Source: a virus
IMG/VR virus record: IMGVR_UViG_3300017788_001950
Coordinates: 1 to 64,000 of that record
Reading direction: 5' to 3' (one strand)
Length of the DNA stretch: 64,000 nt
Shown here: piece after piece, positions 1-64,000 of the stretch
Numbering within the stretch: position 1 is the first letter of the stretch
How the letters are laid out: each line of letters opens with the position of its first letter
The notes under the pieces: generated by a model
Databases searched by the model: none
What the model was told of the DNA's origin: nothing
Seen by the model: the letters and a program-made list of their open reading frames with translations, nothing else
Made by a program: the position numbers and the translations under genes

Positions 1-2018
1 ACCAGACCCTCGCTGTAGAAGACGTTACCCACAGAGGCCCAGGTTGCATGGTTGCCAGTGGCGTCGGCCCTGTAGAGGTTTCCCTGACCGTCATCACGGA
101 GGGTGAAGCCAAACTTGTTATTGGAGCCCGAGATGAACTGCTCCCTGAGCATGAGGGAGCCTGGTTTGATCTGGTTGCCGTAGAACATGTTTGAAATGTC
201 GAAAAGCACCACCTGATTGGAGGAACCGTCTCTGGTTCTGTGATAGATCGCCAGAGAGTCTCCAGGGATTGTTCCCAGGTTCTCAGGGCTGTTTCCGCCA
301 ACTAGTTCCGTAACAATGGAACCAGTTTCCTGTACCATAACGTCAGTGGCGAAAGTTCCGGTAATCATGTTCCTGAGCGTGATTACGCCGGGCTCATAGT
401 TGCCAAGGTCGCTCACGAAAGAGGAAGTGGAGAGTGTCCTGAGAAGGTCAAAGTTTGGCGTGAAGTCACCATTGTCGCACGGCAGGACCGTGTACAAACG
501 CTTTATGTTCGAACCCGTGGAGTATAGAATGGTGTTCGCCGAGAGCGCCACCTCAGAGGCAGTGTTTATGGAGGAACCGGTCAATTCCCAGAGGCGGGCA
601 TAGCGACCCGTTGCAAAGTCCCTTACATAGTTCTCAAGGTTGATATAATGCCCACCGCATCCGAAAGCCATTTCTTTGGCAAACGGAGTCTCAGTAGCTC
701 CATCGATTCCAAAGAAAGGAGTAACAGGAATACCGCCACTTCCATTGTAAAAGCTGCGAGTCGGAGAATCCTTGGTAAAGAAAGGAGGCAGATAGAAAAG
801 CAAATCTGGAGAAAGTTCTGGACCATCGGTTTCTAGCCTTGTTATGTCAGTAGAAGTCAGATACTTCTTGTAGAGCTTGAGGTCATGTACCTCTGCCTTG
901 AGGGGATAGTTGAATCTTGAGGTGGTTGGTCCAAAACCAGCACCACCTTGCAGCTCATAGAGACCTTCTCTTTGGGCTGTGTCATTCGTGAAGAAATAGG
1001 ACATGGCATTGGTGAGGTTGTTCTGGCCCTCGTAGAAGTTGCCCACGCACAAAACCGAGGGATCCCCGATTGCCTGGTCTCCCACGCTCAGATTGGAGCT
1101 GACAACGAAGTTACCCCTAACCAGGGAGTTAACCACAAAGGAACCTGTTCCTTGGTTATAGCCCGATCCGCCCCACCTAATGGTGACATGACTCCAGGAA
1201 TCTCTTGGAAGGCAGTTGTCGTCCGAGAAGAACACATTGCTCATGCCGGAAGAAATCTGATCTGGAACTGTGTTTGCCGCAGAGGTTAGTTGCAGGCTGA
1301 GTCTGAACCCGTCGATGTTTCCGTTAATGTCACGAGAGGACCCGCTGTGAAGGCAAACTGCGTACCCGCCAGTAAGATGGAAAATAGCACCGGGTCTGTA
1401 CACTGCCCCGGCTGTCTCGGCATGGTACTTTGGCTTGATCCAGAAGTCAAATGAGAAGGAGCCCGAGAACCCGTATTGAGTTAGTTGGCTTACGGTGGAG
1501 TCCTTGATGGGATTTGGGTAAAGCAGCACGCTTCCGCTTGGCACATTGCTGGCTGTGAAGAAATTGAGGCAGTTGTAATTGGCAATGGTGAACTGAGCCC
1601 TTGGATAGGAAGTCCTGTAGAAAGGCATCAGGTGGTCCACAACCACCTTCTTCCTAAGGGAGTTGGAGTTGAGTCGGAATGGTGGATTTGACCTGTAAAT
1701 GTAGAGTTGCTGTTGCTTGCGGACGCTTGCCTGCTGGGCATTCACAGCATTCAAATAGGTCGTAACACCATTGGTGACGTTGGTGGAGCCCGTTATTCTT
1801 AGAACGTCCTGACGGTATTCGTCCACGTTCTGGTCAACGAAAAGGCTTGAGGAGAAAGCCGATAGTGGGTATATCTCCTTCTCAAATAAAGACCTTCTGG
1901 CAAACAGAAATACAGACCCTGTTATGCCAGAAACAGAGGAACTCACATAGGTTCGCGAGGGATTTGTCTCTAGTGTAAAAGTCTCGATGTCATCGGGAGT
2001 GATTTTTTGGATTGACAT
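1..2018 (-). CDS. LamG-domain virion/adhesin protein (partial, runs off left edge)
   Basis: The frame is open from ATG at 2018 to the window edge (at least 671 codons), so the C-terminus is missing. A laminin-G/concanavalin-like segment begins near residue 185 (FSFDFWIKPK), followed by alternating Gly/Ser beta-strand sequence and a second LamG-like stretch ending in EVHDLKLYKKYL, typical of the last strand of LamG_3 folds. The family commonly binds carbohydrate or forms adhesive tail parts. It lies 27 bases downstream of the next structural gene, in the same direction. I infer a tail-fibre or baseplate-attached adhesin; the exact role is unknown. Confidence 0.75.
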   Translation of the reverse strand, partial: MSIQKITPDDIETFTLETNPSRTYVSSSVSGITGSVFLFARRSLFEKEIYPLSAFSSSLFVDQNVDEYRQDVLRITGSTNVTNGVTTYLNAVNAQQASVRKQQQLYIYRSNPPFRLNSNSLRKKVVVDHLMPFYRTSYPRAQFTIANYNCLNFFTASNVPSGSVLLYPNPIKDSTVSQLTQYGFSGSFSFDFWIKPKYHAETAGAVYRPGAIFHLTGGYAVCLHSGSSRDINGNIDGFRLSLQLTSAANTVPDQISSGMSNVFFSDDNCLPRDSWSHVTIRWGGSGYNQGTGSFVVNSLVRGNFVVSSNLSVGDQAIGDPSVLCVGNFYEGQNNLTNAMSYFFTNDTAQREGLYELQGGAGFGPTTSRFNYPLKAEVHDLKLYKKYLTSTDITRLETDGPELSPDLLFYLPPFFTKDSPTRSFYNGSGGIPVTPFFGIDGATETPFAKEMAFGCGGHYINLENYVRDFATGRYARLWELTGSSINTASEVALSANTILYSTGSNIKRLYTVLPCDNGDFTPNFDLLRTLSTSSFVSDLGNYEPGVITLRNMITGTFATDVMVQETGSIVTELVGGNSPENLGTIPGDSLAIYHRTRDGSSNQVVLFDISNMFYGNQIKPGSLMLREQFISGSNNKFGFTLRDDGQGNLYRADATGNHATWASVGNVFYSEGL

Positions 2019-2045
2019 TGATGTTCACGAAAAACCTTTACGAAA

Positions 2046-3209
2046 TCAATAGTCTAGACGGACCTTGAAAGTCAAATCTCTTTCGTCATCCTTGAGAACC
2101 GGCCTAGAGGACTTTGCAACACCCAGGAGGTTGTCGTAGGCATCATAGAGACCGATGCTGGTGATGAAAGTAAAGGTTCTCTGCGTGTCCTCCTGACCGT
2201 TGTCGATAACTACGATCCTGTTCTCAGAATCCACAAAGGTTGGATTGGAGGAGTAGTTTGCCTCATCGGCAGCAACACGGCAGAAGAAGAGGGTGGAGTT
2301 GATGTTGGTCACGTTCTGGAACGTGATGGCGGTCTGAGCCGAGGCTGTGAACCTTGTGGAGCACACATGGTCCAGGAAGTCGTCCACAGAGGCGCTAGCA
2401 GCCAGTCTCATAAGGCTGGCGCTCACATTGGGTGCAATGCCAGTGGAGACCGCAGCGGAGTCAATAGAGCCCGAGATGAGCCTTTCCTGGTCGAAGGAGC
2501 GGCTCATGTCCAGAACAAGGATTCCTCTGTCCAGGAAAAGCATTCCAAGTGGAATGCCAACGTTTGCGGAGTCAACCACGGTAGAGACCTGTCCACCGAA
2601 GGTGAAGAACTTGTTCGTGCTGGAGTTAATGTCCGTTAGGATGAGGGAGCCCGAGCCAGCACGGAGAATATTCTGACCTGCGCCCACGAGAGCTGCACCA
2701 GTTGGTGCCAAACGGAGAGCAAAGGTTTCTCTCTTAATCTGGTCTCTGGAAAAGAGTCTCTTGAAGGCGATGAAAAGTGCTTCCTTGATTTCGAAGCTGG
2801 TAGAGCCAGACTGAGCCGTGAAAATGCTGTCCTGATCACCTAGGAGCTGTTGAGCGAAGGCACGGTAGATATCCAGCTTCTCTCTCATCATCAGGGAGGT
2901 GTTAGGGAACAGGTACTTTCCGTTGGAGTCGATGATTGGATTAAGCTCTGTGACAGCCGTGGAACCTGTGTGGAAACCGAAGGTCATGTCGCACACAGCA
3001 TTGGCAGTTTGAAGCGTAAAGTCCTGATCGAAGACCGTCTGGAAAAGCGAGGAGGTAACACCCGGCCCGAGACCACCTGTCACGAAAACCTGGTACTGCT
3101 TCCTGGTTGAGGAGCTAGAAATATCCGTTCCGAGAACGTCAACCAACTGGTTCAAAAACGATCTGGATGACTTGATATCGTCTGCTGAAAATTCCTTGAA
3201 TACGGCCAT
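2046..3209 (-). CDS. virion structural protein, 387 aa
   Basis: I do not recognise a named family. The protein is beta-rich, with Ser/Thr/Asn-rich stretches in the middle. Its last 50 residues (ITSIGLYDAYDNLLGVAK, then SRPVLKDDERDLTFKVRLDY) match a C-terminal signature that I recall from baseplate or tail proteins of large phages. The start is ATG, with only a weak purine-rich ribosome site upstream. It sits in the leftward baseplate block between two other structural genes, which supports a virion role. Moderate confidence in the general class, none in a specific function. Confidence 0.65.
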   Translation of the reverse strand: MAVFKEFSADDIKSSRSFLNQLVDVLGTDISSSSTRKQYQVFVTGGLGPGVTSSLFQTVFDQDFTLQTANAVCDMTFGFHTGSTAVTELNPIIDSNGKYLFPNTSLMMREKLDIYRAFAQQLLGDQDSIFTAQSGSTSFEIKEALFIAFKRLFSRDQIKRETFALRLAPTGAALVGAGQNILRAGSGSLILTDINSSTNKFFTFGGQVSTVVDSANVGIPLGMLFLDRGILVLDMSRSFDQERLISGSIDSAAVSTGIAPNVSASLMRLAASASVDDFLDHVCSTRFTASAQTAITFQNVTNINSTLFFCRVAADEANYSSNPTFVDSENRIVVIDNGQEDTQRTFTFITSIGLYDAYDNLLGVAKSSRPVLKDDERDLTFKVRLDY

Positions 3210-3240
3210 GTTCTTTTCTTTCTATTGGGAGGGACTAGTC

Positions 3241-3954
3241 TCAGGTGGTGGAGGTGATCTGTACTTCGAACTCCAAGACAGAGCCAGACTGAACGCCGGA
3301 AATCTTGACGAAGGTATTGATCTGGCTCTTGTTATAGGTTGCACCATAAATCTGGAACTGGCTGTCCGAGATTGCCTTGGTTGCAAGGGTGAAGGTGATT
3401 CTGGAACCGCCCACGGAGGTCTCACCAGAGTCTCTGGTAAGGATGTAGGTTGCCCTCTGCTGGTAGTCGATATTGTCAGGTGCTGCACCCACAATCTGGA
3501 GGAACTGGTTAGAAACCTCCACAATGAAGGCCTGATCACGAAGCTCCACGTCGATGGAGGCCTCGTCTACAATGTCCTGGAAAACGGTAAGAGTGCGGCG
3601 CTTGACAGTGGTGTTACCAATGGACAGGGTTTTATTGGTGGAGTTGACGCCCTCACCAGTAAAGGTCAGCGTTGGGAGACGGATGAGGTTTCCATTGGAG
3701 ATACTGACGCAACGGTACTTCTGAGCCAGAGAGCCATTCGTAAGAGCCTCGAAGATTGGAGTGTTCTTCTCGATCTTTTCCTTGCCAACGGTTCTACCAT
3801 ACTTCTGGATGATACCGTAATCAACCTCGTCATCGGCCACAGCGAATTTCACGATGGAGAACGAACCATCGTTCTTGGAAATGAACTGTCTGCCTGTGTC
3901 GGTCAACACGGCGTCGAGTATGATGTTGTTCGTATCTCCCTGTAGAAATCCCAC
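3241..3954 (-). CDS. virion structural protein with shared N-terminal module, 237 aa
   Basis: It starts with GTG, preceded by a good AGGAG ribosome site about 7 bases upstream. The first 60 residues (NNIILDAVLTDTGRQFISK, then FAVADDEVDYGII) resemble the N-terminus of the 317-residue protein at 12435-13388, suggesting a common docking module for baseplate or fibre parts. The rest is a beta-rich Thr/Ser/Val sequence ending in ITSTT. A TATTTA-type promoter-like motif lies about 30 bases before the start (3983-3988). The exact role is unknown. Confidence 0.65.
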   Translation of the reverse strand: MGFLQGDTNNIILDAVLTDTGRQFISKNDGSFSIVKFAVADDEVDYGIIQKYGRTVGKEKIEKNTPIFEALTNGSLAQKYRCVSISNGNLIRLPTLTFTGEGVNSTNKTLSIGNTTVKRRTLTVFQDIVDEASIDVELRDQAFIVEVSNQFLQIVGAAPDNIDYQQRATYILTRDSGETSVGGSRITFTLATKAISDSQFQIYGATYNKSQINTFVKISGVQSGSVLEFEVQITSTT

Positions 3955-3982
3955 TATGCACTCTCCTGTATGAATCTTTCTC

Positions 3983-3990
3983 TAAATAGG
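3983..3990 (-). promoter_or_regulatory. TATTTA late-promoter-like motif (weaker match)
   Basis: CCTATTTAG on the minus strand, about 30 bases before the GTG at 3954, close to but not exactly the TACTTA string. Confidence 0.35.
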
Positions 3991-4085
3991 CGATCCTGCA
4001 AAAACTGACATTAGAACTTGTTTTGCCGCACAACTGGTAATGAATTTACTGCGTCATGTGGCAATGTATTCCCTGAGGTGGGAGG

Positions 4086-5888
4086 CTACTTTCGCTCAAG
4101 CTTTTTGGTCGTCCGGTCCTTGAGGAAAATGTCCAAGTCCTGTCCTGTCTGCAAGTCAACGTTGATCATTTGGAGGCGGTACTTGTCCCCTTCCTCTGTC
4201 TTGAGGAAGCTGAGATTCTCACCCTCATCGTTGAAAAGCCTGAGGTACTCTGGGTTGAACACGACCCTGACTCGTTTTGAGCCTGAGGTTCTGATGGAAT
4301 CAACAAAAGCGTCCCTCTGAAGGAAGAAGTTGGGATAGGGCTTTGGAGCCCCGGCCACGCTCACAAGGGTCTTGATAAGATTGTTTTTGAAACGGTCGAA
4401 GCGGATTTCAAGCTGCATTGAGTAGTTGCTCGTGAAACCATGGGCATCGATGGTTGCCAGACAATACATGGCCTTGTGTTCTTTCTTGAAATCGAAGTCA
4501 AGGTAGTACCCCTTAGGGCTGGCCATTTTCTCAATCAGAACAGTGTCTACCGTCTCCCTTAGTTCATTTGGAGTTAGACTGTCATTGAAGTCATACATGG
4601 CCAAAAGCCTGTAGGGTTCCGTAATGGATTCTCTCTTGAAGACCTGGAAGAACTTGATATCCCTCTGTGGATTTACTGGGAAAGCCCAGGATAGCTTTGG
4701 AACGTCCCTGATGTAGTCCCAGTCAATGTTGAAATCAGCCACCGAGGGAGGTGCCACGTCCTCTGTGCAATTGACGAAGATTTCTGGGGAATACTTCGAG
4801 GAAACCAGGAAGGAAACCGCAATGTTTTCATTTGTGTCTACATCCTGGGCAGCCACTTCCACATAGACGATGGTCTTAATGGAATAGCCATAGCGTCCAC
4901 CATAGCGGATTTCTAAATCGGCAGTGGAGCTTGCATTTGGGGATTCCACAATAATGGAATCACGCTTAATTGGGCCATTATCGGTGTACTCAACCTTGTC
5001 GATGATGTAGCCCACCACTTGAACGGTCGAGTCAAAAACGCTGGCATCAATTGACCTATAGTCAACGGCATTGACAATCTCAAAATCATAGTCATCAGCC
5101 GAGAGGGTGTCCGAGGAAGCCTGGGCAATGGCCCTTTGCTGAATGTCCTCTGCCTGAGGCAACATTCTGGCTGTCTCGTTATCATATATGTTGATCGGGT
5201 TTTGCTTTGCCGTTCTAAGAAGGGAAGCGAGCACCTTATTGTTGAGTTGCGTCCTGGTCCTTATGTTCTTTGTACGACGCAGCACAGTCTGAGTGATGCC
5301 ATCAACTGCTTCTGAGTTAAGGAATCTCATACCATTCCTTCTCAAACGCACAAAATGATCAGCAAGGAAGTCGCCTCTTACGTTTTCTGTCGTGTTTTTA
5401 TAGAGGTATTTTACTACGTCGAGCGGAGACTCCTCTGGCGACCTTGGACGAGACCCGGCCGGTGCCTGATCCTGGCGGGCCTCTTCCACGGCCCTTCGAA
5501 TGAAGTAGGCAATCTTGTCTCTCTGCTGGGAGTCCTGGAAAAAGATATTGGTGAAGTTGGAGTCGATGAACGTTTCCTCGTTATGGATTTTAGAAACGTT
5601 GTTTGCAATGCTCACCGTGCGACCAATGTCTGGCCTGTTTCCGGCTGGATTGGTTTTCCACTCAAAACGAATGTACCTCGGTGTGAACCGATTGAAGTTT
5701 CGGGAGTCCAGAAAGGATTGGTCAAACCCCTCTGCCGGGCGCTTCTCGATGAAGTCTGGTGGCGTGTCCCCAGAGGAATTGAGCTCCTCATCCGGCACGA
5801 AGAAGTTATAGACGAACCTAGCCGAGAAGTTTTCGACCTCTGGGGCATCTACCACTGCAACTCTTTTGGAGGGAAGGGTTATCGTCAT
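4086..5888 (-). CDS. large virion protein with fibronectin-like C-terminal region, 600 aa
   Basis: No family is recognised by name. Residues about 60-220 are charged and helical. Residues about 370-500 have the rhythm of a fibronectin type III domain (PPSVADFNIDWDYIRDVPKL, then FFQVFKRESITEPYRL), a fold common in tail appendages. The ATG overlaps the stop of the upstream 1373-residue gene by four bases, so the two are probably translationally coupled. It lies within the baseplate block; I infer a baseplate-peripheral structural component. Confidence 0.6.
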   Translation of the reverse strand: MTITLPSKRVAVVDAPEVENFSARFVYNFFVPDEELNSSGDTPPDFIEKRPAEGFDQSFLDSRNFNRFTPRYIRFEWKTNPAGNRPDIGRTVSIANNVSKIHNEETFIDSNFTNIFFQDSQQRDKIAYFIRRAVEEARQDQAPAGSRPRSPEESPLDVVKYLYKNTTENVRGDFLADHFVRLRRNGMRFLNSEAVDGITQTVLRRTKNIRTRTQLNNKVLASLLRTAKQNPINIYDNETARMLPQAEDIQQRAIAQASSDTLSADDYDFEIVNAVDYRSIDASVFDSTVQVVGYIIDKVEYTDNGPIKRDSIIVESPNASSTADLEIRYGGRYGYSIKTIVYVEVAAQDVDTNENIAVSFLVSSKYSPEIFVNCTEDVAPPSVADFNIDWDYIRDVPKLSWAFPVNPQRDIKFFQVFKRESITEPYRLLAMYDFNDSLTPNELRETVDTVLIEKMASPKGYYLDFDFKKEHKAMYCLATIDAHGFTSNYSMQLEIRFDRFKNNLIKTLVSVAGAPKPYPNFFLQRDAFVDSIRTSGSKRVRVVFNPEYLRLFNDEGENLSFLKTEEGDKYRLQMINVDLQTGQDLDIFLKDRTTKKLERK

Positions 5889-8800
5889 ACAGGCTCTCTA
5901 TCGTTGACAGTCTCGATTGCCACAAAGTAGTCCTCAAAGATTAGCTCGTTTTTAGGCCTTGGCTTTAGGAAGTAGCGACCCTCACGGAGCACAATCTTCT
6001 CCTGTAGATAGGTCTGACTCCAGGCCTTTCTTCCAGACTCGGTGGATACTGTCTTTTCAAAATCGATTTCGAATTCCTCAATGTTGAGAGGGATATGGAA
6101 AAGTCGGTCAAATAGCTTTGGTGCCAAAACCCTGGAGGTGATTTCCTTCTCGTTGAACACAATGCTTCCGTAGTCGAACAGTCGGATAATGTCCTTGGCA
6201 TCCTCGGAAATGGAACGGTTTTGCAAAAGCCTATCAATGCTCTGACCACCAGGAATGCTCTGTCTGAGCACGTCTCTCAGATAGGTGAAAACGATTTGCT
6301 GCATCTGGGGATTCAGGTTTCTGATGCCAGGAGAAGCCCCCTGGAGGAAAGTGTCCTCGGTTATCCTAACCCCGGTAATGAAGTTGATGTAGAGCCCAAG
6401 AAGATAAGAGGAAACGTGAGAGTGAATCATCACCTTTCGCTCGTCCTCGGTTAGGAAGTTGTAGCGTTCATCGTCTCTGATGTTCGAAACCCCAAGCTTA
6501 CGGGGGTTTCTGAAATCCGTGTAGTCCGTGACCTTCGCACGCTCCATCATTCTGGTGAAGGCCTCATCTGCACCAGGAACGATGTTCTTAATGTCGGATT
6601 CCAGAACGAAAAGGGAAAGGTCGAAAAGGAAACGCTGAGGCTTGAAAACCAAATCGTCAAATCTGGCGTCTCTCTTGTAGACGTTAACCGTCACCACGTC
6701 AAACTCCTTGTCCTTAAAGGAGTTGATGTTGATTTCCCCTAGGTTTACCCTGTCCGCCAGTTGCTTAGAGAATCCGGTTGGGATACCCACACTGAGGAGT
6801 TTCACTCTCTTGTTTTCAGAAGGGCTTGCCATTGTGCTGTTGATGTATGGATTTTCTGCCAATAGGGCACGGAGGCAGCGATACTCCTCAAGGGTTGTTA
6901 CATCACTCACCACAAAGTTGTTGTAGACGTAACCGGTTTCTGAGTTGTAGTCCTGGGTGGGTGCCTTGTCCTTAATGGTCTGTAGGATATAGTTGGCCGT
7001 CCTGGTCTGGGCTGGGTTCCTGACCATTGCGATGCCATTCTCGCCCTGAATACGCAAAAAGGCCTCAAGCCTTGCCTGGTTGAAGGCTGGCAGGATTCTG
7101 TCAGAGCCGTTTTTGAGATGCTTGCCAACCATTGCCAGAATGTGAAGGGCATTGGCAACAGCCATGGTTTCTTCCTCGATCTTTTTCCTGTTGGCAAAGA
7201 GTGAGAACTTGAAGTCGTAATACTTGTCGCTTTCTCTAATGATCTGTCTCACCCGATCAAGGTTTCCAAAAGAGTCAATCACACCCCTTAGAGTGTCACT
7301 GAGTGTCCGAGTGCCAGTAACCGTGGCCGTACCAGTAACGGTGGCACTGGTGCTGGCCCTGCCCCTGTATGGAGCCGTTCTAACCGCACTGTCGGTGGTG
7401 CTCACCGTTCTGCTGGACTGTGTTCCTGCTGGAACAAAGGGCACTCCAACCTGGGGAGCCAGAGAGGTTCCCTCAATGGTTGTACCGGCCGATGGGAGCG
7501 TTACTCCAAGGGCATTTCTGACAGCATCCACATTTGAGGTAATTGGAGCCGTGATTGCAGGCCTGATGTTTGTGAGCAGCGGTCTCTTTGCGATGTTGTC
7601 AATCTCGATGGAGATGGCCTTGTTTCCAATGGTGTCCACGGTGATAAGGGACTCCGTTCTGGAGAAGGTCTTTTCGAAGCTGGCAAAGGCATAGCGGCTT
7701 GCATAGGAGGAAAAAATCTCAAAGAGCATTAGGAGCTGCGTGGAGATGCTCAGGAAGTTGTAGCGAGAACGGTTGGTTCCGTCCTGCAAGAGATGAACAT
7801 TGGCACCCTGGATTTGGGCCGCCGCAAATAGGTTTGTAGCAACTCCAACAAACTCCTCGATGAGGTTGGTCTTGTTGTCTCCTCCACCTGCTGTGAGGTT
7901 CTTGAGGATTCTGGCGATGTTGCCTCTCTGAAGGTGGACGCCCACGCTCTGCTCCTTCTTTGGAGCCCCTGCACTGGAGAAGGCAACGCTTCCCAAAAGA
8001 CTTGTGGTTAGCGGAGAGCTGCTCAGGGCAGGAGAAAGGAAGCTTGAACGGAATGGACGCAGGGTCTGAATGAAGTCCACATTGGTTCTGAATCTGGACA
8101 ACTCCGAGAAGTTTCTGGAAGTGAGGGCCACGACACGGTTCTCAATGGCGTCTGCCAATTGTTCGATGTAGGGCTTAATGACGGCCTGACCACGGCTTGG
8201 ATTTGGTTCCACACCAGAGGGTATTTCCAGTTTGGACATTGCTCTTAGGCTTGAGATTTCGGACTTAGCCAGTACGTCGAAGACTTCCCTCTGTTCGGTT
8301 GCTCCGTTGACAGCCATGCCAATGAGAATCGAGAACTGGAAAAGCATGAGCTTAAGTTCAGGGTCAGTTGAGGCCAGTTTGAACAGAGCCGAAATCATTG
8401 CCTGGTCTCCGCTCACATTTGCAGGTTCGGTAAGGGTGCTCACCGAGTTTTTGAAGGAGATCATACAAATGTCGCTAATGCTCACTGGCACCAGGGTATA
8501 CCTAAGGTTCCTGAGACTCAGGAATTCCTCGATGATGGTTCTGGCATCCTTGAGCCGGTTGTTGTAGAGGTTGACGAAGGAGTTGTATGGGCCGGTGTTC
8601 CAAGAACCGCCCTGAGTGCTCAGAATGGTGTCAATGAAATAGGCCGAGCCAGGAACGTACACAAAGCTCTGGTCATCAGAGTCAATATGCTTGTTTTCGA
8701 AAGGCAACACATTGGCATTTGGAATGCCAGGGTCAATGAACATGAGGGAACTCAGGGAGTCCTGGCCCTTTGGTCTCTCAAAGATGGTATCGCCTGGGGT

Positions 8801-10006
8801 TCCAATGATGTTGTCAAAGGGGTTACCGGTGTTGGAAATGTTAAAACCCTGAAGGAGCCTCTGAAGATCAGTGCGGCCCAGTCCCCTGGAAACGAGATAC
8901 TCCTTACCCAGCAAAGTCGTCAGAATGCGGATACGATCATCTGGGCTCTGGGGAAGCGAGTTTAGGAATTGGTTGAAGAAGCCAGTTCCGGTAGCATTGA
9001 TTGGGGTCGTTACCGAACGAAGATTGCCAAGGGTGAAACTGAACCCATTGTTGGTGGTGTAGGTTTTGTCCAAACGCACGGGGCTTACATCACCCTCACG
9101 GTCTGGATCCTTTAGGTCCAAAAGGCTTACGGAGTAGCTTTCCAGAATGGACCTGAGGTCAAATAGCATCTGGAGTAGAATCTTGGTATCGGAGAAGCCT
9201 GCAAACTGCGCCTTGCTGAACTGCATCTTCTTTAGGAAGAAATCCTCGAGGGCAAGAAAGCTGGTGGTGTTGTAGAAGCTGGATGGGATCTTCTTGATCT
9301 CAAGGGAAGTCTTGATGTTATTGATGTTTGTGATGATATCCTGCAAGTAGGAGACATTGGCCTCCACCTGGCGAAGCTCCGCACTGTACTCCTCTCGAAT
9401 ACGCTTGAAGGCATCGTCGGAGTTGGTCGTGGTGGAGTTTCTCTGGATTCTCTGAACCAGCTTAAGCAGCGTTTCCTGACGGAGATGGCTGGCTTGGTAC
9501 TGAACGTCGATGAAGTCACCCACGGAGTTGTTTCTGCGCCGGGACCCAATGCGATAGATTGGAGAGAAGTCGAAAATACCCAAAATCTCCGGGCGAAATG
9601 GAACAATTCCGCCGTCCGTGATGGGAACAAACTGACCATTCTCCAATCTGGTCTGGGCAACGTTCAAAACGTCAATCGGATAGGTTTCCTTGATGAGATG
9701 AGCCGAGGGAGGAACGAATCTAACGGCAGGAACAGAGTCGATTGGTAGAGTTAACCCGCCAGCCCTGATTGCTCCAACCACGCCAGGTCTTGCACGGCCA
9801 CTTGCAGAAATGTCAACTGCCCCCGTGCCGCTGGCTCCAGTTGCTCCACCGCCGATTCTGACAGCAGGGAGACCTGGAGCACTTGGACCTGGCCCCGAGG
9901 CAGTTCCAGGAGCAGCCTCGGGAACGATTGGCTGTATGGTAAGGCCTCCGTTGACAACGGTGCTATTTCTTACGCCAATTCCAAATGTTCTGAAACGATT
10001 AGCCAT
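5885..10006 (-). CDS. very large virion protein, 1373 aa
   Basis: This is the longest gene here. Residues 20-90 are Gly/Pro/Ala-rich and low complexity (GTASGPGPSAPGLPAVRIGG), like flexible or collagen-like linkers. The remainder is mostly helical with many Asn, Ile and Phe residues, and a Thr-rich linker (TSATVTGTATVTGTRTL) lies near residue 890. No enzyme motif was seen. Size and position next to baseplate genes suggest a tail or baseplate scaffold or a long structural subunit, but no homologue is recognised. The stop overlaps the next start by four bases. Confidence 0.6.
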   Translation of the reverse strand: MANRFRTFGIGVRNSTVVNGGLTIQPIVPEAAPGTASGPGPSAPGLPAVRIGGGATGASGTGAVDISASGRARPGVVGAIRAGGLTLPIDSVPAVRFVPPSAHLIKETYPIDVLNVAQTRLENGQFVPITDGGIVPFRPEILGIFDFSPIYRIGSRRRNNSVGDFIDVQYQASHLRQETLLKLVQRIQRNSTTTNSDDAFKRIREEYSAELRQVEANVSYLQDIITNINNIKTSLEIKKIPSSFYNTTSFLALEDFFLKKMQFSKAQFAGFSDTKILLQMLFDLRSILESYSVSLLDLKDPDREGDVSPVRLDKTYTTNNGFSFTLGNLRSVTTPINATGTGFFNQFLNSLPQSPDDRIRILTTLLGKEYLVSRGLGRTDLQRLLQGFNISNTGNPFDNIIGTPGDTIFERPKGQDSLSSLMFIDPGIPNANVLPFENKHIDSDDQSFVYVPGSAYFIDTILSTQGGSWNTGPYNSFVNLYNNRLKDARTIIEEFLSLRNLRYTLVPVSISDICMISFKNSVSTLTEPANVSGDQAMISALFKLASTDPELKLMLFQFSILIGMAVNGATEQREVFDVLAKSEISSLRAMSKLEIPSGVEPNPSRGQAVIKPYIEQLADAIENRVVALTSRNFSELSRFRTNVDFIQTLRPFRSSFLSPALSSSPLTTSLLGSVAFSSAGAPKKEQSVGVHLQRGNIARILKNLTAGGGDNKTNLIEEFVGVATNLFAAAQIQGANVHLLQDGTNRSRYNFLSISTQLLMLFEIFSSYASRYAFASFEKTFSRTESLITVDTIGNKAISIEIDNIAKRPLLTNIRPAITAPITSNVDAVRNALGVTLPSAGTTIEGTSLAPQVGVPFVPAGTQSSRTVSTTDSAVRTAPYRGRASTSATVTGTATVTGTRTLSDTLRGVIDSFGNLDRVRQIIRESDKYYDFKFSLFANRKKIEEETMAVANALHILAMVGKHLKNGSDRILPAFNQARLEAFLRIQGENGIAMVRNPAQTRTANYILQTIKDKAPTQDYNSETGYVYNNFVVSDVTTLEEYRCLRALLAENPYINSTMASPSENKRVKLLSVGIPTGFSKQLADRVNLGEININSFKDKEFDVVTVNVYKRDARFDDLVFKPQRFLFDLSLFVLESDIKNIVPGADEAFTRMMERAKVTDYTDFRNPRKLGVSNIRDDERYNFLTEDERKVMIHSHVSSYLLGLYINFITGVRITEDTFLQGASPGIRNLNPQMQQIVFTYLRDVLRQSIPGGQSIDRLLQNRSISEDAKDIIRLFDYGSIVFNEKEITSRVLAPKLFDRLFHIPLNIEEFEIDFEKTVSTESGRKAWSQTYLQEKIVLREGRYFLKPRPKNELIFEDYFVAIETVNDREPV

Positions 10007-10014
10007 TCTTTTCC

Positions 10015-12435
10015 CTAGACTACGACGTAGTTGGTTTTGACTTCTGCGCCCTTACTGTAGTCGTAGTATACTGGTACAATAATATATGTCAGAGCCCCTT
10101 TTTCGCCATTGTCGAGAGTGTCCACGAACTCAAAGTAGTTGGCGTTGGTTATGCTGTGAGCCGCCCCGACAATGGTCCGAATTCCAAGGATTTCAAGGAC
10201 GATGATGAAGTGGTCAATTTTGGAGGCCGAGCCGTTGATTTTCCATCGAACCAGGTTGGCATTGCTTCGAACTCTGCTGACCTGAGCATCCGAGACCTCT
10301 GGCATTATGTTTGCCAAAGAAACGTTGACGGTTTGAATGTCGGCAATGGTGCCAATGGTAAAGGCGTTCTTTGCGTGGTTTCTTTTAAGGCTAGCATCCG
10401 ACACAAGATTGCCATCCCTGAGGGTTACAGGATGCAGCCACTTGGAGGGCTCCAACTCATAGGAGGTATTCCTGGTCTGAACCGTTCTTGTAAGGCCCGG
10501 AAAGAGAGTTTCTGGATTTCTCAGAAAGACATTCACCGTGTATTTGTACTCGGCACCTGGATCTACTGGCTTCACGTTCTTAGCGATACCGTATTTTCTG
10601 TCAGAGAACACGAGGGAGTCAATGACGCCGAAGTTCTCAACCTCACCGGTTAGGAGGTTGTCCCTAGTAACAGTGATAGCAAAAAGCTTGGTGAGCTTGT
10701 CCTTGTTGGAGGTTATGTCGGTTTGGAACTCGGACTGCAAACCCTGCTCGGAGATCAGTTTCTTGATAAGCTCCGCAGAGGAGTTGACAGGATTAAGCTG
10801 AATGCCAAAGGCAACGTCATAGCCATTGGTAAGGGAAATCAGTTGTGGCTCGCTGATGACTGCGGTTACAAGATTGGAAGCCACTGGCTCATATTCCACA
10901 ACCAGTGTGTTTGAGCCCGCAACGGTTGCACCGTCCCTGTAAGTGATGAAAGCAGAATACTCATAGGTTCTGCCGGAGGAAACCTCAGTGTCGTCCACGA
11001 ACAGAGAGCCATTGCCCTTAATGTCAAAGAGCATCGGGGACTTGCCCACAATCTGGTATTCCTTCTGGCCGATAGAAAGGTTCCTCTTTTTTAGCGTGAC
11101 GCTGGTGGCGTTGTACGGCAGATCCTTGAGGGCAAGGGAGATGCCAAAGCTCTTTACGTCGGCCGTGATGGACACGAAATTCTGTCTCTGCAAAAAACTG
11201 GCTCTCTTTGCCATGGATTCTCTTGCGAATTTGACAACCGTGCTAGAAAACACGGAACTAACAGAGAACTCGTCATAGTAGGGAATGAAGCGATAACTGA
11301 CATGATTAAGGCCGCCCTCAAGGTCTTCCACCCTTTGGGTTGGTTGCCCAAAGGACAGGTCTGTCTTGCCCACAAAGAAATACTCACTGCTCAGGGAGTT
11401 TTGGTTTGGGCTAATGGTTCTCTTGTAGATGCTGATGCCCTTTGCATTGGGGTCCATCTGGGAAACCTCAAAAACCACCTTGCCAGCCCGGTGCACCGGG
11501 ATTGAGGTAACCTTAGGAGGCTTCGTTGGAACTCGAAGGATTCTCAGGTTTTGGCTGTGAGGAATCAGGTTGGAAGTGGTTTGGATTGGGAACCCTCGAT
11601 CGTTAACCAGCTCAAGGATTGCGTAGAATTCACCATCGTCCGTGGCTGCCTCGGTTACATCAATGTCCTCGATAATGTCAATGAACTTCTGACGAACCTC
11701 CTGCAAAACGCCAAGGTATTCCGTGTCATCCAGGGCTTGGCTGTCGAGGGCGGTAACGGAATTGAAAATGGAGCTAGCATGGCTGTCATTGTAGAAGCCA
11801 TCAGCCGAGGAAGTCTTGGTCTTGGTGGTGGTACCCGCAATAGCCTTGCTGGAGGTACGAATGGTGTTCGTCCTGGCATTGGAATATTGGGCAGGTTCTA
11901 CGCCCCTAAGGAACAAGGAGTCCAGGGCGTTGATCTTAATCTGCTGTTCCGAGGGAGATGTGGTTCTGGAGCCCAGGTTGGCATCCAACACAGGGGCATT
12001 AACGTTCTCGGCACGAAGCTCCGACACAGGACGGGTTACGACAATCTTGGCCTTCTTGATGAGGTCCAGGGCTCCGCTTGAGAGCTTGGAGGCCTTGGTG
12101 TTTGGAATTCTTGTGGTCAAGTCAATGACGAAGGTCTGAATGTACTCAGAGTTGGCAGCCCTGGTGAGATCCCTTTGCAGACCAGCGGCCGAACGAAGTC
12201 TGTCGGCCAGGGTTTGAGGTACCAGCCCTGCAAACAGAGGGTTGATCTTCTTGACGTAGGGCTTTTTGGATATGTGGAGTCGGACCTTGTAGGCCCTTAG
12301 GGTAGCCAATTCCTGCGGATCTGCCGTGAAGCGGATCCGGTACCGAAAGGTTCCATCTGCGGAACTGCTCTCCAGAGTCGCAAAGTTGTCTGGGATGGCA
12401 ATGGCAGTGGTGGATTTCTTGATGGATATCTTCAT
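10015..12435 (-). CDS. multi-domain virion protein with fibronectin-like repeats, 806 aa
   Basis: Several segments have fibronectin type III-like strand patterns, for example near residue 330 (PTKPPKVTSIPVHRAGKVVF) and residues 330-760 overall, with repeated Y-x-Y/F-x-V ends. The N-terminus (MKISIKKSTTAIAIPDNFAT) precedes a domain carrying an RITFTADP-like pattern. The ATG is nested in the stop of the upstream gene (TAATG, one base shared), so translation is coupled. No enzymatic motif is visible. It is probably a baseplate or fibre-linking structural protein. Confidence 0.6.
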   Translation of the reverse strand: MKISIKKSTTAIAIPDNFATLESSSADGTFRYRIRFTADPQELATLRAYKVRLHISKKPYVKKINPLFAGLVPQTLADRLRSAAGLQRDLTRAANSEYIQTFVIDLTTRIPNTKASKLSSGALDLIKKAKIVVTRPVSELRAENVNAPVLDANLGSRTTSPSEQQIKINALDSLFLRGVEPAQYSNARTNTIRTSSKAIAGTTTKTKTSSADGFYNDSHASSIFNSVTALDSQALDDTEYLGVLQEVRQKFIDIIEDIDVTEAATDDGEFYAILELVNDRGFPIQTTSNLIPHSQNLRILRVPTKPPKVTSIPVHRAGKVVFEVSQMDPNAKGISIYKRTISPNQNSLSSEYFFVGKTDLSFGQPTQRVEDLEGGLNHVSYRFIPYYDEFSVSSVFSSTVVKFARESMAKRASFLQRQNFVSITADVKSFGISLALKDLPYNATSVTLKKRNLSIGQKEYQIVGKSPMLFDIKGNGSLFVDDTEVSSGRTYEYSAFITYRDGATVAGSNTLVVEYEPVASNLVTAVISEPQLISLTNGYDVAFGIQLNPVNSSAELIKKLISEQGLQSEFQTDITSNKDKLTKLFAITVTRDNLLTGEVENFGVIDSLVFSDRKYGIAKNVKPVDPGAEYKYTVNVFLRNPETLFPGLTRTVQTRNTSYELEPSKWLHPVTLRDGNLVSDASLKRNHAKNAFTIGTIADIQTVNVSLANIMPEVSDAQVSRVRSNANLVRWKINGSASKIDHFIIVLEILGIRTIVGAAHSITNANYFEFVDTLDNGEKGALTYIIVPVYYDYSKGAEVKTNYVVV

Positions 12436-13388
12436 TAGCTCTCAAACACCAGCGTAAACATGTTGCAGTACGTTGTGCTCCCTACACTATCGATAAATAC
12501 CTTGCCAACGAAAAACACATGCCGCACGACACCATCGGAGTCTGGTGGGAATTTACCGAAATCAATCACATCGAGCTTGGTAAGCTCTCGGTTGGTTACC
12601 TCGAAAAACTGACAGAGGAGGTTGTTTGCCTTGGAGGTTTCCACAAAACGAACTGTCTCTGAATAGCCAGTCTCCTCAAGGCCTTCGATTTCCTTGAGAA
12701 CGTCCGAGTAGGTCAGAAGCTGCTTCTGATTTAGATTCACATAAAGGCCCAAGGGGGCTCCGGTGGTTTCTCCCACACGGGGCTTGTTGATCGGTGGAAG
12801 GAATTGGAAATTGGGAACGTGACTCATTCTCTTGTCCATGAACACGCTTTCAACGTGGTCAATTTTTGTGTGAGTCAGGGAGTCTTCATCGATTGGACCC
12901 TTGTCGGTGATTGTGAACTTTGCGCTCGTGGGTCCAATGAGGAACTGATCGTAGCGATCGTCAATGGGGTCGGGGCTCGAAAGGATGTAGAGGTTCTTGA
13001 AGTTATCAAGGTTAGAGGCCAGAAGGGTTCCGGCCATGGAGGCAAACTGAGAGCCCGAAAGGCTTACACGCTCGGCTCTGTTGGAGCCCGAGAATATTTG
13101 ACCGGCCGAGACCTTCATCAGACTGGAACCGCTGGCAAAGCTAGCCATGAGCTTACCAGAGTCATCGGCCTCAAACACAATGGAATCCTGCGGGAGATTG
13201 TTGGCCTCGAAGCAAAGTCGGCTGGTTACGTCCAGACCACCAGAGACGATGGTGTCCAACTTGTAGATGGCTCCCATGTCGCTGAATGAGACATACTCAG
13301 CCCTCAGCTTGCCAGAGGCAATTTGAGCCTTTCCCTCCTGGGTCAGGATCGTGTCCAAAATGCGCTCCTTGGCGTTCAATAGACCCAT
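12435..13388 (-). CDS. virion structural protein with shared N-terminal module, 317 aa
   Basis: The N-terminus (ILDTILTQEGKAQIASGKL, then AEYVSFSDMGAIY) parallels the 237-residue protein at 3241-3954, so the two probably share an attachment domain. The middle is Ser-rich (FASGSSLMKVSAGQIFSGSN), the C-terminus is beta-rich and ends FTLVFES. A TACTTA promoter-like motif lies about 30 bases upstream (13419-13424). The stop is fused to the next start as TAATG. Role in the baseplate or tail is inferred from neighbours only. Confidence 0.6.
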   Translation of the reverse strand: MGLLNAKERILDTILTQEGKAQIASGKLRAEYVSFSDMGAIYKLDTIVSGGLDVTSRLCFEANNLPQDSIVFEADDSGKLMASFASGSSLMKVSAGQIFSGSNRAERVSLSGSQFASMAGTLLASNLDNFKNLYILSSPDPIDDRYDQFLIGPTSAKFTITDKGPIDEDSLTHTKIDHVESVFMDKRMSHVPNFQFLPPINKPRVGETTGAPLGLYVNLNQKQLLTYSDVLKEIEGLEETGYSETVRFVETSKANNLLCQFFEVTNRELTKLDVIDFGKFPPDSDGVVRHVFFVGKVFIDSVGSTTYCNMFTLVFES

Positions 13389-13418
13389 GTGGGTAACTGG
13401 TTTCCTTTCTTCACCCTA

Positions 13419-13424
13419 TAAGTA
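13419..13424 (-). promoter_or_regulatory. TACTTA late-promoter-like motif before the 317-aa structural gene
   Basis: CTACTTATAG on the minus strand, about 31 bases upstream of ATG 13388. Confidence 0.4.
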
Positions 13425-13431
13425 GAGAATT

Positions 13432-14634
13432 CTAGACTCTCTCAAGATCAAAGAATGGCTGACCCGATCTGCATTCATAGTCCCAGGCTCCGCTATCCCT
13501 AGGGTTGTAGGTAGGATTGGTTGCCGTTACATAGTCCAGGCTTTGGCTGTAGAGCAGGGTTCCGGTAAGGGGAGTCATGGTCACGGCTGCGCTCAGGGTT
13601 TTTCTGCTCTTGGTGTCGAAGAACTTTGTGTAAGGACGCTGCTCAAGGGTGTCCCTGAGGTATCCGTGGTGTCCAGGTCTTAGGACCATGTTGGAAGCCA
13701 GAGGATTTCCGCTGTAAAGGCCGTATTTCCAGCCCTTAAGCAGAATATCGACTTGATAGTTTGAAATTCCTTCCGAAATTGTTATGCGACCTCTAGAGGC
13801 AAGGCTATAGTTGCCGTGACCAACCCCGAAGTACACCCTGTTTTGCGTTTCAGCACTAGGCAGCCAATGCCTGTCACGGTCTGCTAGGGGATAGGTAAGT
13901 GGCGAGCCAGCCACAATTCCTAGGACACCAGAAACGAATATCGGATCGCTCGGTGTCCTTACAGAGGAGCCAAGAGGTCCGACATCCACGATGTAGAAAT
14001 AGGAAAGACGTGAGGTCGTGAGTGCAACAGAGTCCTCAAAACCATTTCCTGCGTCCCTAGACCTTGTTATTGTTGTAGAAATTGGATAGGGAAGCCTGTA
14101 GCTAGGGTTATTGAACCTCACAAATCCCTTGTATCTGCTCATAAAGGGATAAGAAAAGGTCCAAACGTAGTCACTCCATACAGTTTCGCTTGGGTTTGAC
14201 TTCCCTGTACCAAGCGAAGAATACCCAAACGCAATCATGGCCGAGCCAGTTGGACCCACTCTAGGTATATTGTAATAGGAGCTGCCTGTCATGGTCGCTT
14301 CGTCAATTACGATATTCCCAATGTTCGCCTGGTTGTAGTACAGAGGGCTGGGAGTTTGACTGTCTGTAAAAACCTCTTCGGCACAAGGCAATGTTAGGAA
14401 TCTTGTGTTGTGACCTATGGCCGAGCCGCTAATCATTGGGTAGGCAAAGGAGGCCAGATAGGTGAATCTCTGATCATAAAACGAAGAGGAAATTAGACCA
14501 GTGACACGATCAGCAATCACAACTCTTTCGTTGTTGCTGATCCTTGAAAAGAAGTCGCCAAAGAATACCCTGGCATTGTAGGAGCCAGAGTATGCGCTGT
14601 AGTTTTCCGTTTCAAATATGTCGTAGATTGTCAC
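13432..14634 (-). CDS. virion structural protein, 400 aa
   Basis: Unrecognised. The start is GTG (GTGACAATC), a form also used by two other structural genes here (24271 and 60178). The sequence is rich in Tyr, Ser, Gly and Phe with regular beta-strand spacing and no charged helical segments, as in fibre or adhesion proteins. It is separated by 12 bases from the upstream structural gene. A tail-fibre or decoration role is inferred from composition and position. Confidence 0.55.
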   Translation of the reverse strand: MTIYDIFETENYSAYSGSYNARVFFGDFFSRISNNERVVIADRVTGLISSSFYDQRFTYLASFAYPMISGSAIGHNTRFLTLPCAEEVFTDSQTPSPLYYNQANIGNIVIDEATMTGSSYYNIPRVGPTGSAMIAFGYSSLGTGKSNPSETVWSDYVWTFSYPFMSRYKGFVRFNNPSYRLPYPISTTITRSRDAGNGFEDSVALTTSRLSYFYIVDVGPLGSSVRTPSDPIFVSGVLGIVAGSPLTYPLADRDRHWLPSAETQNRVYFGVGHGNYSLASRGRITISEGISNYQVDILLKGWKYGLYSGNPLASNMVLRPGHHGYLRDTLEQRPYTKFFDTKSRKTLSAAVTMTPLTGTLLYSQSLDYVTATNPTYNPRDSGAWDYECRSGQPFFDLERV

Positions 14635-14646
14635 TGTGTTTACTCG

Positions 14647-16491
14647 CTAACCGATTATCTCATGAATTGCCTTGGAGGTCAAAAGTTGACTTGTTGTGTC
14701 ATTGGTCTCCACTCCATCTCGAATGTAAGAACCGTAGAGTGTCATCTTGAATGTGCCTGTAAGAAAGGTAATGGTAGATTCGTTTTGCCCTGCCGTTACA
14801 AATTGTGGTACGTTAATCGATATCGGCAATTGCCATCCTAGGATGAGTTGATCAGATGGTTGTAGTATGTAAGGGTTAATCTTGTGCTTTGTTCTTGGTA
14901 CGGCCGTTTCTGCCTTCGTTCCATTGTCTGCTGCTGGAAAGGAGATCCTTCTATCAAAAGCAGTTTGAAAAAAGTCACCCCTTAACCCTCTTGTGCTGGG
15001 GCTGATAATTCCGAGACCGCTACGAGAACCGTCATGTCCTGGAAATAGGGTGCTGTAATTGAGACTGTCATCATAGACTAAAGTGAAATCTTGGTAACCG
15101 CCCGAAACAGATATGTCGGTGCCTCCCAGGTCTATTAGCTGATATGGAGTGCTAGCAGCCGGGGTGCACATGCTCATGGAAAATACAAGAGAGCTGGTCC
15201 AATTAGATCCTGTTGTGCCAGAATTTGTTGGGTTTTGAAGCACAATGTCATTTGCTGTGATTGGTAACAATTCGCCTGGCGAAGATGAAATTTGCTGAGT
15301 ACTGTCATACACAAGCTTGTCATAGGCATCCTTTGCGAAAGAAAATACCTGAGAGAAACCAACAATGTCACGAAGAGTGTCAATATAGGTTGGCGAGCTA
15401 GCATTCCAGTTAAGGACTCGGAACACAGGTATGGAGCTGGTTAGGCGTGTTTTCTGTGTCGAGCTTGCCCCTCCATAATTGCCAAGGGCCTTAAACAAAT
15501 CCAAGCTCTGATTTCTGCGTTGGTTGAGCAGAAAACAGGTATTGATTGAGGCCGTGACGGTTCTTCTAGATCCAATGTTGTATGCAGACGTGTTTGGACT
15601 TCCGACTTGCCAGGATGCGGAGACTGCAATGACTGCCTTTTCCAATACAAAGGGACGGTCAATGTAATTCCTCATGTTCAGGACCTGAGACGAGGTAGCA
15701 TGGAATTTCGGATGATATGGAAAACCAAAGTCACTTACACAATATCCGCTAGATACAAGCTTTGCAACCGAATTGCCTGGTGGGTTAAATCCGGCCGCGA
15801 AACCGATCATAAGATTATCGATGCCGTCACGGATTGCGTTAGGCAGAGGAGTAACGTTTGAGTTTATTTCATATCCCAGGCCTATTGGATCCCATGTCTT
15901 GGTGCTGAAATTGTAGTAGGCCATTGGGTAGGAAAGACCACCAACACCTGCAAATGTTGAGGAATTTTGCAGATTCAAGGACGTTGAACTGCGAACGCTG
16001 ATATCGATTTCGATTTTCTGTTTACTCCACAGAGGAGAATCGAAACCTTCTCCAACTTGGGCTACCGAACTACCGGTGGCAAAGAACTTATTGTTTGCAG
16101 ATTTCCCATCGGACTCATAAAGGCTCTGCTCGACAAAAGGCCGCATAGTAGCAGACTCAAGATTTGGAGCAGTCAGGGAAGAGTCTCCAATGACTCTTGA
16201 CTGAATTGCACCAGAGCTTCGAATAGTTGTGGAAAGTGGAATATCAGAAACGTCTGCAAATCTCAGAGCAGCAGAGCCGCTTGGAAGACCAATTCCTGGA
16301 AAGAAGGAAGCGGTTACCTGTCCAAACACCATGGTCTTTAGGTCATCGAAAGACACGCCTTCTTGACCCACAAGACCTCTTGGGGAAAACTGAATTCTGG
16401 TTGGATATGAGCCCGACAGATTATCAAGCAATCCAAGTTGGACTTTAGGAGGACGGCCACGAGTCCTTGTACCTTTTTCTTGCCTTGCCAT
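14647..16491 (-). CDS. virion structural protein, 614 aa
   Basis: Unrecognised Ser/Thr/Gly-rich protein. It opens with a basic segment (MARQEKGTRTRGRPPKVQLG) and continues as beta-rich sequence with many SGS, SSS and TGS motifs. The composition is like long tail-fibre proteins. It is only 3 bases from the upstream gene and 12 bases from the downstream gene. No catalytic motif is visible. Ser/Thr density makes it one possible acceptor for the glycosylation enzymes further along the window, which is speculation. Confidence 0.55.
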   Translation of the reverse strand: MARQEKGTRTRGRPPKVQLGLLDNLSGSYPTRIQFSPRGLVGQEGVSFDDLKTMVFGQVTASFFPGIGLPSGSAALRFADVSDIPLSTTIRSSGAIQSRVIGDSSLTAPNLESATMRPFVEQSLYESDGKSANNKFFATGSSVAQVGEGFDSPLWSKQKIEIDISVRSSTSLNLQNSSTFAGVGGLSYPMAYYNFSTKTWDPIGLGYEINSNVTPLPNAIRDGIDNLMIGFAAGFNPPGNSVAKLVSSGYCVSDFGFPYHPKFHATSSQVLNMRNYIDRPFVLEKAVIAVSASWQVGSPNTSAYNIGSRRTVTASINTCFLLNQRRNQSLDLFKALGNYGGASSTQKTRLTSSIPVFRVLNWNASSPTYIDTLRDIVGFSQVFSFAKDAYDKLVYDSTQQISSSPGELLPITANDIVLQNPTNSGTTGSNWTSSLVFSMSMCTPAASTPYQLIDLGGTDISVSGGYQDFTLVYDDSLNYSTLFPGHDGSRSGLGIISPSTRGLRGDFFQTAFDRRISFPAADNGTKAETAVPRTKHKINPYILQPSDQLILGWQLPISINVPQFVTAGQNESTITFLTGTFKMTLYGSYIRDGVETNDTTSQLLTSKAIHEIIG

Positions 16492-16494
16492 GTT

Positions 16495-17424
16495 TCAGGA
16501 ACCTCTCAGAAGGCCACCAAAGGCGATAGAGTCTGTACCATATCTTCCCTGGTCGGGTCCATAAATGGTGGTACCTGCGGCGGCTGACTTTTGACTGTAG
16601 TTTTCTCGAATGTCCTCATCGAGCTCGACGTGAAGCTGCTTAAGCACCGAGATGAAAGCAGCCTCACTAGTATCGACCTGCGTGACAATTTGTTCATCGT
16701 TTGTGTCGTTGAAGGGAGTCCCAAGTCTCTCCTGGTAGTTAACGAAGCCCTCAATACGAATGCCCACGCCAAGGGAACCGCTATTGCCAACGTACTCCTG
16801 GCCCGAGTCGAGGAAGAACCTGGGGGTCAGGGGCGGGCTGTAGTCGATGAACTGCATAACCCTGTTTACGCCTCCTGTGGGGCTGTCATAGCCGTTCCCG
16901 TCCTCAAGGGAACCCTTGGGGCTTCTGGCTGGTCTGGAGCCCTCCTGAGGGCTTTTACGGAAAGGAATGGTCAAGGGTTCCACAATGGCCTCCTCCTCAG
17001 ACTGAGGCCCGTCATTGAGGTAAATGGGCATTGGGTAGAAGTCTGGGTCCGCAATGTAGGCATCCTGGTCGAAGGGAATGACCTGGTCGTCAAACACCTT
17101 GGAATTCTCATATTCCGTCCAGGAACGAGCCTGACCATAGGTGACAATGCGGACGGCATGTCCTAGGTTGCCCGACCAGAGTTTTGGCTGGTTTCCTAGA
17201 TAAAGCTGGTGAGCCGAGGTAATCTCCACGCCCTGACGGTAGGCGTCTATCTGACTGGTTCCGTATCCAGAACCACTCTGGGCAGAAACGGCCACGATCT
17301 GAGAAAGGCGATCCTCACCCGAGTCATCGAATGGATTAAACTCGTAGCCTGACAGACCCTGATATTCGTTGTAGCTTGGCATGAATGATACGTTTTGGCT
17401 AATACCTAGAGAATTCTCCGACAA
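16495..17424 (-). CDS. baseplate-region protein, 309 aa
   Basis: Unrecognised. It is acidic and Asp/Gly/Pro-rich with a proline-containing linker around residues 150-180 (RKSPQEGSRPARSPKGSLED). The TTG start at 17424 overlaps the upstream gene by 26 bases. An ATG at 17382, 17 bases beyond that gene's stop, is an alternative start giving 295 residues; neither has a convincing ribosome site. Located between two large structural genes, it is presumably a tail component. Confidence 0.55.
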   Translation of the reverse strand: MSENSLGISQNVSFMPSYNEYQGLSGYEFNPFDDSGEDRLSQIVAVSAQSGSGYGTSQIDAYRQGVEITSAHQLYLGNQPKLWSGNLGHAVRIVTYGQARSWTEYENSKVFDDQVIPFDQDAYIADPDFYPMPIYLNDGPQSEEEAIVEPLTIPFRKSPQEGSRPARSPKGSLEDGNGYDSPTGGVNRVMQFIDYSPPLTPRFFLDSGQEYVGNSGSLGVGIRIEGFVNYQERLGTPFNDTNDEQIVTQVDTSEAAFISVLKQLHVELDEDIRENYSQKSAAAGTTIYGPDQGRYGTDSIAFGGLLRGS

Positions 17425-20400
17425 ACAACTGCAAGAGTATGGTGTCTTTCAGTCCATTGCGGTTGCTGTCTCCAAGATAGATATCTTGGAACAGATATTC
17501 TAGCTTCGGTCGCTCGAGCATGTGACTTTCTACCACAAAATTCGTGCCGATGAACTTGGTTTTTCTAGGAATGAGCTGACTGACGAATGTGCCAATGTTT
17601 GTGTCGAACCACTTATAGAACTCAAAGAAGGCCTTGAGGTTAACCTTGTTGGTTAGACGGTTGAAGTAAATGGTTCTCAGGTTTTCCAAACCAGGATAGT
17701 CCGGGGAGAACATAAGCTCCGGGTTTCCGAGAACGTTATCCAGGGAATCCAGGGTTGCAAAGATATTCACTATGTCCTGGTTGAGAGCGTCCACAACACT
17801 GTAATCGATTGTGAATTTGGTGTTGTCGGTTGGCTGCTCCGATCTAGGGATTTCATACACAGGCGCAGTCTGGGCCCATGGGGTACCGAGCACATTGGAG
17901 TATTCCGTGAAGGAACGGATCCTAACCTTGTCGATGGTGCTTGCCTCATCAAACTTCGGGGAAATGTAGGTGTAGTAGTAACGCTCTGGTGTGATGATAC
18001 TGCTGGTCGCAAGGAAGTTGCCACCCGTGAGATGCATGTTGTTTTGCGAGAAATCGAAAATCGAAATGGTGCCCGTGGCACTGGAGGCTGTTACGATTTG
18101 GTCAGTATGGGCATCTACCCTGAGTCGTCCCCAGGAACCAGACTTATTGGTGATGAAGCTGAAGTTGGTAAGCGGATCCTCAACGCCCTTGGAACGGAAG
18201 TCCCGGGCATGCTCCGTGGTTTCCTTCTCAGTAAGGTACTTGGACCAGAAACGCATTTGGCTTACCTTGCCAGAGAAGTTGGTTGCTCTGGTCGTGGGGT
18301 CAGTTACCTCGGAGGTGTCGCCAAGGAAATGGTTTGAGGAGGTATCGATGCTTTGGGAACCAATGGCAAAATAAGAACCCGAGGCATTGAGAGAAGAAGA
18401 GTTGACCTGCCAGATTGGCACGGCCAGAGAACCAGAGAACTCATTGAAGTAGGAGGAGGTCGAGTAGGACTCCACAACAGAGCCATAGTTGGCACGAGCT
18501 GCTCTCAGGAAGTAGGAAGAGGACAGGCTGCTGCTGAGAATCTCCTCGTCGTTCCTAATGCGTCCAATAGAAACGTGCCACTTTTCTCCGTCAAAGAGAT
18601 CCACACCAGTAATGCTCAAGGCCAAGTAGGGCGAGTTAGCGGCCGTGCCAGGTCTGCAATAGAGGTTAAGACTTGGTGAGGCACCGCTTACTGCCACCAG
18701 GTTTAAAGCCAGGCCCTTGCCAACCGTGGAGCCTGTCGTGTGAAAACGGACAAGGCTCTGAGACTGGTTGTTAACAGTGCCAGGTGCCCAGCGATAGATA
18801 CCCTCGTAGGCAAAGGAACCAGAGGTCAGGTAGTGGTTTGCTGCTGGTGCTGCTCCGCCAACCAGAGGATAGCCAGGTTCAACTCTGGAGGCCGACAGAT
18901 AGGAGCTGCTCACGAAACCGCCGCTGAGGAAATTGAGCATTGCAGCAATCTCGCTTCGACTATCTCTTGCGTAGGATAGTACTCTCTTGGTTGGACCTCC
19001 GTATTCACGGATACGGAAGTTGTTATCTGGATCTACACCAGTTGCCCTGATGAAGGACTTGACACCATGGACGGTTCCCTTGGAGGCAACCACATCCCTG
19101 AGGTTAACCAGAATACGCCTCCAGATTTGGTTCTGAATGTACTGTAGCGTGAAGGTGTTTGTGGATATGTTATCCTGAAGATTGTTGGCGTCTATGAACT
19201 GTGCAATGGACGAACCAACGAACATTGGAGGAAGCTCGATGCCCTGGGACTTTGCCAGCTTTTGAAGGAACTGATCCGGGATGGTGTCGGTTACATCATA
19301 GTCAACGAAACCTAGGTCAGAGAAAGCCTGAGTGTAGAGTTTCATCTCATCAAAGAACTTGGCCCAGGTGTACAGAAGAAGGAGCAGAACCTGCGTCGAG
19401 GCAAGTTTTGTTCCTCTTGGATCGGTGCTTGTGGTAAGGTCCTCCTGGATCTCACCTTCCTCAGTTTCAAAACCGCCTTCCACTTGACCCTCGGCCAAAT
19501 AGTGCTTTGGAACCAACCTTGTGATGAGGTTTGGATTCGAGAGGTCATAAACGCTTGCCGATACCATTAGGGTTGAGCGGAAGTTGGTGACGGCCTCCTG
19601 AGTTGGGAAAAGGATTGGACAGTAGGACAGGTTCTCATAGGCCATTGGAGAGGTACCAGCCAGGGTGCCGGTTGCAACCTGTCTAACTCCTAGGGACACG
19701 CCTGCTGCCGAAAGTTTGCCATGGAGTGAGTTAGAGGATGCATCAATAACGAGATTGGAGTTGGAGCCCGAGGCCTCATTGAAGGCAAAGCGAAGCTTGA
19801 GATCGTCCGTGGCAAACACGGTCTTTTGCATGGATTCCTTTATGGAACTCACGTCTCGAATGGAGTGCCAAATACGGACCTCATCCAAAGCCCCAGAAAG
19901 GGTATTTGCAGGAACCCAGGAACTTCCCAGGGCGCTTCCAGATCCAATGATCATGTCGGCATTGGCCGACATGGTACCGAACTCAACTGGCATGGAGCTA
20001 GAGCCGAAGAACACACCATTGAGATAGGAACTTACCTTGTATTGGCCAGGGGTTCTGTCCCAGGTCCAGGCAAAGTGGTTCCAGACGCCCTTGTCGTAGG
20101 TCACGCTAAGACTTGAGAGATTGCTGCCTGAGGTAATCCAGAAGGTACTCGATCCACTGGCAGTGGAACCGGTGGAATTCAGAACTGCCATGAAGCCCAT
20201 GGAGCCACTGTGCTTGTCCACAATGGCCTGATTGTCATTGGTGGTTGTGGGTGCAAAGAACCAATACTCCAGGGTAAGGGAATCGTCTCCTGGGTTCAGA
20301 ATCGAGGAGCCGTCAATCTTCCTGGAAAGGTCAGGGAAAGCAGCACCGGCAATGTCCTTGACCGTAACCACCGTGCCACCGAAGGTTTCACCCCTTGTGC

Positions 20401-20812
20401 CAGAGAAGAACAGATACCCCTTGTTCTTGGGGTAATTGTCGTACACATGTTTCTCATAGCCCGTAAGGGAGTCAATGAAAGTCTCGGTCTCTTTCTTGGT
20501 TCCGTCGAAAGGAAAGGAGTTCTGAATCCTCTCAAAGGCAACGTTGACCTTTACCTGGGCCGAGTTGAAAAAGGTGTGGTTCTCAAAAGCACTCCAATCT
20601 ACATTGAGTTGTTGGGTGCTCTTGAGTCCGGTACCCGCCGTGTCATAACGGAACGAACCGGTTTCCTGGATTGGTACGTCAACATTGCTCTCGGCATTCA
20701 AAAGGGTAAGAGTAACCGCCTGCGCTGCCTCGTTGGCCAGCGATCGAATGACGGCTGGCTCAAACAGGGAAGGACGATTTTCTGTTAGGCCTTTTGTGTT
20801 GTTGTAGGACAT
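17399..20812 (-). CDS. giant tail protein with two LamG-like domains, 1137 aa
   Basis: Two concanavalin/LamG_3-like domains are visible. The first, roughly residues 155-330, carries DDSLTLEYWFFAP, GVWNHFAWTWDR and GALDEVRIWHSIRDV. The second, roughly 680-900, carries GEKWHVSIGRIRND and GKVSQMRFWSKYLTEKETTE. Between and after them are mostly helical parts. Such domains usually bind glycans, so this is a good candidate for host-surface recognition or a structural tail adhesin. Its start overlaps the DNRLRE-like gene's stop by one base. No self-cleavage or chaperone motif was noticed. Confidence 0.7.
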   Translation of the reverse strand: MSYNNTKGLTENRPSLFEPAVIRSLANEAAQAVTLTLLNAESNVDVPIQETGSFRYDTAGTGLKSTQQLNVDWSAFENHTFFNSAQVKVNVAFERIQNSFPFDGTKKETETFIDSLTGYEKHVYDNYPKNKGYLFFSGTRGETFGGTVVTVKDIAGAAFPDLSRKIDGSSILNPGDDSLTLEYWFFAPTTTNDNQAIVDKHSGSMGFMAVLNSTGSTASGSSTFWITSGSNLSSLSVTYDKGVWNHFAWTWDRTPGQYKVSSYLNGVFFGSSSMPVEFGTMSANADMIIGSGSALGSSWVPANTLSGALDEVRIWHSIRDVSSIKESMQKTVFATDDLKLRFAFNEASGSNSNLVIDASSNSLHGKLSAAGVSLGVRQVATGTLAGTSPMAYENLSYCPILFPTQEAVTNFRSTLMVSASVYDLSNPNLITRLVPKHYLAEGQVEGGFETEEGEIQEDLTTSTDPRGTKLASTQVLLLLLYTWAKFFDEMKLYTQAFSDLGFVDYDVTDTIPDQFLQKLAKSQGIELPPMFVGSSIAQFIDANNLQDNISTNTFTLQYIQNQIWRRILVNLRDVVASKGTVHGVKSFIRATGVDPDNNFRIREYGGPTKRVLSYARDSRSEIAAMLNFLSGGFVSSSYLSASRVEPGYPLVGGAAPAANHYLTSGSFAYEGIYRWAPGTVNNQSQSLVRFHTTGSTVGKGLALNLVAVSGASPSLNLYCRPGTAANSPYLALSITGVDLFDGEKWHVSIGRIRNDEEILSSSLSSSYFLRAARANYGSVVESYSTSSYFNEFSGSLAVPIWQVNSSSLNASGSYFAIGSQSIDTSSNHFLGDTSEVTDPTTRATNFSGKVSQMRFWSKYLTEKETTEHARDFRSKGVEDPLTNFSFITNKSGSWGRLRVDAHTDQIVTASSATGTISIFDFSQNNMHLTGGNFLATSSIITPERYYYTYISPKFDEASTIDKVRIRSFTEYSNVLGTPWAQTAPVYEIPRSEQPTDNTKFTIDYSVVDALNQDIVNIFATLDSLDNVLGNPELMFSPDYPGLENLRTIYFNRLTNKVNLKAFFEFYKWFDTNIGTFVSQLIPRKTKFIGTNFVVESHMLERPKLEYLFQDIYLGDSNRNGLKDTILLQLFVGEFSRY

Positions 20813-22401
20813 TACTTGGTAACCTTGAAGCGGAACCCGTTGTTGTTAATGTAGTAGTCGCTGCCGTTTTCTGTTATCATCAATTCGAACTCGTAGACTT
20901 CGCCTGGGTCGAGGTCGGCCATGTAGAAGTCAAAGTACATGCCATCACCATCGGTGGAGCACAGAGTTGCGGAGGAATCAAAGGGTACAATGACCTTCTT
21001 GGTGAAGGCATTGATCAAACGCCACTTCATGTTTCTGAGGATAACCGAGTTGGTTTTTGTTACAACCCTATAGGCCCTTGTGTCTGCCTGGTAGTCCTCA
21101 ACGAAAATCCTAAGACGAGCCGTTTCCTCTTGGTTGTATACCTCCTTGAGGTTGGTGATGTTGACCACCCAATTACGCTCTCTGAGATTGCTGTTTCCAG
21201 CCAGTGTTTGCCTAAAGAAATAGTGACCCTTTGCAAAAACCTGAGTGGTATCTGGAGACAAAAGTTCGTAACGGAACTGCTGCTCCGAGGCACCGCTGAG
21301 GAAGGCGAAAACGGTTGAGTTGGAAGCCAGGTTGAGGTCTAGACTGGAGGTGTAGATGCCAGTCTGGGCAACGCCACCGAGCACCAACTGAGATGCACTG
21401 AAAGACTGAGAGATGACCGAGAGGCTTCTGGTGAGATGGGTGATTGTGGCGTTATGGGAAACGCTGAAGGAGCTGGTTGTGAACAGAACGCTTCTGCTTG
21501 CAATGAGGCGAAGCAGGGCGCAGTTTGGACCTGTAATAGAAGAGGATCCGCTTACGAAGTTTGCGTAGCTGCCGTTCTCGGAGTTGTAGAAAAACACCTT
21601 CTGGGCGCTGTTGAACTCCAATTCACCAGTGTCATCCAGAAGCTGATTATTGTACTTCACAATGAGTCTTGGTTGAAGAGCCTTGTTCTGAACGTGGCGG
21701 GTTCCAAATCTCTTGACGAACCTTGTGGTGCCATCGTTCTCTTGAGAGTCCACGAAGGAAAGTCTCCAGCCGTGGTTTGGCAACAGCCCGGCCATGCTTG
21801 CGCTGGTCAGAGTAGTAACGTCCATTAGGAGATCCTCGTTTCCAACCGAGAATACCTGGGAAACCGTGAGGTCCACAAGGCCACTGCCAAGGTTGCCAGA
21901 GGTCACAATGTCAAGGCCAGGGGAGCCAAGGGTTCCAGAGGCCCCAAGACCGCCCGAAGTCCACAAGGTCACGGCACCATTGGAAATGCTTGCCGTTAGG
22001 AAGTTGCAGGCATCCTGGTCGCGATAGGCAATCACGTCCGAGCCCCGACCCTCATCCCAGGACTTGGAAATCGGGATAAGACGCAGGGTGAAGTTAGAAG
22101 GAGTTGTCTGACCTCCGTACACGTCCTTAAGAGAAAGGAAGGTTTTGAAGGAAGAGTCGTTGGTGTTCAGCTTTCCGCTGGCTGTTAGCTGCTGGAGAGG
22201 AGCAAAGTCGAACTGAATCAGGCCTCTGGAACGCTCAATTACGCCACTCACCGAGGCCGTAAGGCTCAGGAAGGTTTCATTGTACAGCTTGAACAAATCC
22301 AACGTGGCCGCCTGGCCAACGTTGGAACCGCTGGTCCTGACGCCATTGATGTATTTGTCTGTGACGTAGGTGTCCTTGCTTGCTGTTAACAGTCTGTACA
22401 T
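20812..22401 (-). CDS. DNRLRE-like beta-sandwich virion protein, 529 aa
   Basis: The N-terminal region (SKDTYVTDKYINGVRTSGSN, then AATLDLF) and the later FTLRLIPISKSWDEGRGSDV resemble DNRLRE/carbohydrate-binding beta-sandwich domains, in which D-x-Y/I-N-x-G is the opening motif and SW.E the middle one. The family is found in secreted and cell-wall-associated proteins and in phage structural proteins. It lies directly downstream of gp6-like wedge and upstream of the LamG giant, so an adsorption-apparatus role is likely. Assignment to the fold is by eye only. Confidence 0.6.
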   Translation of the reverse strand: MYRLLTASKDTYVTDKYINGVRTSGSNVGQAATLDLFKLYNETFLSLTASVSGVIERSRGLIQFDFAPLQQLTASGKLNTNDSSFKTFLSLKDVYGGQTTPSNFTLRLIPISKSWDEGRGSDVIAYRDQDACNFLTASISNGAVTLWTSGGLGASGTLGSPGLDIVTSGNLGSGLVDLTVSQVFSVGNEDLLMDVTTLTSASMAGLLPNHGWRLSFVDSQENDGTTRFVKRFGTRHVQNKALQPRLIVKYNNQLLDDTGELEFNSAQKVFFYNSENGSYANFVSGSSSITGPNCALLRLIASRSVLFTTSSFSVSHNATITHLTRSLSVISQSFSASQLVLGGVAQTGIYTSSLDLNLASNSTVFAFLSGASEQQFRYELLSPDTTQVFAKGHYFFRQTLAGNSNLRERNWVVNITNLKEVYNQEETARLRIFVEDYQADTRAYRVVTKTNSVILRNMKWRLINAFTKKVIVPFDSSATLCSTDGDGMYFDFYMADLDPGEVYEFELMITENGSDYYINNNGFRFKVTK

Positions 22402-22429
22402 TGTTCTTCCTGCGCTTCTCTATTGGGCC

Positions 22430-24271
22430 TCAAACTGCCGTACCAATAATGTCCTGATTCTTGTACTTGATTTCGAAGATGGACCCAGGAGGGCCAAACA
22501 GAATTCCTCGAAAGGTGTTTGCTGGAATGTCAAACTGTTCCGAACTGTATGTCCGACTTCCATTTGTTCCATAGACGTTCTGAACCTCAACCGACACAAC
22601 CGACACAACGCCAGGGGTGTTGAAAATGATGTTCTGAATGTCGCCAATGACCAGGGGCTGGTCAATCTCAAAGTTCTTAATGTCGAAGTAGTCCTTGAGC
22701 TTCTGCAAAACGTTTCTGATAACCAACTGACGGTTCTGGGTTGGATCGGTAACAACCTGGAACTGAATCTGGAGGTTGATGATTCGTGCGTCCAAAATGT
22801 CAATGGCGTCCGAGATCATGCGGTATTGATTAAGGAATAGAGCCAGGTTCTTCTTGAGAGTGTCTGGTGTTACGATGAGTTGGTTCTGGGCATTTCTGCA
22901 AACCACGAATAGCTGGCTGGCCAGCGGGTTATTTGGATTCGTCTGAATGCTAGCCCTGTAAACCCTACCAAAATTGGAAGGGAGTGTGTAGACCCTTGCT
23001 AGGAGGTCTTCCTTGGTAACGATTCTGCTCTGAGCGGCTGTAAAAGCAGGAATCTTCTGTTTGAGCTCCTGGATAGTTGGTGCATTTTCACCGCCAGCAG
23101 CCCTGTTCTCATTGGACACGTCAACGGAATTCCTTACGAAGGAAGCCATGTTTGGGGCTGGGTTGTTTGGAAAGGTAATGTCGAGGCTGGTGACGTTACG
23201 GATCGAGTCTGCCTCGACGTTGTGATTGAGACCACCACCATAGCGGTAGGTGACCGTGAGTGTCGTGTTAGGAGAAAGTACACCAAAGGTTGTGGTTTGC
23301 AAAAGATTGCCAGGATTTAGGGTGTATCTGGAAAACACCTTCTTGCCGTAAAGCGGAAGAGAAAACTCGCTGGGGTCTGGGATGATGTCGTCCTCGAGAG
23401 TCTCAGCACTACCACCACCGAAAGTAAGGGTGGTGATTCTGGTGTCCAGACTTGTTTCTGAGGTGAAACGGTAGGGAGCTGGAATCGGAACCAGATTTTC
23501 CCTTACGTCCTGGTTGTCTGGGGCGATGTTAGCAACAGCCTTGTAAACGGTATCCTGAGTGAGATAGTCCACCTTGTGATATTCATTTCCGTCGCTGTCC
23601 AGAACTCGAACAATCTCGGTCACATTCTCATTAGAAAGAGGAAGCTTCTTAAAGGCCTCAAAGGCACCAATGGAAAAAGTGTCCACGGCCCTAAAGCCAG
23701 AAATGCAAACTCCCTCAAGAGAAAGGATGAAGTTGGTTGGGTTATTGTTTTGGTCTCGGTTGCCGATTGCAATCGTGGCCTCTAGGTCACCGTTTTCCTT
23801 TGTACGAGTGAAGTCCAGGGTCTCTGTAAGCTCAAACTGAGTACCATTCTGGGCACGAGCCACAGATCCCTCGTGGATTATTGGAAGAGCCGAGGTGTCT
23901 GGAAGGGGAGGATTGGAGCCAGAGGCTGGAACCTTGACATAGAAGGCACAGTCAACCACCGCAGGTGCAGCACCAACAATTGGAACGCCTGCCTTCTTGA
24001 GGTGGCGCTCGATGTTATTGGTTTCGGTTGAGGAATCTGGGAAGTTTTCCTGGAACTGGTGATCGAGATAGAAGGACTGAACGTCGCCAACATAGGCCGC
24101 CATGTCCATTAGAAGGCCACCCAGACCTGCCTCAGAAAAGTCCTTGATGGCATCAGGAAAATAGGTTCGTGCATACTCAAGCAAATCAGCACGGAGAGCG
24201 TCAAAATCCTTGTTAAGGTACTTTCGCTCCCTGATGGTTTTCAGAATCTGGGTTTTGCTGTCTATTGTCAC
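22430..24271 (-). CDS. gp6: baseplate wedge protein, T4 gp6 / baseplate J-like
   Basis: A 613-residue protein with the layout of T4 gp6/baseplate J proteins. The N-terminal part has KDFDALRADLLEYARTYFP and LLMDMAAYVGDVQSFYLDHQ, the hallmark 'build the wedge' helices. The C-terminal part has KEDLLARVYTLPSNFGRVYRA, a TPDTLKKNLALFLNQYRMI segment and the ALR-like terminal domain. gp6 forms the ring linking the six baseplate wedges and governs sheath contraction. The start is GTG. It lies next to the gp25-like gene as in other T4-type baseplate clusters. Confidence 0.85.
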   Translation of the reverse strand: MTIDSKTQILKTIRERKYLNKDFDALRADLLEYARTYFPDAIKDFSEAGLGGLLMDMAAYVGDVQSFYLDHQFQENFPDSSTETNNIERHLKKAGVPIVGAAPAVVDCAFYVKVPASGSNPPLPDTSALPIIHEGSVARAQNGTQFELTETLDFTRTKENGDLEATIAIGNRDQNNNPTNFILSLEGVCISGFRAVDTFSIGAFEAFKKLPLSNENVTEIVRVLDSDGNEYHKVDYLTQDTVYKAVANIAPDNQDVRENLVPIPAPYRFTSETSLDTRITTLTFGGGSAETLEDDIIPDPSEFSLPLYGKKVFSRYTLNPGNLLQTTTFGVLSPNTTLTVTYRYGGGLNHNVEADSIRNVTSLDITFPNNPAPNMASFVRNSVDVSNENRAAGGENAPTIQELKQKIPAFTAAQSRIVTKEDLLARVYTLPSNFGRVYRASIQTNPNNPLASQLFVVCRNAQNQLIVTPDTLKKNLALFLNQYRMISDAIDILDARIINLQIQFQVVTDPTQNRQLVIRNVLQKLKDYFDIKNFEIDQPLVIGDIQNIIFNTPGVVSVVSVEVQNVYGTNGSRTYSSEQFDIPANTFRGILFGPPGSIFEIKYKNQDIIGTAV

Positions 24272-24302
24272 GAGAAATCCTAGGGTGGTAAGAGATACAA
24301 AG

Positions 24303-24788
24303 CTAAATAACGAACAGGGTGATTTCCAGCATCTCCTCTGTTAGATTTAGTGCTGGGATGCCATACATGAGGGTCAGGACCACGACGCCCGTGTAGAGGT
24401 TGTCAACGTAGTTTGGCTTGGACTCGTAGCCAATGAGGTTGACAAAGGACATGTACTTTGACACGGCCGAGGAAATTCGTCTCATGGCCTCTTTGTCGAA
24501 GTCTTCCTTGTTGGACCACTCCGTGAGCAGCGGCCTTAGGTTAGCACCGAAGTCATACATGCCCAACCTTTCTCCGTGATTGGAAAGCACCAGATTTCTG
24601 AGATTGTCCGCAAGCTGTTCCCTGAGGGAGTAGTGCATTACAAACAGGCCCCGCCCATTTTCATCCAATTCCAAGGGCGTCTTAATACCAATTGGCAAAG
24701 GATCCGGGCGAATGGTACGCAAGGCATTGCGGCTGGCACCCTTGGTGCCAACGTCCTTGAATGAGAGCATTGTGTTTTTGTTTGCCAC
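24303..24788 (-). CDS. gp25: baseplate wedge protein, gp25/GPW-like
   Basis: A 161-residue protein, close to the usual size for T4 gp25 (about 130). It has the family pattern near residues 65-85 (RNLVLSNHGERLGMYDFGAN, then LRPLLTE) corresponding to the T-x-x-GER..P.FG..L motif, and a C-terminal strand pattern VVVLTLMYGIPAL. gp25 nucleates the tail sheath on the baseplate and sits in the wedge core with gp6. The stop codon is within a TTATTTAG sequence that resembles the promoter-like motif seen elsewhere. Confidence 0.88.
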   Translation of the reverse strand: MANKNTMLSFKDVGTKGASRNALRTIRPDPLPIGIKTPLELDENGRGLFVMHYSLREQLADNLRNLVLSNHGERLGMYDFGANLRPLLTEWSNKEDFDKEAMRRISSAVSKYMSFVNLIGYESKPNYVDNLYTGVVVLTLMYGIPALNLTEEMLEITLFVI

Positions 24789-24807
24789 GGTTCAGTCTTG
24801 GTAATTA

Positions 24808-25149
24808 TCAGCCACTTGAGGGAGTGTAGCGTCTGATTGCGGCCGGGTCGATCGTGACAATCTGTTCTGGAATGGCCTCTCGGCCACCAAGTAGTCTTGG
24901 GTCCTCGGCATCAAATATGTAGTCGGGCCTAAAGTGCCCAGTGTAGGCACCCGGTTGTTCCAAAAAGCTCTTGAGCCGCCCCAGTTCCTCTGCAACGTAG
25001 CTATCCACAGCATCTGCAACACCATCTGCCAGCCTTTGGATTTGTTGTTCGGCCAGGGTTCTCTGCTCGGTGGTTAGAGTCGAGCCAGCATTTAGCCATG
25101 TGTTAACAAGGGCCTGCTTGATGTCATTTCTGAGTTTCTGTCTTGTCAT
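24808..25149 (-). CDS. small baseplate-block protein, 113 aa
   Basis: Unrecognised. It has a helical N-terminal two-thirds (LRNDIKQALVNTWLNAGSTL, then EQQIQRLADGVADAVDSYVA) and a short polar tail (TIDPAAIRRYTPSSG). It sits 21 bases after the spike-like gene and 19 bases before the gp25-like gene, so a role in baseplate assembly is plausible from context. No family is named. Confidence 0.6.
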   Translation of the reverse strand: MTRQKLRNDIKQALVNTWLNAGSTLTTEQRTLAEQQIQRLADGVADAVDSYVAEELGRLKSFLEQPGAYTGHFRPDYIFDAEDPRLLGGREAIPEQIVTIDPAAIRRYTPSSG

Positions 25150-25170
25150 GGTTGGTTTCCTGGCGAAAGG

Positions 25171-26877
25171 TCATTGACCGAAAATTTTCTTGGACTTGGC
25201 GTCGTCGGGGCGAACCGTGTCAACCTTCTGCTTGATTGCCTGAATGTTGGCTGCAACCTGAGGCCGTTCCGTTTGGGCCGTTACCACAAGCTGAGTGATT
25301 GGAGAATATGGAATAGCTGTGGCTGAGGTGAAAGCCAGGTGGTGGCTGTCAGCGATTCTCTTTACCTCATCAGCAAGGGCCTTTATCTGTGTCTTGAGTT
25401 CCTCGATCTGTGCCTTGTAGTAGGTGAATCTGATGTAGGGCTCCTTCTCGTCCTCTCCTCGTCCAAGGATAATCCTGTGAGCCTCAAGCTGCATGTCTGC
25501 ATCCTTGTCGATGTAGAGATAAGCCAGGGTGCCGTTGGAAGTCTCTGCGTCTGAGGCAGTGGCTGCGGTACTCGGAGTTCCGCCTCTCTGTGCGGTGTCC
25601 CTAACGCCCTCTCTAACGATTAGGATTGTGCCATCAATGTTAGAGTCCGTGTCCCTTCTGGCGACCACTCTGATGTGATCGGCCTTGGAAACAACGTAAC
25701 TCCTTCCAAAAACCCCATTTTCCTCTGGCTGGACGTTTGGAAGGGCCTGATCTGGGTATTCCTGACCCTCATTACCATTGGCAAGAACCAAGCGAAAGTT
25801 CTCATCGGCCCGGCTTTGCTGAACCACATAGACCTTTGCGGCATCATGTCTGTGATCGGGGTCACCTTCTCTTGGGTTGGCCTGGCCTTCCCTTGAGCTT
25901 CTGAAAGGATTTTTGTCCGTCTCTCGGAAGTTTCGGGTGTTGGTTGTTACCAGGGGGCTGGTGCTCTTGTCCTGCGGGGGATTTGTGCTCTGCGAGCCCT
26001 CACGGGGGTTGTTTCCTGGCTCTGGAAAGTAGCGACCCCTACCTGCGATGATTTGAACGGCGGCGGCCTGTCTTGGGGCCGTTGGAGACGATCTCTGGAT
26101 ATCCACAGGGGTATCCTGGATCGACCCGGAGATAGGACCATTGCGGTCCTCTCCCAGAACGATAATGGCATTGTTGGAACCCTGGAGAACAAACTCCTGA
26201 GGTCTTTTCTTCCATCTTGGAACTGGCTCCGGGGTAATGTACCTAGCAGAGACGCTAGTGTCCGCAATGACCTGATAGGGATTTGTGTCAATGGTTCCGC
26301 TAGGCTGGAGAGTAAACGTGTCAGCGGTATTCCCACCGTTCTGAAACCCGACTGCGGGTGGGCTTGTGTTTCTATCTGAAACCTGCTTGGTTGTGTAGTG
26401 GGCCGGATTTGAGGTCGGGTCAAATCTCCTGTCATAGTGGGTGAAGTTGGCGTCCTCGACCGTCTGCTCGCTGTGGATTCTGGTAAGCCAGTAGCCAACC
26501 TTTGCACCGGTACCGCTGTAGTCCTCATAGATAACAAACACCTGCTCCCCAGGTTGAACCGGGAGCATGAAATGCGAGGAGAACATGGGGAAAAAGACGG
26601 CATGGGTGCTCGGACCAACGCCACCCTGGTTGCTTACGATACGCCCGATGATGGAGCCGACCGGCATTATGTCAATAAGCTCTGGGTTGTTGACAAGATT
26701 GGCAAGGTCGTCCAGGTATTCCTCCGAAAGAAGGGAGGTGTCCATGATTACGTCCACAACCACTGCTCTTTGAAGGGACGGGGATTCCCCTTGGGTTGCA
26801 AGTTGCCTTACATGGCCCTCGATTGAGGATCCTGCTCTTCCAATCCTACGAGTAGCTGTAGTGACGATACGGCTCAT
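25171..26877 (-). CDS. baseplate central spike protein, gp5-like OB-fold
   Basis: A 568-residue protein. Residues about 70-135 (MPVGSIIGRIVSNQG, FFPMFSSHFMLPVQPGEQVF, YEDYSGTGAKVGYWLTRIH) form the OB-fold domain that begins T4 gp5-type spike proteins. No lysozyme motif follows. Instead there is a low-complexity Pro/Arg/Ser middle, a beta region (HIRVVARRDTDSNIDGTILI), and a C-terminal helical segment (YYKAQIEELKTQIKALADEV). So it is likely a spike without cell-wall hydrolase. It is followed by the gp25-like and gp6-like wedge genes. Confidence 0.78.
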   Translation of the reverse strand: MSRIVTTATRRIGRAGSSIEGHVRQLATQGESPSLQRAVVVDVIMDTSLLSEEYLDDLANLVNNPELIDIMPVGSIIGRIVSNQGGVGPSTHAVFFPMFSSHFMLPVQPGEQVFVIYEDYSGTGAKVGYWLTRIHSEQTVEDANFTHYDRRFDPTSNPAHYTTKQVSDRNTSPPAVGFQNGGNTADTFTLQPSGTIDTNPYQVIADTSVSARYITPEPVPRWKKRPQEFVLQGSNNAIIVLGEDRNGPISGSIQDTPVDIQRSSPTAPRQAAAVQIIAGRGRYFPEPGNNPREGSQSTNPPQDKSTSPLVTTNTRNFRETDKNPFRSSREGQANPREGDPDHRHDAAKVYVVQQSRADENFRLVLANGNEGQEYPDQALPNVQPEENGVFGRSYVVSKADHIRVVARRDTDSNIDGTILIVREGVRDTAQRGGTPSTAATASDAETSNGTLAYLYIDKDADMQLEAHRIILGRGEDEKEPYIRFTYYKAQIEELKTQIKALADEVKRIADSHHLAFTSATAIPYSPITQLVVTAQTERPQVAANIQAIKQKVDTVRPDDAKSKKIFGQ

Positions 26878-26941
26878 AACAGAGATAGATATAGACTAAC
26901 CCATTTTTCAAGAAACTCAAAGGAATCCTGAAGGAATGGGC

Positions 26942-29086
26942 TTACTTGCCGTATCTGAAAATGCCCAAAATCTGGTTGAGGGCACTGAATGGATAGGTCA
27001 ACTTATAGGTATTTCCCTTCCATTGAAAGACCACGCCCTCGATGGCATTCTTAAGCTCACCGGTCTGAGCCATCTTTGCGAGGTTTGCGGCAAGTTTTGC
27101 CGACATTTCAGGGTTGAGTGCACCGGAATCCAACTGGTCCTTGATGTTATCCAACTCCTGAGCAAGCCTCTGTGTTTCTTTCTTGGGCTCCAAAAGAAGA
27201 ATGCTGTGTAGGTCGTTAAGAACCTGAAGGGTCAGGAGGTTGATTCCCATCACCACATCCTCGATTGCTCTTTTGCCAATCAAGTCGGCCTTTGCAAGGA
27301 GCTCCTTGACAGCAGTATTTTGTTCAAGAGGAGTGTTACCAAGAGAAATCCTTGCAGCCTCTAGAGCAACTAGAATCGCTTGCCTACGTTCGCTCGTCTT
27401 TCCATCAATGGCAGCCAAGGCTTTTCGGGCTTCTTCTGGCCATTCACCAATTTGAGGAAGACTTGAGGCAAGGGCTGATTCCACCAGGTCTCTGAGGGTT
27501 GAATTGTTGCTGAGACCATACTTGCCCTGTACGAAGTTTAGGGCCTGAAAACCCTCTGCAAAGGCCTTTACATCCTTCACGCCCAGAAGCTGTCTAACCT
27601 TTGGACCATGAATTTGCCAGTTCTTCTGGGCAATTTGCGTCTTGGTATTTCCAATCAAACTAATCAGGGAGTTGAAAATCTCAGGGTTCTGCATCTGAAC
27701 AGCCTCTCCGTTCTGGTTAACGGACAAAGCCGAATCATGGATAACGAGATGGTCGCCATCGTAGTTGATCACGTTAGGGTTTGCAGAGCTTGTCACCTCA
27801 GCAGAAAACCACACATTACCATTTGGACCAAACAGTTTTGACAGAACATTCTTATTCAGATGCGAGATGCTAGCCTGCAAAACGTCATAGGCCTCCAAGT
27901 AGGCAGTCTGTACCTTTGGAAGTGCAGCCCACTTGGCAACAATTTCCTCACGACCAATTCCACCAGTCTTGAGATGGCTCTTGTTTCGGGCAAACTTTAC
28001 CTGACCCTTGGACACGTCATAGGTGAAGAAAACGTTCTGACCGTCAATCTTTTCCGTAACCGGAATGACATTTTTCCTTGAGGCCAGAGTTCGGAAGATA
28101 TCCTTGATCTCAGCAAAGGTAAGGTCCAGGTTATCCTGGAGGTGAGACATGTGTCCACCAAGACCACCCTCAGTCAAGTAATGTTTGACTCCAATCTCCT
28201 CTGTGAAGCCGTAGTCCAGAACAACCACTCTTCCATCAGCGGTCATACCCAGATGCTCATCACGCATCATGATGTCGTCCAGTTCAAGACCCATTGTTCT
28301 TTTCATCTCTAGAAGTCCAGTTAGAAAAGTCACAGTGGTTGACATGTCTATCTTTGCCATGGCATGAGCCATTTTTGTTTCACGTTTTTTGAGCTCTCTC
28401 TTGCAGGCCCTGATGACAGTCTGAAAAAGCTCAGGATCTACTGGCTCATCGTCCCTCTCAGCATTTTCGATTTGAGTTATCTTAGGTCTGAGCGCAACAC
28501 CTTCATGTCCTTCTGGTCTTGGAAAGCCATGAAACCAAATATACTTGTCCCACTCAACATAGTGTTCCCTGAAGCCGCTATGGATAATGTTCTCGATGCT
28601 TTTTGTTGAGTCTTTGGATGCAAGCTCGAGCTCGCGGAGTAAAAACGAAATGTTGTAGTCAGACGGGAAGCCCAGGCGAGACCGTGCATATTGGCCTCTG
28701 CCGGTATCCAGTGGTTTCACCAATTCCGATATGATCCAGTGGAAATCTCGGTCGTAGTCGAAGACCTTGGCAACCACGGGCTTAGCCAAAGGATTGCTGA
28801 ATACGTCCACCTCGGCTTTGTTCTGCGCCTTGCCAGCCGATCGCATCCCATAGGCAATTTTGAGAACCTTACCGGAGTCATACAAAAATACGGCTCTGCT
28901 GGAACCCTTGCCAAGGAATTGAAGACGTGCCATGGCATACTCATAGGCTTGCTTTTCACTAAAGAGTTTTCGGAACTCTCGAATATCAAAATGCTTGTTG
29001 CCGGTTACTCGAATTTCACCCATTTCCTCCTCTAGTGGTCTATTGGAGGTCTCTATGAATTCAAGTAGTGATTGGAGGTTGCTCAC
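26942..29086 (-). CDS. kinase-like domain fused to ligase-type nucleotidyltransferase, 714 aa
   Basis: Residues about 55-300 look like a protein-kinase fold. There is a glycine-rich loop (LGKGSSRAVF, 58-67), a beta3 lysine (VLKIA, K76), and a catalytic/metal segment RDEHLG (275-280) followed by VVVLDYGF, where DYG (291-293) replaces DFG. The usual catalytic-loop Asn is a Met. Residues about 335-450 carry a nucleotidyltransferase-ligase signature: EKIDGQN (motif I, K346), FARNKSHLKTGG, and VWFSAEVTSSANPNVI (E430). The C-terminal 250 residues are helical. The start is GTG. It lies between the spike gene and a 162-residue gene. The activity of either half is not proven. Confidence 0.6.
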   Translation of the reverse strand: MSNLQSLLEFIETSNRPLEEEMGEIRVTGNKHFDIREFRKLFSEKQAYEYAMARLQFLGKGSSRAVFLYDSGKVLKIAYGMRSAGKAQNKAEVDVFSNPLAKPVVAKVFDYDRDFHWIISELVKPLDTGRGQYARSRLGFPSDYNISFLLRELELASKDSTKSIENIIHSGFREHYVEWDKYIWFHGFPRPEGHEGVALRPKITQIENAERDDEPVDPELFQTVIRACKRELKKRETKMAHAMAKIDMSTTVTFLTGLLEMKRTMGLELDDIMMRDEHLGMTADGRVVVLDYGFTEEIGVKHYLTEGGLGGHMSHLQDNLDLTFAEIKDIFRTLASRKNVIPVTEKIDGQNVFFTYDVSKGQVKFARNKSHLKTGGIGREEIVAKWAALPKVQTAYLEAYDVLQASISHLNKNVLSKLFGPNGNVWFSAEVTSSANPNVINYDGDHLVIHDSALSVNQNGEAVQMQNPEIFNSLISLIGNTKTQIAQKNWQIHGPKVRQLLGVKDVKAFAEGFQALNFVQGKYGLSNNSTLRDLVESALASSLPQIGEWPEEARKALAAIDGKTSERRQAILVALEAARISLGNTPLEQNTAVKELLAKADLIGKRAIEDVVMGINLLTLQVLNDLHSILLLEPKKETQRLAQELDNIKDQLDSGALNPEMSAKLAANLAKMAQTGELKNAIEGVVFQWKGNTYKLTYPFSALNQILGIFRYGK

Positions 29087-29095
29087 GGGTTGCTC

Positions 29096-29584
29096 TCAGT
29101 GCCCATCCTGGGCGGTTTTCTGAATGTGAGCATACATCTCATCCTCGGTCATGGTTTCATCAATCTGCTCCTGGGAGGCACTGGAAACCATCTCGGCTAG
29201 CTTGAGGATTTGATCATTGGCCTTGGACATGCGCTCCATGTACCTGGAAAGGTTCTGACCATGGATTGCGTGCTCCGTGGGATTGGTGGAAACGAACACA
29301 TAGAGGTCTGCCCACATGATGTAGGCGTTGTTTCTGTCCTGCACAGCGTTCTCATAGATTTGCTTCCACAGGGCCTTCTGCTTGTCCTCGACCGAGGAAA
29401 GGTTGTTCAGAAGCCCGGAAAAGTCCAGGAGCTGACGGTTGATTTTCTGGTCAAGCTCGTGAACGTCAACGCCCTTGAACTTCGTTGGTTCTCCTGTTGG
29501 AACCGAGGGCTCATCCGGTGGCATTTGACCTGGAAAGGATTGAGCAGGAGGAGTGTACACATTGGATTTTTTGCGTGTTGACAT
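29096..29584 (-). CDS. hypothetical protein, 162 aa
   Basis: Unrecognised. The first 35 residues are Pro/Ser-rich and look disordered. The rest is helical (VHELDQKINRQLLDFSGLL, DKQKALWKQIYENAVQDRN). The start is ATG with an AGAGG site 6 bases upstream. It is transcribed divergently from the plus-strand gene at 29639, across a 54-base gap with a perfect palindrome. Its stop is 9 bases before the kinase-ligase fusion. It may be a virion or accessory protein. Confidence 0.55.
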   Translation of the reverse strand: MSTRKKSNVYTPPAQSFPGQMPPDEPSVPTGEPTKFKGVDVHELDQKINRQLLDFSGLLNNLSSVEDKQKALWKQIYENAVQDRNNAYIMWADLYVFVSTNPTEHAIHGQNLSRYMERMSKANDQILKLAEMVSSASQEQIDETMTEDEMYAHIQKTAQDGH

Positions 29585-29602
29585 TCGTAACCTCTTGATA
29601 TC

Positions 29603-29614
29603 CCCTAATTAGGG
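29603..29614. promoter_or_regulatory. perfect 12-bp palindrome in divergent intergenic gap (operator candidate)
   Basis: CCCTAATTAGGG lies in the 54-base gap between the only pair of divergent genes in the window. A related string, CCCCTAATTGGTAGGG, occurs at 59432-59446 in another intergenic gap. This is a candidate binding site for a dimeric regulator. The function is inferred only from symmetry and position. Confidence 0.35.
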
Positions 29615-29638
29615 AAGGAAAAGCGAAAGTCCAAGGTT

Positions 29639-30841
29639 ATGAGCACCAGTCCTCAAGTCTACATCCACCTAACCGACAAACAGGGTGCCCTGGGCATTCA
29701 GAAAACCAAGACTCTCTGGGCAAGCTCCATCGTTGAGGGCGTCTATGCCGTTGCCGTTGGAGGAACCTTCGTTCCTGATGTTCAGATGACACGCCTGGGC
29801 CGGGCAAAATCTCGTTTAACCGCCGTCTATTTCACGACTCCTCTTCTCCCGGACTACTGCACCCCAGAGGAGTGCGTCTGGAAGCACTCAGAAATCCCTG
29901 TAACAATCGTCAAAATCGCCAATGCACTCCAGGCCAGGCGGGACCTTGACAGCTCCCTAGGGGTTTTAAACAAAGACTCCTATCGGGAGCGCCTGATGAT
30001 TCCCACAAAAGAGATGCCAGATCCAGAAAATCCCCCAGACTTCCTAATTGACGAAAATCTAGAAACCCCTACAATTAAGGCCTTGGTTGAGAATTTGGTG
30101 GAAAACGTCCTTTTGGGACTGTCAGAGGAGATTGAGGAGGCCGCAAAGACCCCGGAACAGGCAGCCCAGGCCAACTTGGCCCTGTATGGCATATTTCTAG
30201 GTGATGTGATTCACCTTTATCTGTTTGACAAAAGCAAACTGACCACATTCATTGAACTACGGGATCTCTTGAGGGAGTCCAATGCAGTCTTCGACAGGCG
30301 ACTCCCTGAGATCCTACCGCCTGATCAGGCTGGAAAGATAACGACCTCTGAGCAAGTCAAGGCGTATGCCGAGCAGCTCCTAGGAGAAATCCTCCTGGGC
30401 ACCATTGCGGCCACGGTGGCCTTTGAGCGGAGCCAAAACAACGAGAAGATTTGGAGAGTGACGCAGTCTTCCGCAGAAAAAGGATATGGCCCTTTGCTGT
30501 ATGAGGCTATGATGACCTTCATTAATGGAGACTGGATTGCTCCTGATGCAAGCTCGGTGAGTCCTTCAGCAGAAAAGGTCTGGTCTACGTTTGCAAAAAG
30601 ACCTGACATGCAAAAGGAACCCTCTAAACAGGAAAATCATCGCCACGACCCTGATGAGGCCCCTGATCTTACATTCATCTATAAACCCAAGGGTCCACGA
30701 GACACTAGCGCCCACAAGAAGCTACTAAACAACGCTGACCATCCAAGCAACCAACTTACAAATCCCGGCAGGTTCTTTTCGCAGATAGGAAGTAAGTTCT
30801 TTAGCAAGAAGTATCAGGCGGCCATTAGAGACGGACACTGA
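29639..30841 (+). CDS. lone plus-strand gene, possible ADP-ribosyltransferase-fold N-terminus, 400 aa
   Basis: This is the only gene on the plus strand. Residues 7-30 (VYIHLTDKQGALGIQKTKTL, then WAS) follow the H-x-T...I...G-x-L-x-x-S pattern that opens DarT/KptA-like ART folds, and LTAVYFTT (about 60-67) would be a core strand. The middle is helical and acidic. Residues 270-320 contain KGYGPLLYEAMM and VSPSAEKVWSTFAKR, a module I recall from phage proteins of unknown function. The tail is basic and disordered. The ribosome site is weak (AAGG only 2 bases away). ART assignment is tentative; other folds are possible. Confidence 0.45.
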   Translation: MSTSPQVYIHLTDKQGALGIQKTKTLWASSIVEGVYAVAVGGTFVPDVQMTRLGRAKSRLTAVYFTTPLLPDYCTPEECVWKHSEIPVTIVKIANALQARRDLDSSLGVLNKDSYRERLMIPTKEMPDPENPPDFLIDENLETPTIKALVENLVENVLLGLSEEIEEAAKTPEQAAQANLALYGIFLGDVIHLYLFDKSKLTTFIELRDLLRESNAVFDRRLPEILPPDQAGKITTSEQVKAYAEQLLGEILLGTIAATVAFERSQNNEKIWRVTQSSAEKGYGPLLYEAMMTFINGDWIAPDASSVSPSAEKVWSTFAKRPDMQKEPSKQENHRHDPDEAPDLTFIYKPKGPRDTSAHKKLLNNADHPSNQLTNPGRFFSQIGSKFFSKKYQAAIRDGH

Positions 30842-30855
30842 GAACTCAGTTGTCC
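30833..30855. terminator. hairpin covering both convergent stop codons
   Basis: Arms GGACACTGAG and CTCAGTTGTCC pair with a single-base bulge and a 2-base loop. The stop codons of the plus gene (30839-30841) and the sigma gene (30846-30848) both lie inside it. A bidirectional terminator at the convergent junction is likely, although there is no clear T-run on either side. Confidence 0.5.
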
Positions 30856-31766
30856 TCTAGTCTCTTGATTTCCTTGTAGTGCTTCTTGAGAGAACTGAGG
30901 ACAATGGAGAGCTGCTTGGAGCTTAGGTTGGTCATTTCCCTGATGTAAAGAAGAACGGCCCTCTTGCTGAGAAGGTCAACTTCCTCAATCCTGGAAACCA
31001 AGTCCTTGATGGCCCTGACACAGATGATTTCACTTTCTGTCTTGACACGACCCTCAATGGCATCCACCATCTTCTTGAGCTGTTCATGGGCACTGCCAGA
31101 GCTAAGAACCTCGTCCCAGCTAGGCATCACCTGATAGTTCTCAATCATCTCTAGGTCTTCTTTCGAGATTTCATCCCGATTGTCGATTGAGATATAGGTC
31201 TGAGTCTTCTTTGCGTTCTGCTTGCTCTTAATCGTAAGCCAGTTTTTAGCAACGACATTGAAATAAGAGAAGGCCTTAGAACCCTTGCTAGGATTGAATT
31301 TGCCAACTGCCGTGTATAGAAATTCGAGACACTCACTTTTTAGATCCTGCTTACTTTCATGCATGACGGTGAAGCCGTACACATTGATCAGGTTCTCGAC
31401 CAAGGAATCAAAGGCAGGCAGGATTTCCGTCACATAAATCTTCTTCTTGCTCTCCACATTGGATGCCTCCTGATAGGAGACAATTGCGGCTTGCGTCTTC
31501 TCGTCAAAATAGTTGAGGCTAGCCTTCGTGCCTGGCTTCCTGCGGGTGATTTTCTTTCTCTGAAGTTTGGTGCCTAGGTTACCCTTGCTCATGTCGAGCG
31601 AGTTGTCCATCCCAAAATCTTCCACCGGAAGGCCAGTGATGGCTTCCTTCATAGAGACAATCTCACGATCAAAAGCACTGTGATCGTAGGAAGACACCTT
31701 CTTGAACTTCTTTCGACCTGTTCTTGGCTTGTTGGCCTGAGCAGTTTCATGTGTTTTCGTAACCAA
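30846..31766 (-). CDS. late-transcription sigma factor, T4 gp55-like
   Basis: A 306-residue protein. Residues about 145-185 (LKSECLEFLYTAVGKFNPSK, then SKAFSYFNVVAKNWLTIKS) match sigma region 2 of phage late sigma factors, where KFDPSKG-x-A-F-x-Y is diagnostic. The N-terminus is basic. The C-terminal 60 residues (LLYIREMTNLSSKQLSIVL) resemble a helix-turn-helix but are shorter than a complete region 4. It would direct host RNA polymerase to late promoters. The TTG start has an AAAGGA site 9-10 bases upstream. It ends the island operon and may act on the TACTTA motifs upstream of virion genes. Confidence 0.75.
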   Translation of the reverse strand: MVTKTHETAQANKPRTGRKKFKKVSSYDHSAFDREIVSMKEAITGLPVEDFGMDNSLDMSKGNLGTKLQRKKITRRKPGTKASLNYFDEKTQAAIVSYQEASNVESKKKIYVTEILPAFDSLVENLINVYGFTVMHESKQDLKSECLEFLYTAVGKFNPSKGSKAFSYFNVVAKNWLTIKSKQNAKKTQTYISIDNRDEISKEDLEMIENYQVMPSWDEVLSSGSAHEQLKKMVDAIEGRVKTESEIICVRAIKDLVSRIEEVDLLSKRAVLLYIREMTNLSSKQLSIVLSSLKKHYKEIKRLEDN

Positions 31767-31781
31767 GTTAAAGGCGTCCTT

Positions 31782-32213
31782 TCATTGGAGAGGAAGGTTT
31801 GGCCCTCTGTCCAGGGAAGATCCATCAAAGTCCGATGGAGGGGCTACTCTAGCACCACCCTGGGCTAGAGCCTCTGGAGACGGGATCTCCTCTTCTTGGA
31901 TAACTACGTACTTCTGCTTGCTTCGATCCACAAATTTCTGAACCAATCTGGTCACAGCAATTTTTCCGGCCTTTAGTTCAGCCATGGATTCTTGCACAAC
32001 CATCTTCACTTCCTTGCTGTCGAAGAAAAGCTGCATCTTGAGAATTTTTTCAAGGCTAGCCTCGACTGACTCAAGACTCTCTATGGCCTCGGAAAAATCA
32101 TCTTCCAGAAGGAGAATGATGTTTGAGAAACGCCACAGATAGGTTGCTGCAATACCGAGCACCACGAGGAGCATGAGATTGAGCAGAGCAGAAATAACCA
32201 GAAACCAAATCAT
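31782..32213 (-). CDS. single-span membrane protein, 143 aa
   Basis: Residues 2-27 (IWFLVISALLNLMLLVVLGI, then AATYLW) form one membrane segment; the rest is soluble. The central part has the pattern KMQLFFDSKEVKMVVQESM and VQKFVDRSKQKYV that I recall from many T4-related phages as a conserved unknown protein. The C-terminus is Pro/Gly-rich. It overlaps the upstream glycosyltransferase stop by four bases and precedes the sigma gene by 15 bases. Function unknown; it likely anchors to the inner membrane. Confidence 0.65.
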   Translation of the reverse strand: MIWFLVISALLNLMLLVVLGIAATYLWRFSNIILLLEDDFSEAIESLESVEASLEKILKMQLFFDSKEVKMVVQESMAELKAGKIAVTRLVQKFVDRSKQKYVVIQEEEIPSPEALAQGGARVAPPSDFDGSSLDRGPNLPLQ

Positions 32214-33382
32214 ATGATGCCCTTCAAAGCCTCGGTGTAGTGTTTAGCAATGGCCTCAAAGCTGTATTCCTTCTTGAGAATCTTGGAGAGATCCTTTGCC
32301 CACACTGTTGGCAAGCTAGGACTTTCCACAAACTTCTTGAGCTTGCGCTTTGCGTCATCCTCCGAGACTCGGCCCCACTGGAAACCCTGCTGGAAGATTT
32401 GACCGTCGATTCTGGACTCATGTACCGGAGCCAGTGTGGTGTCCACCTTAATGTACTTACCCCGACCCAGGAACTCTGTGTGAGCCGACCACCCGGAGGC
32501 GATTACAGGAAGGCCAGAAGCAGCCGCCTCAAGGATTGGGAGACCAAAGCCCTCACCCCTGGTGAGAGCAACCATGGCCTTAAGGGTTGGATTACGATAC
32601 AGGCCTGCCACTTCTTCATCCGTCATATCGCCGTGAAGGAGGTAGAAGCGTGGACTCGAGGTCTTCTGAACCTCGGTAAGAAGCTGGCTAAGAACCTGCT
32701 GGGTCTTAAGACGATCGATGGTGGTATTTCTACCCATGTTCGTCTTGATGACTACGCCTACATTTGGAGAATCCTTGAACTGCTCCGCAAGCCACTTACA
32801 GGTGTAGAAAAGATTCTTGCGATCGTTTTCCGGGTTGTTACCAGTGATCTGTCCAAAGACCAGGAAGTTGAAGTCAGTGGTAGCTTCCGTGAGAGGAAAG
32901 GGCTTAATGTCCTCTCGGAGGATGGCATCCACAAAGCTTTCTGGAACCACCTTGATTTCCTTCTTGAGAACCTTGCCGTCTCCTGTCAGAACGCCCTTCA
33001 CAAACTCCGAGGGAGCAATGATGAGGTCCATACGGTTGCATGCATTGATCCATTCTGGATTACACCGATCAGCCTCCACAGCAGCCGTTAGGCCCACGTT
33101 GAAGTCTGCCAAAAATGGGTTCCACTCATTTGGAAGCTGCAACTGTAGGGAAACGTCATACTTCGGCTTCTGTATGCTGTGTTGGATGATGCGACCAATC
33201 AAACCCCCGTGGGAGTCAGGATCGGTAAGCCATGGCGTGTCACCCCACCTGAGAGGCTCCGTTACTACCTCAATATCTCCACGACTGTCGGCTAGGTCAA
33301 ATAGCCAACGAGCAATCTGCCTGGCATGAACTCCATAACCGGATTGAGTCAAGAGAGGTGCTCTAAGAATAACGCTTTTCAC
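32210..33382 (-). CDS. glycosyltransferase, GT4 / GT-B fold
   Basis: A 390-residue protein with the GT4 layout. The N-terminal Rossmann half starts APLLTQSGYGVHARQIARWL, the typical acceptor-site glycine pattern. The C-terminal half has MVALTRGEGFGLPILEAAAS with GLPVIASGWSAHTEFL, the E-x7-E nucleotide-sugar motif. It would move a sugar from an NDP donor with retention of configuration. Neighbouring genes make GDP-sugars and an activated heptose, which are likely donors. It lies 2 bases from the next glycosyltransferase and overlaps the downstream membrane protein gene by four bases. Confidence 0.85.
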   Translation of the reverse strand: MKSVILRAPLLTQSGYGVHARQIARWLFDLADSRGDIEVVTEPLRWGDTPWLTDPDSHGGLIGRIIQHSIQKPKYDVSLQLQLPNEWNPFLADFNVGLTAAVEADRCNPEWINACNRMDLIIAPSEFVKGVLTGDGKVLKKEIKVVPESFVDAILREDIKPFPLTEATTDFNFLVFGQITGNNPENDRKNLFYTCKWLAEQFKDSPNVGVVIKTNMGRNTTIDRLKTQQVLSQLLTEVQKTSSPRFYLLHGDMTDEEVAGLYRNPTLKAMVALTRGEGFGLPILEAAASGLPVIASGWSAHTEFLGRGKYIKVDTTLAPVHESRIDGQIFQQGFQWGRVSEDDAKRKLKKFVESPSLPTVWAKDLSKILKKEYSFEAIAKHYTEALKGII

Positions 33383-33384
33383 TA

Positions 33385-34881
33385 TCAGGCCTTCTTTCTT
33401 TCGATTTTCGTAACCTTGACTTTGCTCAGAATCTTCTTATCCTCGTGGGGAATCACAGGCTCCACAGTATTCTGAACGCTTGGAACAACCATTGCTGGAG
33501 GCTGGTTCGAGGCAGCCGCATTCTTCCTGTCTTCTGCAAGGGCATTAACCGTCTTTGGAACGCCTGGCGAGAGTGGGAATAGCTTGGCCATGGAAGATTT
33601 GTTGGTCTTGAAGTTTTCGATGGTCGCAAGCATGGTTCTGTCCCACTCGCTAATCATCTTGTCAAAGGAGAACTCGTGGTCGCAGTAGGCCATGACCTTC
33701 GTCTTCATCTCGGCCTTCTGCTCTGGAGTCATCTCGTAAATCTTCATAAGAGCCTCAGACACCTGAGTCTCTGTGCAAAGGTCCTCATAGATGTAAGGAA
33801 CAAGCTGAGAGCCCACAAGGGAACGCTTGATTGGCTGAATGGCTGCTCCGTGCTCCGAACCATCTCTGTAGTCGATAACCTGGCGAGTCATGCCGCCAGT
33901 GCACAAAGCCACAATGGGCTTGCCAACCATCATGCTAATCATTGTGGACAGACCGAAGCCCTCATTCTTGGAAATGTTGATGCAGGTATCCGTGATATTG
34001 TGCATGAGGTTCATCTGCTCGAACTGTAGCTTTTCGGTGGAGAACCACACGTTGTTGCCTAGGCCAAGCTCCTCACTAAGGGCCAAGAGATTTGGACCCT
34101 CTGGATCACCAGGATCGGTGTGCATGATTAGGGTGGCATTGCGATGGCCATGCTTTGCCTCTAGGTCCTCAAGAAAGACCTTCCAAGCCAACAGAAGGTC
34201 GGCTGGCATCTTTCTCGTGGCATTCCTGTTAACCCACAGAACCTGGAACCAATCGGCACGGAGACCGTAATTCTGCTTACGGGCCAGAGCAACCTGATCC
34301 TCAGGGATTGGGAAATAGATGCTCTTAGGGAATGCGTGAGGAATGTAGTTGGTCTTATCCGGGAAAGCGGTCTTGACCATTTCGAAAGTCTTGTAGGACA
34401 GACAGTTAATCAGGTCCGTGCCCTCGTACCATGGGTAGTTGAACCTTGGATATGGGTCATTGTCCCAAACGTGCCAATACACAATTGGGCAGACTTGACG
34501 AATTTCGTCTTCCATCTCCCAAACCCACATGAACTGCCTTGGATCGGTGAAGAGGAAAATCGCATCTGGCTTCTCTGTGAGAAGGATGCTGCGAATCATC
34601 TCCTTGTTTCCGAAACCGTCCACCGGCTTCACAATGAAATCGGGATTGACAGCCACGGTGTCATAGTTGGCGTGCTTAATAGCTCCACCAAGACAACGAA
34701 ACGACCATCTGCCGGTCTGGATTAGACCCTCAATCAGGAAGCGAGCCTGGACACCAACACCGCTAGGTGCCAAGGGGTGATCTGACAACATGAGGACCTT
34801 TTGCTTCTTTTGTGGCTTCACAAAAAGGTCGTCATCAGACAGCAATTCTGTATCGTTTGATACTAGCAACGATTCTACCAT
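33385..34881 (-). CDS. glycosyltransferase, GT4-like with N- and C-terminal extensions, 498 aa
   Basis: GT-B fold signals are KVLMLSDHPLAPSGVGVQAR at the start of the first domain and ISKNEGFGLSTMISMMVGKP in the second (EGFG.. motif for the nucleotide sugar). It is longer than usual for GT4 because of about 25 residues in front and about 85 disordered residues at the end (SNQPPAMVVPSVQNTVEP). It follows a 73-base gap with a small hairpin, so it may have its own promoter. The sugar and acceptor are unknown. Confidence 0.82.
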   Translation of the reverse strand: MVESLLVSNDTELLSDDDLFVKPQKKQKVLMLSDHPLAPSGVGVQARFLIEGLIQTGRWSFRCLGGAIKHANYDTVAVNPDFIVKPVDGFGNKEMIRSILLTEKPDAIFLFTDPRQFMWVWEMEDEIRQVCPIVYWHVWDNDPYPRFNYPWYEGTDLINCLSYKTFEMVKTAFPDKTNYIPHAFPKSIYFPIPEDQVALARKQNYGLRADWFQVLWVNRNATRKMPADLLLAWKVFLEDLEAKHGHRNATLIMHTDPGDPEGPNLLALSEELGLGNNVWFSTEKLQFEQMNLMHNITDTCINISKNEGFGLSTMISMMVGKPIVALCTGGMTRQVIDYRDGSEHGAAIQPIKRSLVGSQLVPYIYEDLCTETQVSEALMKIYEMTPEQKAEMKTKVMAYCDHEFSFDKMISEWDRTMLATIENFKTNKSSMAKLFPLSPGVPKTVNALAEDRKNAAASNQPPAMVVPSVQNTVEPVIPHEDKKILSKVKVTKIERKKA

Positions 34882-34923
34882 GTTCTTCTCTTTCCCTATG
34901 TGTTAGTGGAACGTAACAATATT

Positions 34924-34937
34924 CGAGGAAAACCTCG
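34924..34937. other. small hairpin in the 73-base gap before the glycosyltransferase pair
   Basis: CGAGG and CCTCG pair across an AAAA loop in the 73-base gap between the GDP-mannose dehydratase gene and the next glycosyltransferase. No T-run follows on the minus strand, so it is at most a weak terminator or a processing site. Confidence 0.3.
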
Positions 34938-34954
34938 GATTGTGCAAAGGAAGG

Positions 34955-35944
34955 CTATAACGCCAGCTCTTTTTCGAAGTCGGCCTCGAACATCAATTTG
35001 GCCAAATCCTTAAACGTCACGCTAGGAGCCCAGCCCAGTTTTTCCTTGGCCTTGGCGTAGTCGCCCTTAAGGAGAGGAACCTCATGGGGACGAAAAAGCC
35101 TTTCGTTGATAACAAGGTGGTCATCGACCCTTAGGCCTGCCAACTTGAAAACCTCCTCAAGGAACTCACGAACAGAGTGTGTCTCACCAGTAGCAAGAAC
35201 ATAGTCGTCCGGCTTGTCCTGTTGAAGCATCTGCCACATGCCCCTGGTGTAATCAGGTGCCCAACCCCAATCTCTCATGGCCTCGAGATTTCCCAACTCA
35301 AGATTAGCCTGCATTCCAAGCTTAATTCGGGCGGCTGCCTGAGTGATCTTGCGAGTCACGAAAGTCTCACCTCGCCTTGGTCCCTCGTGGTTGAAAAGAA
35401 TGCCACAGGAAATGTGAAGTCCGTAGCCCTCACGGTAGGTTCTGCACAGATTGTGTGCACACAGCTTTGCTGCCGCATAGGGACTGACAGGCGTCATCTT
35501 AGTTTCCTCGTTTTGAGGAATGGCCACGTTGTCTCCGAACATTTCAGATGATGAGGCTTGATAGAAGCGGGCCTTTGGCACGACTTCCTTATAGGCATTG
35601 AGAAGCCTTAGAGTACCACCCGCAACAACATCCATAGTTTCCTCTGGAACCTCAAAGGATACCTTAACGTGGGATTGTGCGGCCAGATTATAGATTTCGT
35701 CTGGCTTCCACTTATTGAGGATTCGCCAAAGGCTGTAACCATCAGACATGTTGCCCCACTCGGTGTAAAAGCGGGGATTGGTGTAAATGTGCTCTACTCT
35801 GGCGGTATTGAAGGCACTGGTCCTTCTTCGAAGGCCAACAACGCTCTTGTAACCCATTTCGAGCAATTGCTCTGCAAGGTGAGAACCATCTTGACCAGTG
35901 ACGCCCGTTATGAATGCAACACGCTCACCGATTGGTTTAGACAT
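34955..35944 (-). CDS. gmd: GDP-mannose 4,6-dehydratase
   Basis: Converts GDP-D-mannose to GDP-4-keto-6-deoxymannose (NADP-dependent); the same family also dehydrates GDP-manno-heptose. At 329 residues it is a normal size. Key sites: GVTGQDG (14-20), the cofactor loop with the GMD-specific RRRTSAFNT, NLAAQSHV (86-93), SSSEMFG (131-137, Ser/Glu catalytic), Y156-x3-K160, and GILFNHEGPRRGETFVTRKI. The match to the GMD family is near complete. It is followed upstream by the epimerase-reductase gene. Confidence 0.93.
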   Translation of the reverse strand: MSKPIGERVAFITGVTGQDGSHLAEQLLEMGYKSVVGLRRRTSAFNTARVEHIYTNPRFYTEWGNMSDGYSLWRILNKWKPDEIYNLAAQSHVKVSFEVPEETMDVVAGGTLRLLNAYKEVVPKARFYQASSSEMFGDNVAIPQNEETKMTPVSPYAAAKLCAHNLCRTYREGYGLHISCGILFNHEGPRRGETFVTRKITQAAARIKLGMQANLELGNLEAMRDWGWAPDYTRGMWQMLQQDKPDDYVLATGETHSVREFLEEVFKLAGLRVDDHLVINERLFRPHEVPLLKGDYAKAKEKLGWAPSVTFKDLAKLMFEADFEKELAL

Positions 35945-35978
35945 GACCTAAGCATAGTGATCCCTGAATGTTTGTTTA

Positions 35979-36935
35979 TCAGCGGTTTACGCCACGAACA
36001 TTCGGGTAATTTTCCATAAACCATTGGCAGGTCTTTTTGAGGCCCTCAGCAAATGGTGTGTAGTCCGTGGCTTTCCAGCTAGTCATACTGAGCAATCTTA
36101 CGTTGGTAGATGGCTTGCGGAATTGGCCTACTGGAGCAGACTCATCAAAAACAAGCTCTCCTGTGTACCCAAGGTACTTTGCAAGGAGTCGAGCCACGTC
36201 CCCGATGGACTGTTCCTCGGAGACCCCAATGTTTAGTGGCATGTCATCATCATATTCCTTGGAGACCACGACCAAGATTCTTGCAATGTCCTCAGCATAC
36301 GTGAACTCCCGGAGCTGTTTGCCATTTCCCCAAATAGTAACAGTGGGCTGATTGAAAAGTCTGGCTTCCCAAATCCTTCGCATCAGAGATGGAATGACAT
36401 GCCCATTAATCAGATCGAAGTTGTCGTGCTCGCCGTAAATGTTGTTGGGAATGACAGTGACATACTTGAGCCCGTGCTGTTTCCTAATGGCCCTTGTGTA
36501 TACGTCAAGCATTCTCTTTGCAAAGGCATAGCCGAAATTGCTGGGATGAGGAGGACCGGCATGAAGCTGTTCCTCGCTAAGGGGCCACTTAACAAAGGGG
36601 GCATCTGGATACACACAGGTTGACAAAACCGACACCACCCTTGGCACCCACGCCTTAACACAGCCATTGAGAATGGTGGCGTTCATCACTGCATTGTCAT
36701 GATAGAAGTCAGCCAATCCCTCTGAGTTTGCCACAAGGCCACCTACACGGGCAGCCAAGTGATAGACCACATCAGGAGACGCATCTAGCAGACAGGCCTT
36801 GGTTTGCCCATGATCACGGAAGTCACGACGCTTACTTGAGGGAGCCTCAAAAGGAACCTGTTGCTCAGTGAGCACCCTTGAGAGGGCATTTCCAAGCATA
36901 CCAGAACCCCCGGTTATCAGGGCCTTTTCGGTCAT
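35979..36935 (-). CDS. fcl: GDP-L-fucose synthase-like epimerase/reductase
   Basis: An extended SDR of 318 residues. It has GGSGMLG (9-15), AARVGG (61-66), STCVYP (105-110, with Cys107), Y136-x3-K140 and NGHVIPSLMRR (His179). Positions of the catalytic Cys and His match the bifunctional 3,5-epimerase/4-reductase Fcl/WcaG. It would turn GDP-4-keto-6-deoxymannose into GDP-L-fucose, or the heptose analogue into a 6-deoxyheptose. Its start overlaps the GDP-mannose epimerase stop by four bases, and the gap to gmd is 34 bases. Confidence 0.88.
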   Translation of the reverse strand: MTEKALITGGSGMLGNALSRVLTEQQVPFEAPSSKRRDFRDHGQTKACLLDASPDVVYHLAARVGGLVANSEGLADFYHDNAVMNATILNGCVKAWVPRVVSVLSTCVYPDAPFVKWPLSEEQLHAGPPHPSNFGYAFAKRMLDVYTRAIRKQHGLKYVTVIPNNIYGEHDNFDLINGHVIPSLMRRIWEARLFNQPTVTIWGNGKQLREFTYAEDIARILVVVSKEYDDDMPLNIGVSEEQSIGDVARLLAKYLGYTGELVFDESAPVGQFRKPSTNVRLLSMTSWKATDYTPFAEGLKKTCQWFMENYPNVRGVNR

Positions 36936-37927
36936 TTCTTGCTCTGTTCGTTAATCCAGTGATATGTCTTGGCGAGGCCGACCTCAAGGGGCTCCGAAAC
37001 CTTCCATCCCATCTTCTCTTCAAATAGAGTATTATCAGACCTGCGTCCCATAACACCAATCGGACCAGGAATGTGGTTAAGCCGAATGTCCTTACCGGCA
37101 ATCTTGGAGATCATCTCAGCAAACTGGTTAATGCTGACCATCTCCTCAGAACCGATGTTCACGGGACCAAGGAAATCCGACTCCATGAAACGCTCCACTG
37201 CCTTGAGACACTCATCGATGTAGAGGAAGCTTCTCGTCTGCTTACCGTCTCCCCAGACCTCAATGGAGTCGCTGTTCTTGGCCATTGCAATCTTGCGACA
37301 CAGGGCCGCAGGAGCCTTTTCCTTGCCGTTATTCCAGGCACCCTCAGGACCGAAGATATTGTGGAACCTGGCAATCCTTACGTCCAGCCCATAGTTGCGA
37401 TTGTAGGAGAGATACACACGCTCACTGAACAGCTTCTCCCACCCATACTCCGAGTCTGGATTGGCTGGATAGGCACTGGACTCAACACAGTTGGGGTTAT
37501 TTGGGTCTTCCTGATTGTGGGCAGGATACATGCAGGCACTGGAACTGTAGAAAATCTTGGGCTTCTTGGCGCATTGCACAGCAGCCCGAACCACGTTTAG
37601 GTTAATGAGAGCCGAGCTGCTCATAACATCGGCATCGTGTTCCCCGGTGAAGATATAGCCAGCCCCGCCCATATCTGCGGCCAACTGGTAAATCTCGTCA
37701 AAGCACTCCTCCTCAGGAGCGAAGCGGTTGATCACCTTGTCAACGAAAAACTGGAAACGGAGATCGCCCTTGACAAAATCGTCAATCTGGTTGCCAAGGT
37801 CCGTGTACTCATGGAGCTTAATGTCCACGCCACGAACCCAACAGCCTTCCTTTTTCAGCTTTCTTGCAAGGTGTCCACCGATGAACCCACCTGCACCAAG
37901 GACCAATACTCTCTTCTGTTTTGTCAT
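36932..37927 (-). CDS. GDP-mannose 3,5-epimerase-like SDR
   Basis: A 331-residue extended SDR that strongly resembles GDP-mannose 3,5-epimerase. Signals: GAGGFIGG (11-18), QLAADMGGAGYIF (81-93), SSSACMYP (128-135), Y161-x3-K165, and IARFHNIFGPEGAWN with KEKAPAALCRK, then SFLYIDECL and GPVNIGSEEMVSINQFAEM. GME makes GDP-L-galactose and GDP-L-gulose; a related Campylobacter enzyme epimerises GDP-heptose. Substrate (hexose or heptose) cannot be decided from sequence. Overlaps the downstream SDR by four bases. Confidence 0.88.
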   Translation of the reverse strand: MTKQKRVLVLGAGGFIGGHLARKLKKEGCWVRGVDIKLHEYTDLGNQIDDFVKGDLRFQFFVDKVINRFAPEEECFDEIYQLAADMGGAGYIFTGEHDADVMSSSALINLNVVRAAVQCAKKPKIFYSSSACMYPAHNQEDPNNPNCVESSAYPANPDSEYGWEKLFSERVYLSYNRNYGLDVRIARFHNIFGPEGAWNNGKEKAPAALCRKIAMAKNSDSIEVWGDGKQTRSFLYIDECLKAVERFMESDFLGPVNIGSEEMVSINQFAEMISKIAGKDIRLNHIPGPIGVMGRRSDNTLFEEKMGWKVSEPLEVGLAKTYHWINEQSKK

Positions 37928-38778
37928 TTGCTGTGCTCTTTCATTTCGTCCATGACCAATCGAAGACCTTGACTAAGGCTAGTGGTCGGCTGCCAAATGT
38001 TCAGAATGTAAGGGTCTGGCTCATTTCGCTTATCCAACTGCACCGAGTCAATGGCCTTGGCAGGCACAACCTTTACACCGCCTCCGACCATATCGGCAAT
38101 GAGGTCAGCGACCTCCTTTACAGAGGACCACTGGAAGTTGGTGATGTGGTATTCCTTGTCCCTTGGAAGAATCGAGTAAAGTTCTGAAACCCTGAGCAAG
38201 GCACGAGCACAGTCCTCAGCATAAAGGAACTGCCTGACCTCCTGACCAGAGGTCATCATGTCAATGACACCAGTCTTTTGGGCCTTGAGAATGAAGTCTG
38301 TGATCACATGGGACTTGTTGAGGTCACGCTCATAGCCATAGACGTTCCAGAACTTCACGACAATCCCATTTAGGGTTCTCGTGTAACACTCACCAATTGC
38401 CTTTGCCACTCCATAAGGGGAATAGGACATGTTGGACATTTGGCTGCTAGCAAAGACAAAGGGTTTATTCCTTCTTTGAAGCTCCTCGAACACGTTGTAC
38501 ATAATGCCGACATTGTTGTGAAGGAAGTCGAAGGTGTGCTGGTACTTGGACAAATAGACAGAGCCACCCACATCGAAGGCAAGAAAGAAAACGAAATCGG
38601 CTTCCTCGATTTTCTTGGACCAGTGTTCAGGGTGAATTTCCAAATCAGGTTGACGCAAGTCCTGAGTCTCAGGTGAATTGACGATATCAACCTCCAACAC
38701 CTCATGTCCTTGTTTTTGCAAGAATGCCGTTAGGGGCGCACCAATCTGTCCTGCTGATCCTAGTATGAGATACTTCAC
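37924..38778 (-). CDS. NAD-dependent epimerase/dehydratase (SDR), 284 aa
   Basis: An extended SDR of the sugar-nucleotide type. GSAGQIG (7-13) binds NAD(P), SSQMSNMSYSPYGVAK carries Y122-x3-K126, and VKFWNVYGYE is the substrate-side loop. It is somewhat shorter than most 4-epimerases (about 310-340). I do not assign a specific reaction; it could be a 4-epimerase or 4-reductase acting on a GDP-keto-deoxy sugar. The four-base overlap with the GME-like gene suggests coupled expression. Confidence 0.8.
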   Translation of the reverse strand: MKYLILGSAGQIGAPLTAFLQKQGHEVLEVDIVNSPETQDLRQPDLEIHPEHWSKKIEEADFVFFLAFDVGGSVYLSKYQHTFDFLHNNVGIMYNVFEELQRRNKPFVFASSQMSNMSYSPYGVAKAIGECYTRTLNGIVVKFWNVYGYERDLNKSHVITDFILKAQKTGVIDMMTSGQEVRQFLYAEDCARALLRVSELYSILPRDKEYHITNFQWSSVKEVADLIADMVGGGVKVVPAKAIDSVQLDKRNEPDPYILNIWQPTTSLSQGLRLVMDEMKEHSK

Positions 38779-38782
38779 AGGT

Positions 38783-39400
38783 TCATCTCCTTACTGCCGA
38801 AAAAGCCTTACGAGCCCCTGCTGGGGAGTCCAGGCCCGGACCATAGAAGTCAAAGGTCCAATCTGGAAACTGCGACTGCCACCATTCCTCGGTTCGAATG
38901 TGCCAAAGGTGAGAGTGGAACTCACATCCAAAGCACTCCGAAAAAGACAAGGCAGAACCACTCTTTGCCACTACGTTAATCTGTCTCGCAATCTCAATCA
39001 CGTCGGAATCATCGAGGTGACTGAGAACGCAGAAGCAGTTGAAGATTGCCGGTCCTGATAGTTGAAGCTTGTCAATGGCATCCTGGGCAAAGGCGTTAAT
39101 CCAAGAAACTTTCTGGTTCTCGGGGTAGATTTTCTTGGCAATCTCCAGAGCAGCCGCACTTGGCTCAATGGCAAAAACCTTGTCCATGGTTTGGCTCATA
39201 AGGTTGGCAACCCAACCAGAACCGCAACCAATGTCCACGCCTATCTTGATTTTTGGATGAGCATCCAGGAGCTTGCCCAAGGGGGCATCCTGGTTGTACT
39301 GCACTCGATTTGCAGTATTGTGCTCGTGCCCGGCCTTTTCGTATTCGAACTTGCCGTTCGAGACGTATTCGGAGTTGTGGGCCTCATAGCTGTTTGTCAT
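38783..39400 (-). CDS. SAM-dependent methyltransferase, 205 aa
   Basis: The Rossmann motif I is KIGVDIGCGSGWVANLM (about residues 52-68), followed by acidic FAIEPSAAALEIAKK (motif II). A later segment ALSFSECFGCEFHSHLWHIR resembles Methyltransf_23-type enzymes. Likely methylates a sugar or the sugar-bearing target, since it lies among glycosyltransferases and epimerases. The acceptor is unknown. It overlaps the upstream glycosyltransferase by four bases. Confidence 0.8.
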   Translation of the reverse strand: MTNSYEAHNSEYVSNGKFEYEKAGHEHNTANRVQYNQDAPLGKLLDAHPKIKIGVDIGCGSGWVANLMSQTMDKVFAIEPSAAALEIAKKIYPENQKVSWINAFAQDAIDKLQLSGPAIFNCFCVLSHLDDSDVIEIARQINVVAKSGSALSFSECFGCEFHSHLWHIRTEEWWQSQFPDWTFDFYGPGLDSPAGARKAFSAVRR

Positions 39401-40578
39401 TCGTTAATCCAATCCTCAAGGTAAGGCTCATAGGTCTCGGGATTGCTGTAGTGACCGCTTACCTTAACCTTTTGAACCATTTCCTCATAGAGCTTCACAA
39501 ACTTGTTGATATTGGACTTGAGGTCATAGAGATCCGTGAATCTCTTTCTGGCAATGTTACCAAGCCATTCCCTGAAATCCTTGTTGTCCCTGAAATTCAT
39601 GATCTCGTAAATGTAGCTGTCAAAGTGACCGTGCACGAAACCTGCATTGCCAATTGTCTCCACATGGCCGTTGGCAGTCTGACCGAAGTGGGAAATAACT
39701 GGCTTACCAAAGGCCATGGCCTCTGCGATGGATTGTGAGTTAACCTCTCCGTCCATTCTGCCATGAAGGTAAACGTCCAAGGTGTTGAGGAACTTGTAAA
39801 CGTCTTTCATGTTGCTAGAGAATGGGACGTGATGGAAGTTCTTAAGGCCAAGGGCCTTTGCCTGTGCCACATAGCGAGAGCTGCCACCTAGAAGAACGTA
39901 GGCCGTGTTCTCTGTCTCGGCCTCAGCATAGGCCCTAAGGGGCCAATCCGAGTAAATGCCATCATCGGCTCTCTGGTGCATACCAAAGACAACCTTATCA
40001 CCAAGGCCCAGCTCCTTGCGGAGGTCAGACTTTGGAAGGGGCTTCGGCATGTGAATGGGAAGATAGATGACTCTGGACTTTGAGGCATCCCCGCCATTGG
40101 CAATCCACTGCGCCTCATTCCACTTACTGATGTGAACCACGGCCGCAATGTTCATTTGCCTATCGGTCATACCAGTTAGGTGAATGCTGTCCACGATGGA
40201 GACCTTGGACATTTTGTAGAACGGATACTCAGAGTGACCCGCCCTTCCAGTCTGGACAATGTCATAGTTCTCTTCCTTGAATTTATCCCAGAAATCCGTG
40301 TCAATCCAGTCATGAGTTGGGACGGTTACGTCCTTGTACTTCACGTTGAACTTAATGAGGTTCACGTTGTGAGCCCGCATGTAGTCCAATCTCTCAGGAT
40401 CGGTTGTCATGTGCTGGTAGTCCGAGCCAATGTATGGAGCAGCATCGCAGTAGAAATAATCCACTGCAAACTTGTCAGTCGGAAGATTGGCCGCCAACTG
40501 CTGTAGGAACTTCTCTGTTCCACCAGCCGAAAGACCTCCAAACTTAACGAAGGCAATCTTGATCTTATCCGAGGACAT
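39397..40578 (-). CDS. glycosyltransferase, GT-B fold (GT4-like), 393 aa
   Basis: N-terminal VKFGGLSAGGTEKFLQQLAA has the GGxE-type acceptor loop, and EVNSQSIAEAMAFGKPVISH near residue 290 is the E-x7-E-type donor motif. An interdomain strand KVVFGMHQRADDGI precedes it. It would transfer a sugar from an NDP donor. Genes for two methyltransferases flank it, so the product may be O-methylated. Exact donor and acceptor are unknown. Confidence 0.85.
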   Translation of the reverse strand: MSSDKIKIAFVKFGGLSAGGTEKFLQQLAANLPTDKFAVDYFYCDAAPYIGSDYQHMTTDPERLDYMRAHNVNLIKFNVKYKDVTVPTHDWIDTDFWDKFKEENYDIVQTGRAGHSEYPFYKMSKVSIVDSIHLTGMTDRQMNIAAVVHISKWNEAQWIANGGDASKSRVIYLPIHMPKPLPKSDLRKELGLGDKVVFGMHQRADDGIYSDWPLRAYAEAETENTAYVLLGGSSRYVAQAKALGLKNFHHVPFSSNMKDVYKFLNTLDVYLHGRMDGEVNSQSIAEAMAFGKPVISHFGQTANGHVETIGNAGFVHGHFDSYIYEIMNFRDNKDFREWLGNIARKRFTDLYDLKSNINKFVKLYEEMVQKVKVSGHYSNPETYEPYLEDWINE

Positions 40579-40582
40579 TCTC

Positions 40583-41230
40583 TTACCTCTTCCTCATCGT
40601 CATATAGAACGAGTTGGTGCAATTTCGAACCACAGTCTGGAACGGATAGGCCGAAACGTCTCTACCAGCCAGAAGCACCTCTTTCCAGAAAGCCTCAGGG
40701 AACACCGTCTGATGGAGGACATGGAGGTTTCCGTGCTCGTCCCTTCTGGTGTCTGGACCCATGTTAACAGAGGAAACGAAGATGCCATCTGGCTTGAGTT
40801 GGTCCAACACGTTGTCGAAGAAGGCAGGTAGGTCTTCTCGAGAAATGTGCTCCACGACTTCCCAGGCAGAGATAATGTCAAACAGAACTCTCTCCCCGTC
40901 CTCGTTCTCAATCCTCAGTGGTTTGGTAAGGTCGGCAGTCCACAGAACGTTCTTGTAGTAGCTTGGCCAGTTGTGGAGCCCGTGCTTAATATCATAGTCG
41001 GAGCCCTCCAGACCAATGGCATTGTGACCTCTGTTTGCAAAGTCCACAATGAGCTGGCCACCAGCGCACCCAATGTCCATCACGTTGATTTTACGGCCTC
41101 CGAAGTGCCTCTCCACTTCCTCGATGTAGGGAGCACTCGTGGAGTTGTCGTTCTTGGTTCCAACGGGGAAAATGTGATCCGGGGATTCCCAGGCCACAGG
41201 ATGGTCAGTGATTACTTTCAGCTTGGTCAT
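40583..41230 (-). CDS. SAM-dependent methyltransferase, 215 aa
   Basis: Motif I is INVMDIGCAGGQLIVDFANR (residues 48-67), with acidic loop NAIGLEGSDYDIK and the motif IV/V segment ISAWEVVEHISREDLPAFFD. This is the standard class I pattern of Methyltransf_23/UbiE-type enzymes. The C-terminus is basic. The start overlaps the UDP-glucose epimerase-like gene's stop by four bases. Sugar O- or N-methylation is the likely job, by location only. Confidence 0.85.
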   Translation of the reverse strand: MTKLKVITDHPVAWESPDHIFPVGTKNDNSTSAPYIEEVERHFGGRKINVMDIGCAGGQLIVDFANRGHNAIGLEGSDYDIKHGLHNWPSYYKNVLWTADLTKPLRIENEDGERVLFDIISAWEVVEHISREDLPAFFDNVLDQLKPDGIFVSSVNMGPDTRRDEHGNLHVLHQTVFPEAFWKEVLLAGRDVSAYPFQTVVRNCTNSFYMTMRKR

Positions 41231-42159
41231 TTCTTTGCTAGCTCCTCTTTGATGTACTCCTCCAAGGAGAGAGGAGCTGGAATCGTTCCCTTGGCCATTT
41301 GCATAAGGGCCCCAATGTCGGCAAGTGTGATCTGAGGTTCTTTCCTGGCGTCAATGTACTGAATGTTGTCCTCGTTGGGACAAATCCATCTGGCCACGGT
41401 GTTTAGCTCAAAGTTGCGCTGGGAACCGACATTGTACACGCTGAATCCCTTGGGTGCAAGAAACGCCCCTGCATAGTTTGCAGCAGCCACATTGTGCACA
41501 TGGACGAAATCCCTGGTCTGCTTTCCGGTCCCGGTGATTGTAAGCTTCTTGCCCTCACGAAACTGACGAAGCCAGATTCCAATAACGGGAACATAGGAGC
41601 CAACCTTGGGCTCTCTCGGACCATAGACGTTGAAGTACCTAAGGCAGGTGATGGTCATGCCGTACAGGTCGCAAAACATCTTTGCGTACTGCTCCCCGTG
41701 GAGCTTTTGAAGGGCGTAGGGACTCATAGGGTCCAGAGGTACCGTCTCAGGAGTTGGATGGCACGGAGGCTCTCCATAAACCGAGGACGAGGAAGAAAAC
41801 ACCAATCTCTTAACTCCATTGACTCGGCAGGCCTGAAACACGTTCAGGGTGCCAGTGGCGTTAATATCATTGGACCCAACGGGATCGACAATGGAAGGCT
41901 CAACCCTTGGGAGAGCCGCCAGGTGCCAAACGTGGGTAGCGCCCACGAGGTGTTTGGTAAGACTCCCAAGGTCACGAATGTCGCAATGTTCGAAGCGCAC
42001 TCTCTTTTTGAGACCGTACCCATCCTCTAGATTATGCATGAAACCTGTGGAGAGATTATCCAGTACAAGAATCTCATCCCAAAGGTGGTCTGAGTTGAGA
42101 ACACTGTCAACGACATGGCTGCCGATGAAGCCAGCACCACCAATTATCACGGCCTTCAT
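41227..42159 (-). CDS. NAD-dependent epimerase (UDP-glucose 4-epimerase-like), 310 aa
   Basis: An extended SDR with GGAGFIGSH (7-15), VLDNLSTG, HLAALPRVEPS, SSSSSVYGE (122-130), Y148-x3-K152 and RYFNVYGPREPKV. This is close to the GalE/WbpP branch of UDP-sugar 4-epimerases and 6-deoxy-sugar enzymes. It lies directly downstream of the heptose cassette, so a nucleotide-heptose is also a possible substrate. The NDP and sugar are uncertain. Confidence 0.85.
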   Translation of the reverse strand: MKAVIIGGAGFIGSHVVDSVLNSDHLWDEILVLDNLSTGFMHNLEDGYGLKKRVRFEHCDIRDLGSLTKHLVGATHVWHLAALPRVEPSIVDPVGSNDINATGTLNVFQACRVNGVKRLVFSSSSSVYGEPPCHPTPETVPLDPMSPYALQKLHGEQYAKMFCDLYGMTITCLRYFNVYGPREPKVGSYVPVIGIWLRQFREGKKLTITGTGKQTRDFVHVHNVAAANYAGAFLAPKGFSVYNVGSQRNFELNTVARWICPNEDNIQYIDARKEPQITLADIGALMQMAKGTIPAPLSLEEYIKEELAKK

Positions 42160-42165
42160 ATCTGC

Positions 42166-42882
42166 CTACTTTCGGTTTGCAACAGATATTCTAGTCCGAA
42201 GGTTGGACGTTGACCAATCGTGATTTCTCTCGTGCCAATGGATCTTAATGGGAAGGTGGTCCCCGGTGAACCGCTTGCCTTTCCAGTCTGTTCCTAGTAT
42301 TCTTACGTCCGGTTTGCGCTCTTCCAGTATTTTCTCAAGGTCTTTTTCGGTGACATAGGTCAAAACCTCGTCCACATACTTGCAGGACTCCAAAACAATC
42401 TTACGTTCCTCTAGAGTCTGAACAGGTGCGTTCTTGAGGGGTCGCTCCAAAGTGGGGTCCTCATGGAGAGCCGCAATCAAGTGGTCGCAGTGTTGCTTTG
42501 CATCCTGGAACATTCGCACATAACCGGGATGGAGAAGGTCGAAGGTGCTCGCCACAAATCCAACCCTTTTCTTGCCCAGAAACTTCTTCCTGAACTCCGA
42601 GACATGCATTGCCTTGTCGTCAATCAACAGGTCAAAGCTTGGCTTCTTGTTCATTACCAGGCTGTCATAGGGAACTCCCCAGGTCCTGAGCTGATGAGCG
42701 GTAATATCCGTCCAGTCAATCCCAGAAGAAGCTCCTCTGGCTGTGAACATGACAATACGATGCCCATCCTTGTGAAGCTTACGAAGGGCGTCAACCATTT
42801 CTGGAAATGGCTCTGCATCCTCATAGTCCCCATCAGTGTTGGTACAAATGGTGCCGTCAATGTCAAAGCAATAGGTTGTCAT
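42166..42882 (-). CDS. HAD phosphatase fused to nucleotidyltransferase (heptose-1-P type)
   Basis: Residues 1-105 are a HAD domain: CFDIDGTI (D7, D9) is motif I, IVMFTARG (motif II) and FDLLIDDKA (motif IV) follow. Residues about 108-238 are a cytidylyltransferase-type domain: VGFVASTFDLLHPGYVRMF, with HPGY in place of the usual HxGH, then ERKIVLESCKYVDEV and the terminal WSTSNLRTRI. Together they could remove the 7-phosphate and activate heptose-1-phosphate. Its start overlaps the GmhA-like stop by one base. Confidence 0.75.
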   Translation of the reverse strand: MTTYCFDIDGTICTNTDGDYEDAEPFPEMVDALRKLHKDGHRIVMFTARGASSGIDWTDITAHQLRTWGVPYDSLVMNKKPSFDLLIDDKAMHVSEFRKKFLGKKRVGFVASTFDLLHPGYVRMFQDAKQHCDHLIAALHEDPTLERPLKNAPVQTLEERKIVLESCKYVDEVLTYVTEKDLEKILEERKPDVRILGTDWKGKRFTGDHLPIKIHWHERNHDWSTSNLRTRISVANRK

Positions 42883-43394
42883 CAGTCACCGATGATACTG
42901 TGCAAGGCAATCTGATGTACACACTCCACGACTCCATAGTCAGAGGAATCAATCCAAATGTCAAGCTCCGCTTTGCCACCAAGAGACTCGTTCAACTGGC
43001 GCATCTTGTTGTTTTCGTCAAAACCAGTCAGAATGATGTGCTTGAGCTTAAGCTCCTGACACAACTCCATAACCCTAAGCATGTTCTTAGAGTTGCCGCT
43101 TGAGGAAATGATGATGACCAGAGTGAAAGGATCGGCGAACTCCTTGACGAACTGTCTGTTGGCCTCTTCCATTCCATAGTCATTGATGTAACAGGTCAAC
43201 CTTGAGGGATCAGAGAAGGTAATAGCCTTCTTGCCAAGCATTTTCGTGTAATCCTGGGCGATGTGAGAAGCCACGGAGTTTGAACCTCCATTGCCAAGGA
43301 TGATAATTCTGCCGTGTTGGTTGACAACACTACGCAGCCTATCCTTAAACTTGTAGGCAGTTACGACACCATCTAGTAGTTCGTCCATCTTCAT
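42882..43394 (-). CDS. gmhA: sedoheptulose-7-phosphate isomerase (GmhA-like)
   Basis: A 170-residue SIS-domain protein, near the usual 190. It has GNGGSNSVASHIAQD (34-48, with His44 and Asp48 where GmhA has His/Glu), SSSGNSKN (97-104, phosphate loop) and VVECVHQIALHSI (155-167, with Glu157, His160 and His165 near the GmhA metal/substrate positions). GmhA isomerises sedoheptulose-7-P to D-glycero-D-manno-heptose-7-P, the entry to activated heptoses. It is sandwiched between the heptose kinase and the HAD/nucleotidyltransferase with overlapping stops. Confidence 0.85.
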   Translation of the reverse strand: MKMDELLDGVVTAYKFKDRLRSVVNQHGRIIILGNGGSNSVASHIAQDYTKMLGKKAITFSDPSRLTCYINDYGMEEANRQFVKEFADPFTLVIIISSSGNSKNMLRVMELCQELKLKHIILTGFDENNKMRQLNESLGGKAELDIWIDSSDYGVVECVHQIALHSIIGD

Positions 43395-44329
43395 ACTTCA
43401 ACTCCTGTTACGCCGCTGTCGCTTATGTGAATTGGAATAGGTTGTCTACCAATCATGATGGGTGGTTTTTCGCCCTTATTGTAGAGAACGAGAAAGTAGC
43501 CACCAGCACCAGCACCACATAGCTTAGCGCCCAGAACATCCTTGTCTGTTTCAAACAAACTGTCCAAGGCCTGGAGGTCCGGGTTATCCAGTATTACTGG
43601 TGAGGTCTCCTTCTTGGTTTTCCAACCACTTCTGAAAATCTCAATGAAGGTCTCTCTGTCCTTTTCCTGTATTGCCTTCTGCAATCGATCCACCTGTTCG
43701 AGCATCAGGAAGCTTTTATCGAAATCGAGTGTGGAGAGAACTCCTGTGGAGCTTCTGGCAATACCGGTATTGTAAAGGGCCATGGTGAAGTTGGAGTTGA
43801 TGAACTCCGAACCAAAAAAGGTGAATGTAGGACGGCAGCCAAGGCGGAAGTCCATGCGCTTGAATCCGCCAACACCACAACCATAGGAATCCTGATAACC
43901 AGTAAGAGGATTGAACTTCCTCTCTAGCTCGATGGCCAGGTCGCAGGCGTCAAACTCCGTCATGGGTTTGCCGGTGTAAAGGCTAAGGGCCTTAATCATT
44001 GCAATGGTGTAGGCACTTGAGGAAGCCAATCCAGAGCCGGTGGAGAGAATGTTGGTATTGAACGTAATGGTCACAGGACCAACAGTGTTGAAGTGCTCAA
44101 GGCACACTCTAACAACGTCGTTCTTAATCTTGTTTGGATCGGAAACCTTCTCCGACTTGGAGTAGTTGATGATGTATTTTCCACAGTTGTTGTCGTGGAT
44201 GCTCACATAGGCATACAGGTTACTCGGAAAGGAGATAACCGAGCCATGATCGAACTTCCTTAGGAAGGCTTCCTGGTCGGTCGATCCTCCCAAAAGAGAA
44301 ATTCTCAGAGGACACTTAGCAACGAACAT
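43391..44329 (-). CDS. hddA: D-glycero-D-manno-heptose-7-phosphate kinase (HddA-like GHMP kinase)
   Basis: A GHMP kinase of 312 residues from ATG at 44329, which shares a TAATG junction with the preceding gene; a longer reading frame from 44383 has no support. Motifs: PLRISLLGGSTD (7-18), GSGLASSSAYTIAMIKAL (98-115, ATP loop), NPLTGYQDSYGCGVGGF, and LCGAGAGGYFLVL near residue 270. The PLRIS...GGSTD opening and GYQD are characteristic of HddA. It would make heptose-1,7-bisphosphate (alpha anomer) for the downstream phosphatase and nucleotidyltransferase. Confidence 0.85.
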   Translation of the reverse strand: MFVAKCPLRISLLGGSTDQEAFLRKFDHGSVISFPSNLYAYVSIHDNNCGKYIINYSKSEKVSDPNKIKNDVVRVCLEHFNTVGPVTITFNTNILSTGSGLASSSAYTIAMIKALSLYTGKPMTEFDACDLAIELERKFNPLTGYQDSYGCGVGGFKRMDFRLGCRPTFTFFGSEFINSNFTMALYNTGIARSSTGVLSTLDFDKSFLMLEQVDRLQKAIQEKDRETFIEIFRSGWKTKKETSPVILDNPDLQALDSLFETDKDVLGAKLCGAGAGGYFLVLYNKGEKPPIMIGRQPIPIHISDSGVTGVEV

Positions 44330-45216
44330 TACTTCTCTCCACGGTTCTTTTCGGCTAGCATTCGAATTTGAGGAACGTGCCAAATGTCAAGTGCCGCAAA
44401 AAAGGAAGTGCCATAAGAGCCTAGCCACTCATCAATCTGCTTAAGACGCCAGTTGGTGTCATGACTGGAATAGGACACGTCAGGGAATCTGATGCCGGTC
44501 TTCCACTCCTCAGGGATGGCCACGACAATGGCCGAGGGGTCTTCCTTGGTGATGGCGTACTTTCCGTTAATCCCTGCTGCGTCTCCAGGAGTACGGATAA
44601 GCTCACTCATTCGAAGCCAGGACTGCTTGATTTGGAAATGGTCCCAATCGCTGAACTGGAAATGGAAAACTGCCCCATGGCGAGGCTGGAGTGTTAGGGC
44701 TGTCTCCTTGTTCGCAAAAGGACCAGGCGTTCTTGGGGTGTGCATCCAGATTTCTGGATAGGTGTTCTTTGGATCATCCCGGAAGGCAAAGTCCTTGAAG
44801 TTGTTACTCCACACACTATGATCGTCCCGGTAGTGGTCAACAGACTTCCACATGGCTAGCCACTGCATAAGGAGTCTCTGTCCAGGCTCCAGGCGACTAA
44901 GGGCAGAGCGCCCGACCCTAAGGAAAGGAGCAGTGAAAGCCTCGTCGGCATCCAGCACCACGAAGTGCGTACCACCAGCCTCTCGACCAAGCTCCAAAAG
45001 CCTTTGACGAATTCCAAGCTCGGCCCAACCGCTCTTGGGCCTTTCACTATTCCAGTCAAGCACAGTGGCACCAGCCGACCTCAGAATGTCAGCGCCGCTA
45101 TCGGTGCTGTTGTCATCCATGGCAATGATTTGATCGACCAATGGGCGAACACCAGAAACGAAAGAGGGCAGAAAACGAGCCTCGTTCTTGAATGGAAGTA
45201 GGGCGATGATTTTCAT
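44329..45216 (-). CDS. GT2-family glycosyltransferase, 295 aa
   Basis: Start chosen at ATG 45216 (MKIIALLPFKNEARFLPSFV), because upstream sequence in the longer frame is not protein-like and overlaps the next gene. GT-A signals are IALLPFKNEARFLP, QIIAMDDNSTDSGADIL and HFVVLDADEAFTA (DxD-type). The later GAVFHFQFSDWDHF and YSSHDTNWRLKQIDEWL resemble GT2 enzymes that include a His-rich C-terminal loop. Transfers an unknown sugar. The stop shares one base with the HddA start. Confidence 0.75.
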   Translation of the reverse strand: MKIIALLPFKNEARFLPSFVSGVRPLVDQIIAMDDNSTDSGADILRSAGATVLDWNSERPKSGWAELGIRQRLLELGREAGGTHFVVLDADEAFTAPFLRVGRSALSRLEPGQRLLMQWLAMWKSVDHYRDDHSVWSNNFKDFAFRDDPKNTYPEIWMHTPRTPGPFANKETALTLQPRHGAVFHFQFSDWDHFQIKQSWLRMSELIRTPGDAAGINGKYAITKEDPSAIVVAIPEEWKTGIRFPDVSYSSHDTNWRLKQIDEWLGSYGTSFFAALDIWHVPQIRMLAEKNRGEK

Positions 45217-45223
45217 GGACTTT

Positions 45224-46057
45224 TCACCTTGTATTGCTGAGTAGGAAGGACTCATAATTGGGGATGAACTCCCTGAGATCCCAAGCCTTGCCGTCAAAAT
45301 GAACTTTGTGAGTTTCGTAGCTTTTCTCTGCCAGCTTAGGAAGCCAGCTTCTATCAATCTTGTCGAGAATGCCATATCTCTGCTCGATAAGGGTTCTCTC
45401 AATCTGCTGCATCCCGTCTCCTCGGGTGGAGGCTCCCTTGCCCTCGTCCAAATAGTAACCCAAAACCCCATGGGCAATACCAACCTTGCCGTGAAGAGCT
45501 AGGCGAATGGCAAGGTCAAAGTCTGCACCAGACCTTAGCTGCTCATCGAACTTTCCTGCCTTGAGACAAAGGCTCTTTTTCCAGGCAAAGAATGGTCCGA
45601 GAACCATGCTCCGGGTGTATTCCCCGGTGGAGAAACGGTACTGACTGTGATCCACAAAACGACCCTTCTGAGAAGGGAAGCTGTTGACAATCACAAAGTT
45701 ACCGTTGCAAATGTCGGCATCGGTATTTTCCAAAACCGCTACCTGTTTTTCAAGACTGTCCGGGGTTCTGAGATCGTCCACGTTCCAGATGGTAACAATG
45801 TCAGCCTGGGCAAGGTCAATGCACCTGTTCATGGAAGTGCCAATGGGCTCAACCGGATTGACAATATTGTGGAGAAGGATGCCAGGATACTGCTGTTGGA
45901 ACTCCCTTACCCAAACCAATTCCTCCTCAGTGGGCTCATTGTGATCGAGCACCACTTGAATGTCCTTGAAGATGGTTTGTTTTGGAAGCTCACTCAAAAA
46001 GAGCTTGAGATATCGCTGCATCCTAAAGCAAGGCGTGATCGTACTAATCTTTGGCAT
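45224..46057 (-). CDS. GT2-family glycosyltransferase, 277 aa
   Basis: Start chosen at ATG 46057 (MPKISTITPCFRMQRYLKLF), overlapping the upstream gene by 14 bases; the longer frame has an implausible leader. GT-A features are KISTITPCFRMQ, IDLAQADIVTIWNVDD (the DxD-like acidic pair) and SMVLGPFFAWKKSLCLKAGK with ADFDLAIRLALHGKVGIAHG, as in GT2 proteins. No membrane segment. Likely inverting transfer to a soluble or virion acceptor. Confidence 0.75.
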   Translation of the reverse strand: MPKISTITPCFRMQRYLKLFLSELPKQTIFKDIQVVLDHNEPTEEELVWVREFQQQYPGILLHNIVNPVEPIGTSMNRCIDLAQADIVTIWNVDDLRTPDSLEKQVAVLENTDADICNGNFVIVNSFPSQKGRFVDHSQYRFSTGEYTRSMVLGPFFAWKKSLCLKAGKFDEQLRSGADFDLAIRLALHGKVGIAHGVLGYYLDEGKGASTRGDGMQQIERTLIEQRYGILDKIDRSWLPKLAEKSYETHKVHFDGKAWDLREFIPNYESFLLSNTR

Positions 46058-46925
46058 CAAACAAATGGTAGTAATTCCGAGCCGATTGTACGAGCGTATG
46101 ATTTTCCAGTATGTACTTCCTCGGGGAATATTTCCATTTCCGAACACCTTCAAGGAAGTTGAGGAACAATGGCTCGTTTGGCCCAACAGTCACCTCGCCA
46201 CACCTGGCATCGAAATAGGGAACGCTAGTGGCCGGGACCTTGTCATAGGCACCCTCATTGTTCCACCAGGGTTGGTTGAATACAAACAAAGGCAGATCCA
46301 TTGAGAGCATCTCCATATAGGCGATACCCTGAGACTCGGTGTTGGTAAGCAACACCCCGAAGTCAGCCCAATGGCACAAGGACCGAAACTCAGACTCCTG
46401 ATAATTCCCATATTCCAGGACTCGGGTGTCAATGTCGTGGGTGGCAAGCATCTTCTTAACGAACTCCAGGTCTTGCTTACTTCGATTCTTGTAGTAGAGG
46501 AGACACTTAAGTTGCCCGGTCAGGGGACCAATGGTCTTAACCTCCCTGGGAGCCCACTCCTCTGTGTCAATCCCAACCGGCCATATGTCAATCTTGCACT
46601 TCTCCACCGCAGGGAACCTTCGGTAAAGGTCCAGGACCCACTTAGAGGGCACCACGATGCGCTGCATGACACCGAAAATGCTTGGAGGTAGGTCGGAGGG
46701 TAGAACGAAAATGTTCGGCCCATAGAGGCACCTAGAGGCATCCGTACCCTCAAGAGCAGAGAAGGGCATGCCCTGCAAGACCCCGTGGAGAACATCTCCA
46801 GGAGGTGCCTCGGGTGGGGCAAGCAAACCAAGCTCCTGAAGGCCCTTGGTGAGATTTCCCAAAACCTTACCGGGACCTCTGTTGCTAGAGGCATTGGCGT
46901 GATGGAGACGAACCAACTTTGTCAT
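46044..46925 (-). CDS. glycosyltransferase, GT-B-like, 293 aa
   Basis: The N-terminal part (RLHHANASSNRGPGKVLGNL) has a Gly-rich acceptor-type loop, and the C-terminal part carries LLTNTESQGIAYMEMLSMDL with PLFVF, a GT4-like E-x7-E region. At 293 residues it is shorter than typical GT4 (about 370), so part of a domain may be reduced. The protein starts one base after the upstream gene's stop. Sugar unknown. Confidence 0.65.
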   Translation of the reverse strand: MTKLVRLHHANASSNRGPGKVLGNLTKGLQELGLLAPPEAPPGDVLHGVLQGMPFSALEGTDASRCLYGPNIFVLPSDLPPSIFGVMQRIVVPSKWVLDLYRRFPAVEKCKIDIWPVGIDTEEWAPREVKTIGPLTGQLKCLLYYKNRSKQDLEFVKKMLATHDIDTRVLEYGNYQESEFRSLCHWADFGVLLTNTESQGIAYMEMLSMDLPLFVFNQPWWNNEGAYDKVPATSVPYFDARCGEVTVGPNEPLFLNFLEGVRKWKYSPRKYILENHTLVQSARNYYHLFDAKD

Positions 46926-46926
46926 G

Positions 46927-47640
46927 TCAACGATTCTCTTCGGTCTTCTTCTTGACGTAGTCTTCTACAAGGTCACTAAACAGTTCGCTGGAAATCTTAG
47001 AAGAAATGTCCTCCAGGATGGACGTGGTGTAAGTTGGAGTGTAGGTTAGTGGCGGCGAATTGTAATACTGAACGCAACTACCGCTGCTTACCATGTAGGT
47101 GTTGCTGGTGACGTCAATAGAGGTACCATTTGTTGAAGTACAGGTGGTAGGCTGAAAAGTCTTGGGATCGTAGTAGGTAACTTGACCAGCGTATTTCAGC
47201 AGCGAATGGCCATTGTAGTAGATGGAATTGCTATTTGGATTTGGATTGAAAGCATCTCCATTGGAATTGATCATTACTGGGCCGTGAGAAGGCATTGGCT
47301 TTGGCTTTATGAAACCAAGGTCCTTCTTAAGGTTGTAGAGACGCTTTCTCATGACCCGCTCACCGAGCGACATCGTTTTGATGTTATCCAGGAGCACATC
47401 ATAGTAACAGGCGGGCTTCTGGGTGAATGTGAATTGATGCGTTGACGGATTCCAATCACTATTAGTGGTCTCCATTTTGTGCTTCTGAGCAACAATCATT
47501 CCTGATACGAAATTCTCTTCGACTTTTTTACTGTACACATTTGATGCATCGGCACCAACAAAAACCCAAACCTTGTCTCCGACCTTGTATCGGTGTTTTG
47601 GTGTCTTGACAGCAGTAGTGAAAGTAGGGATTTGGGTCAT
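46927..47640 (-). CDS. unknown protein with SH3-like start, 237 aa
   Basis: Start chosen at ATG 47640 (MTQIPTFTTAVKTPKHRYKV); an upstream start in the same frame would overlap the FkbM gene. Residues 15-45 (YKVGDKVWVFVGADAS) look like an SH3/KOW-type strand. The middle is Asn/Ser/Thr/Tyr-rich (NPNPNSNSIYYNGHSLL, TCTSTNGTSIDVTSNTY). The C-terminus is helical. I do not recognise a family. Within a glycosylation operon it could be an acceptor or an accessory protein, which is speculation. Confidence 0.55.
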   Translation of the reverse strand: MTQIPTFTTAVKTPKHRYKVGDKVWVFVGADASNVYSKKVEENFVSGMIVAQKHKMETTNSDWNPSTHQFTFTQKPACYYDVLLDNIKTMSLGERVMRKRLYNLKKDLGFIKPKPMPSHGPVMINSNGDAFNPNPNSNSIYYNGHSLLKYAGQVTYYDPKTFQPTTCTSTNGTSIDVTSNTYMVSSGSCVQYYNSPPLTYTPTYTTSILEDISSKISSELFSDLVEDYVKKKTEENR

Positions 47641-47651
47641 GGCCGTGTGTG

Positions 47652-48296
47652 TCACTTTCTCAAATACAGAGCATCGCCCCAACCATAGGGGGTAGAAGCC
47701 GTCAGAATTCTCTGAAATCCAAAAGTACGAAGGAAGTCATCAAGCTCGGAAACCAAGGGAGCTCCGACGTATACTTCCTCAAAGTTGACCTCTGAATAAA
47801 CTGCCTTGATGTTCCCGTACTGATTCAGGAGATCCCCAAAGCCCTTGAGAACCTTTAGCTCGGCACCCTGAACATCAAGGTTGATGAAATCCACGTTTTC
47901 AAGCTCGATCGAGGTGATGTTCTTGCGATAGAAGGTGTCGAATCTCTTGGTTCGTTCCTCACGGGTCTCAACTACTCCAATTTGTGGATAGTGGGTGAGA
48001 TGAGTACCCAAAGGGAGAATGGAAGAGGACTGACCATTGTTGGTGATGCTAAAGGAAACCTTCTCATCATCCTGATCACTTAGAAGCTCACAGAAGTAGT
48101 TTTGCCTCAGGGGCAAGATCCTTGTGTTGTCATAGAGGTCCTTCATCAGGGTACGATTACCCTCAATCCAGGTTACCTGAGAGACGCCATTGGAGGCATA
48201 GTCCGCACCTTCCTCACCAAGGTGAGCCCCAATGTGAACCACACCACGAAAGGGGCGTCCTGCCTGAGTGGCACAGTCCTTAAAGGAGATCAGCAT
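47652..48296 (-). CDS. FkbM-family methyltransferase, 214 aa
   Basis: FkbM signals are GVVHIGAHLGEEGADY (SAM loop), WIEGNRTLMKDL, VDFINLDVQGAELKVLKGFG (catalytic acidic motif) and AVYSEVNFEEVY. The family O-methylates sugars or small molecules in capsule, glycan and antibiotic pathways. It lies amid glycosyltransferases, so sugar O-methylation is likely. Only 3 bases separate it from the upstream gene. Confidence 0.85.
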   Translation of the reverse strand: MLISFKDCATQAGRPFRGVVHIGAHLGEEGADYASNGVSQVTWIEGNRTLMKDLYDNTRILPLRQNYFCELLSDQDDEKVSFSITNNGQSSSILPLGTHLTHYPQIGVVETREERTKRFDTFYRKNITSIELENVDFINLDVQGAELKVLKGFGDLLNQYGNIKAVYSEVNFEEVYVGAPLVSELDDFLRTFGFQRILTASTPYGWGDALYLRK

Positions 48297-48299
48297 ACG

Positions 48300-49160
48300 T
48301 CAGTTCCTCTTCTCCCAAACGATAGGGATTTCAACGTGCACCGTGGAGTTTTTGAGGTCGCTCACGGTGGAAAGAGAGATTTGCTCACCCTTCTCACAGA
48401 AATGAACGTTCATCTCCTCAGGGCTCATAATGCTAGCAACACGATTGGCGTATTCATCCTGCACTCTGTTGGCAGGAATGTTGACCAGCTTCGAACCGTT
48501 CACATAGCAAATCATGTAGGTTGGTTTCTCCTCGGTCCCTAGCCCAACGAGCGAGGCATTGTTGACATTCAGAGAAGCCTCAAACTGATTGGGATTTGCA
48601 AAGTCCGAGTTGAGAATCTTCTTTATGACAGTCCCGGTACGATAGACGTTTCCGTCCACCGAGTAAGGATAGCCCCAATCTCCCTCGGCTCCATACCAAT
48701 TCCACACACAAGCCTTGACGAAGGTTGGAACGGCCGAGGATGAATTTGTGGCATAGCACTCCGTGATGTTCTTGTCGAGTCTCAGGCTGCAAGCCAAAAG
48801 CGCGTTACTATCCATTAGGGTCTCAATCTCCGGGTCGAAGAAGGAGAAGCGATCACGGAATAGGATATCATCCACCAGAAACATCGTTAAAGGGTTTGCC
48901 TCACGACCATTGAACAGCATCTTTAGGTCTTTCCTAAAAGACATGTCGTGACGCTGCAACTTCCACTCAATTGACTCGTGCTCAAGACTCGACTTGCAAA
49001 TCTCATAACCGTTCATAAAGTCCTCGGTGGAGGCCTTGTAGAGAACGGAAATGCTATAGTCCTCACCGAGCTTGTCGGCACAATTGGCAATCAGGGACCG
49101 AACGCAGGCATGCACCTGTGCAGCCCGATCCTTGGAGAAAATGATAACGTTGGCTCTCAT
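48300..49160 (-). CDS. GT-A-like glycosyltransferase, 286 aa
   Basis: Starts with ANVIIFSKDRAAQVHACVRS, the opening of a GT-A Rossmann fold, and has MFLVDDILFRDRFSFF with a DD pair in the place of the DxD. The next segment (LLACSLRLDKNITECYATNS) is less typical. It may be a sugar transferase with a divergent C-terminus, or a related enzyme of the same fold. No family is named with confidence. Confidence 0.6.
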   Translation of the reverse strand: MRANVIIFSKDRAAQVHACVRSLIANCADKLGEDYSISVLYKASTEDFMNGYEICKSSLEHESIEWKLQRHDMSFRKDLKMLFNGREANPLTMFLVDDILFRDRFSFFDPEIETLMDSNALLACSLRLDKNITECYATNSSSAVPTFVKACVWNWYGAEGDWGYPYSVDGNVYRTGTVIKKILNSDFANPNQFEASLNVNNASLVGLGTEEKPTYMICYVNGSKLVNIPANRVQDEYANRVASIMSPEEMNVHFCEKGEQISLSTVSDLKNSTVHVEIPIVWEKRN

Positions 49161-49164
49161 GTGC

Positions 49165-49917
49165 TTACAGTCCCTCTAACCACGCATTATTGGTGGATGT
49201 GTTCCTTCTGTACAGGTATTGTTTCTCCAAAAGGATACTTGTCTGCTGCAAAAGCAGGGTCATCTTGGTATTGAAGTCGGAATCCTCGGCTCTCTGACAC
49301 CGAAGTCCCAGATTCCCTGGCAAAAACTTCATCCCATTCACCCAAAGCTGGCGATAGAACAGGCAGGTTGCCCCATGGGCCTCATAGACATTGCCGATGG
49401 AGTAGTGGTTAACACCGGGCGTGTTGAGGCCTTGCCACACATTCTGGACAACCTCCTTATGCCCCATGATCGGGAGCGTTCCGGCAAATGTGTTCTTGGA
49501 GAATCTGGAAACGTCGTCCTGAGTGAAGCAGTGATGGAACAAGCAAAGGTTGTGCTTACTCCCGGTTTCCTGTAGGGCTGCCAATTGCCGCTCAAGGCGT
49601 GTTGGGCAAGAGGCATCATCTGCATCCTGCAAAGTAACCAACTGCCCGGTTGACTCAGCAATTCCCTTGTTGAGAGCATTCCACTTGCCCTTGTTTACCT
49701 CAAGATACACAAGCTTCTGCACAAACCCAGGATGGGCCTGACACCATTGGTTAATTACCGCACGAGAGTTGTCCGTGGAGGCATCGTCCACGATAATCAC
49801 CTCGAGATTTGGGTAGGTCTGAGCCTTAAGGCTGTCCAGAGCCTGTCCGATGTACTGCCCGTGGTTGAAGTTGGTTACAATAACGGAAATGAGTGGCATG
49901 GTCTTGTTGGTCGTCAT
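49165..49917 (-). CDS. GT2-family glycosyltransferase, 250 aa
   Basis: Clear GT-A/GT2 protein: PLISVIVTNFNHGQYIGQAL, LEVIIVDDASTDNSRAVI (first acidic motif), GQLVTLQDADDASCPTRLER (DADD, metal-binding) and YLYRRNTSTNNAWLEGL. The size is normal for a soluble GT2 enzyme. Two bases separate it from the upstream GT2-like gene. Donor sugar unknown; GDP- or NDP-heptose made in the same island are candidates. Confidence 0.9.
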   Translation of the reverse strand: MTTNKTMPLISVIVTNFNHGQYIGQALDSLKAQTYPNLEVIIVDDASTDNSRAVINQWCQAHPGFVQKLVYLEVNKGKWNALNKGIAESTGQLVTLQDADDASCPTRLERQLAALQETGSKHNLCLFHHCFTQDDVSRFSKNTFAGTLPIMGHKEVVQNVWQGLNTPGVNHYSIGNVYEAHGATCLFYRQLWVNGMKFLPGNLGLRCQRAEDSDFNTKMTLLLQQTSILLEKQYLYRRNTSTNNAWLEGL

Positions 49918-49919
49918 AT

Positions 49920-50924
49920 TCAGATATCCCTATGGGCCGCGGCCCAGGCCTTGATGCACTCAGGCATAGTGTGTTCTAGGCTTATGTGATTTGTTCTCTG
50001 TCCGTTCCAGGGAGCATGGAAGATATGCCCGCCAGTGCCCTGAGCTAGGGCCTTGGCCTTTTGGTTTATCTCCTCCTCGGTCACCTGATCCAGGGGTTTA
50101 TCGAAAAAGGGATTCCAGCCTGCGGGCTTATCGGATTTCTCACCGTAGAGGGAGAGCCAGGAATCATTCCAGAAGTGGCGGTACTTGCGAATCTTGGCTG
50201 CAATGCTCCACCAGGAAAAATGGTATACCGTAGGCAGTTGCTCAATGGTGCTCTGCATCCACATGCGGTACATGTCGGCTGCCTTAGGATCCACAAGGGC
50301 ACCTCTCCTGACATTCTCCACAGGGACGGTCATGAAGTTGAGACATGGCAAGGGCTGTCCGGTGTCGGTCCAAATGTAGTCACAGCCATCCGTGCCATGA
50401 CGAGCATAGAGCAATCCATCCTTATGCCACCTATGAGTGTTTGGAATGCCATGGGTGATCCTTGGGTCGTTCCTAGAGAATCTCCACTTCCATGGATTAA
50501 CGTCTACCCGGATCTTCTCCATGCCTCCCCAATACTCCACAACCGGGAGAGCCAACAGGGGAGTCTCTGGGGTAAGAGACTTTGATAGCTCCTCAAGCTT
50601 TTCCCTGAGGCCTGGAGCTGCAACCTCATCACAGTCAATCTGGAAAAGGTAGTCCCCGGTGCACATTTCTCGGGCCATGGCCTTTGTCAGACCGTCATAG
50701 ATTCCATGATTAGGGGCATCCCAGGGAATATCGGCATGGGACAACTGAATTCGAGGTTCCTTGTCGGCCATCTCGGAGAGAATGTCCAGGGTGCCGTCTT
50801 CCTGGTCAGAACTGTCCAACACAACAACCTCATCACAGAAGTCCAAAAGAGACTCGATGGTGGCCTCGAATGGATAGTCCATTTGCTTGGCGTTTCTGAT
50901 GGTGGTATAGCCCGAAATCTTCAT
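49920..50924 (-). CDS. GT2-like glycosyltransferase, first gene of the island, 334 aa
   Basis: Start chosen at ATG 50924, which has AAGGA 7 bases upstream; a longer frame to 50972 runs through the terminator hairpin and has no support. Features are KISGYTTIRNAKQMDYPFEA, DEVVVLDSSDQEDGTLDIL and CTGDYLFQIDCDEVAAPGL (DxD). The C-terminal part carries a YHFSWWSIAAKIRKYRHFW segment. It is the first gene after the strong terminator at 50941-50976, so its expression depends on read-through or an undetected promoter. Confidence 0.75.
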   Translation of the reverse strand: MKISGYTTIRNAKQMDYPFEATIESLLDFCDEVVVLDSSDQEDGTLDILSEMADKEPRIQLSHADIPWDAPNHGIYDGLTKAMAREMCTGDYLFQIDCDEVAAPGLREKLEELSKSLTPETPLLALPVVEYWGGMEKIRVDVNPWKWRFSRNDPRITHGIPNTHRWHKDGLLYARHGTDGCDYIWTDTGQPLPCLNFMTVPVENVRRGALVDPKAADMYRMWMQSTIEQLPTVYHFSWWSIAAKIRKYRHFWNDSWLSLYGEKSDKPAGWNPFFDKPLDQVTEEEINQKAKALAQGTGGHIFHAPWNGQRTNHISLEHTMPECIKAWAAAHRDI

Positions 50925-50940
50925 GTATGTCCTTGAAATG

Positions 50941-50976
50941 AAAAATCCGTGAGGTGCTCGTGGGCTCCTCACGGAT
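50941..50976 (-). terminator. strong intrinsic terminator directly upstream of the glycosylation island
   Basis: On the minus strand a perfect 10-bp stem (arms 50976-50967 and 50954-50945) closes a 12-base loop and runs straight into TTTTT. It ends the small-gene unit at 51028-51574. The island's first ribosome site begins about ten bases after the T-run, so the structure could also work as an attenuator controlling island expression. Confidence 0.75.
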
Positions 50977-51027
50977 CTCAGTTTACTATCAGGGTCCTGC
51001 GTTGTCCATTAGGACTCTTTTGTGGAT

Positions 51028-51360
51028 TTAGCGAGACATGTCAAGCCATGCGAACAGGGCAACCAGAGCATAGACAAAGGATATGTCATGGGACATTTTC
51101 GTAACTACCATGTTTTGCCAAAACGTTACATCATCAAGGTCAGTAGTACGTCTCGTATCAATTACCCTGATGATAGTATCACCAAAAAGTAGGCCAACAT
51201 TCACATGCGAATGTACCTCCGAGGCTGCTTTCTCACCAGGAGTCATTGGGCGAGGGCAGCACGTCCGAGCTTCCTCGGCAAAACAATAGTCCCTGGAGCA
51301 AACAGGACACTGCCAACGCTTGACCTCAATAGGGAAGTTTCCGTCATTCACGAGATGCAT
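51028..51360 (-). CDS. small zinc-finger-like protein, 110 aa
   Basis: Start chosen at ATG 51360, with GGGAG about 6 bases upstream; it overlaps the preceding small gene by 17 bases. The middle contains WQCPVCSRDYCFAEEARTCC (five Cys in a zinc-knuckle spacing). The C-terminal 20 residues are hydrophobic (FVYALVALFAWLDM), possibly a membrane anchor or amphipathic end. Unrecognised; regulatory or structural function cannot be told. Confidence 0.5.
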   Translation of the reverse strand: MHLVNDGNFPIEVKRWQCPVCSRDYCFAEEARTCCPRPMTPGEKAASEVHSHVNVGLLFGDTIIRVIDTRRTTDLDDVTFWQNMVVTKMSHDISFVYALVALFAWLDMSR

Positions 51361-51574
51361 CTGACTCTCCCTCATCCTCATTGTCCTCGAATCGGACAAT
51401 GAATACACGTCCATATTCTTTCTTCGTGATATCTGGCAGACGATACCTTGACTCAAGGAATTGAATCCAGCCTTCCTCATCATTTGCTTCAATTACCTTA
51501 TTGAAGGGAATTTCCTTCTCGCCGATAAAGAATCGGTAAAGCTTAAAGCGAGGATCGGTGAATCTGATGATCAT
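51344..51574 (-). CDS. hypothetical small acidic protein, 76 aa
   Basis: Start chosen at ATG 51574, since an earlier start in frame would run into the tRNA-like element ending at 51583. Sequence opens MIIRFTDPRFKLYRFFIGEK and ends in an acidic tail (EDNEDEGESDASRE). No family recognised. Stop codon overlaps the downstream Cys-rich gene. Confidence 0.5.
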   Translation of the reverse strand: MIIRFTDPRFKLYRFFIGEKEIPFNKVIEANDEEGWIQFLESRYRLPDITKKEYGRVFIVRFEDNEDEGESDASRE

Positions 51575-51582
51575 TCTAGAAA

Positions 51583-51636
51583 TGGAGGCTGTAAGATTCG
51601 AACTCACCTAGGGACCCCTTGTTGGTCCGGGCCTCC
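51583..51636 (-). tRNA. tRNA-like element lacking a D-arm (possible decayed tRNA)
   Basis: On the minus strand GGAGGCC pairs with AGCCTCC (6 of 7). A perfect 5-bp anticodon-like stem (GGACC/GGTCC) has a 7-base loop AACAAGG, then CTAG, then a good T-arm (GTGAG TTCGAAT CTTAC). Total is 54 bases. Position 33 is A, not T, and no D-arm is present, so it is atypical or decayed. No CCA is encoded. Confidence 0.4.
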
Positions 51637-51668
51637 GAAAGCCGGGGCAATTTTAGCCTAAAGCACCC

Positions 51669-51757
51669 CGGCCAATACGGCTCATTATCGACTCAACGAC
51701 GTTTAATCTTGAACTTTAGCTCTTAGTACCTGCGTCATGCCGCTAGACCACCGGCCC
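51669..51757 (-). other. tRNA-like 5' half, unusual
   Basis: Starts GGGCCGG with T8 and a D-arm-like GTC..GAC segment, and shows a GGCCGGT/ATTGGCC acceptor pairing over 88 bases. The expected anticodon arm and T-arm cannot be folded convincingly, though a TTCAAGA string occurs. A GCCGGGG/CCCCGGC hairpin (51641-51672) follows and overlaps its 3' end by a few bases. Could be a decayed type II tRNA. Confidence 0.3.
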
Positions 51758-51766
51758 ATAAGATAG

Positions 51767-51911
51767 CGGGCCAGGAAAGATTTGAACTCTCGTTTCAGGT
51801 AATTGGGTTCAAGAGGTAGAGATGAGTCTCCGAGATTACTAACACTGTTGGAATACAAAGAACTTGAACACGACAGCCGGTTGTTGCCTATGCCAGTTTG
51901 GCTACCGGCCC
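51767..51911 (-). other. tRNA-like element with matched ends but 145 bases long
   Basis: 5' GGGCCGG with T8-A9 and a canonical D-arm (GCC AAACTGGCATA GGC). 3' part has a T-arm (GAGAG TTCAAAT CTTTC) and CTGGCCC + G. The 7-bp acceptor pairs with one G-T. Between the D-arm and T-arm lie 93 bases where about 22 are expected, so it may hold an insertion/intron or be two fused remnants. No convincing anticodon arm could be folded. Confidence 0.35.
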
Positions 51912-51927
51912 AGAAAAGGAGGTGGAA

Positions 51928-52016
51928 CGGGCCGGGTAGGAGTTGAACCTACAAATTTCAACACAGCTTTTAGCTTTACGCTTATCTTGTCCTATCCATG
52001 CCGGGACAAAGCCCGG
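51928..52016 (-). tRNA. tRNA-like element with good D-arm and T-arm
   Basis: T-arm GTAGG TTCAACT CCTAC followed by CCGGCCC and G at 51928. A D-arm GTCC CGGCATGGATA GGAC is present on the 5' side. The acceptor stem (GCCGGG with CCCGGC) is only six pairs and overlaps the T-stem by a base. Anticodon assignment is unclear (AAA or GTT are possible). It begins just after the DUF7873-like gene's stop. Confidence 0.4.
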
Positions 52017-52026
52017 CACGAAATCT

Positions 52027-52755
52027 TCACTTCAGAAGGAAGCCGAAAAGAGCCGCCGAGGCGTTTTTCTTCTCAACCACTTCACCGTTTGCCTCCTCAC
52101 GGGCAAACTTTACAGCCTTTTGAAGCTGTTGGATACGGGAAACCAAAACTTCCTTGCGGTCACCCGACAAGGCTCCCGAGAACTTCGTTGCGCTCCAGAA
52201 GCCAACCACAACGTCTTCCGTGACTTCCTTGACCTGCGCCGGATGCTCCTTCGTTGCCTCATAGAGCACAACGGGCGTCATCTTCTTCTTGGTCTTGGTG
52301 GTCTCAACCGAAACGGAGCGCATCAGGTTTTGACCCGGATCGAACGTCCAAAGCTCCGAGGGATCCAAGATTGGCATCTTGGTTACGAAGGTGTTGAGAT
52401 CCTCAAGCTGCTTCTCAAGGTAGAGCAGGTAGCTCACCGGCATGTCTGCCAGGATCGTCTGCCCTTCCACCACGACGCTTGCCTTGGCATGGCAGTTGCC
52501 CATGTCCTTAGTAAGCTCGATATCAAGGGCCTCGCTCATAATGTCCTGCAACTTCGCAAGGACTTCCTTGCTCTTGAGCGCAACGTGCTGCTTCTCATCC
52601 GGGAACTTCTCGCCATCCTCATCCTTCGGACGATAGGTGCGGTTAAGTCCCGAATAAAGCTCCTGCTTCTCAGCGGAGCGGTGAAGGTTGGTAAGCTCCG
52701 TCTTTGCCTTGCTACGGATACCAGAGTCGATCGCCAATACTTGACACAGCTTCAT
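52027..52755 (-). CDS. DUF7873-like conserved phage/actinobacterial protein, 242 aa
   Basis: Start chosen at ATG 52755 (MKLCQVLAIDSGIRSKAKTE); an upstream frame extension is not protein-like. Conserved features are NRTYRPKDEDGEKFPDEKQH, DIELTKDMGNCHAKASVVVE, MPVSYLLYLEKQLEDLNTFV, LDPSELWTFDPGQNLMR, TPVVLYEATKEHPAQVK and FWSATKFSGAL. These match a family I know as DUF7873, seen in actinobacteria and their phages. No catalytic motif is known. It has more C/G at third positions than nearby genes and follows its own promoter-like sequence and a leader hairpin. Confidence 0.75.
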   Translation of the reverse strand: MKLCQVLAIDSGIRSKAKTELTNLHRSAEKQELYSGLNRTYRPKDEDGEKFPDEKQHVALKSKEVLAKLQDIMSEALDIELTKDMGNCHAKASVVVEGQTILADMPVSYLLYLEKQLEDLNTFVTKMPILDPSELWTFDPGQNLMRSVSVETTKTKKKMTPVVLYEATKEHPAQVKEVTEDVVVGFWSATKFSGALSGDRKEVLVSRIQQLQKAVKFAREEANGEVVEKKNASAALFGFLLK

Positions 52756-52812
52756 ATGAGTCTCTCTTTCTTTTGAGTGTGAAAACCGAAATCTGTTGAG
52801 GAGAAAAGCAGA

Positions 52813-52847
52813 GGGTGACCGTCCCGTTTGTGGGGAGTTGGTCACCC
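52813..52847 (-). other. stable hairpin in the leader of the DUF7873-like gene
   Basis: A perfect 8-bp inverted repeat (GGGTGACC and GGTCACCC) with an inner CCC/GGG pairing sits between a promoter-like sequence and the gene start at 52755. It is followed on the minus strand by TCTGCTTTTCT. It may be a terminator for the upstream nuclease gene or a regulatory 5' leader. Confidence 0.45.
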
Positions 52848-52864
52848 GCTTTCCTCATTCACTT

Positions 52865-52893
52865 AACCTAACACAGGCAAGATATCTTGTTAA
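52865..52893 (-). promoter_or_regulatory. sigma-70-like promoter candidate (TTAACA - 17 - TAGGTT)
   Basis: On the minus strand TTAACA, 17 bases, then TAGGTT, with TGTG just before the -10. The same architecture occurs at 59340-59368 and 58000-58028. It would drive the DUF7873-like gene. A 12-base palindrome (52878-52889) overlaps the spacer and could be an operator. Confidence 0.4.
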
Positions 52894-52914
52894 ACCATTT
52901 GAATATCTTCTTTT

Positions 52915-53949
52915 TCAGGTGCAGTGGGGCGTGCCATTGTAGGCACAATATCTGCAAGAGGCCCTGTTTTTGATGGTTCTGCCGGTCTGTATTTGGTTGA
53001 TCATGTCATGGAGCACGGCCAGGGCCTTCTCCTCTGCCTTAGGACCAACACTCACGGGAACAAGCTCAACCCTAGAACCATCCGACTTGCGAGCCGTTCT
53101 CTTGAGAAGAACGAATCCGCACTTAACCCTGTCCAGTGGAACATTGGCAAGCTTGCAGAAAAAGTGCTTGTAGAGCATTAGCTGCAACTGCTTTTGGAAA
53201 TCTCGTTTCTTCATGGGATCCCAGCCGAAGCTAGTGGTCTTCCAGTCCATGATGAAATAATCATAGTCGTCCGAAAGGGCAAGTCCACCAGGAGTTGGTT
53301 CACCTAGGGTCTTAGGTGGCGTGGAAACCAGCACTTCCTCTGCAATGGTGGAGGAGTTTTCGGATTTGTGACGAGCCAACAGATCCGAGAAGCGCATCGG
53401 GGGATGCTTAGAATCAATCTCCAGAGCTTCTTCCTTGTGCTTCTTCGCATGGACGCCACGCTTTTTCCTAGGTACCAGAAGGACGGCATCCACGAATCCC
53501 TTGAATCTCTTATTGACCTGACCGTCCACGGCCTCGAAGAGAGGCAGCTCCGCTGCATGCCCCTTCCAGCCAGGAAACTCCTTGTCCAGAAACTTGGGAG
53601 CCGCCTCCAGAATGCCAGGAATGCTAGAACGGAAGCTTGCAAGCTCCTTCTCGGGATAGGTCACACCATGCTTGTCCCGGAGGGCCTCCATAAGCTCCTC
53701 AAAGACCTTTTCGGTTGCAACCGGGTCAGGAATCGTCCGAGACATTACGAAGCCTTCCAGGGCATCGTGGATGGCCTTACCGAACTCCGTGTGGATGCTC
53801 GGCTTGTCGAGGTCGATCTTCTGAATGTGCTTGAGACGATGCCTCTCGGAGCAATCCATCCAGTCGGATATCTCAGAATAGGAAACGTGGTGCTTGCCAG
53901 TAGGCAGCAGGGTTTTGTCCTCAAAGAGAGGAAGTTGGTGTTTTGTCAT
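52915..53949 (-). CDS. PD-(D/E)XK nuclease, RecB/Cas4-like, 344 aa
   Basis: Motifs of the RecB-type nuclease: SYSEISDWMDCSERHRLKHI (first Cys/helix), FGKAIHDALEGFV (GxxxH), FKGFVDAVL (metal Asp), YFIMDWKTTSFGW (D-x-K, catalytic), KQLQLMLYKHFF (Q-x3-Y) and CRYCAYNGTPHC at the C-terminus. Together with the N-terminal Cys this suggests a 4Fe-4S cluster as in Cas4 and AddB. Such proteins process DNA ends in replication or recombination. It lies 23 bases from the IMPDH-like gene. Confidence 0.8.
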   Translation of the reverse strand: MTKHQLPLFEDKTLLPTGKHHVSYSEISDWMDCSERHRLKHIQKIDLDKPSIHTEFGKAIHDALEGFVMSRTIPDPVATEKVFEELMEALRDKHGVTYPEKELASFRSSIPGILEAAPKFLDKEFPGWKGHAAELPLFEAVDGQVNKRFKGFVDAVLLVPRKKRGVHAKKHKEEALEIDSKHPPMRFSDLLARHKSENSSTIAEEVLVSTPPKTLGEPTPGGLALSDDYDYFIMDWKTTSFGWDPMKKRDFQKQLQLMLYKHFFCKLANVPLDRVKCGFVLLKRTARKSDGSRVELVPVSVGPKAEEKALAVLHDMINQIQTGRTIKNRASCRYCAYNGTPHCT

Positions 53950-53972
53950 TCTGTGGGACTTAGGCTAAGGGG

Positions 53973-55046
53973 TTATCGGTACGTTGATTTTGTGGCTAAA
54001 GACTGAGGAATAAGAGCAGCAGAGCGAATTCCGTATTGGGATTTTTGCTTGAACTCCGCTAGGGTTCTAGAGTTTGCATAGGAAAAGGCACTTTGAAGCC
54101 CGCCCTTGATATTAGCGAGCACGTCCACGGCACTTTTGTTAGAAGCCGGAATGAGAGTGGAAATGCCCTCTGCCGTTGGGAGAGAGGAATTGCTTGGCTT
54201 AATGGTAAGCATTGCATCATGGCTAGCCATGCCACGGTAGACTTTCTGATTACCGATGCGCTCACCCGGAGCCTCAATACAGTCGGCAAACATTCTGCCG
54301 CACATCACCATATCGGCACCAGCACACAGAGCCTTTGCAATGTCACCAATCTCAGAAATACCACCATCAGCCACCAATAAGGGCTTGAAGCCCCCGCGAG
54401 CCCCGTTGAACCCCCGGCTACCATCGTAAGAGTCTAGAGTTTCACGGCACGCAAGAACAGCCGAGAACTGTGGAACGGTAACGCCAGTTACATTCTTCGT
54501 TGTGCAGACCTCACCTGGCCCGATTCCAACCTTGATAATGTCAACGTCCCACGAAACGAAGTTTCTCACGGCCGATGGAGTTGCCACGTTTCCGGCCATA
54601 ATCAAAATGTCCTTTCCAAAGGACTTACGAAGCCAAGTTACCATGTCCTTCATCAGCAAAGAGTTTCCGTGGGCCACATCCACAACAAAGGCTCGGGCTC
54701 CAAGGATGAACAGAGCCTTGGCTCTTTCCTTACTCTCCTCATTGACTCCAATGCTCACAAAGCATTCCATGCCAGAGTTGGCATACATTTCTCCGTTACG
54801 GAGAATGGGAGAGAATCTGTGAAGTGCCCCGATGCCACCACCCTTTCTCATTGCAACACACATGGCTTCCTCGGTTACCGTATCCATGTTGGCAGAGATT
54901 ACCGGAACGTCCAGAACCCAACCATTCGGGAGAGTAAAGGAAGTGTCCACGAGGGACCTTGAGGAAACCTCACTGTATTGAGGAATGAGAAACACGTCCT
55001 TGTAGGACAGGGATTGCTCAAAAGGGGCAGTGGGCTTTTTCAGCAT
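53973..55046 (-). CDS. IMP dehydrogenase / GMP reductase family protein (no CBS domains)
   Basis: Barrel signatures: LSYKDVFLIPQYSEVSSR, VPVISANMDTVTEEAM, GGIGALHRF, IKVGIGPGEVCTTKNVTGV (Cys loop, IMP-binding), PLLVADGGISEIGDIAKAL and YRGMASHDAM. At 357 residues it lacks the CBS pair, as GMP reductases and some IMPDHs do. KNVTGVTVPQFSAV favours GMP reductase, YRGMASHDAM favours IMPDH. It would shift the guanine nucleotide pool. Between a glycosyltransferase gene and the nuclease, in the same direction. Confidence 0.85.
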   Translation of the reverse strand: MLKKPTAPFEQSLSYKDVFLIPQYSEVSSRSLVDTSFTLPNGWVLDVPVISANMDTVTEEAMCVAMRKGGGIGALHRFSPILRNGEMYANSGMECFVSIGVNEESKERAKALFILGARAFVVDVAHGNSLLMKDMVTWLRKSFGKDILIMAGNVATPSAVRNFVSWDVDIIKVGIGPGEVCTTKNVTGVTVPQFSAVLACRETLDSYDGSRGFNGARGGFKPLLVADGGISEIGDIAKALCAGADMVMCGRMFADCIEAPGERIGNQKVYRGMASHDAMLTIKPSNSSLPTAEGISTLIPASNKSAVDVLANIKGGLQSAFSYANSRTLAEFKQKSQYGIRSAALIPQSLATKSTYR

Positions 55047-55057
55047 TAGGGCTCCAT

Positions 55058-55966
55058 TCAGATTTTCTGCAAAGTGCTATTCCAGAAAGCACTTGGACGG
55101 GAGCGCAGATACTCCATAGTGACCGAGGCGGCTACGTCTTTAAACCATTTCTCGAGGCGATGTTGCACATTCTCATTGAGGTCAAGCCTTAGGCCCAAAA
55201 GGCTGGCTTCCACCACGAGGCGAGGGCATGTGTCAAAGCCCAAGGGATGGAACACCAATCCCTCGTATTGGGAGAGGTGCTCCAGAAAGGTGCGGTATTC
55301 CAGTCCGCCCAAAAGCTCATAGGGCATGGACTTAGAGGTGCAATAGTCCTCTGTATTCTTTTGGTTCTTAATCCAGGAGCCACCAGATAGTACCGCCCAG
55401 GTTCCCTTCTTGGTTCGAACCTCGGGTGCCTTTTTGAGACTAAGGATGAAGTCGAGGTCCTCGGGCTTCCAAACACTGGAAAGGACTTGGGTGTTGGTCC
55501 AGGTTTTCATGTGAGGAAACCGAAGCTCATATTCCTCTTTCTGACCCTCACTCATAAAGAAAACCGATTGAGCCCTCTTGTAGAGCCCAACCGGGAAATT
55601 CTTGGTCAGGTGGCAATCGCATGGAGACTTGGTTTGCAATTCATGGAGGTGACTTGAACGGTGCTTGCAGTATTTGTAGTCATACTCCACGCACACATAC
55701 TTGCAACCCTCGGTCACCAGGGCAATGAGACCTTCCTTAGGACTCATGCTCCAGTTGCAAAGCACCCAGGTAAGGTGCTTGTTCTTCTCCACAATCTCAG
55801 GCGTGAGGGAAACGCTATGGAGCTTAAAAACACGAAGACCGGGCGCAGACGAAATCAGCGCCTCGGTCGTCAATTCAGCCCCGCCCCTGTAGTCCTCAAC
55901 AAACAAATCAGCCACGAACACAACGTCAGTATTTTTGGGAATCTGCGTTTCGATGGTAAAGGTCAT
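55058..55966 (-). CDS. glycosyltransferase, GT-B/GT4-like, outside the main island
   Basis: The N-terminus has VFVADLFVEDYRGGAELTTE (acceptor-site GGAE pattern). The C-terminal region GLVFHPLGFDTCPRLVVEAS is the GT4 donor-site pattern (E near the end). 302 residues. The middle is Cys-rich (KYVCVEYDYKYCKHRSSHLH, SPCDCHLTKNF). It overlaps the S24/S26-like gene by four bases. So a glycosyl transfer step is also encoded 4 kb upstream of the island, separated from it by the nuclease, tRNA-like and small genes. Confidence 0.75.
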   Translation of the reverse strand: MTFTIETQIPKNTDVVFVADLFVEDYRGGAELTTEALISSAPGLRVFKLHSVSLTPEIVEKNKHLTWVLCNWSMSPKEGLIALVTEGCKYVCVEYDYKYCKHRSSHLHELQTKSPCDCHLTKNFPVGLYKRAQSVFFMSEGQKEEYELRFPHMKTWTNTQVLSSVWKPEDLDFILSLKKAPEVRTKKGTWAVLSGGSWIKNQKNTEDYCTSKSMPYELLGGLEYRTFLEHLSQYEGLVFHPLGFDTCPRLVVEASLLGLRLDLNENVQHRLEKWFKDVAASVTMEYLRSRPSAFWNSTLQKI

Positions 55967-56256
55967 GCACCCAGGTTAGTGACACGACCGTAGATTGTCC
56001 GGGTCCATCCGTTCTTGAAACCCTTGTTGTTTCCGATGAGGTAGGCACCATCAGGACTAACGGCGTAAATCTTGTGGAGAAAGAGCTTTCCCTTCACCTT
56101 ACAAAACACAATGTCTCCCACCTCAAAGGTGGTATCGGGGCCGGTGGGGGAAACCGTAACTTCCTGTCCAGAACGAATCAGGGGAACCATAGAGTTACCC
56201 TTGGGATTGAAGGTGACGGTTTCACCCTTAAGCAGTCTTTCGGCAATGTGTTTCAC
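55963..56256 (-). CDS. S24/S26-like peptidase-fold protein, 97 aa
   Basis: Conserved pattern NPKGNSMVPLIRSGQEVTV (Ser in GNSM), VGDIVFCKVKGKLFLHKI (Lys, catalytic position) and LIGNNKGFKNGWT. This is the compact LexA/signal-peptidase-like domain common in phages. It may cleave itself or a partner, or be a regulator without a DNA-binding domain. No transmembrane segment. Overlaps the glycosyltransferase stop by four bases. Confidence 0.75.
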   Translation of the reverse strand: MKHIAERLLKGETVTFNPKGNSMVPLIRSGQEVTVSPTGPDTTFEVGDIVFCKVKGKLFLHKIYAVSPDGAYLIGNNKGFKNGWTRTIYGRVTNLGA

Positions 56257-56269
56257 TTCAAACTCTTTC

Positions 56270-56482
56270 TCAGTTATAGACCCACTTGGTTACCTCGCAG
56301 GTAAACACAAAGAGGTGGATGACGATTGAGTGTCGAATGTCTCCCTGGTACTCATTACGGTCATAAAAGACCTTGATTCCCTGCCAGGTTCGAGGACGAA
56401 GGATTCGGAAACCATTGTCCATCCAAGACTTGTTCTGGTAGCGGTCCAGAAATCGATAGAACAGTGAGCGTAGATATCGCAT
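56270..56482 (-). CDS. hypothetical protein, 70 aa
   Basis: Unrecognised. It is basic and aromatic, opening MRYLRSLFYRFLDRYQNKSW, and its end (IVIHLFVFTCEVTKWVYN) is hydrophobic, perhaps a membrane-associated helix. ATG at 56482 with AAAGG about 9 bases upstream. Neighbouring genes are short and co-directional. Confidence 0.5.
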   Translation of the reverse strand: MRYLRSLFYRFLDRYQNKSWMDNGFRILRPRTWQGIKVFYDRNEYQGDIRHSIVIHLFVFTCEVTKWVYN

Positions 56483-56497
56483 GACACAAAACCTTTG

Positions 56498-57013
56498 TCA
56501 AAGGGACTCGTTACGGTGCTTGATCATCGCTTGCTTAGTCTGCTCAAGCAGATTCTTGGGAGGCGAAACATCGGCACGATAAAACCAGCGCATGGCCTCA
56601 TCCGGCCCAACAATCCACCAAATGTGTTTGGTTAGAACTGTGTTATTGACACTGAGCATCCAAACATTGGCGGTCGGAAGAAAAGCCAGAAACTCGATAG
56701 TAGATTCCCAACTAACCCTAGATTCCCAACTAACCCCACTCTTTTCGACAAACCTATTGTAGTCGTTGTTGACTACCGATTTGACCTTAATCGGCAGCTT
56801 AAAGAATTCATGAATGAAGGAACGCTTGTAGATCACAAGCTCATTTCGATCAAACCAAACGCTCTTTCCAATTCCAATGTCATACACGGTTTCCAAACGA
56901 ACATTAGAGGCATGCCTCTTCTTGTGACAGTTTGGGTAGTGTTCCTCAGGAGTCGGGACACGGACAATTGCGTTAGTGCGGTAATCTTCCCTGTAGGTTA
57001 CAGACCTTCCCAT
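56498..57013 (-). CDS. hypothetical protein with short in-frame tandem repeat, 171 aa
   Basis: Unrecognised. The 18-base direct duplication at 56702-56737 adds a second copy of a six-residue unit (GVSWES, RVSWES). Other features are WWIVGPDEAMRWFYRADVSP and several Trp residues. The repeat looks like a recent slip event. Start ATG 57013 with GGAG about 8 bases upstream. Confidence 0.5.
   Translation of the reverse strand: MGRSVTYREDYRTNAIVRVPTPEEHYPNCHKKRHASNVRLETVYDIGIGKSVWFDRNELVIYKRSFIHEFFKLPIKVKSVVNNDYNRFVEKSGVSWESRVSWESTIEFLAFLPTANVWMLSVNNTVLTKHIWWIVGPDEAMRWFYRADVSPPKNLLEQTKQAMIKHRNESL
56702..56737. repeat. 18-base tandem duplication inside the 171-aa gene
   Basis: Two adjacent 18-base copies differ by one base. 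They are in frame and encode GVSWES and RVSWES. Likely replication slippage. Confidence 0.8.
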
Positions 57014-57038
57014 GAGGGTATCTCCAAAAATAAAGGTT

Positions 57039-57938
57039 TCAGGACTCGGTGGTGCGACGAGCAGGAACAGCCGGGCCAGTGGGAGTCATGTCGATTCCGT
57101 TGGCATCGGCCACATCACGGATCTGATCCACGCCCAAGCCGGTGCCAGCCAGGAGACCCGCAAGCTCCTCGGCAGACGAAGGCTCAGGGTTGGAGGGAGC
57201 CGTCGAGGACTCAGAAGCCTCTGGCGAGGCAAGGGCAGCTTCCTCGGTCGCAGGAATCGGGGCAGGAGGGGTCGGCGGATTGATACCGAAGGCACGGGCA
57301 ACAGCCTCCATTTGCTCAGGCGTGAGCGACACGCCCCCTGAGGCTGCAATGGCCTTTGCCAATTCCTCAGGCGTGGTCGGAGGTGCCGCAGGGGGCGCAG
57401 GCGGCGCAGCCGCCACGGGTGCCGTGGGGGCAGCAGCATTGGGATCAGGCTCCTTAGGAATCAGGAGCTTGATTTCCTTCTCCCGCTCGATCCCATAAGG
57501 GACCAACTTCTCGGGCTCGGCAGGATCGGGACGATAGAGAATCTCGAAGTAGGTGAGAGCCAGGCCAGCAGACACGTCCTCGAACGTGAAAGAAACCTCT
57601 TCCTCAAGATAAAGGTCCTTTCCGGTGGCAACGTCGTTCTCAATCTTGGTAAGCTCGATCAGGGTCGGAACCCAACCTTCCTTCTCACGATGAAGAACAA
57701 TGCCCACCCGATCACCAGGAAGCATTGCGTCAAACTCAGCCGCCGTGGCCTCCTCGTCATCCACGAAACGACCCTCAAGAAGGTCAGAAACGCTCTCCGA
57801 GGGCAAAAGAGCCATGAGCTTCGTAAGGGCCTCGCTTGAGTCACGATTGGCTCGCCCACAATACCGCTTCTCCGAAGGGTGCTTGTTGAGCTTCACCATG
57901 ACTTTCTTTACGTCGAAATCGTTGACATTGATCGTCAT
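57039..57938 (-). CDS. possible independent gene nested in frame in the prim-pol 3' end, 299 aa
   Basis: ATG 57938 has GGAG with a six-base spacing, and an extended -10 promoter (TTAAAC, 17 bases, TATACT at 58000-58028) lies about 60 bases upstream. Composition changes here to Ala/Pro-rich, more C/G at third positions, as in the DUF7873-like gene. Residues 1-200 are acidic (LPSESVSDLLEGRFVDDEEA, SFTFEDVSAGLALTYFEI). No family recognised. The prim-pol stop may have been lost, or both products are made. Confidence 0.5.
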   Translation of the reverse strand: MTINVNDFDVKKVMVKLNKHPSEKRYCGRANRDSSEALTKLMALLPSESVSDLLEGRFVDDEEATAAEFDAMLPGDRVGIVLHREKEGWVPTLIELTKIENDVATGKDLYLEEEVSFTFEDVSAGLALTYFEILYRPDPAEPEKLVPYGIEREKEIKLLIPKEPDPNAAAPTAPVAAAPPAPPAAPPTTPEELAKAIAASGGVSLTPEQMEAVARAFGINPPTPPAPIPATEEAALASPEASESSTAPSNPEPSSAEELAGLLAGTGLGVDQIRDVADANGIDMTPTGPAVPARRTTES

Positions 57939-59333
57939 CTGCATCTCCATTTGATTCTGCGTACCAGCCGAAGGAAGGCTGAGTTTTCCACTACCTCTAA
58001 GTATAACACACTTTGAGCCAGGGTTTAAACCATTATCTAGCAAGGAAAAATCGACGTTCCACAGGTTTCCTCGGTTGGTTCTCTTTCTTTTGAAGCCCAT
58101 ACTCTCAAGTTTCTTTGCCAGAAGGGCCTGGGGGTACTTTGAGTGCTTAGGAATTTCCCTGTCCCGGAAAAACTTGTCTCTCTCCTGAGAGACCAGGGAG
58201 AGACTTACCCAGGTTTCCTGATTTGGTTTCTCCGAGGTTCCCTTGGAAAGACCCTCAAAGAATTGACGATCTGCCAGAAGCACCCTTTCCTTTTGCTCCG
58301 AGGTCATGGGTCCGGTCTTGGATCTATCCATGTACTCAAAGAATGCTGAGTTGACATTCTCATAGGAGGTGTTGCGGGCCTGATATTTGAGTACCTGATT
58401 GAGAGTTGCCCTAAGCTCCACATCGGTGACAGGGCTGGTTTCCATAGAGGAGGCCTGGGCCACATACTTCTTGGAGTTGGCCAGGAGTTGGGTCTCGGTG
58501 TGTCCCTGAGCACGGTCAGAACTCAGAAGTCTGTGGATAACGCTGTTACGAATGCCATTTGGGATGCTCCTACCCTGAGCAAGCATCTTTCGAATTTCTG
58601 ACACACTCACATCGGTCCACTTCTGGATTTCCAAGGGATCAATATTGGACTTTACCTTTCCAAGGCTTGGAATAATTCCCTCCGTCATCGGTCGGGCTGT
58701 CTTTTGCTTTGCCTGATTCTTCTGGTCCAGAACCTCCAAAACGAACACGGGAAGATCGGCTATGTCCCAGCATGATTCCTCTGGAAGCTCATAGTTGAGC
58801 CCAGAGACATGTCTTGAGGGCGGAATTACCACATACCCGTTCTCGCCTCTCACATCCACACTTGGAGCTAACTTGGAAACGCTGTTGGCAATCGGAAAGC
58901 TCGACCAGAACCAGAAGTGATGACCCCTGGATCCTGTTCGATAGGAGAATGTCCTAGGGAGTTTTTCCAGAATGGGATGCTCCTGGGCATCCACATCAAT
59001 CACCACGAGAAATTTCCCATGAGAGGGACTCCACCTACCAGTGCTCACAGCAAGGTTAAACTTGTCCGGGTTACCAAACCACATGTCCAATTTGGATTTC
59101 TCGAAGCTTCCGAGATTCTTCCAGTTTTTACGGTAGAAGGGATGCTTCCCCGCAGAGGCACAGGAGGGCTTTCCGCAGGAGCACTTGCCCTGTGTGGTGG
59201 TGAACAGGGGGAAAGCAGGCAGTGAGTGCCCGGACAGGAATTCTATCAGTTTTGCTTTTTGAGATTCCATGCTCCGAATGTTTTGGGTTTCTGGGAAAGA
59301 CGCAAGACCAAGGGTGGAAGTTGAATTTGACAA
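57039..59333 (-). CDS. DNA primase-polymerase (prim-pol) with C-terminal extension, 764 aa
   Basis: Residues 1-465 contain an AEP/prim-pol domain: a Cys/His cluster (CSCGKPSC, then KH; 51-64), FLVVIDVDAQEH (catalytic DVD 113-115), SRGHHFWFW (135-143) and SVDVRGENGYVVIPPSRHVS (158-177). This is the Bifunctional DNA primase/polymerase N-terminal family. Residues 466-764 look like another protein: VKKVMVKLNKHPSEKRYCGR, then an acidic beta region, then Ala/Pro-rich (AAPTAPVAAAPPAPPAAPP). An internal promoter and ribosome site precede ATG 57938. The TTG start at 59333 is uncertain; ATG 59270 is an alternative. Confidence 0.75.
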   Translation of the reverse strand: MSNSTSTLGLASFPETQNIRSMESQKAKLIEFLSGHSLPAFPLFTTTQGKCSCGKPSCASAGKHPFYRKNWKNLGSFEKSKLDMWFGNPDKFNLAVSTGRWSPSHGKFLVVIDVDAQEHPILEKLPRTFSYRTGSRGHHFWFWSSFPIANSVSKLAPSVDVRGENGYVVIPPSRHVSGLNYELPEESCWDIADLPVFVLEVLDQKNQAKQKTARPMTEGIIPSLGKVKSNIDPLEIQKWTDVSVSEIRKMLAQGRSIPNGIRNSVIHRLLSSDRAQGHTETQLLANSKKYVAQASSMETSPVTDVELRATLNQVLKYQARNTSYENVNSAFFEYMDRSKTGPMTSEQKERVLLADRQFFEGLSKGTSEKPNQETWVSLSLVSQERDKFFRDREIPKHSKYPQALLAKKLESMGFKRKRTNRGNLWNVDFSLLDNGLNPGSKCVILRGSGKLSLPSAGTQNQMEMQMTINVNDFDVKKVMVKLNKHPSEKRYCGRANRDSSEALTKLMALLPSESVSDLLEGRFVDDEEATAAEFDAMLPGDRVGIVLHREKEGWVPTLIELTKIENDVATGKDLYLEEEVSFTFEDVSAGLALTYFEILYRPDPAEPEKLVPYGIEREKEIKLLIPKEPDPNAAAPTAPVAAAPPAPPAAPPTTPEELAKAIAASGGVSLTPEQMEAVARAFGINPPTPPAPIPATEEAALASPEASESSTAPSNPEPSSAEELAGLLAGTGLGVDQIRDVADANGIDMTPTGPAVPARRTTES
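57998..58006 (-). promoter_or_regulatory. TACTTA late-promoter-like motif, inside prim-pol gene
   Basis: On the minus strand TTATACTTA. It overlaps the -10 of the internal promoter. Same string type as at 60197, 60974, 63361 and 13419. Could serve the nested 299-aa gene. Confidence 0.45.
58000..58028 (-). promoter_or_regulatory. extended -10 promoter inside prim-pol gene
   Basis: TTAAAC, 17 bases, then TATACT with TGT just upstream (extended -10). A start would fall about 55 bases before ATG 57938. Confidence 0.5.
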
Positions 59334-59339
59334 GACTCC

Positions 59340-59368
59340 AGGTTAGCACACCGAGAACATGATGTTAA
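59340..59368 (-). promoter_or_regulatory. sigma-70-like promoter candidate before prim-pol (TTAACA - 17 - TAACCT)
   Basis: TTAACA, 17 bases, then TAACCT, with TGTGC before it. It lies only 7 bases upstream of the TTG at 59333, so transcripts would have almost no leader, or translation starts at the ATG 59270. Confidence 0.35.
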
Positions 59369-59393
59369 CCCTCGACCGTGAGAATGTTTTAGG

Positions 59394-59446
59394 ACCAATT
59401 GAAACTCTCCTAGGGAGCTCCCCCTATGTTCCCCTAATTGGTAGGG
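59394..59446. other. intergenic inverted repeat with nested palindromes
   Basis: ACCAATT (59394) pairs with AATTGGT (59436), with GGAGCTCC inside the loop and CCCCTAATTGGTAGGG at the end, related to the palindrome at 29603. The 185-base gap between the prim-pol and the virion gene at 59519 may hold a terminator, promoter and operator. Confidence 0.35.
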
Positions 59447-59518
59447 TTCCACGGTTGGTATACCCAACAGAAAGTACCTTTGGCAAACAGTCTAAAGTCA
59501 AAGAGTCAGAGAACGATA

Positions 59519-60178
59519 TCAACCACCGCAAACAAACATTGAGGAGCCGTGGATAACAGAGGCACTTCCAGTGGCGATATAGGCCCTGACCTCATAGATG
59601 GCTCCGGTGAGTGTATAGTTGGTTGCAGTGGTTAGCTCCACTGATGTAAGAACAACTGGAGTTTGACTGGTCGTGGTTAGTTCAGTTACGCCCGCTCCAC
59701 CAATATTGACAAAAGAGCCGCTCGAAACGTTCCAGAGTTGCACCGAGGCTGTGACACCAGTGCCGGTGGAGCTAAGAATTGTTCGCAATTTAACGGTTCG
59801 GTGAGGCACCTCAGACCTCTCAAGCCAAGCCTGTCCAGTTACCTGAGGGTTGGAGGCAGTGGCAGCAGAGGAAATGTAGGAGCCAATGGGAACGAAAGTC
59901 TTGGTAAGCCTGCTCATCAGGCTTCCCGACACCAGAAGGTCTCCGCCTGTGGCGGTAATGGTTCCGCCGTTTGAGGCAGTTACGCTGCCAGAGATGAAAA
60001 CAAGGATATCGGTTCCGATGTTGGAAGTATCCCAATCCTGATTCAATTGCCCTTCATTGGGAATGTTGGTATCCTGTGACTCAATTCCGTAAATCAAAAG
60101 CCTCGCACCGGTTCCTGTGGACCCGGAGGCAATGATCTGTTTGGTTTGGATCTGTGAGGCTCGGAAGTCTATTGTCAC
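59519..60178 (-). CDS. virion-type structural protein, 219 aa
   Basis: Unrecognised by family, but its opening (MTIDFRASQIQTKQIIASGS) and low-complexity Thr/Ser/Gly content (GSVTASNGGTITATGGDLLV) are typical of phage tail and virion proteins. The start is GTG with AGGA about 10 bases upstream and a TACTTA motif 20 bases before that. It lies downstream of three other virion-like genes. Exact role unknown. Confidence 0.6.
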   Translation of the reverse strand: MTIDFRASQIQTKQIIASGSTGTGARLLIYGIESQDTNIPNEGQLNQDWDTSNIGTDILVFISGSVTASNGGTITATGGDLLVSGSLMSRLTKTFVPIGSYISSAATASNPQVTGQAWLERSEVPHRTVKLRTILSSTGTGVTASVQLWNVSSGSFVNIGGAGVTELTTTSQTPVVLTSVELTTATNYTLTGAIYEVRAYIATGSASVIHGSSMFVCGG

Positions 60179-60196
60179 GGTTTCTTATCCTGTTTC

Positions 60197-60205
60197 TAAG
60201 TATGG
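60197..60205 (-). promoter_or_regulatory. TACTTA late-promoter-like motif before the 219-aa virion gene
   Basis: CCATACTTA on the minus strand, about 20 bases upstream of the GTG at 60178. Confidence 0.4.
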
Positions 60206-60209
60206 CAGC

Positions 60210-60968
60210 TCACGGAACGATCGAGGAGTAGGCAATGTAGTCCAAGACGCCAGAGTATGGAGCTGATATATCACCGGCAACCTCGGTCGTCGTGAGGCTG
60301 CCGTGGTCTACCTTAAGAGCAACGTTGTTAAAGTAATACTGACCAATTTGTTCGTATGGGGAGATTCTGAATTCGCTTGGCGTTACTCCCATTGAGGCAA
60401 AAGAGGCAGTGAAAACGGTGCTATCCGGTGCAAGCTCTACCTGTCCTGCCGAGGCCACAAAAGAGGAGGTGTAGGGAGAAGTGCAGGTTGCCGGATACGA
60501 GGTGGCGTTAATGGCACGGTAGCGAATGTTGCCGCTGAAGGGAGCCGAGATAGCAACATTGCAAACGTATGGTGTCTTGAACTGAATACCAAAGACGTTG
60601 ATGTTGTGCGAGCTGTCCACTGCGGGTTCCACCGTAAAGGTGATGATAGGAAGACTGGTGAAGAGAACGTTGAAGCCGAAACCAGCTTCTGTGTAACCAG
60701 GATCGAATGGAATCAAGCCCTCATCGTATTCGCCTAGGTTAACTGGTGGCGCAGAACTTGTCGTAACAAGAGAGCTGGTGGCAAACTGGATGATCTTGAA
60801 GTAGTCGCGATGGCGAATGGCATTCTGAAGATCCAGGGAGTAACTGAGACCAGTGTTTGTGTCAACCAATTCCACATTGCGTGGCTGTCTCCTAGGAGAC
60901 CCAATGGGATAATACTTTCGCCAAAGGTTTCTGTTGGCTCCGTATTTGCTTTGGTTGTCTGAACTCAC
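60210..60968 (-). CDS. virion-type structural protein, 252 aa
   Basis: Unrecognised. It has a basic head (SKYGANRNLWRKYYPIGSPR) and beta-rich remainder with Pro/Ser/Thr/Val content. Starts with GTG at 60968; the TACTTA motif ends only 5 bases before it and no ribosome site is evident, so the true start could be different. It lies among the fibre-like genes. Confidence 0.55.
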   Translation of the reverse strand: MSSDNQSKYGANRNLWRKYYPIGSPRRQPRNVELVDTNTGLSYSLDLQNAIRHRDYFKIIQFATSSLVTTSSAPPVNLGEYDEGLIPFDPGYTEAGFGFNVLFTSLPIITFTVEPAVDSSHNINVFGIQFKTPYVCNVAISAPFSGNIRYRAINATSYPATCTSPYTSSFVASAGQVELAPDSTVFTASFASMGVTPSEFRISPYEQIGQYYFNNVALKVDHGSLTTTEVAGDISAPYSGVLDYIAYSSIVP

Positions 60969-60973
60969 GAGGG

Positions 60974-60982
60974 TAAGTATCC
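60974..60982 (-). promoter_or_regulatory. TACTTA late-promoter-like motif before the 252-aa virion gene
   Basis: GGATACTTA on the minus strand, 5 bases upstream of the GTG at 60968. Confidence 0.4.
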
Positions 60983-60995
60983 AAATTGCGTCAAA

Positions 60996-62246
60996 TCAAA
61001 CGATACCCATGACTACGATATCAGTGGCCCCTGCGGGTGGCGAGCCAACTTGAAAGACATAGTTAGCCCCAATTCTCCCACGATACAAAAAATTGCTTGT
61101 GACAATTGTCTGAGATACTACTGTCACAATAGGATCGGTGGTTCCAAGGCGATCAATGTAAACGCCAGCACCACCACTTCTTCCAAGCACATCAGAGCCG
61201 GTAAGGAAAATGGAGGAAGAATAATGGGAACCGCTTGGTGCCGTCCCGGACCAATGCATAGTGATTGTTGGAGTGGTCTGGTTGGTTGAAGAGAGCACCA
61301 GTCGTGACTCGCCTGGTCCTAGCCTCGAATAACTTCTCAGATCCTTGTAGGTAACACGCAGAGCATTCAGGATTCCCACATAAGCACCACCGGTTTCCTG
61401 AGAAACCAGAAGGATGGGATACTCCAAGACACTCGGAACGAAAGAAGTGCTTAGAGGAATTGGTGAACTATAGTTGACATAGTAGTCAACCCGAACACTT
61501 TCTGGCAGGGGGATACTAGCCGTAACAGACCCCTGAGAATTGGAAATGTACAACAGTGCTGCATCTTGGTTTGAGGTATTGGAAGTATTTCCATAGGTTA
61601 TCGTTCTTTCAAGCCATGTATTGGCTGTGCCATTTGAGGTCCACAAAAAGAATGGCAGCGTGTATTTGTTGTTGACAGGAATAAATCGTTCAAAGTGAAA
61701 AATGAAGTTGACGGCCCCGTTGTTTCCTTCATCCAGAGCAAACGTGAATGAGTCATTGTCACCAGAGGCCTGCATCAATTGATAGTCGGCCGTAGTCGAG
61801 CCTGCAATGGTTGAGAAATAATCCTTGCTTCCAGATATGTCACCACCGGCCGATACCTGACGAGCCATGACTGCGGAGCCAGCCTTAAAAGGCGGATTTG
61901 GATGTAGGTCCTCAGGATTGTTTGTGGTACCATTCCAGGCCTCACCACTAGAATGTGCTCCCACAGCCAAGCCCACACCAAAGTCAGCATTAATGGTCCA
62001 GTCTGTCCAAAACTGGTTCCAGGACCATTTGCAAATTACGTCAAATTTGTTTGTGCCAGATACGGCTCTCCAGACCCTGAAGGCATTGTTTCCGTCAGGC
62101 GGTGAACCTGTATTGGAGGCAATTCTTTGAAAGCCGGGATGCGTGTCAAAGAATTGCGAAACACCGTTGAAAAGGTTAAGATTTCGATCGTTGGCGCTTG
62201 AACCAGTTACGAGATAGTTTTTCAGTGTGTGAATGGGGCCGCTCAT
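60996..62246 (-). CDS. virion structural protein, paralogue of the 366-aa neighbour, 416 aa
   Basis: Shares the opening (MSGPIHTLKNYL.., then FFDTHPGFQRIASNTGS) and overall layout with the protein at 62243-63343. Both have FTFALDEGN/WSWNQFWTDW-type strands and a conserved DYYVNYSSPIPLS-like end. The ATG overlaps the upstream stop by four bases. Probably a minor virion or fibre component. Ser/Thr-rich. Duplication is clear; function is not. Confidence 0.65.
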   Translation of the reverse strand: MSGPIHTLKNYLVTGSSANDRNLNLFNGVSQFFDTHPGFQRIASNTGSPPDGNNAFRVWRAVSGTNKFDVICKWSWNQFWTDWTINADFGVGLAVGAHSSGEAWNGTTNNPEDLHPNPPFKAGSAVMARQVSAGGDISGSKDYFSTIAGSTTADYQLMQASGDNDSFTFALDEGNNGAVNFIFHFERFIPVNNKYTLPFFLWTSNGTANTWLERTITYGNTSNTSNQDAALLYISNSQGSVTASIPLPESVRVDYYVNYSSPIPLSTSFVPSVLEYPILLVSQETGGAYVGILNALRVTYKDLRSYSRLGPGESRLVLSSTNQTTPTITMHWSGTAPSGSHYSSSIFLTGSDVLGRSGGAGVYIDRLGTTDPIVTVVSQTIVTSNFLYRGRIGANYVFQVGSPPAGATDIVVMGIV

Positions 62247-63343
62247 TCAAAGGTTCCTCTCAGGAAGTAATCAATAGAGCCAGAGTATGGCAAGGCGAAA
62301 GAGAAATTTCGGCTGTTGGTTGTATTTTCTATCTTGAAAGTCACATAACTTCTGGAAACATCCTGTAGGTTTCCGAACGCAGAGGCACCAATAGCCAAAA
62401 CTCCAGACAGAACGCCCAATTGATGATAGTGACCAGACTCATAGGAAGAGAGTAGGATAGGAAATCCGTAGCTCCTGTCGTTTACGCCATCCATTAAAAT
62501 GCTAGCCGGACGAGGAGCTCTTCTAGGAGCATTCAAAAGTGAGGATAGTCTGCCAGTCCTACTTCCAACATCAGAGCCAGATATGTAAGCCACCCCGCCG
62601 TTAAACGGGGGTGAGTTAATGCGTTCGTCGTTAATTTCACCAAAATTTACTTCTGGCCTTACTGAAGAACCACAGTACATGAAGAGTGGAAGATTATATG
62701 CCGAGGTCAGTGGTGTGTAGGTACCCCAGGCCCAGAAGTAACGCGAATCTCCAATAATGCTAGCATCTGCGCTCTGTGCAAATGCATATGTTGTCTCATC
62801 GTCACCAATCACCGTAACTTGCCAAAGATCATTTAGCGACAAAACAGTAGATACAAGCTTTAGTGGTGCATTTTGGTTAGTCGCCCAAGTACCACCTACA
62901 GAATTGGCTCGTGGAAAGACCACAGAGCCAGTTTTCCACGGTCTGCTACTTGTCAAAAAGGCGTCAGTTCCGTTGTTGTTAACCGAACCACTCCAGGCTG
63001 CACTGGAGGAATGCCAGGCCATCATGATGCCAGCTCCAAATGTCTGATTCCCGGTCCAGGTGCCAGCAGTATAGTTGCTGTTGTAGGACCACATTAGGGC
63101 AATGTCGTAGTTTTTTGAACTTGACACTGATCTAAAAATAACAAAGGCTTGCTCGCCAGAGGAACCGGAAAAGAAGTAGGAGTTTTCTAGGCCCGTGCCG
63201 TTCGTTCCATAATTTGAGGCAATGCGTGTGAAATTGGGATGCCTATCATAATATTGAACAAAGGTTGTGAACAGTTCCCTTTCGGAAATAACAGCATCCG
63301 TTGGCTCAAAAAGTCTAGTGAATGTTCTGATGGGTCCAGGCAT
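62243..63343 (-). CDS. virion structural protein, paralogue of the 416-aa neighbour, 366 aa
   Basis: Opening MPGPIRTFTRLF, then YYDRHPNFTRIASNYGTNGT, parallels the downstream protein (HPGFQRIASN). Ends in GSIDYFLRGTFE. It lies at the start of this structural sub-block, just after a hairpin terminator, and a TACTTA motif is about 20 bases upstream of the ATG. Tandem duplication of a virion gene is the likely origin. Confidence 0.65.
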   Translation of the reverse strand: MPGPIRTFTRLFEPTDAVISERELFTTFVQYYDRHPNFTRIASNYGTNGTGLENSYFFSGSSGEQAFVIFRSVSSSKNYDIALMWSYNSNYTAGTWTGNQTFGAGIMMAWHSSSAAWSGSVNNNGTDAFLTSSRPWKTGSVVFPRANSVGGTWATNQNAPLKLVSTVLSLNDLWQVTVIGDDETTYAFAQSADASIIGDSRYFWAWGTYTPLTSAYNLPLFMYCGSSVRPEVNFGEINDERINSPPFNGGVAYISGSDVGSRTGRLSSLLNAPRRAPRPASILMDGVNDRSYGFPILLSSYESGHYHQLGVLSGVLAIGASAFGNLQDVSRSYVTFKIENTTNSRNFSFALPYSGSIDYFLRGTFE

Positions 63344-63360
63344 TTGTGCTTCTCATGGTG

Positions 63361-63369
63361 TAAGTATCC
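63361..63369 (-). promoter_or_regulatory. TACTTA late-promoter-like motif before the virion paralogue
   Basis: GGATACTTA on the minus strand, about 20 bases upstream of ATG 63343, inside a small GGTG..CACC hairpin. Confidence 0.45.
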
Positions 63370-63384
63370 ACCAAGGCAAAAGAA

Positions 63385-63420
63385 AGAGGCCACAAGGTTA
63401 AGTCCCCCTGCGGCCCCTCT
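63385..63420 (-). terminator. terminator after the PhoH-like gene
   Basis: On the minus strand AGAGGGGCCGC pairs with GTGGCCTCT (one bulge, one G-T) and is followed by TTTCTTTTG. It separates the PhoH-like gene from the structural block. Confidence 0.55.
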
Positions 63421-63441
63421 GAGTGGGTCAGCTAGCTGTTC

Positions 63442-64000
63442 TCACAGAATGCGAGCCGCAAGGCTCGCCAGGGCGCTTCTCTCGCCCTTAAGGAGCGTAA
63501 CGTGTCCTGCAATGGAGTGTTCACGGAACTTCTCCACGGCAATGGTTAGACCATTGCTCAGGGAGTCGATGTAAATGTTGTCGATCTGCTCAATGTCACC
63601 AGTGAGGACGATCTTGGTGTTCTCGCCAACTCTGGTGATGATGGTCTTAAGCTCGTGTGCCGTAAGATTCTGGGCCTCATCGATGATGATGAAGGCATCG
63701 GCAATGCTTCTACCTCTGAGGTAGGTGATGGCCTCAACCTCAATTACACCCTCATCGAAGTAGCTCTGGAGAGTTACCTCGGCGTTCTTGTTCTTCCTGC
63801 CGGAAAACAGCAGGTACCGAAGATTGTCCTTGATGGGAGCAATCCAGGGCTCAAGCTTTTCCATCTTGTCGCCAGGAAGGAAACCAATGTCATTGCCCAC
63901 CGGAACAACCGGACGGCATACCACCAGGCTCTTGTACTTCTTCTTTTCCAAAACCTGGTTAAGGCCTGCGGCGATGGAACAAATGGTCTTACCGCTACCT
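63442..64000 (-). CDS. phoH: PhoH-like ATPase (partial, runs off right edge)
   Basis: The frame is open to the window end, so the N-terminus is missing. Walker A is visible as GSGKT (in frame, at about 63999-63985), followed by DAFIIIDEAQNL (Walker B), then TRVGENTKIVLTGDIEQID. The end ESLSNGL..LLKGERSALASLAARIL matches the C-terminal of PhoH. PhoH is a widespread phage ATPase of unclear role, linked to phosphate-stress or RNA metabolism. An internal TTG at 63951 is not the start. Confidence 0.88.
   Translation of the reverse strand, partial: GSGKTICSIAAGLNQVLEKKKYKSLVVCRPVVPVGNDIGFLPGDKMEKLEPWIAPIKDNLRYLLFSGRKNKNAEVTLQSYFDEGVIEVEAITYLRGRSIADAFIIIDEAQNLTAHELKTIITRVGENTKIVLTGDIEQIDNIYIDSLSNGLTIAVEKFREHSIAGHVTLLKGERSALASLAARIL

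Follow-up and report, generated by a model that had tools for sequence, protein, structure and literature searches.

Described phage kinases and RNA ligases

Several described systems resemble one or other half of the protein reported here. The polyvalent kinase proteins of Iyer et al. 2017, as the available portion of that work presents them, unite multiple enzyme domains in a single phage polypeptide and carry a kinase without the C-terminal subdomain (PMC5512222). The present protein shares both features, but it consists of two domains only and is not matched by the polyvalent kinase model PF18762; the same portion of that work mentions no fusion to an RNA ligase (PMC5512222). The phrog_4301 kinases of phages such as Klebsiella K64-1 and Salmonella Munch belong to the same family as our kinase half and carry the same motifs; however, they stand alone, and the rows of RaK2/Munch type retain the catalytic-loop Asn. 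Outside the phages, the available part of one report describes ArkI as a tRNA 2'-kinase whose phosphorylation of the tRNA 2'-OH confers nuclease resistance, and whose kinase fold, like that of our kinase half, is without parts of the C-lobe (PMC9095486). An RNA kinase on an altered kinase fold thus has its precedent in ArkI (PMC9095486). ArkI differs from our protein in being archaeal and in having no ligase, and its structure (7vnx) aligned with our kinase model at Z 5.8 and rank 48, no closer than ordinary kinases.

In predicted fold, and in having motifs I, III, IV and V in the same order, the ligase half is like the RNA ligases T4 Rnl1, T4 Rnl2, Naegleria RNA ligase and fungal Trl1, but it departs from these enzymes in falling below the cut-off of the RNA_ligase model PF09414, in a long helical insert before motif IV and in an invariant GHMxH near the start of the domain. 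T4 Rnl1 presumably has a second Lys in motif V, where our family carries an invariant Thr (T697). Whereas T4-type Pnkp plus Rnl1 repair uses a P-loop polynucleotide kinase, the kinase half described below has a protein-kinase-like predicted fold, which rules out an enzyme of the T4 Pnkp type.

A two-domain gene in a baseplate operon

The window, by which we mean the whole 64,000-nucleotide stretch analysed, belongs to a virus record of 65,737 bases that is possibly itself a fragment. A check of its reading frames confirmed a GTG-started frame of 714 codons on the minus strand at 26942-29086, beginning 9 nt past the upstream gene of the same strand. Its kinase-like domain spans residues ~32-305 (28172-28993), belongs to phrog_4301 and gave an AlphaFold2 model of pLDDT 81.3 whose matches lie in the kinase superfamily; the ligase-type nucleotidyltransferase domain occupies residues ~305-714 (26945-28174), and its model (pLDDT 80.8, pTM 0.78) had RNA ligases as its top matches. 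Alignment and folding were done for each domain separately; in a 50-row alignment of both together, kinase rows fell wrongly on the ligase half. Because the ligase domain starts ~10-14 residues past the DYG motif, the kinase half is without the usual large C-terminal lobe.

This is a real phage protein with two enzyme domains and conserved motifs, and family match together with predicted fold places disparate catalytic domains in one polypeptide, as in polyvalent proteins. A sequence-only reading of this DNA had proposed just such a fusion of a kinase-like and a ligase-type domain, next to baseplate genes and with no characterised precedent known to it, and had suggested structure prediction as a check; the single frame, the two recovered folds and the neighbouring genes bear it out. 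The baseplate setting is given by a wedge subunit-like gene at 22430-24271 (minus strand; phrog_219, E 1.2e-14) and a small wedge subunit-like gene at 24303-24788 (minus strand; phrog_261, E 0.0071). As far as the literature searched extends, with subscription journals mostly outside its coverage, the architecture is new: it held no fusion of a kinase with an RNA ligase like this one, and no paper on an RNA ligase domain together with a protein kinase domain in a phage. The component halves come from known superfamilies. NCBIfam gave zero matches for the whole protein.

Six-frame profile searches of 157 sequences found the fusion in the window record only (the window and one stretch, L005, cut from the same record) and in the contig L004, which carries an identical junction and matches the window at 99.978% identity over 4643 bases with 1 mismatch. 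Being nearly identical, L004 is weakly independent support for the junction. A fusion made by assembly is unlikely, since the junction recurs in L004 and another record, L142, has a kinase in the same slot.

We give an even chance to the reading that this is a bifunctional late phage protein, in which an RNA-ligase-type lysine nucleotidyltransferase is joined to a minimal phrog_4301 kinase. The evidence for each half, and the alternatives on which it bears, are taken up below.

The ligase half

The sequence-only reading had pointed to a KIDGQN motif followed by further ligase motifs, with K346 as the candidate adenylylation lysine; KIDGQN does start at that residue, and a 33-row alignment of the domain shows the conserved positions. 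An invariant His pair, H312 and H315 (33/33), lies in GHMSH at residues 311-315 (28142-28156, minus strand, as are all features of this gene). Motif I, EKIDGQ at residues 345-350 (28037-28054), holds the candidate adenylylated K346, and E345, K346, D348, G349 and Q350 are found in all 33 rows. It is followed by R367-N368-K369 (27980-27988), with R and N in 33/33 and K in 32/33 rows, and by the motif III glutamate E430 (27797-27799; 33/33). Motif IV is EGVVF, residues 683-687 (27026-27040), with E683, G684 and F687 invariant, and motif V is YKLT, residues 694-697 (26996-27007), with K695 and T697 likewise in 33/33. The KxDG of motif I and motifs III, IV and V in order are the features of the lysine nucleotidyltransferase (ligase/capping) superfamily, and its fold is recovered in the predicted model at Z 8.2-9.2 against RNA ligases.

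In VIA-align the first 26 rows for this model were all RNA, tRNA or editing ligases (Z 8.2-9.2; rmsd 3.6-5.1 over 180-215 residues), among them Naegleria Rnl, T4 Rnl1, Trl1, TbREL1 and T4 Rnl2, followed by DNA ligases, none above Z 7.6, and by a capping enzyme at Z 6.5. Foldseek matches were weak (best E 6e-3), and RNA or tRNA ligases again filled the first 11 rows; in BFVD several viral proteins annotated as RNA ligases rank after the family's own members and proteins of DUF6267 type. The Z values are moderate, and the invariant motifs are independent support for the assignment. Sequence models reach the superfamily less readily: PF09414 gave 12.6-14.2 bits, under its 27-bit curated cut-off, with the window match at 27959-28060 around motif I; Pfam on the window protein returned this sub-threshold RNA_ligase match (12.6 bits) plus one chance row; and the family profile run against PDB sequences found no ligase, chance rows only. 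The sub-threshold PF09414 score, the PDB sequence search without a ligase, the single Lys of motif V and the absent catalytic-loop Asn of the kinase half count against the bifunctional reading.

The kinase half

The first half matches phrog_4301 over residues 29-298 (E 1.4e-15). In a 22-row alignment that includes the window protein, the glycine-rich loop GKGSSR at residues 59-64 (28895-28912) has G59, G61 and R64 in 22/22 rows, the beta3 lysine K76 (28859-28861) is invariant, and the alphaC glutamate E92 (28811-28813) lies in a conserved QNxxE with Q88, N89 and E92 in all rows. The candidate catalytic aspartate D271 (28274-28276) is likewise found in 22/22, as are D291 and G293 of the DYG motif at residues 291-293 (28208-28216), so that glycine loop, beta3 Lys, alphaC Glu, catalytic Asp and DFG-type Asp are all present throughout. 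The glycine-rich loop, beta3 Lys and DYG named in the sequence-only reading are accordingly in place (G59-R64, K76, D291-Y-G293). Its further claim, that Met replaces the catalytic-loop Asn, does not hold: the 22-row alignment and an HMM alignment to a kinase rule it out, for M274 is a one-residue insertion missing from the 21 other aligned rows, and the place of the Asn falls, by the alignment columns and by the HMM alignment (e-h opposite E-N), on H278 (28253-28255). One feature of the protein-kinase-like superfamily, the catalytic-loop Asn, is thus not found in the window protein. That place holds H in 9/22 rows, S in 7/22, T in 3/22, N in 2/22 and another residue in 1/22, and sequence comparison indicates that loss of the Asn is a trait of the kinase relatives as a family and not damage in this one protein.

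The predicted structure agrees with a kinase fold. Foldseek matched the model to methylthioribose kinase (probability 0.99), and VIA aligned it with PurC (Z 8.3), IRAK4 (7.7), PRPK (7.2) and APH(2'')-IVa (6.6), while a search of PDB sequences with the kinase profile gave weak rows (best E 0.0059).

For this half the sequence-only reading had allowed for a pseudokinase or an AMPylator-like enzyme. The missing Asn (20/22 rows) and the missing C-lobe are what would be expected if the kinase half were a pseudokinase scaffold that binds a nucleotide or a partner and has lost catalysis, leaving the ligase half as the only enzyme. We regard this as somewhat unlikely: K76, E92, D271 and D291 are invariant in 22/22 rows, and ArkI, according to the available part of its description, works although its altered catalytic loop reads HGQ in place of HRD and subdomains VIII and X are missing (PMC9095486). 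The conserved set K76/E92/D271/D291 instead argues for a nucleotide-binding, possibly active kinase. A scaffold would in any case be compatible with the ligase part of the bifunctional reading that we prefer.

Relatives of the kinase

All 15 kinase-bearing records, the window included, match phrog_4301, and 0/15 match Kinase-PolyVal (PF18762) at E up to 10, so membership in the latter family is rejected. The stand-alone relatives in Klebsiella K64-1 and Salmonella Munch carry the annotation protein kinase. Two IMG/VR scans for relatives returned 32 and 30 loci in overlapping sets, and the relatives occur as single genes, as tandem genes or as the N-termini of long proteins. Such tandem runs comprise three adjoining genes in L093 (4413-6751) and two in L112 (4791-6991). 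The long proteins measure 640-2069 aa, some with ART-PolyVal, PolyA_pol or DUF7178 domains; among eight proteins of the kinase family that were scanned, PolyA_pol (PF01743, poly(A)/CCA polymerase) was found in 3/8, ART-PolyVal in 2/8 and both in 1/8.

These long proteins fit a second alternative, in which two independent activities are injected and act on host proteins, the kinase by phosphorylating them and the ligase fold by adenylylating a protein or nucleotide, with no part in RNA repair. Iyer et al. 2017 predict, in the portion available, host-protein targets for polyvalent kinases (PMC5512222), and the available text on cyanophage S-CREM2 records a kinase and a cytidylyltransferase from its virions (PMC10665884). 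Against this stands the unmatched polyvalent kinase model PF18762. To our knowledge, moreover, no ligase fold modifies proteins, and we judge the alternative unlikely.

The bifunctional reading, with RNA as a target, finds a hint in the company that the kinase keeps, although the records are few, partly related and partly fragmentary: PF01743 occurs in 5/14 kinase-bearing records (the window uncounted) versus 1/18 ligase-bearing records, and RlaP in 3/14 versus 0/18. The RlaP frame of L142 is ~0.9 kb ahead of the kinase, on the opposite strand. Neither PolyA_pol nor RlaP was found in the window record, and a kinase search over the 18 ligase-bearing records, a set without a known positive, was empty.

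The ligase family and its usual partner

Among 50,697 phage records only 3 carry the ligase half, namely Microcystis phage Mel-JY01, on which the literature search found no paper, and two uncultured large phages; two other family members used as queries recover the same three. IMG/VR, in contrast to this count, holds at least 592 confirmed stretches from at least 599 candidates, and in a scan of GTDB genomes 9 of 108 candidates were confirmed, all 9 in records titled MAG. Sequence kinship thus indicates that the ligase half is a member of a very large, unannotated and nearly uncultured phage family. The best 80 of the at least 592 IMG/VR stretches were kept, L004 among them, and the counts that follow concern this biased best set.

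A six-frame search of 122 sequences, on which a profile of the HIGH-type domain was also run, gave 85 ligase frames, 3 of which are the window, its L005 cut-out and L004. Among the remaining 82 there are 44 that a contig end cuts off, and 15 of these still show a HIGH domain. The 38 closed frames have the domain in the same polypeptide in 31 cases (25 before the ligase, 6 after it) and in an adjoining frame in 2. L011 and L041 show a divergent HIGH motif at their start by eye, L002 has a weak match (1.7e-4) in the next gene, L018 is apparently the same ligase as L014 in a stretch that breaks off too early, and L032 is a closed ligase frame without a HIGH domain. In a later set (L122-L130, L157 and L158), 9/11 are fused to the domain, as judged from the profile or from a weak profile match together with the motif; in L158 the motif is in an adjoining gene, and L130 is a fragment. 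The HIGH profile retrieves NMN adenylyltransferases first from the PDB (best E 1.3e-7), and tblastn links the domain to the KVP40 natV-type phage enzymes. By sequence, then, the family's partner is almost always an NMN-adenylyltransferase-like domain, fused or adjoining. Its site is usually just upstream of the large terminase, a homologue of that of Mel-JY01 lying 0.4-4.4 kb downstream in 76/94 ligase-bearing loci; of the 94, 53 have at least 4 kb of sequence downstream. Within L013 (1690-7197), a single 1835-aa protein bears the HIGH domain and the ligase at opposite ends, separated by more than 1000 residues that match neither Pfam nor PHROG.

A widespread, nearly uncultured phage module is thereby exposed, an RNA-ligase-fold enzyme that lies upstream of the terminase and has an NMN-adenylyltransferase-like partner domain, and one lineage appears to swap this partner for a minimal kinase. 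The window has no terminase match, and no HIGH domain beside the fusion gene.

The near-constant HIGH partner of the complete frames, with its kinship to PDB NMN adenylyltransferases and natV-type enzymes, raises the alternative of an NAD-linked transfer: the family would use NAD+ (or NMN chemistry) and not ATP, the partner would remake NAD+ from the released NMN, and in the window virus the kinase would replace that partner or the partner would lie elsewhere. Pfam, however, matched no NAD-ligase Ia-type domain, and near the window gene there is no HIGH partner, the sole CTP_transf_like match in the window lying at 42283-42546 among sugar-metabolism genes. We consider this improbable for the present protein, and the bifunctional ligase-kinase remains our preferred reading.

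Likeness to DUF6267 of cyanophages

BFVD matched the ligase half to a 591-residue protein of cyanophage S-PM2 (Foldseek E 2.0e-6 over 465 columns). The gene behind this match was chosen in the S-PM2 record by its 591-aa length; it lies at 39486-41261 and combines DUF6267 (1.6e-111) with CTP_transf_like. At E up to 1e-10 the protein has relatives in 506 phage records, most of them from cyanophages, and some of the matches cover one part only. In its predicted structure, and in a K-x-D-G motif seen by eye, DUF6267 resembles our ligase half, but it is fused to a HIGH-type domain where the window protein has a kinase. DUF6267 (PF19782) gave zero matches to the window protein at E up to 10, and a direct sequence kinship with the ligase family was rejected, no profile link being found; their kinship is one of predicted fold and shared partner only. 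DUF6267 was named nowhere in the literature searched, from which subscription journals were mostly absent. A ligase-like predicted structure fused to an NMN-adenylyltransferase-like domain in cyanophages offers this Pfam family a lead to function.

Origin of the fusion

The fusion gene lies between a 162-aa gene upstream (29096-29584, minus strand) and a 568-aa gene downstream (25171-26877, minus strand). L142, a 43.8-kb record in which no ligase match was found, encodes a 219-aa kinase without a ligase that is preceded by a homologue of the former (phmmer E 4e-23) and followed by a homologue of the latter (phmmer E 7.5e-37). Since the kinase stands alone there between the same neighbours, it appears to be at home in this slot of the baseplate operon, and a kinase gene already present there probably gained the ligase, or else the ligase was lost in L142. 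In a tree with long branches the window ligase groups with those of L157, L158, L122 and L127 (support 100/100). Kinase and ligase are found as separate genes in 2/14 kinase-bearing records, and their ligases are L157 and L158; as these belong to the window clade, the modules meet in related genomes, where one lineage seems to have fused them.

Proposed function

In the bifunctional reading, a ligase module that is normally HIGH-paired would have been joined to a kinase gene resident in the baseplate operon. Its K346, judging from the conserved motif set, would take AMP from ATP (or NAD+) and transfer it to the 5' end of a nucleic acid, most likely RNA, for sealing or end modification. A preference for RNA over DNA is hinted at by the ranking of predicted folds and by the PolyA_pol/RlaP company of the kinase. 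The N-terminal minimal kinase, possibly active as its conserved residues suggest, would prepare or modify that target itself or else a host factor. Judging from late expression next to structural genes, the fusion protein may travel inside the virion and begin its work early in the following host; Alt-type ARTs are packaged in virions, as the available portion of Iyer et al. 2017 states, and the late position of our gene beside baseplate genes parallels theirs (PMC5512222). For the kinases and cytidylyltransferases found in cyanophage virions, the available text of the S-CREM2 study cautions on contamination (PMC10665884). A canonical RNA_ligase gene scores over the cut-off in 6/33 records, and plain tRNA repair may therefore be covered otherwise.

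A more specific proposal, an RNA kinase-ligase on a protein-kinase fold whose phrog_4301 domain phosphorylates RNA, as ArkI does, while the ligase reseals cleaved RNA, would explain the company of the kinase family (CCA/poly(A) polymerases, RlaP and ligase) and would give one phage enzyme able to repair tRNA and also to shield it from host anticodon nucleases, but we hold it to be distinctly improbable. A single purified protein could tell charging by ATP from charging by NAD+, and RNA from protein as the target of the phrog_4301 domain.

Other genes in the window

The number of promoter-like sites equals the mean of shuffled sequences, whereas terminator-like sites exceed theirs. Adjoining the fusion gene, at 29639-30841, lies a lone plus-strand frame of 400 aa amid minus-strand genes; it has no convincing family match, and by eye its start looks like that of an ADP-ribosyltransferase-type protein. 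The other genes listed here are all on the minus strand. Glycosyltransferase, nucleotide-sugar epimerase and cytidylyltransferase-like genes at 32210-42882 probably form a sugar-modification cluster. Farther along the window are a strong DUF7873 match at 52027-52845 (E 8.7e-92), a PD-(D/E)XK / Exo5-like nuclease gene at 52915-53949, a gene of the IMP dehydrogenase / GMP reductase family at 53973-55046 (PF00478, E 1.9e-76) and a Prim-Pol primase-polymerase gene at 57039-59333.

Follow-up and report, generated by a model that had tools for sequence, protein, structure and literature searches.

Does a virus carry in its own genome a whole route from a central metabolite of its host to a nucleotide-activated heptose? 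The question is raised by three overlapping genes located at 42166-44329, on the minus strand, of the stretch of viral DNA analysed here (the window, 64,000 nucleotides). An earlier note on this DNA had read them as a cassette that follows the GmhA-HddA-GmhB route of bacteria to NDP-heptose, and had considered such a cassette unusual in a phage. The enzymes of the cassette, its recurrence in other viruses and the sugars that it could activate are analysed below.

Organization of the operon and its genomic setting

The three genes encode a GHMP kinase, a SIS isomerase and a HAD phosphatase fused to a nucleotidyltransferase (Table 1). They are coupled, and the coordinates of the earlier note proved exact; the three genes that it described are real, while a regular fourth member of the unit, the SDR gene, had escaped it. 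Transcription runs from a glycosyltransferase gene through the GHMP kinase, SIS and HAD-nucleotidyltransferase genes to the SDR, with overlaps of 1, 4 and 1 nucleotides (TAATG at the glycosyltransferase-kinase junction, then ATGA and TGATG), and the SDR starts 6 nucleotides 3' of the HAD-nucleotidyltransferase gene. A TTG extension of the kinase to 44383 is unsupported by homologues; the glycosyltransferase is given as the listed open reading frame, and its uncertain true start may be further in. The possibility that the genes are degenerate and non-functional was rejected, the frames being intact and coupled and the catalytic residues invariant across diverse loci.

Table 1. Genes and domains of the sugar-activation unit and of its surroundings in the window
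Feature	Position	Strand	Remarks
Glycan island around the unit	32210..50972 (approximate boundaries)	-	about 19 kb; Pfam/NCBIfam matches
Extended SDR (putative NDP-sugar epimerase/dehydratase), fourth unit member	41227..42159	-	PF01370, 183 bits
HAD-nucleotidyltransferase fusion, open reading frame	42166..42882	-	238 aa
Nucleotidyltransferase domain, PF01467, HPGY for HxGH	42166..42570	-	residues about 105-238
Predicted HAD phosphatase domain, AfhF/BcbF type	42571..42882	-	residues about 1-104
SIS-domain ketose-aldose isomerase (GmhA-like, Asp/Glu ligand variant)	42882..43394	-	170 aa
GHMP-family sugar 1-kinase (HddA/WcbL-like)	43391..44329	-	312 aa; start ATG at 44329
Family 2 glycosyltransferase, overlaps kinase start	44329..45483	-	PF13704

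The glycan island contains glycosyltransferases, methyltransferases, GMD, and Fcl-like and other SDRs. A GDP-mannose 4,6-dehydratase encoded at 34955-35944 (422.8 against a curated cut-off of 415) is followed by the Fcl-like SDRs, giving the island a second route to an activated sugar. At 53973-55046 an IMP dehydrogenase/GMP reductase family gene (PF00478, 258 bits) is located near genes for a PD-(D/E)XK nuclease and a Prim-Pol. The source record (65,737 bp, partial) encodes a baseplate wedge gene, PhoH and Prim-Pol, a set that is consistent with a contractile-tailed phage. DNA-level searches returned one weak phage match only, and 24 kb of the window matched nothing.

The GHMP kinase

The top NCBIfam match of the kinase in profile searches is HddA (NF049969, 77 bits, E=1.7e-21), in agreement with the earlier note. 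The score misses the cut-off of 600 bits, under which the best sampled HddA-type protein of Pseudomonadota likewise falls (416 bits). A profile built from 24 relatives and compared with solved structures gave 142-161 bits for HddA/WcbL, 86-90 for FKP, 63 for mevalonate kinase and 43 for galactokinase, so the grouping with FKP or galactokinase that would have spoken against an HddA-like enzyme was not found. Mutation of R13, D22, S118-120, Q162 or D163 abolishes the activity of WcbL (PMC4691232), and in the alignment all those residues are kept in the window kinase, as R9, D18, S103-105, Q146 and D147. In an arbitrarily rooted tree the kinase falls in a 23-row clade (support 100/99) apart from the HddA/WcbL and FKP references, composed of viral contigs, one phage and two MAG proteins, namely a Thiotrichaceae protein that is sister to the window kinase (99/87) and a protein from a Mycobacterium-labelled MAG contig of phage-like appearance. 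To judge from these sequences, the kinase belongs to a virus-dominated clade of its own outside HddA proper.

A lone kinase with 54-57% identity to that of the window, closer than most viral ones, is present in three Thiomargarita/Thiotrichaceae MAGs (L181, L182 and L183); in L182 its neighbours are sensor kinase genes, neither a SIS nor a nucleotidyltransferase gene being close by. These lone kinases may possibly hint at the host or at gene transfer.

The SIS isomerase

The assignment of the isomerase as GmhA-like was upheld by its top NCBIfam match, gmhA (TIGR00441, 65.6 bits, E=5e-18), at a score below the cut-off of 209 bits. GmhA was also the best solved structure for the profile of its relatives, and the top PDB matches of its AlphaFold model (pLDDT 96.5) are all GmhA (TM 0.7-0.8), followed by DiaA; the predicted structure has the GmhA fold. 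In the B. pseudomallei enzyme the zinc ligands are H64, E68, Q175 and H183 (PMC5705639). Their equivalents in the window protein are H44, D48, E157 and H165, invariant in 23 SIS relatives, so that of the GmhA metal ligands, whose lack the earlier note would have held against its reading, both histidines are kept while Glu is replaced by Asp and Gln by Glu. The phosphate-binding Ser residues and most GmhA catalytic residues are retained; in an alignment with E. coli GmhA, D94 is kept, and D58 and D169 are changed to Val and Gly. The SIS tree separates the viral proteins, as a single clade (100/99), from canonical GmhA.

The HAD-nucleotidyltransferase fusion

A HAD and a nucleotidyltransferase domain are indeed joined in one open reading frame, as the earlier note had seen, and the GmhB role that it gave to the phosphatase has to be abandoned. 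The HAD domain matches EcbF/BcbF (5e-7) and phrog_1238 (9e-28) in profile searches, with no match to the GmhB profiles NF006506 and TIGR00213 in the NCBIfam search. Among solved structures it matches PDB 9iqw (E=1.2e-12), which is also the match of the profile of its relatives and is entitled phage HY126 encoded D-arabinose 1,5-diphosphate phosphatase AfhF, the function of AfhF being taken here from that title. Identity is 36-38% to AfhF and 38% to the Mosigvirus HAD gene product, of the same family as 9iqw. The motif residues D7, D9, T47, K80, D88 and D89 are invariant in the relatives. By sequence, the phosphatase is best described as kin of AfhF, of the AfhF/BcbF type, and not as a GmhB.

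The nucleotidyltransferase domain matches Pfam PF01467 (45 bits) and, about equally, the NCBIfam profiles TagD (68.5 bits, 5e-19) and RfaE_dom_II (67.6 bits, 1e-18); PF01467 is its only such family, and the PF00483-type profile of HddC gave no match. TagD was again found with the profile of its relatives (such profiles were built from 16-24 relatives per protein). In the model of the fusion (pLDDT 84) this part matches TagD, Fom1 and HldC, the best Foldseek match being 1coz, TagD (TMt 0.84). The HxGH motif is absent and reads HPGY (Tyr121). The domain thus appears TagD/HldE-C-like, not HddC-like. No single match spanning both HAD and nucleotidyltransferase was listed in 398 Pseudomonadota genomes, where the two domains occur apart.

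PHROG 1238 is labelled 'phosphoheptose isomerase', and its members are AfhF-type HAD phosphatases (phrog_1238; L264:4986-5372; NC_006883 PSSM2_311); the AfhF sequence matches 370 phage records, at least some of them misnamed in the same way. Fusions of the AfhF-type HAD with an SDR, 420-538 aa long, are frequent in Pseudomonadota (L240-L246, L249 and L251), and in L239 the HAD precedes a region resembling an aminotransferase.

The SDR and the neighbouring glycosyltransferases

A canonical HldD role was rejected for the SDR, which scores 98 bits with TIGR02197 against a cut-off of 275, below its scores with GalE, TviC and LegB. The gene is found in the matching position in 101 loci by a strict count. 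No heptosyltransferase family was matched among the neighbouring glycosyltransferases scanned.

Recurrence in viruses

A single-protein kinase query of viral contigs, with back-translated patterns that were too specific, found no relatives, whereas a query with the kinase alignment succeeded. IMG/VR scanned with this alignment alone gave 134 confirmed matches, 80 of which were kept, and the counts refer to these 80 loci. A SIS gene is present in 75 and the HAD-nucleotidyltransferase fusion in 60; the full order GHMP-SIS-HAD/nucleotidyltransferase-SDR occurs in 52, all of them (47 distinct SIS sequences) with the Asp and Glu of the isomerase and the Tyr of the nucleotidyltransferase. The pattern of a second scan, based on SIS, contains the Asp, and its loci were therefore left out of that count. 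When they and other loci are added, full cassettes rise to 101 (some contigs being represented twice), with 77 distinct SIS sequences in about 60 groups below 90% similarity, and HPGY is found in all 101. Alternative fusions also occur, of GHMP with the nucleotidyltransferase in LR756511 and of SIS with the nucleotidyltransferase in four loci (L120, L127, L148 and L184).

A relative of the unit has in fact been published. Synechococcus phage SynMITS9220M01 (MT408532), a marine cyanophage, was reported in 2020 with heptose-related LPS genes (PMC7378029). Its genes 203-207 have the order of the window, glycosyltransferase-GHMP-SIS-HAD/nucleotidyltransferase-SDR, with 42-48% protein identity over kinase, SIS and HAD-nucleotidyltransferase. 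They were annotated by similarity only, the SDR counterpart as ADP-L-glycero-D-mannoheptose-6-epimerase, and the HAD-nucleotidyltransferase was entered as hypothetical and is unnamed in that paper. With this cyanophage and at least 52 viral loci of the same order, the cassette can no longer be called unusual in a phage. It is a conserved viral operon, recurrent as one unit in dozens of environmental viruses; the gene family is known, and the present variant, widespread and no one-off, is not described in the papers found.

In five loci (L093, L155, L174, L180 and L185) a PfkB/HldE-like kinase and a nucleotidyltransferase directly precede GHMP-SIS-HAD/nucleotidyltransferase-SDR, two activated-sugar systems thus adjoining. 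Viral-type cassettes were also found in contigs binned as Pacearchaeota, Acidimicrobiaceae and Mycobacterium (L184, with its SIS-nucleotidyltransferase fusion, L185 and L186), which are probably misbinned phage contigs.

The probable sugar of the route

Profile searches against the GmhA, HddA, GmhB and HldE/HddC families, which the earlier note had suggested, gave matches to GmhA and HddA, below their cut-offs, and to RfaE_dom_II, but none to GmhB or HddC. The family-level assignments themselves lie well beyond chance. The textbook GmhA-HddA-GmhB-HddC pathway was accordingly rejected, since HddA and gmhA are the best family matches but at 65-77 bits against cut-offs of 209-600, and there is no HddC-type nucleotidyltransferase and no GmhB-type HAD. 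The window shares with that set the reaction order, the superfamily subgroups of kinase and isomerase and the essential WcbL residues, and differs from it in the AfhF/BcbF-type HAD, the PF01467 nucleotidyltransferase with HPGY, the changed SIS ligands and the extra SDR. Hence the GmhA-HddA-GmhB route as such did not survive, whereas the general logic of isomerase, C1 kinase, terminal phosphatase and nucleotidyltransferase is supported by the family assignments, and heptose would still be the likeliest sugar.

We consider it reasonably probable that the operon makes, and then edits, a nucleotide-activated heptose. The SIS isomerase would convert host sedoheptulose-7-phosphate into aldoheptose-7-phosphate, the GHMP kinase would phosphorylate C1 to give the 1,7-bisphosphate, the HAD domain would take off the 7-phosphate, and the fused domain would transfer a nucleotide to give NDP-heptose, CMP or AMP being more likely than GMP because this domain is TagD/HldE-C-like. 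The SDR would epimerize or dehydrate the NDP-sugar, which the adjacent phage glycosyltransferases would then transfer to a glycan, most likely on the host surface or on the virion. The family-level chemistry and the conserved catalytic residues of these steps are observed; what we infer is that the substrate has seven carbons, which nucleotide is transferred, what the SDR does to the sugar and which glycan accepts it.

The closest solved structures, heptose kinases and phosphoheptose isomerases, argue for a heptose, and the conserved gene order of the viral loci, the fusions that link the steps and the retained GmhA residues also count in favour of the proposed route. In bacteria the Asp/Glu type of SIS adjoins GmhB-, HddC- and HldE-like enzymes, and the isomerase of the phage arabinose pathway is unrelated; for these reasons a heptose is favoured. 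One protein of L022, a record deposited as phage and possibly bacterial, joins this SIS to a GmhB-like HAD and is encoded next to an HddA-like kinase. The Pseudomonadota genome L295 has the Asp/Glu SIS in a cluster with an HddA-like kinase, a fused HddC-like/GmhB-like protein and an SDR, and in two others (L265 and L266) its neighbours on either side are an SDR and a two-domain HldE-like protein. In cyanophage P-SSM2 the AfhF-type HAD adjoins an HldE-domain-I kinase and a nucleotidyltransferase. The HldE-like sets of P-SSM2 and S-CAM1 have, as the window does, the AfhF-type HAD and the PF01467 nucleotidyltransferase in sugar-gene islands, but their kinase is PfkB (HldE domain I, 148 bits) and not GHMP, and the P-SSM2 locus has no SIS. 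Such bacterial and P-SSM2 neighbourhoods are associations, which may point to heptose. Against a heptose stand the scores of kinase, isomerase and SDR far under the equivalog cut-offs, the separate kinase and SIS clades, the two changed zinc ligands, the Val and Gly in place of E. coli D58 and D169, the nearest characterised HAD, a pentose bisphosphate enzyme by its PDB title, and the lack of a heptosyltransferase match among the neighbouring glycosyltransferases scanned. A search for biochemical work on viral members found none.

That HAD relative opens the way to a pentose. A phosphatase that takes the terminal phosphate off a sugar 1,n-bisphosphate would suit heptose and pentose alike, and in an NDP-pentose (D-arabinose-like) route the SIS would act on ribulose-5-phosphate, the kinase would produce a 1,5-bisphosphate for an AfhF-type 5-phosphatase, and the NDP-pentose would go to a glycan or to phage DNA. 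RB69-type phages, which combine a SIS gene, a nucleotidyltransferase and an AfhF-type HAD, carry arabinosyl-hmC DNA (PMC6024577). The RB69/HY126-type module is likewise an activated-sugar route, but only the phosphatase is shared with the window (38% identity): its SIS is of the KpsF/KdsD type (TIGR00393, 111 bits) and not meaningfully similar to that of the window (hhalign probability 5%), its nucleotidyltransferase is PF00483 and not PF01467, and no GHMP kinase is annotated in the cluster. As the SIS and kinase of the window find their matches among heptose enzymes, and no DNA-hypermodification gene was recognised in the open reading frames scanned, many of which in this partial record have no family match, a pentose seems unlikely to us.

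It is equally improbable, in our estimation, that the same logic of isomerase, kinase, phosphatase and transferase is applied to a hexose, an octulose or a heptose isomer other than D-glycero-D-manno. Kinase and SIS clades of their own and an invariant altered active-site signature are the expected trace of a shifted substrate, but the bacterial neighbours of the Asp/Glu SIS type are heptose-type enzymes, and hexose activation runs through mutases, unlike this route.

It is very improbable that the HAD-nucleotidyltransferase is a CDP-polyol or CDP-glycerol enzyme placed by chance beside the SIS and GHMP genes, since its closeness to TagD and the lone TagD-like relatives of many phages are outweighed by the occurrence of the four genes together across dozens of loci and by the fusion of the nucleotidyltransferase to kinase or SIS in some. 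A cytidylyltransferase and a reductase act on fructose-6-phosphate in CDP-6-glucitol synthesis (PMC10918830), which was set aside for the TagD-like domain because the partner there is a reductase and here a GHMP kinase and a HAD.

Returning to the nucleotide-activated heptose, we suggest only tentatively that the unit represents a virus-specific enzyme branch, in which the metal site of the isomerase is rebuilt and the nucleotidyltransferase is of a Tyr type, and that this branch makes an NDP-heptose or heptose isomer unlike those of the known GDP or ADP routes of cells and is widespread in environmental phages as a four-gene unit.

Implications

The invariant Asp/Glu/Tyr signature provides a simple means to recognise the unit, and the annotation 'phosphoheptose isomerase' on the HAD protein of phages can be corrected. 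Moreover, with this unit one can test cleanly if the AfhF phosphatases are confined to pentoses or accept sugar-1,n-bisphosphates generally. If the proposed route is true, many environmental phages would bring with them every step needed to turn a central metabolite of the host into a rare activated sugar that the host may not make, and could coat its surface or the virion with it.

Follow-up and report, generated by a model that had tools for sequence, protein, structure and literature searches.

A primase frame running into a second gene that retains its own promoter-like and ribosome sites in an uncultured phage

Within the window, the 64-kb stretch of a 65.7-kb virus record (IMG/VR) that was analyzed as a whole, one open reading frame probably gives rise to two proteins: a protein of ~32 kDa that starts at ATG 57938 and a primase run-on of ~82 kDa, with the second gene keeping what appears to be its own promoter and ribosome site inside the joined frame. 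The original prediction had offered two options for this locus, either a fusion of two genes by loss of a stop codon or one locus that encodes a primase and, in addition, a separate protein. As the stop codon is absent and the signals of the second gene are kept, the two options are compatible with each other and thus not mutually exclusive. The features of the locus are as follows.

57039 to 59333, minus strand: whole joined frame, 764 aa, from TTG 59333 to the stop at 57039, with zero internal stops
58056 to 59270, minus strand: Prim-Pol primase part (PF09250 match), with its 3' limit at the conserved LWN
58000 to 58032, minus strand: internal promoter-like site, TGGTTTAAA-N18-TATACT with an extended TG
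57939 to 58055, minus strand: linker and putative former intergenic region, 39 codons from the primase end to Met 57938, predicted to be disordered
57945 to 57948, minus strand: Shine-Dalgarno-like GGAG, six bases before ATG 57938
57039 to 57938, minus strand: nested gene, 299 aa, 31.7 kDa; standalone homologues start at or near the equivalent residue
57042 to 57449, minus strand: Ala/Pro-rich C-terminal tail, 136 residues, A+P 41%, GC 0.67, low model confidence

In the mechanism that we propose, two adjacent phage genes, a Prim-Pol primase followed by the small nested gene, lie in one open frame. As the primase is not followed by a stop codon, the putative promoter of the nested gene (GTTTAAA and an extended TATACT) and its GGAG/ATG 57938 fall inside the linker. 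The ~32 kDa protein would be made from a transcript of its own and possibly, through internal initiation, from the longer transcript as well, and translation of the primase message would result in the ~82 kDa fusion. The internal promoter would give the 32-kDa protein a separate timing and dose, and the fusion could perhaps serve to tether the primase to the partners of the nested protein.

The listed start of the joined frame, TTG 59333, is probably too early. The starts of the relatives align with ATG 59270, which places the primase start there and shortens the fusion to 743 aa, with a computed mass of ~82 kDa. Residues 40-195 of the frame match Prim-Pol PF09250 (E 1.6e-20, 74.6 bits versus a Pfam gathering cut-off of 22.8), and the DVD and GxHxxF-like motifs are conserved, with D92, D94, and H118 being invariant among 11 relatives. 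We take these to be the acidic and histidine motifs that form the active site of archaeo-eukaryotic primases. Prim-Pol was the only Pfam match in the whole frame, and the C-terminal 299 residues, which are encoded in the same frame and end at the same stop codon, had none.

Single-sequence scans with each half of the frame as query returned zero relatives. Relatives were first reached via the PhoH and baseplate genes of the contig, after which the whole records were searched, and further members came from searches with alignments of the primase, of the nested domain, and of one conserved neighbor. With a profile of the nested domain, we found 17 distinct loci, all from uncultured phages, in which the domain is either standalone (10 loci: L103, L104, L105, L106, L190, L269, L270, L274, L276, and L278) or joined to the primase (seven loci: the window, L107, L191, L202, L117, L193, and L229). 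L107, which is found in G013, has its frame joined in the same way as the window. The collection of cultured phages that was searched contained the primase domain at 25-34% identity and no detectable copy of the nested family, which was also not found in bacterial genomes scanned with a six-sequence alignment.

The suspicion that homologues would have a stop codon between the two parts was borne out, as the primase ends 3-11 residues past the conserved WN in 10 relatives and, in four split relatives, 3-9 residues past the last conserved residues. In G002 (locus L104), a primase of 392 aa terminates with its own stop codon and a separate reading frame beginning with MTMKMDREITIKRRKHP follows 57 bp downstream; L105 has the same split arrangement with a gap of 58 bp. 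In L103 and L106, the gap between the primase and the nested gene harbors an extra gene of 434 aa and 263 aa, respectively. These two inserts (L103:3505-4809 and L106:4120-4911, the latter LamG-like by eye) are unrelated genes located exactly between the primase and the nested gene, which gives the junction the appearance of an insertion site. G028 and G029 each encode the primase and the nested domain in distant genes of one record, and in L276 and L278, the nested-domain gene is located downstream of a gene that by eye resembles a large terminase. Since the nested domain is standalone in 10 loci and distant from the primase in G028 and G029, it is, judged by homology, a gene in its own right, in agreement with the initial impression that the C-terminal 299 residues represent another protein. 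The first residue of this family usually corresponds to Met 57938 in the alignment of the homologues.

As to the idea that the two genes were fused by loss of a stop codon, the homologues have the stop codon that the window lacks, but the direction of the change is left undecided by the primase tree. In this tree, the split clade is firm (100/100) and the fused sequences are without firm grouping and have long branches, so that neither the fused nor the split state is marked as ancestral, and both a stop loss and a stop gain in the split clade are compatible with it. The split loci L103-L106 form a single clade and were counted as one case. A short match at the junction, ..QEIS-S.. in L202 versus ..QEIS-stop in L116, is suggestive of what a lost stop codon may look like.

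The neighborhood downstream of the nested gene is stable among the relatives and comprises an IMPDH/GMP-reductase-like gene (PHROG 9582, E 4e-81) and a conserved gene without assigned function (53973-55046 and 55058-55966 in the window). In loci that lack the nested domain after the primase, a different conserved gene of ~365 aa with a TRSCNDVRHCSRC motif takes its place, again after a short promoter-like gap (L114:6255-7358, with equivalents in L113, L115, L116, L118, and L119). Elsewhere in the window, two adjacent look-alike genes (60996-62246, MSGPIHTLKNYL..., and 62243-63343, MPGPIRTFTRLF...) probably encode duplicated virion proteins.

The nested protein had been described as Ala/Pro- and GC-rich from ATG 57938 onward. 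This applies to the last 136 residues (57042-57449), but not to the first 163 residues after the ATG, which have an A+P content of 12% and a GC content of 0.53 and are predicted to fold. The predicted folded domain covers residues 8-161 of the nested protein, with a pLDDT of about 90 over most of its length, and consists of an N-terminal strand, three helices, a small barrel, and a C-terminal strand. In the model, the nested protein thus folds independently and includes an SH3-like barrel. The domain is without a match in Pfam, PHROG, or NCBIfam, and a structure comparison with the PDB gave zero matches at E <= 0.001; the best match had a Z of 6.1 over 81 residues and was to generic small barrels (Pelota, Tudor, L19). 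One match was obtained in a viral structure library (E 6.3e-4), with a poor superposition. As the structural matches were common small barrels alone, we assign no function on this basis. In the tail, a helical segment is duplicated (TTPEELAKAIAASGGVSLTPEQMEAVARAFGI / SSAEELAGLLAGTGLGVDQIRDVADANGI), with a similarity that was reached by 0 of 1000 shuffles.

The extended -10 promoter that had been noticed upstream of ATG 57938 is indeed present, with TATACT at 58000-58005 as part of the extended -10 TGTTATACT and GTTTAAA at 58024-58030, together 62-92 bases upstream of the ATG. Inside the frame of the window, the site reads TGGTTTAAACCCTGGCTCAAAGTGTGTTATACTT. In the split relatives, the gap between the two genes contains TAGTTTAAA-N17-TATATT or TATAGT, followed by a GGAAA-type ribosome site and an ATG, all of which are outside coding sequence. 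We trained a promoter matrix on the non-coding DNA of five relatives only, with the window excluded, and found that the site inside the window frame scores 24.5 and ranks first in the 64 kb on both strands, the runner-up scoring 16.8. This score was reached by 0 of 200 shuffled 64-kb sequences and by 0 of 20,000 linker shuffles, and the two-box pattern occurs a single time in the whole record. It is only the full two-box site that stands out, as GTTTAAA by itself shows no enrichment in the window (5 occurrences versus 6.7 expected). The match of the internal site to the intergenic promoter-like site of the relatives supports the original prediction, and from this match we infer promoter activity of the internal site.

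This type of site is common to the window, the split clade, and L190 only. The best sigma70-like score of the window site had a p of 0.01 versus shuffles; among the other fused frames, a good sigma70-like site is present in L117 (p 0.01) and a marginal one in L107 (p 0.07), and the scan of L191, L202, L193, and L229 revealed nothing above chance. In the relatives, the two-box motif recurs between the conserved neighbor gene and the IMPDH-like gene, which suggests that it represents a class of promoter in these phages. The motif or a weaker form of it was also seen in other short gaps upstream of nucleotide-metabolism genes (L105:6711, L103:6750, L107:7579, and position 52897 on the minus strand of the window). 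The structure of the leader RNA showed nothing special (z 0.79).

The ribosome site ascribed to ATG 57938 is present as well, with GGAG at 57945-57948. Its Shine-Dalgarno pairing of -6.4 kcal/mol is not significant alone in comparison to the 33 other ATGs of the frame (p 0.09), and the locus-by-locus values of p 0.03-0.29 are not strong in any single case. Over all seven fused frames, the internal Met is preceded by stronger Shine-Dalgarno sequences than the other ATGs of the same frame (Fisher p 0.002). A fusion conserved in relatives without an internal start had been named as an outcome that would speak against a nested gene. The fusion does recur in six relatives, but each of them has an internal Met at the junction, and most have a plausible Shine-Dalgarno sequence.

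The linker between the two parts looks non-coding and disordered, and the models and its composition are consistent with former intergenic DNA. It has a GC content of 0.44 and a GC3 of 0.38, versus a GC3 of 0.59 upstream and 0.63 downstream, and AlphaFold2 assigned most of it a pLDDT of about 30-46, with a folded part on either side. When codon scores were compared leave-one-out, six of the seven fused frames had linkers that ranked low among coding windows; the window linker was marginally atypical (0.06), and that of L117 resembled ordinary coding sequence (0.96). Protein similarity was not detected between the window linker and those of the other fused frames, among which only the L191/L202 pair is similar.

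Such an unconserved, non-coding-like linker would also be expected if the fusion were an unused accident, with the frame being open by chance, the short protein being functional, and the run-on being tolerated. Shuffling gave a chance of an open linker of 0.056 for the window and 0.10-0.22 for four other fused loci, before an in-frame factor of one third, and for the window this product is low, but not impossible. What speaks against an accident is that the primase and the domain are joined in 7 of the 11 loci in which they are adjacent or one inserted gene apart, which is far above chance if the loci are counted as independent cases. We regard an accident as a serious possibility that falls somewhat short of an even chance; it has the two-gene part in common with our preferred explanation of two products from one locus and differs from it only on whether the fusion matters. 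As the two parts are joined at this junction in six other phages too, the open frame from the primase to the nested gene may be kept by selection in these uncultured phages, via promoter-bearing, otherwise unconstrained former intergenic DNA. The proportion of joined loci supports this proposal, short of proof, and we rate it as less likely than not.

The joined frame of the six relatives could likewise reflect a single fusion protein, in which the primase has taken up the second gene as its C-terminal domain, with the internal start and the promoter-like site left as remnants. The junctions of L191 and L202, which are similar at the protein level, would fit this, and so would the drift of the original MT start, which is LT in L191. 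However, remnants should decay, whereas the two-box site and the Shine-Dalgarno sequence of the window are intact amid unconserved protein sequence, and in 10 loci the domain functions as a gene by itself, so that we consider a fusion protein as the only product to be improbable. That a sequencing or assembly error deleted the stop codon or shifted the frame is very hard to believe and was set aside, because, although the locus is known from one metagenomic contig and a near-identical contig over the junction was not found, the two parts are joined in the same place in six contigs of other metagenomic origin and the coding sequence is intact on both flanks.

If the open frame is indeed kept by selection, one DNA segment would act as promoter, leader, and protein linker together, and the phage would have a primase tethered to a small barrel protein as well as a separately controlled free supply of that protein. 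The separate state, the separate state with an inserted gene, and the fused state of one gene pair coexist in related phages, as in a gene fusion that is part-way, and the fused state still holds the promoter-like site and the ribosome site of the second gene. Ordinary gene calling would report one primase of 764 aa and miss a protein family that is absent from Pfam, PHROGs, and NCBIfam.

The locus appears to work like several known systems, namely gene 4 of bacteriophage T7, RepB' of RSF1010, and the two-polypeptide endolysins, and by analogy it resembles each of them, membership in any of them not having been found. T7 gene 4, which acts in phage replication, has an internal in-frame start and thereby gives 63- and 56-kDa forms. 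Its product is a DnaG-type primase-helicase, and the short form is the helicase, which is the same protein minus a small domain. The likeness is thus the internal in-frame start in a phage replication gene; the difference is that the short T7 form is the same protein shortened, whereas the short product here would belong to a separate family. The 56-kDa form is named in the reference list of PMC9198812. The RSF1010 RepB/MobA and RepB' locus produces a long fusion that includes the primase and, by way of an alternative in-frame start, a shorter protein, both of which were reported to be real (PMC6854812), and the same output of one in-frame locus is predicted here from the sequence. In RSF1010, however, it is the primase that forms the short product, and the N-terminal part is a relaxase, whereas the window frame has its primase at the N-terminus and an unrelated small protein as the nested product; Pfam matched no relaxase domain in the window frame, which is thus not of the MobA/RepB relaxase-primase type. 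Two-polypeptide phage endolysins have internal start sites, in-frame overlapping reading frames with a common stop codon, and their own ribosome sites (PMC9430671; Ms6 LysA, PMC3111421). The shared stop, the own ribosome site, and the same relative position in related genes are found here as well, but the endolysin isoforms assemble into one enzyme, whereas the nested gene also occurs as a family of free-standing genes and has a promoter-like site inside the frame. In-frame nested genes are therefore already known, and the present locus is a variant in which the nested gene belongs to an unrelated family and is accompanied by an internal promoter-like site.
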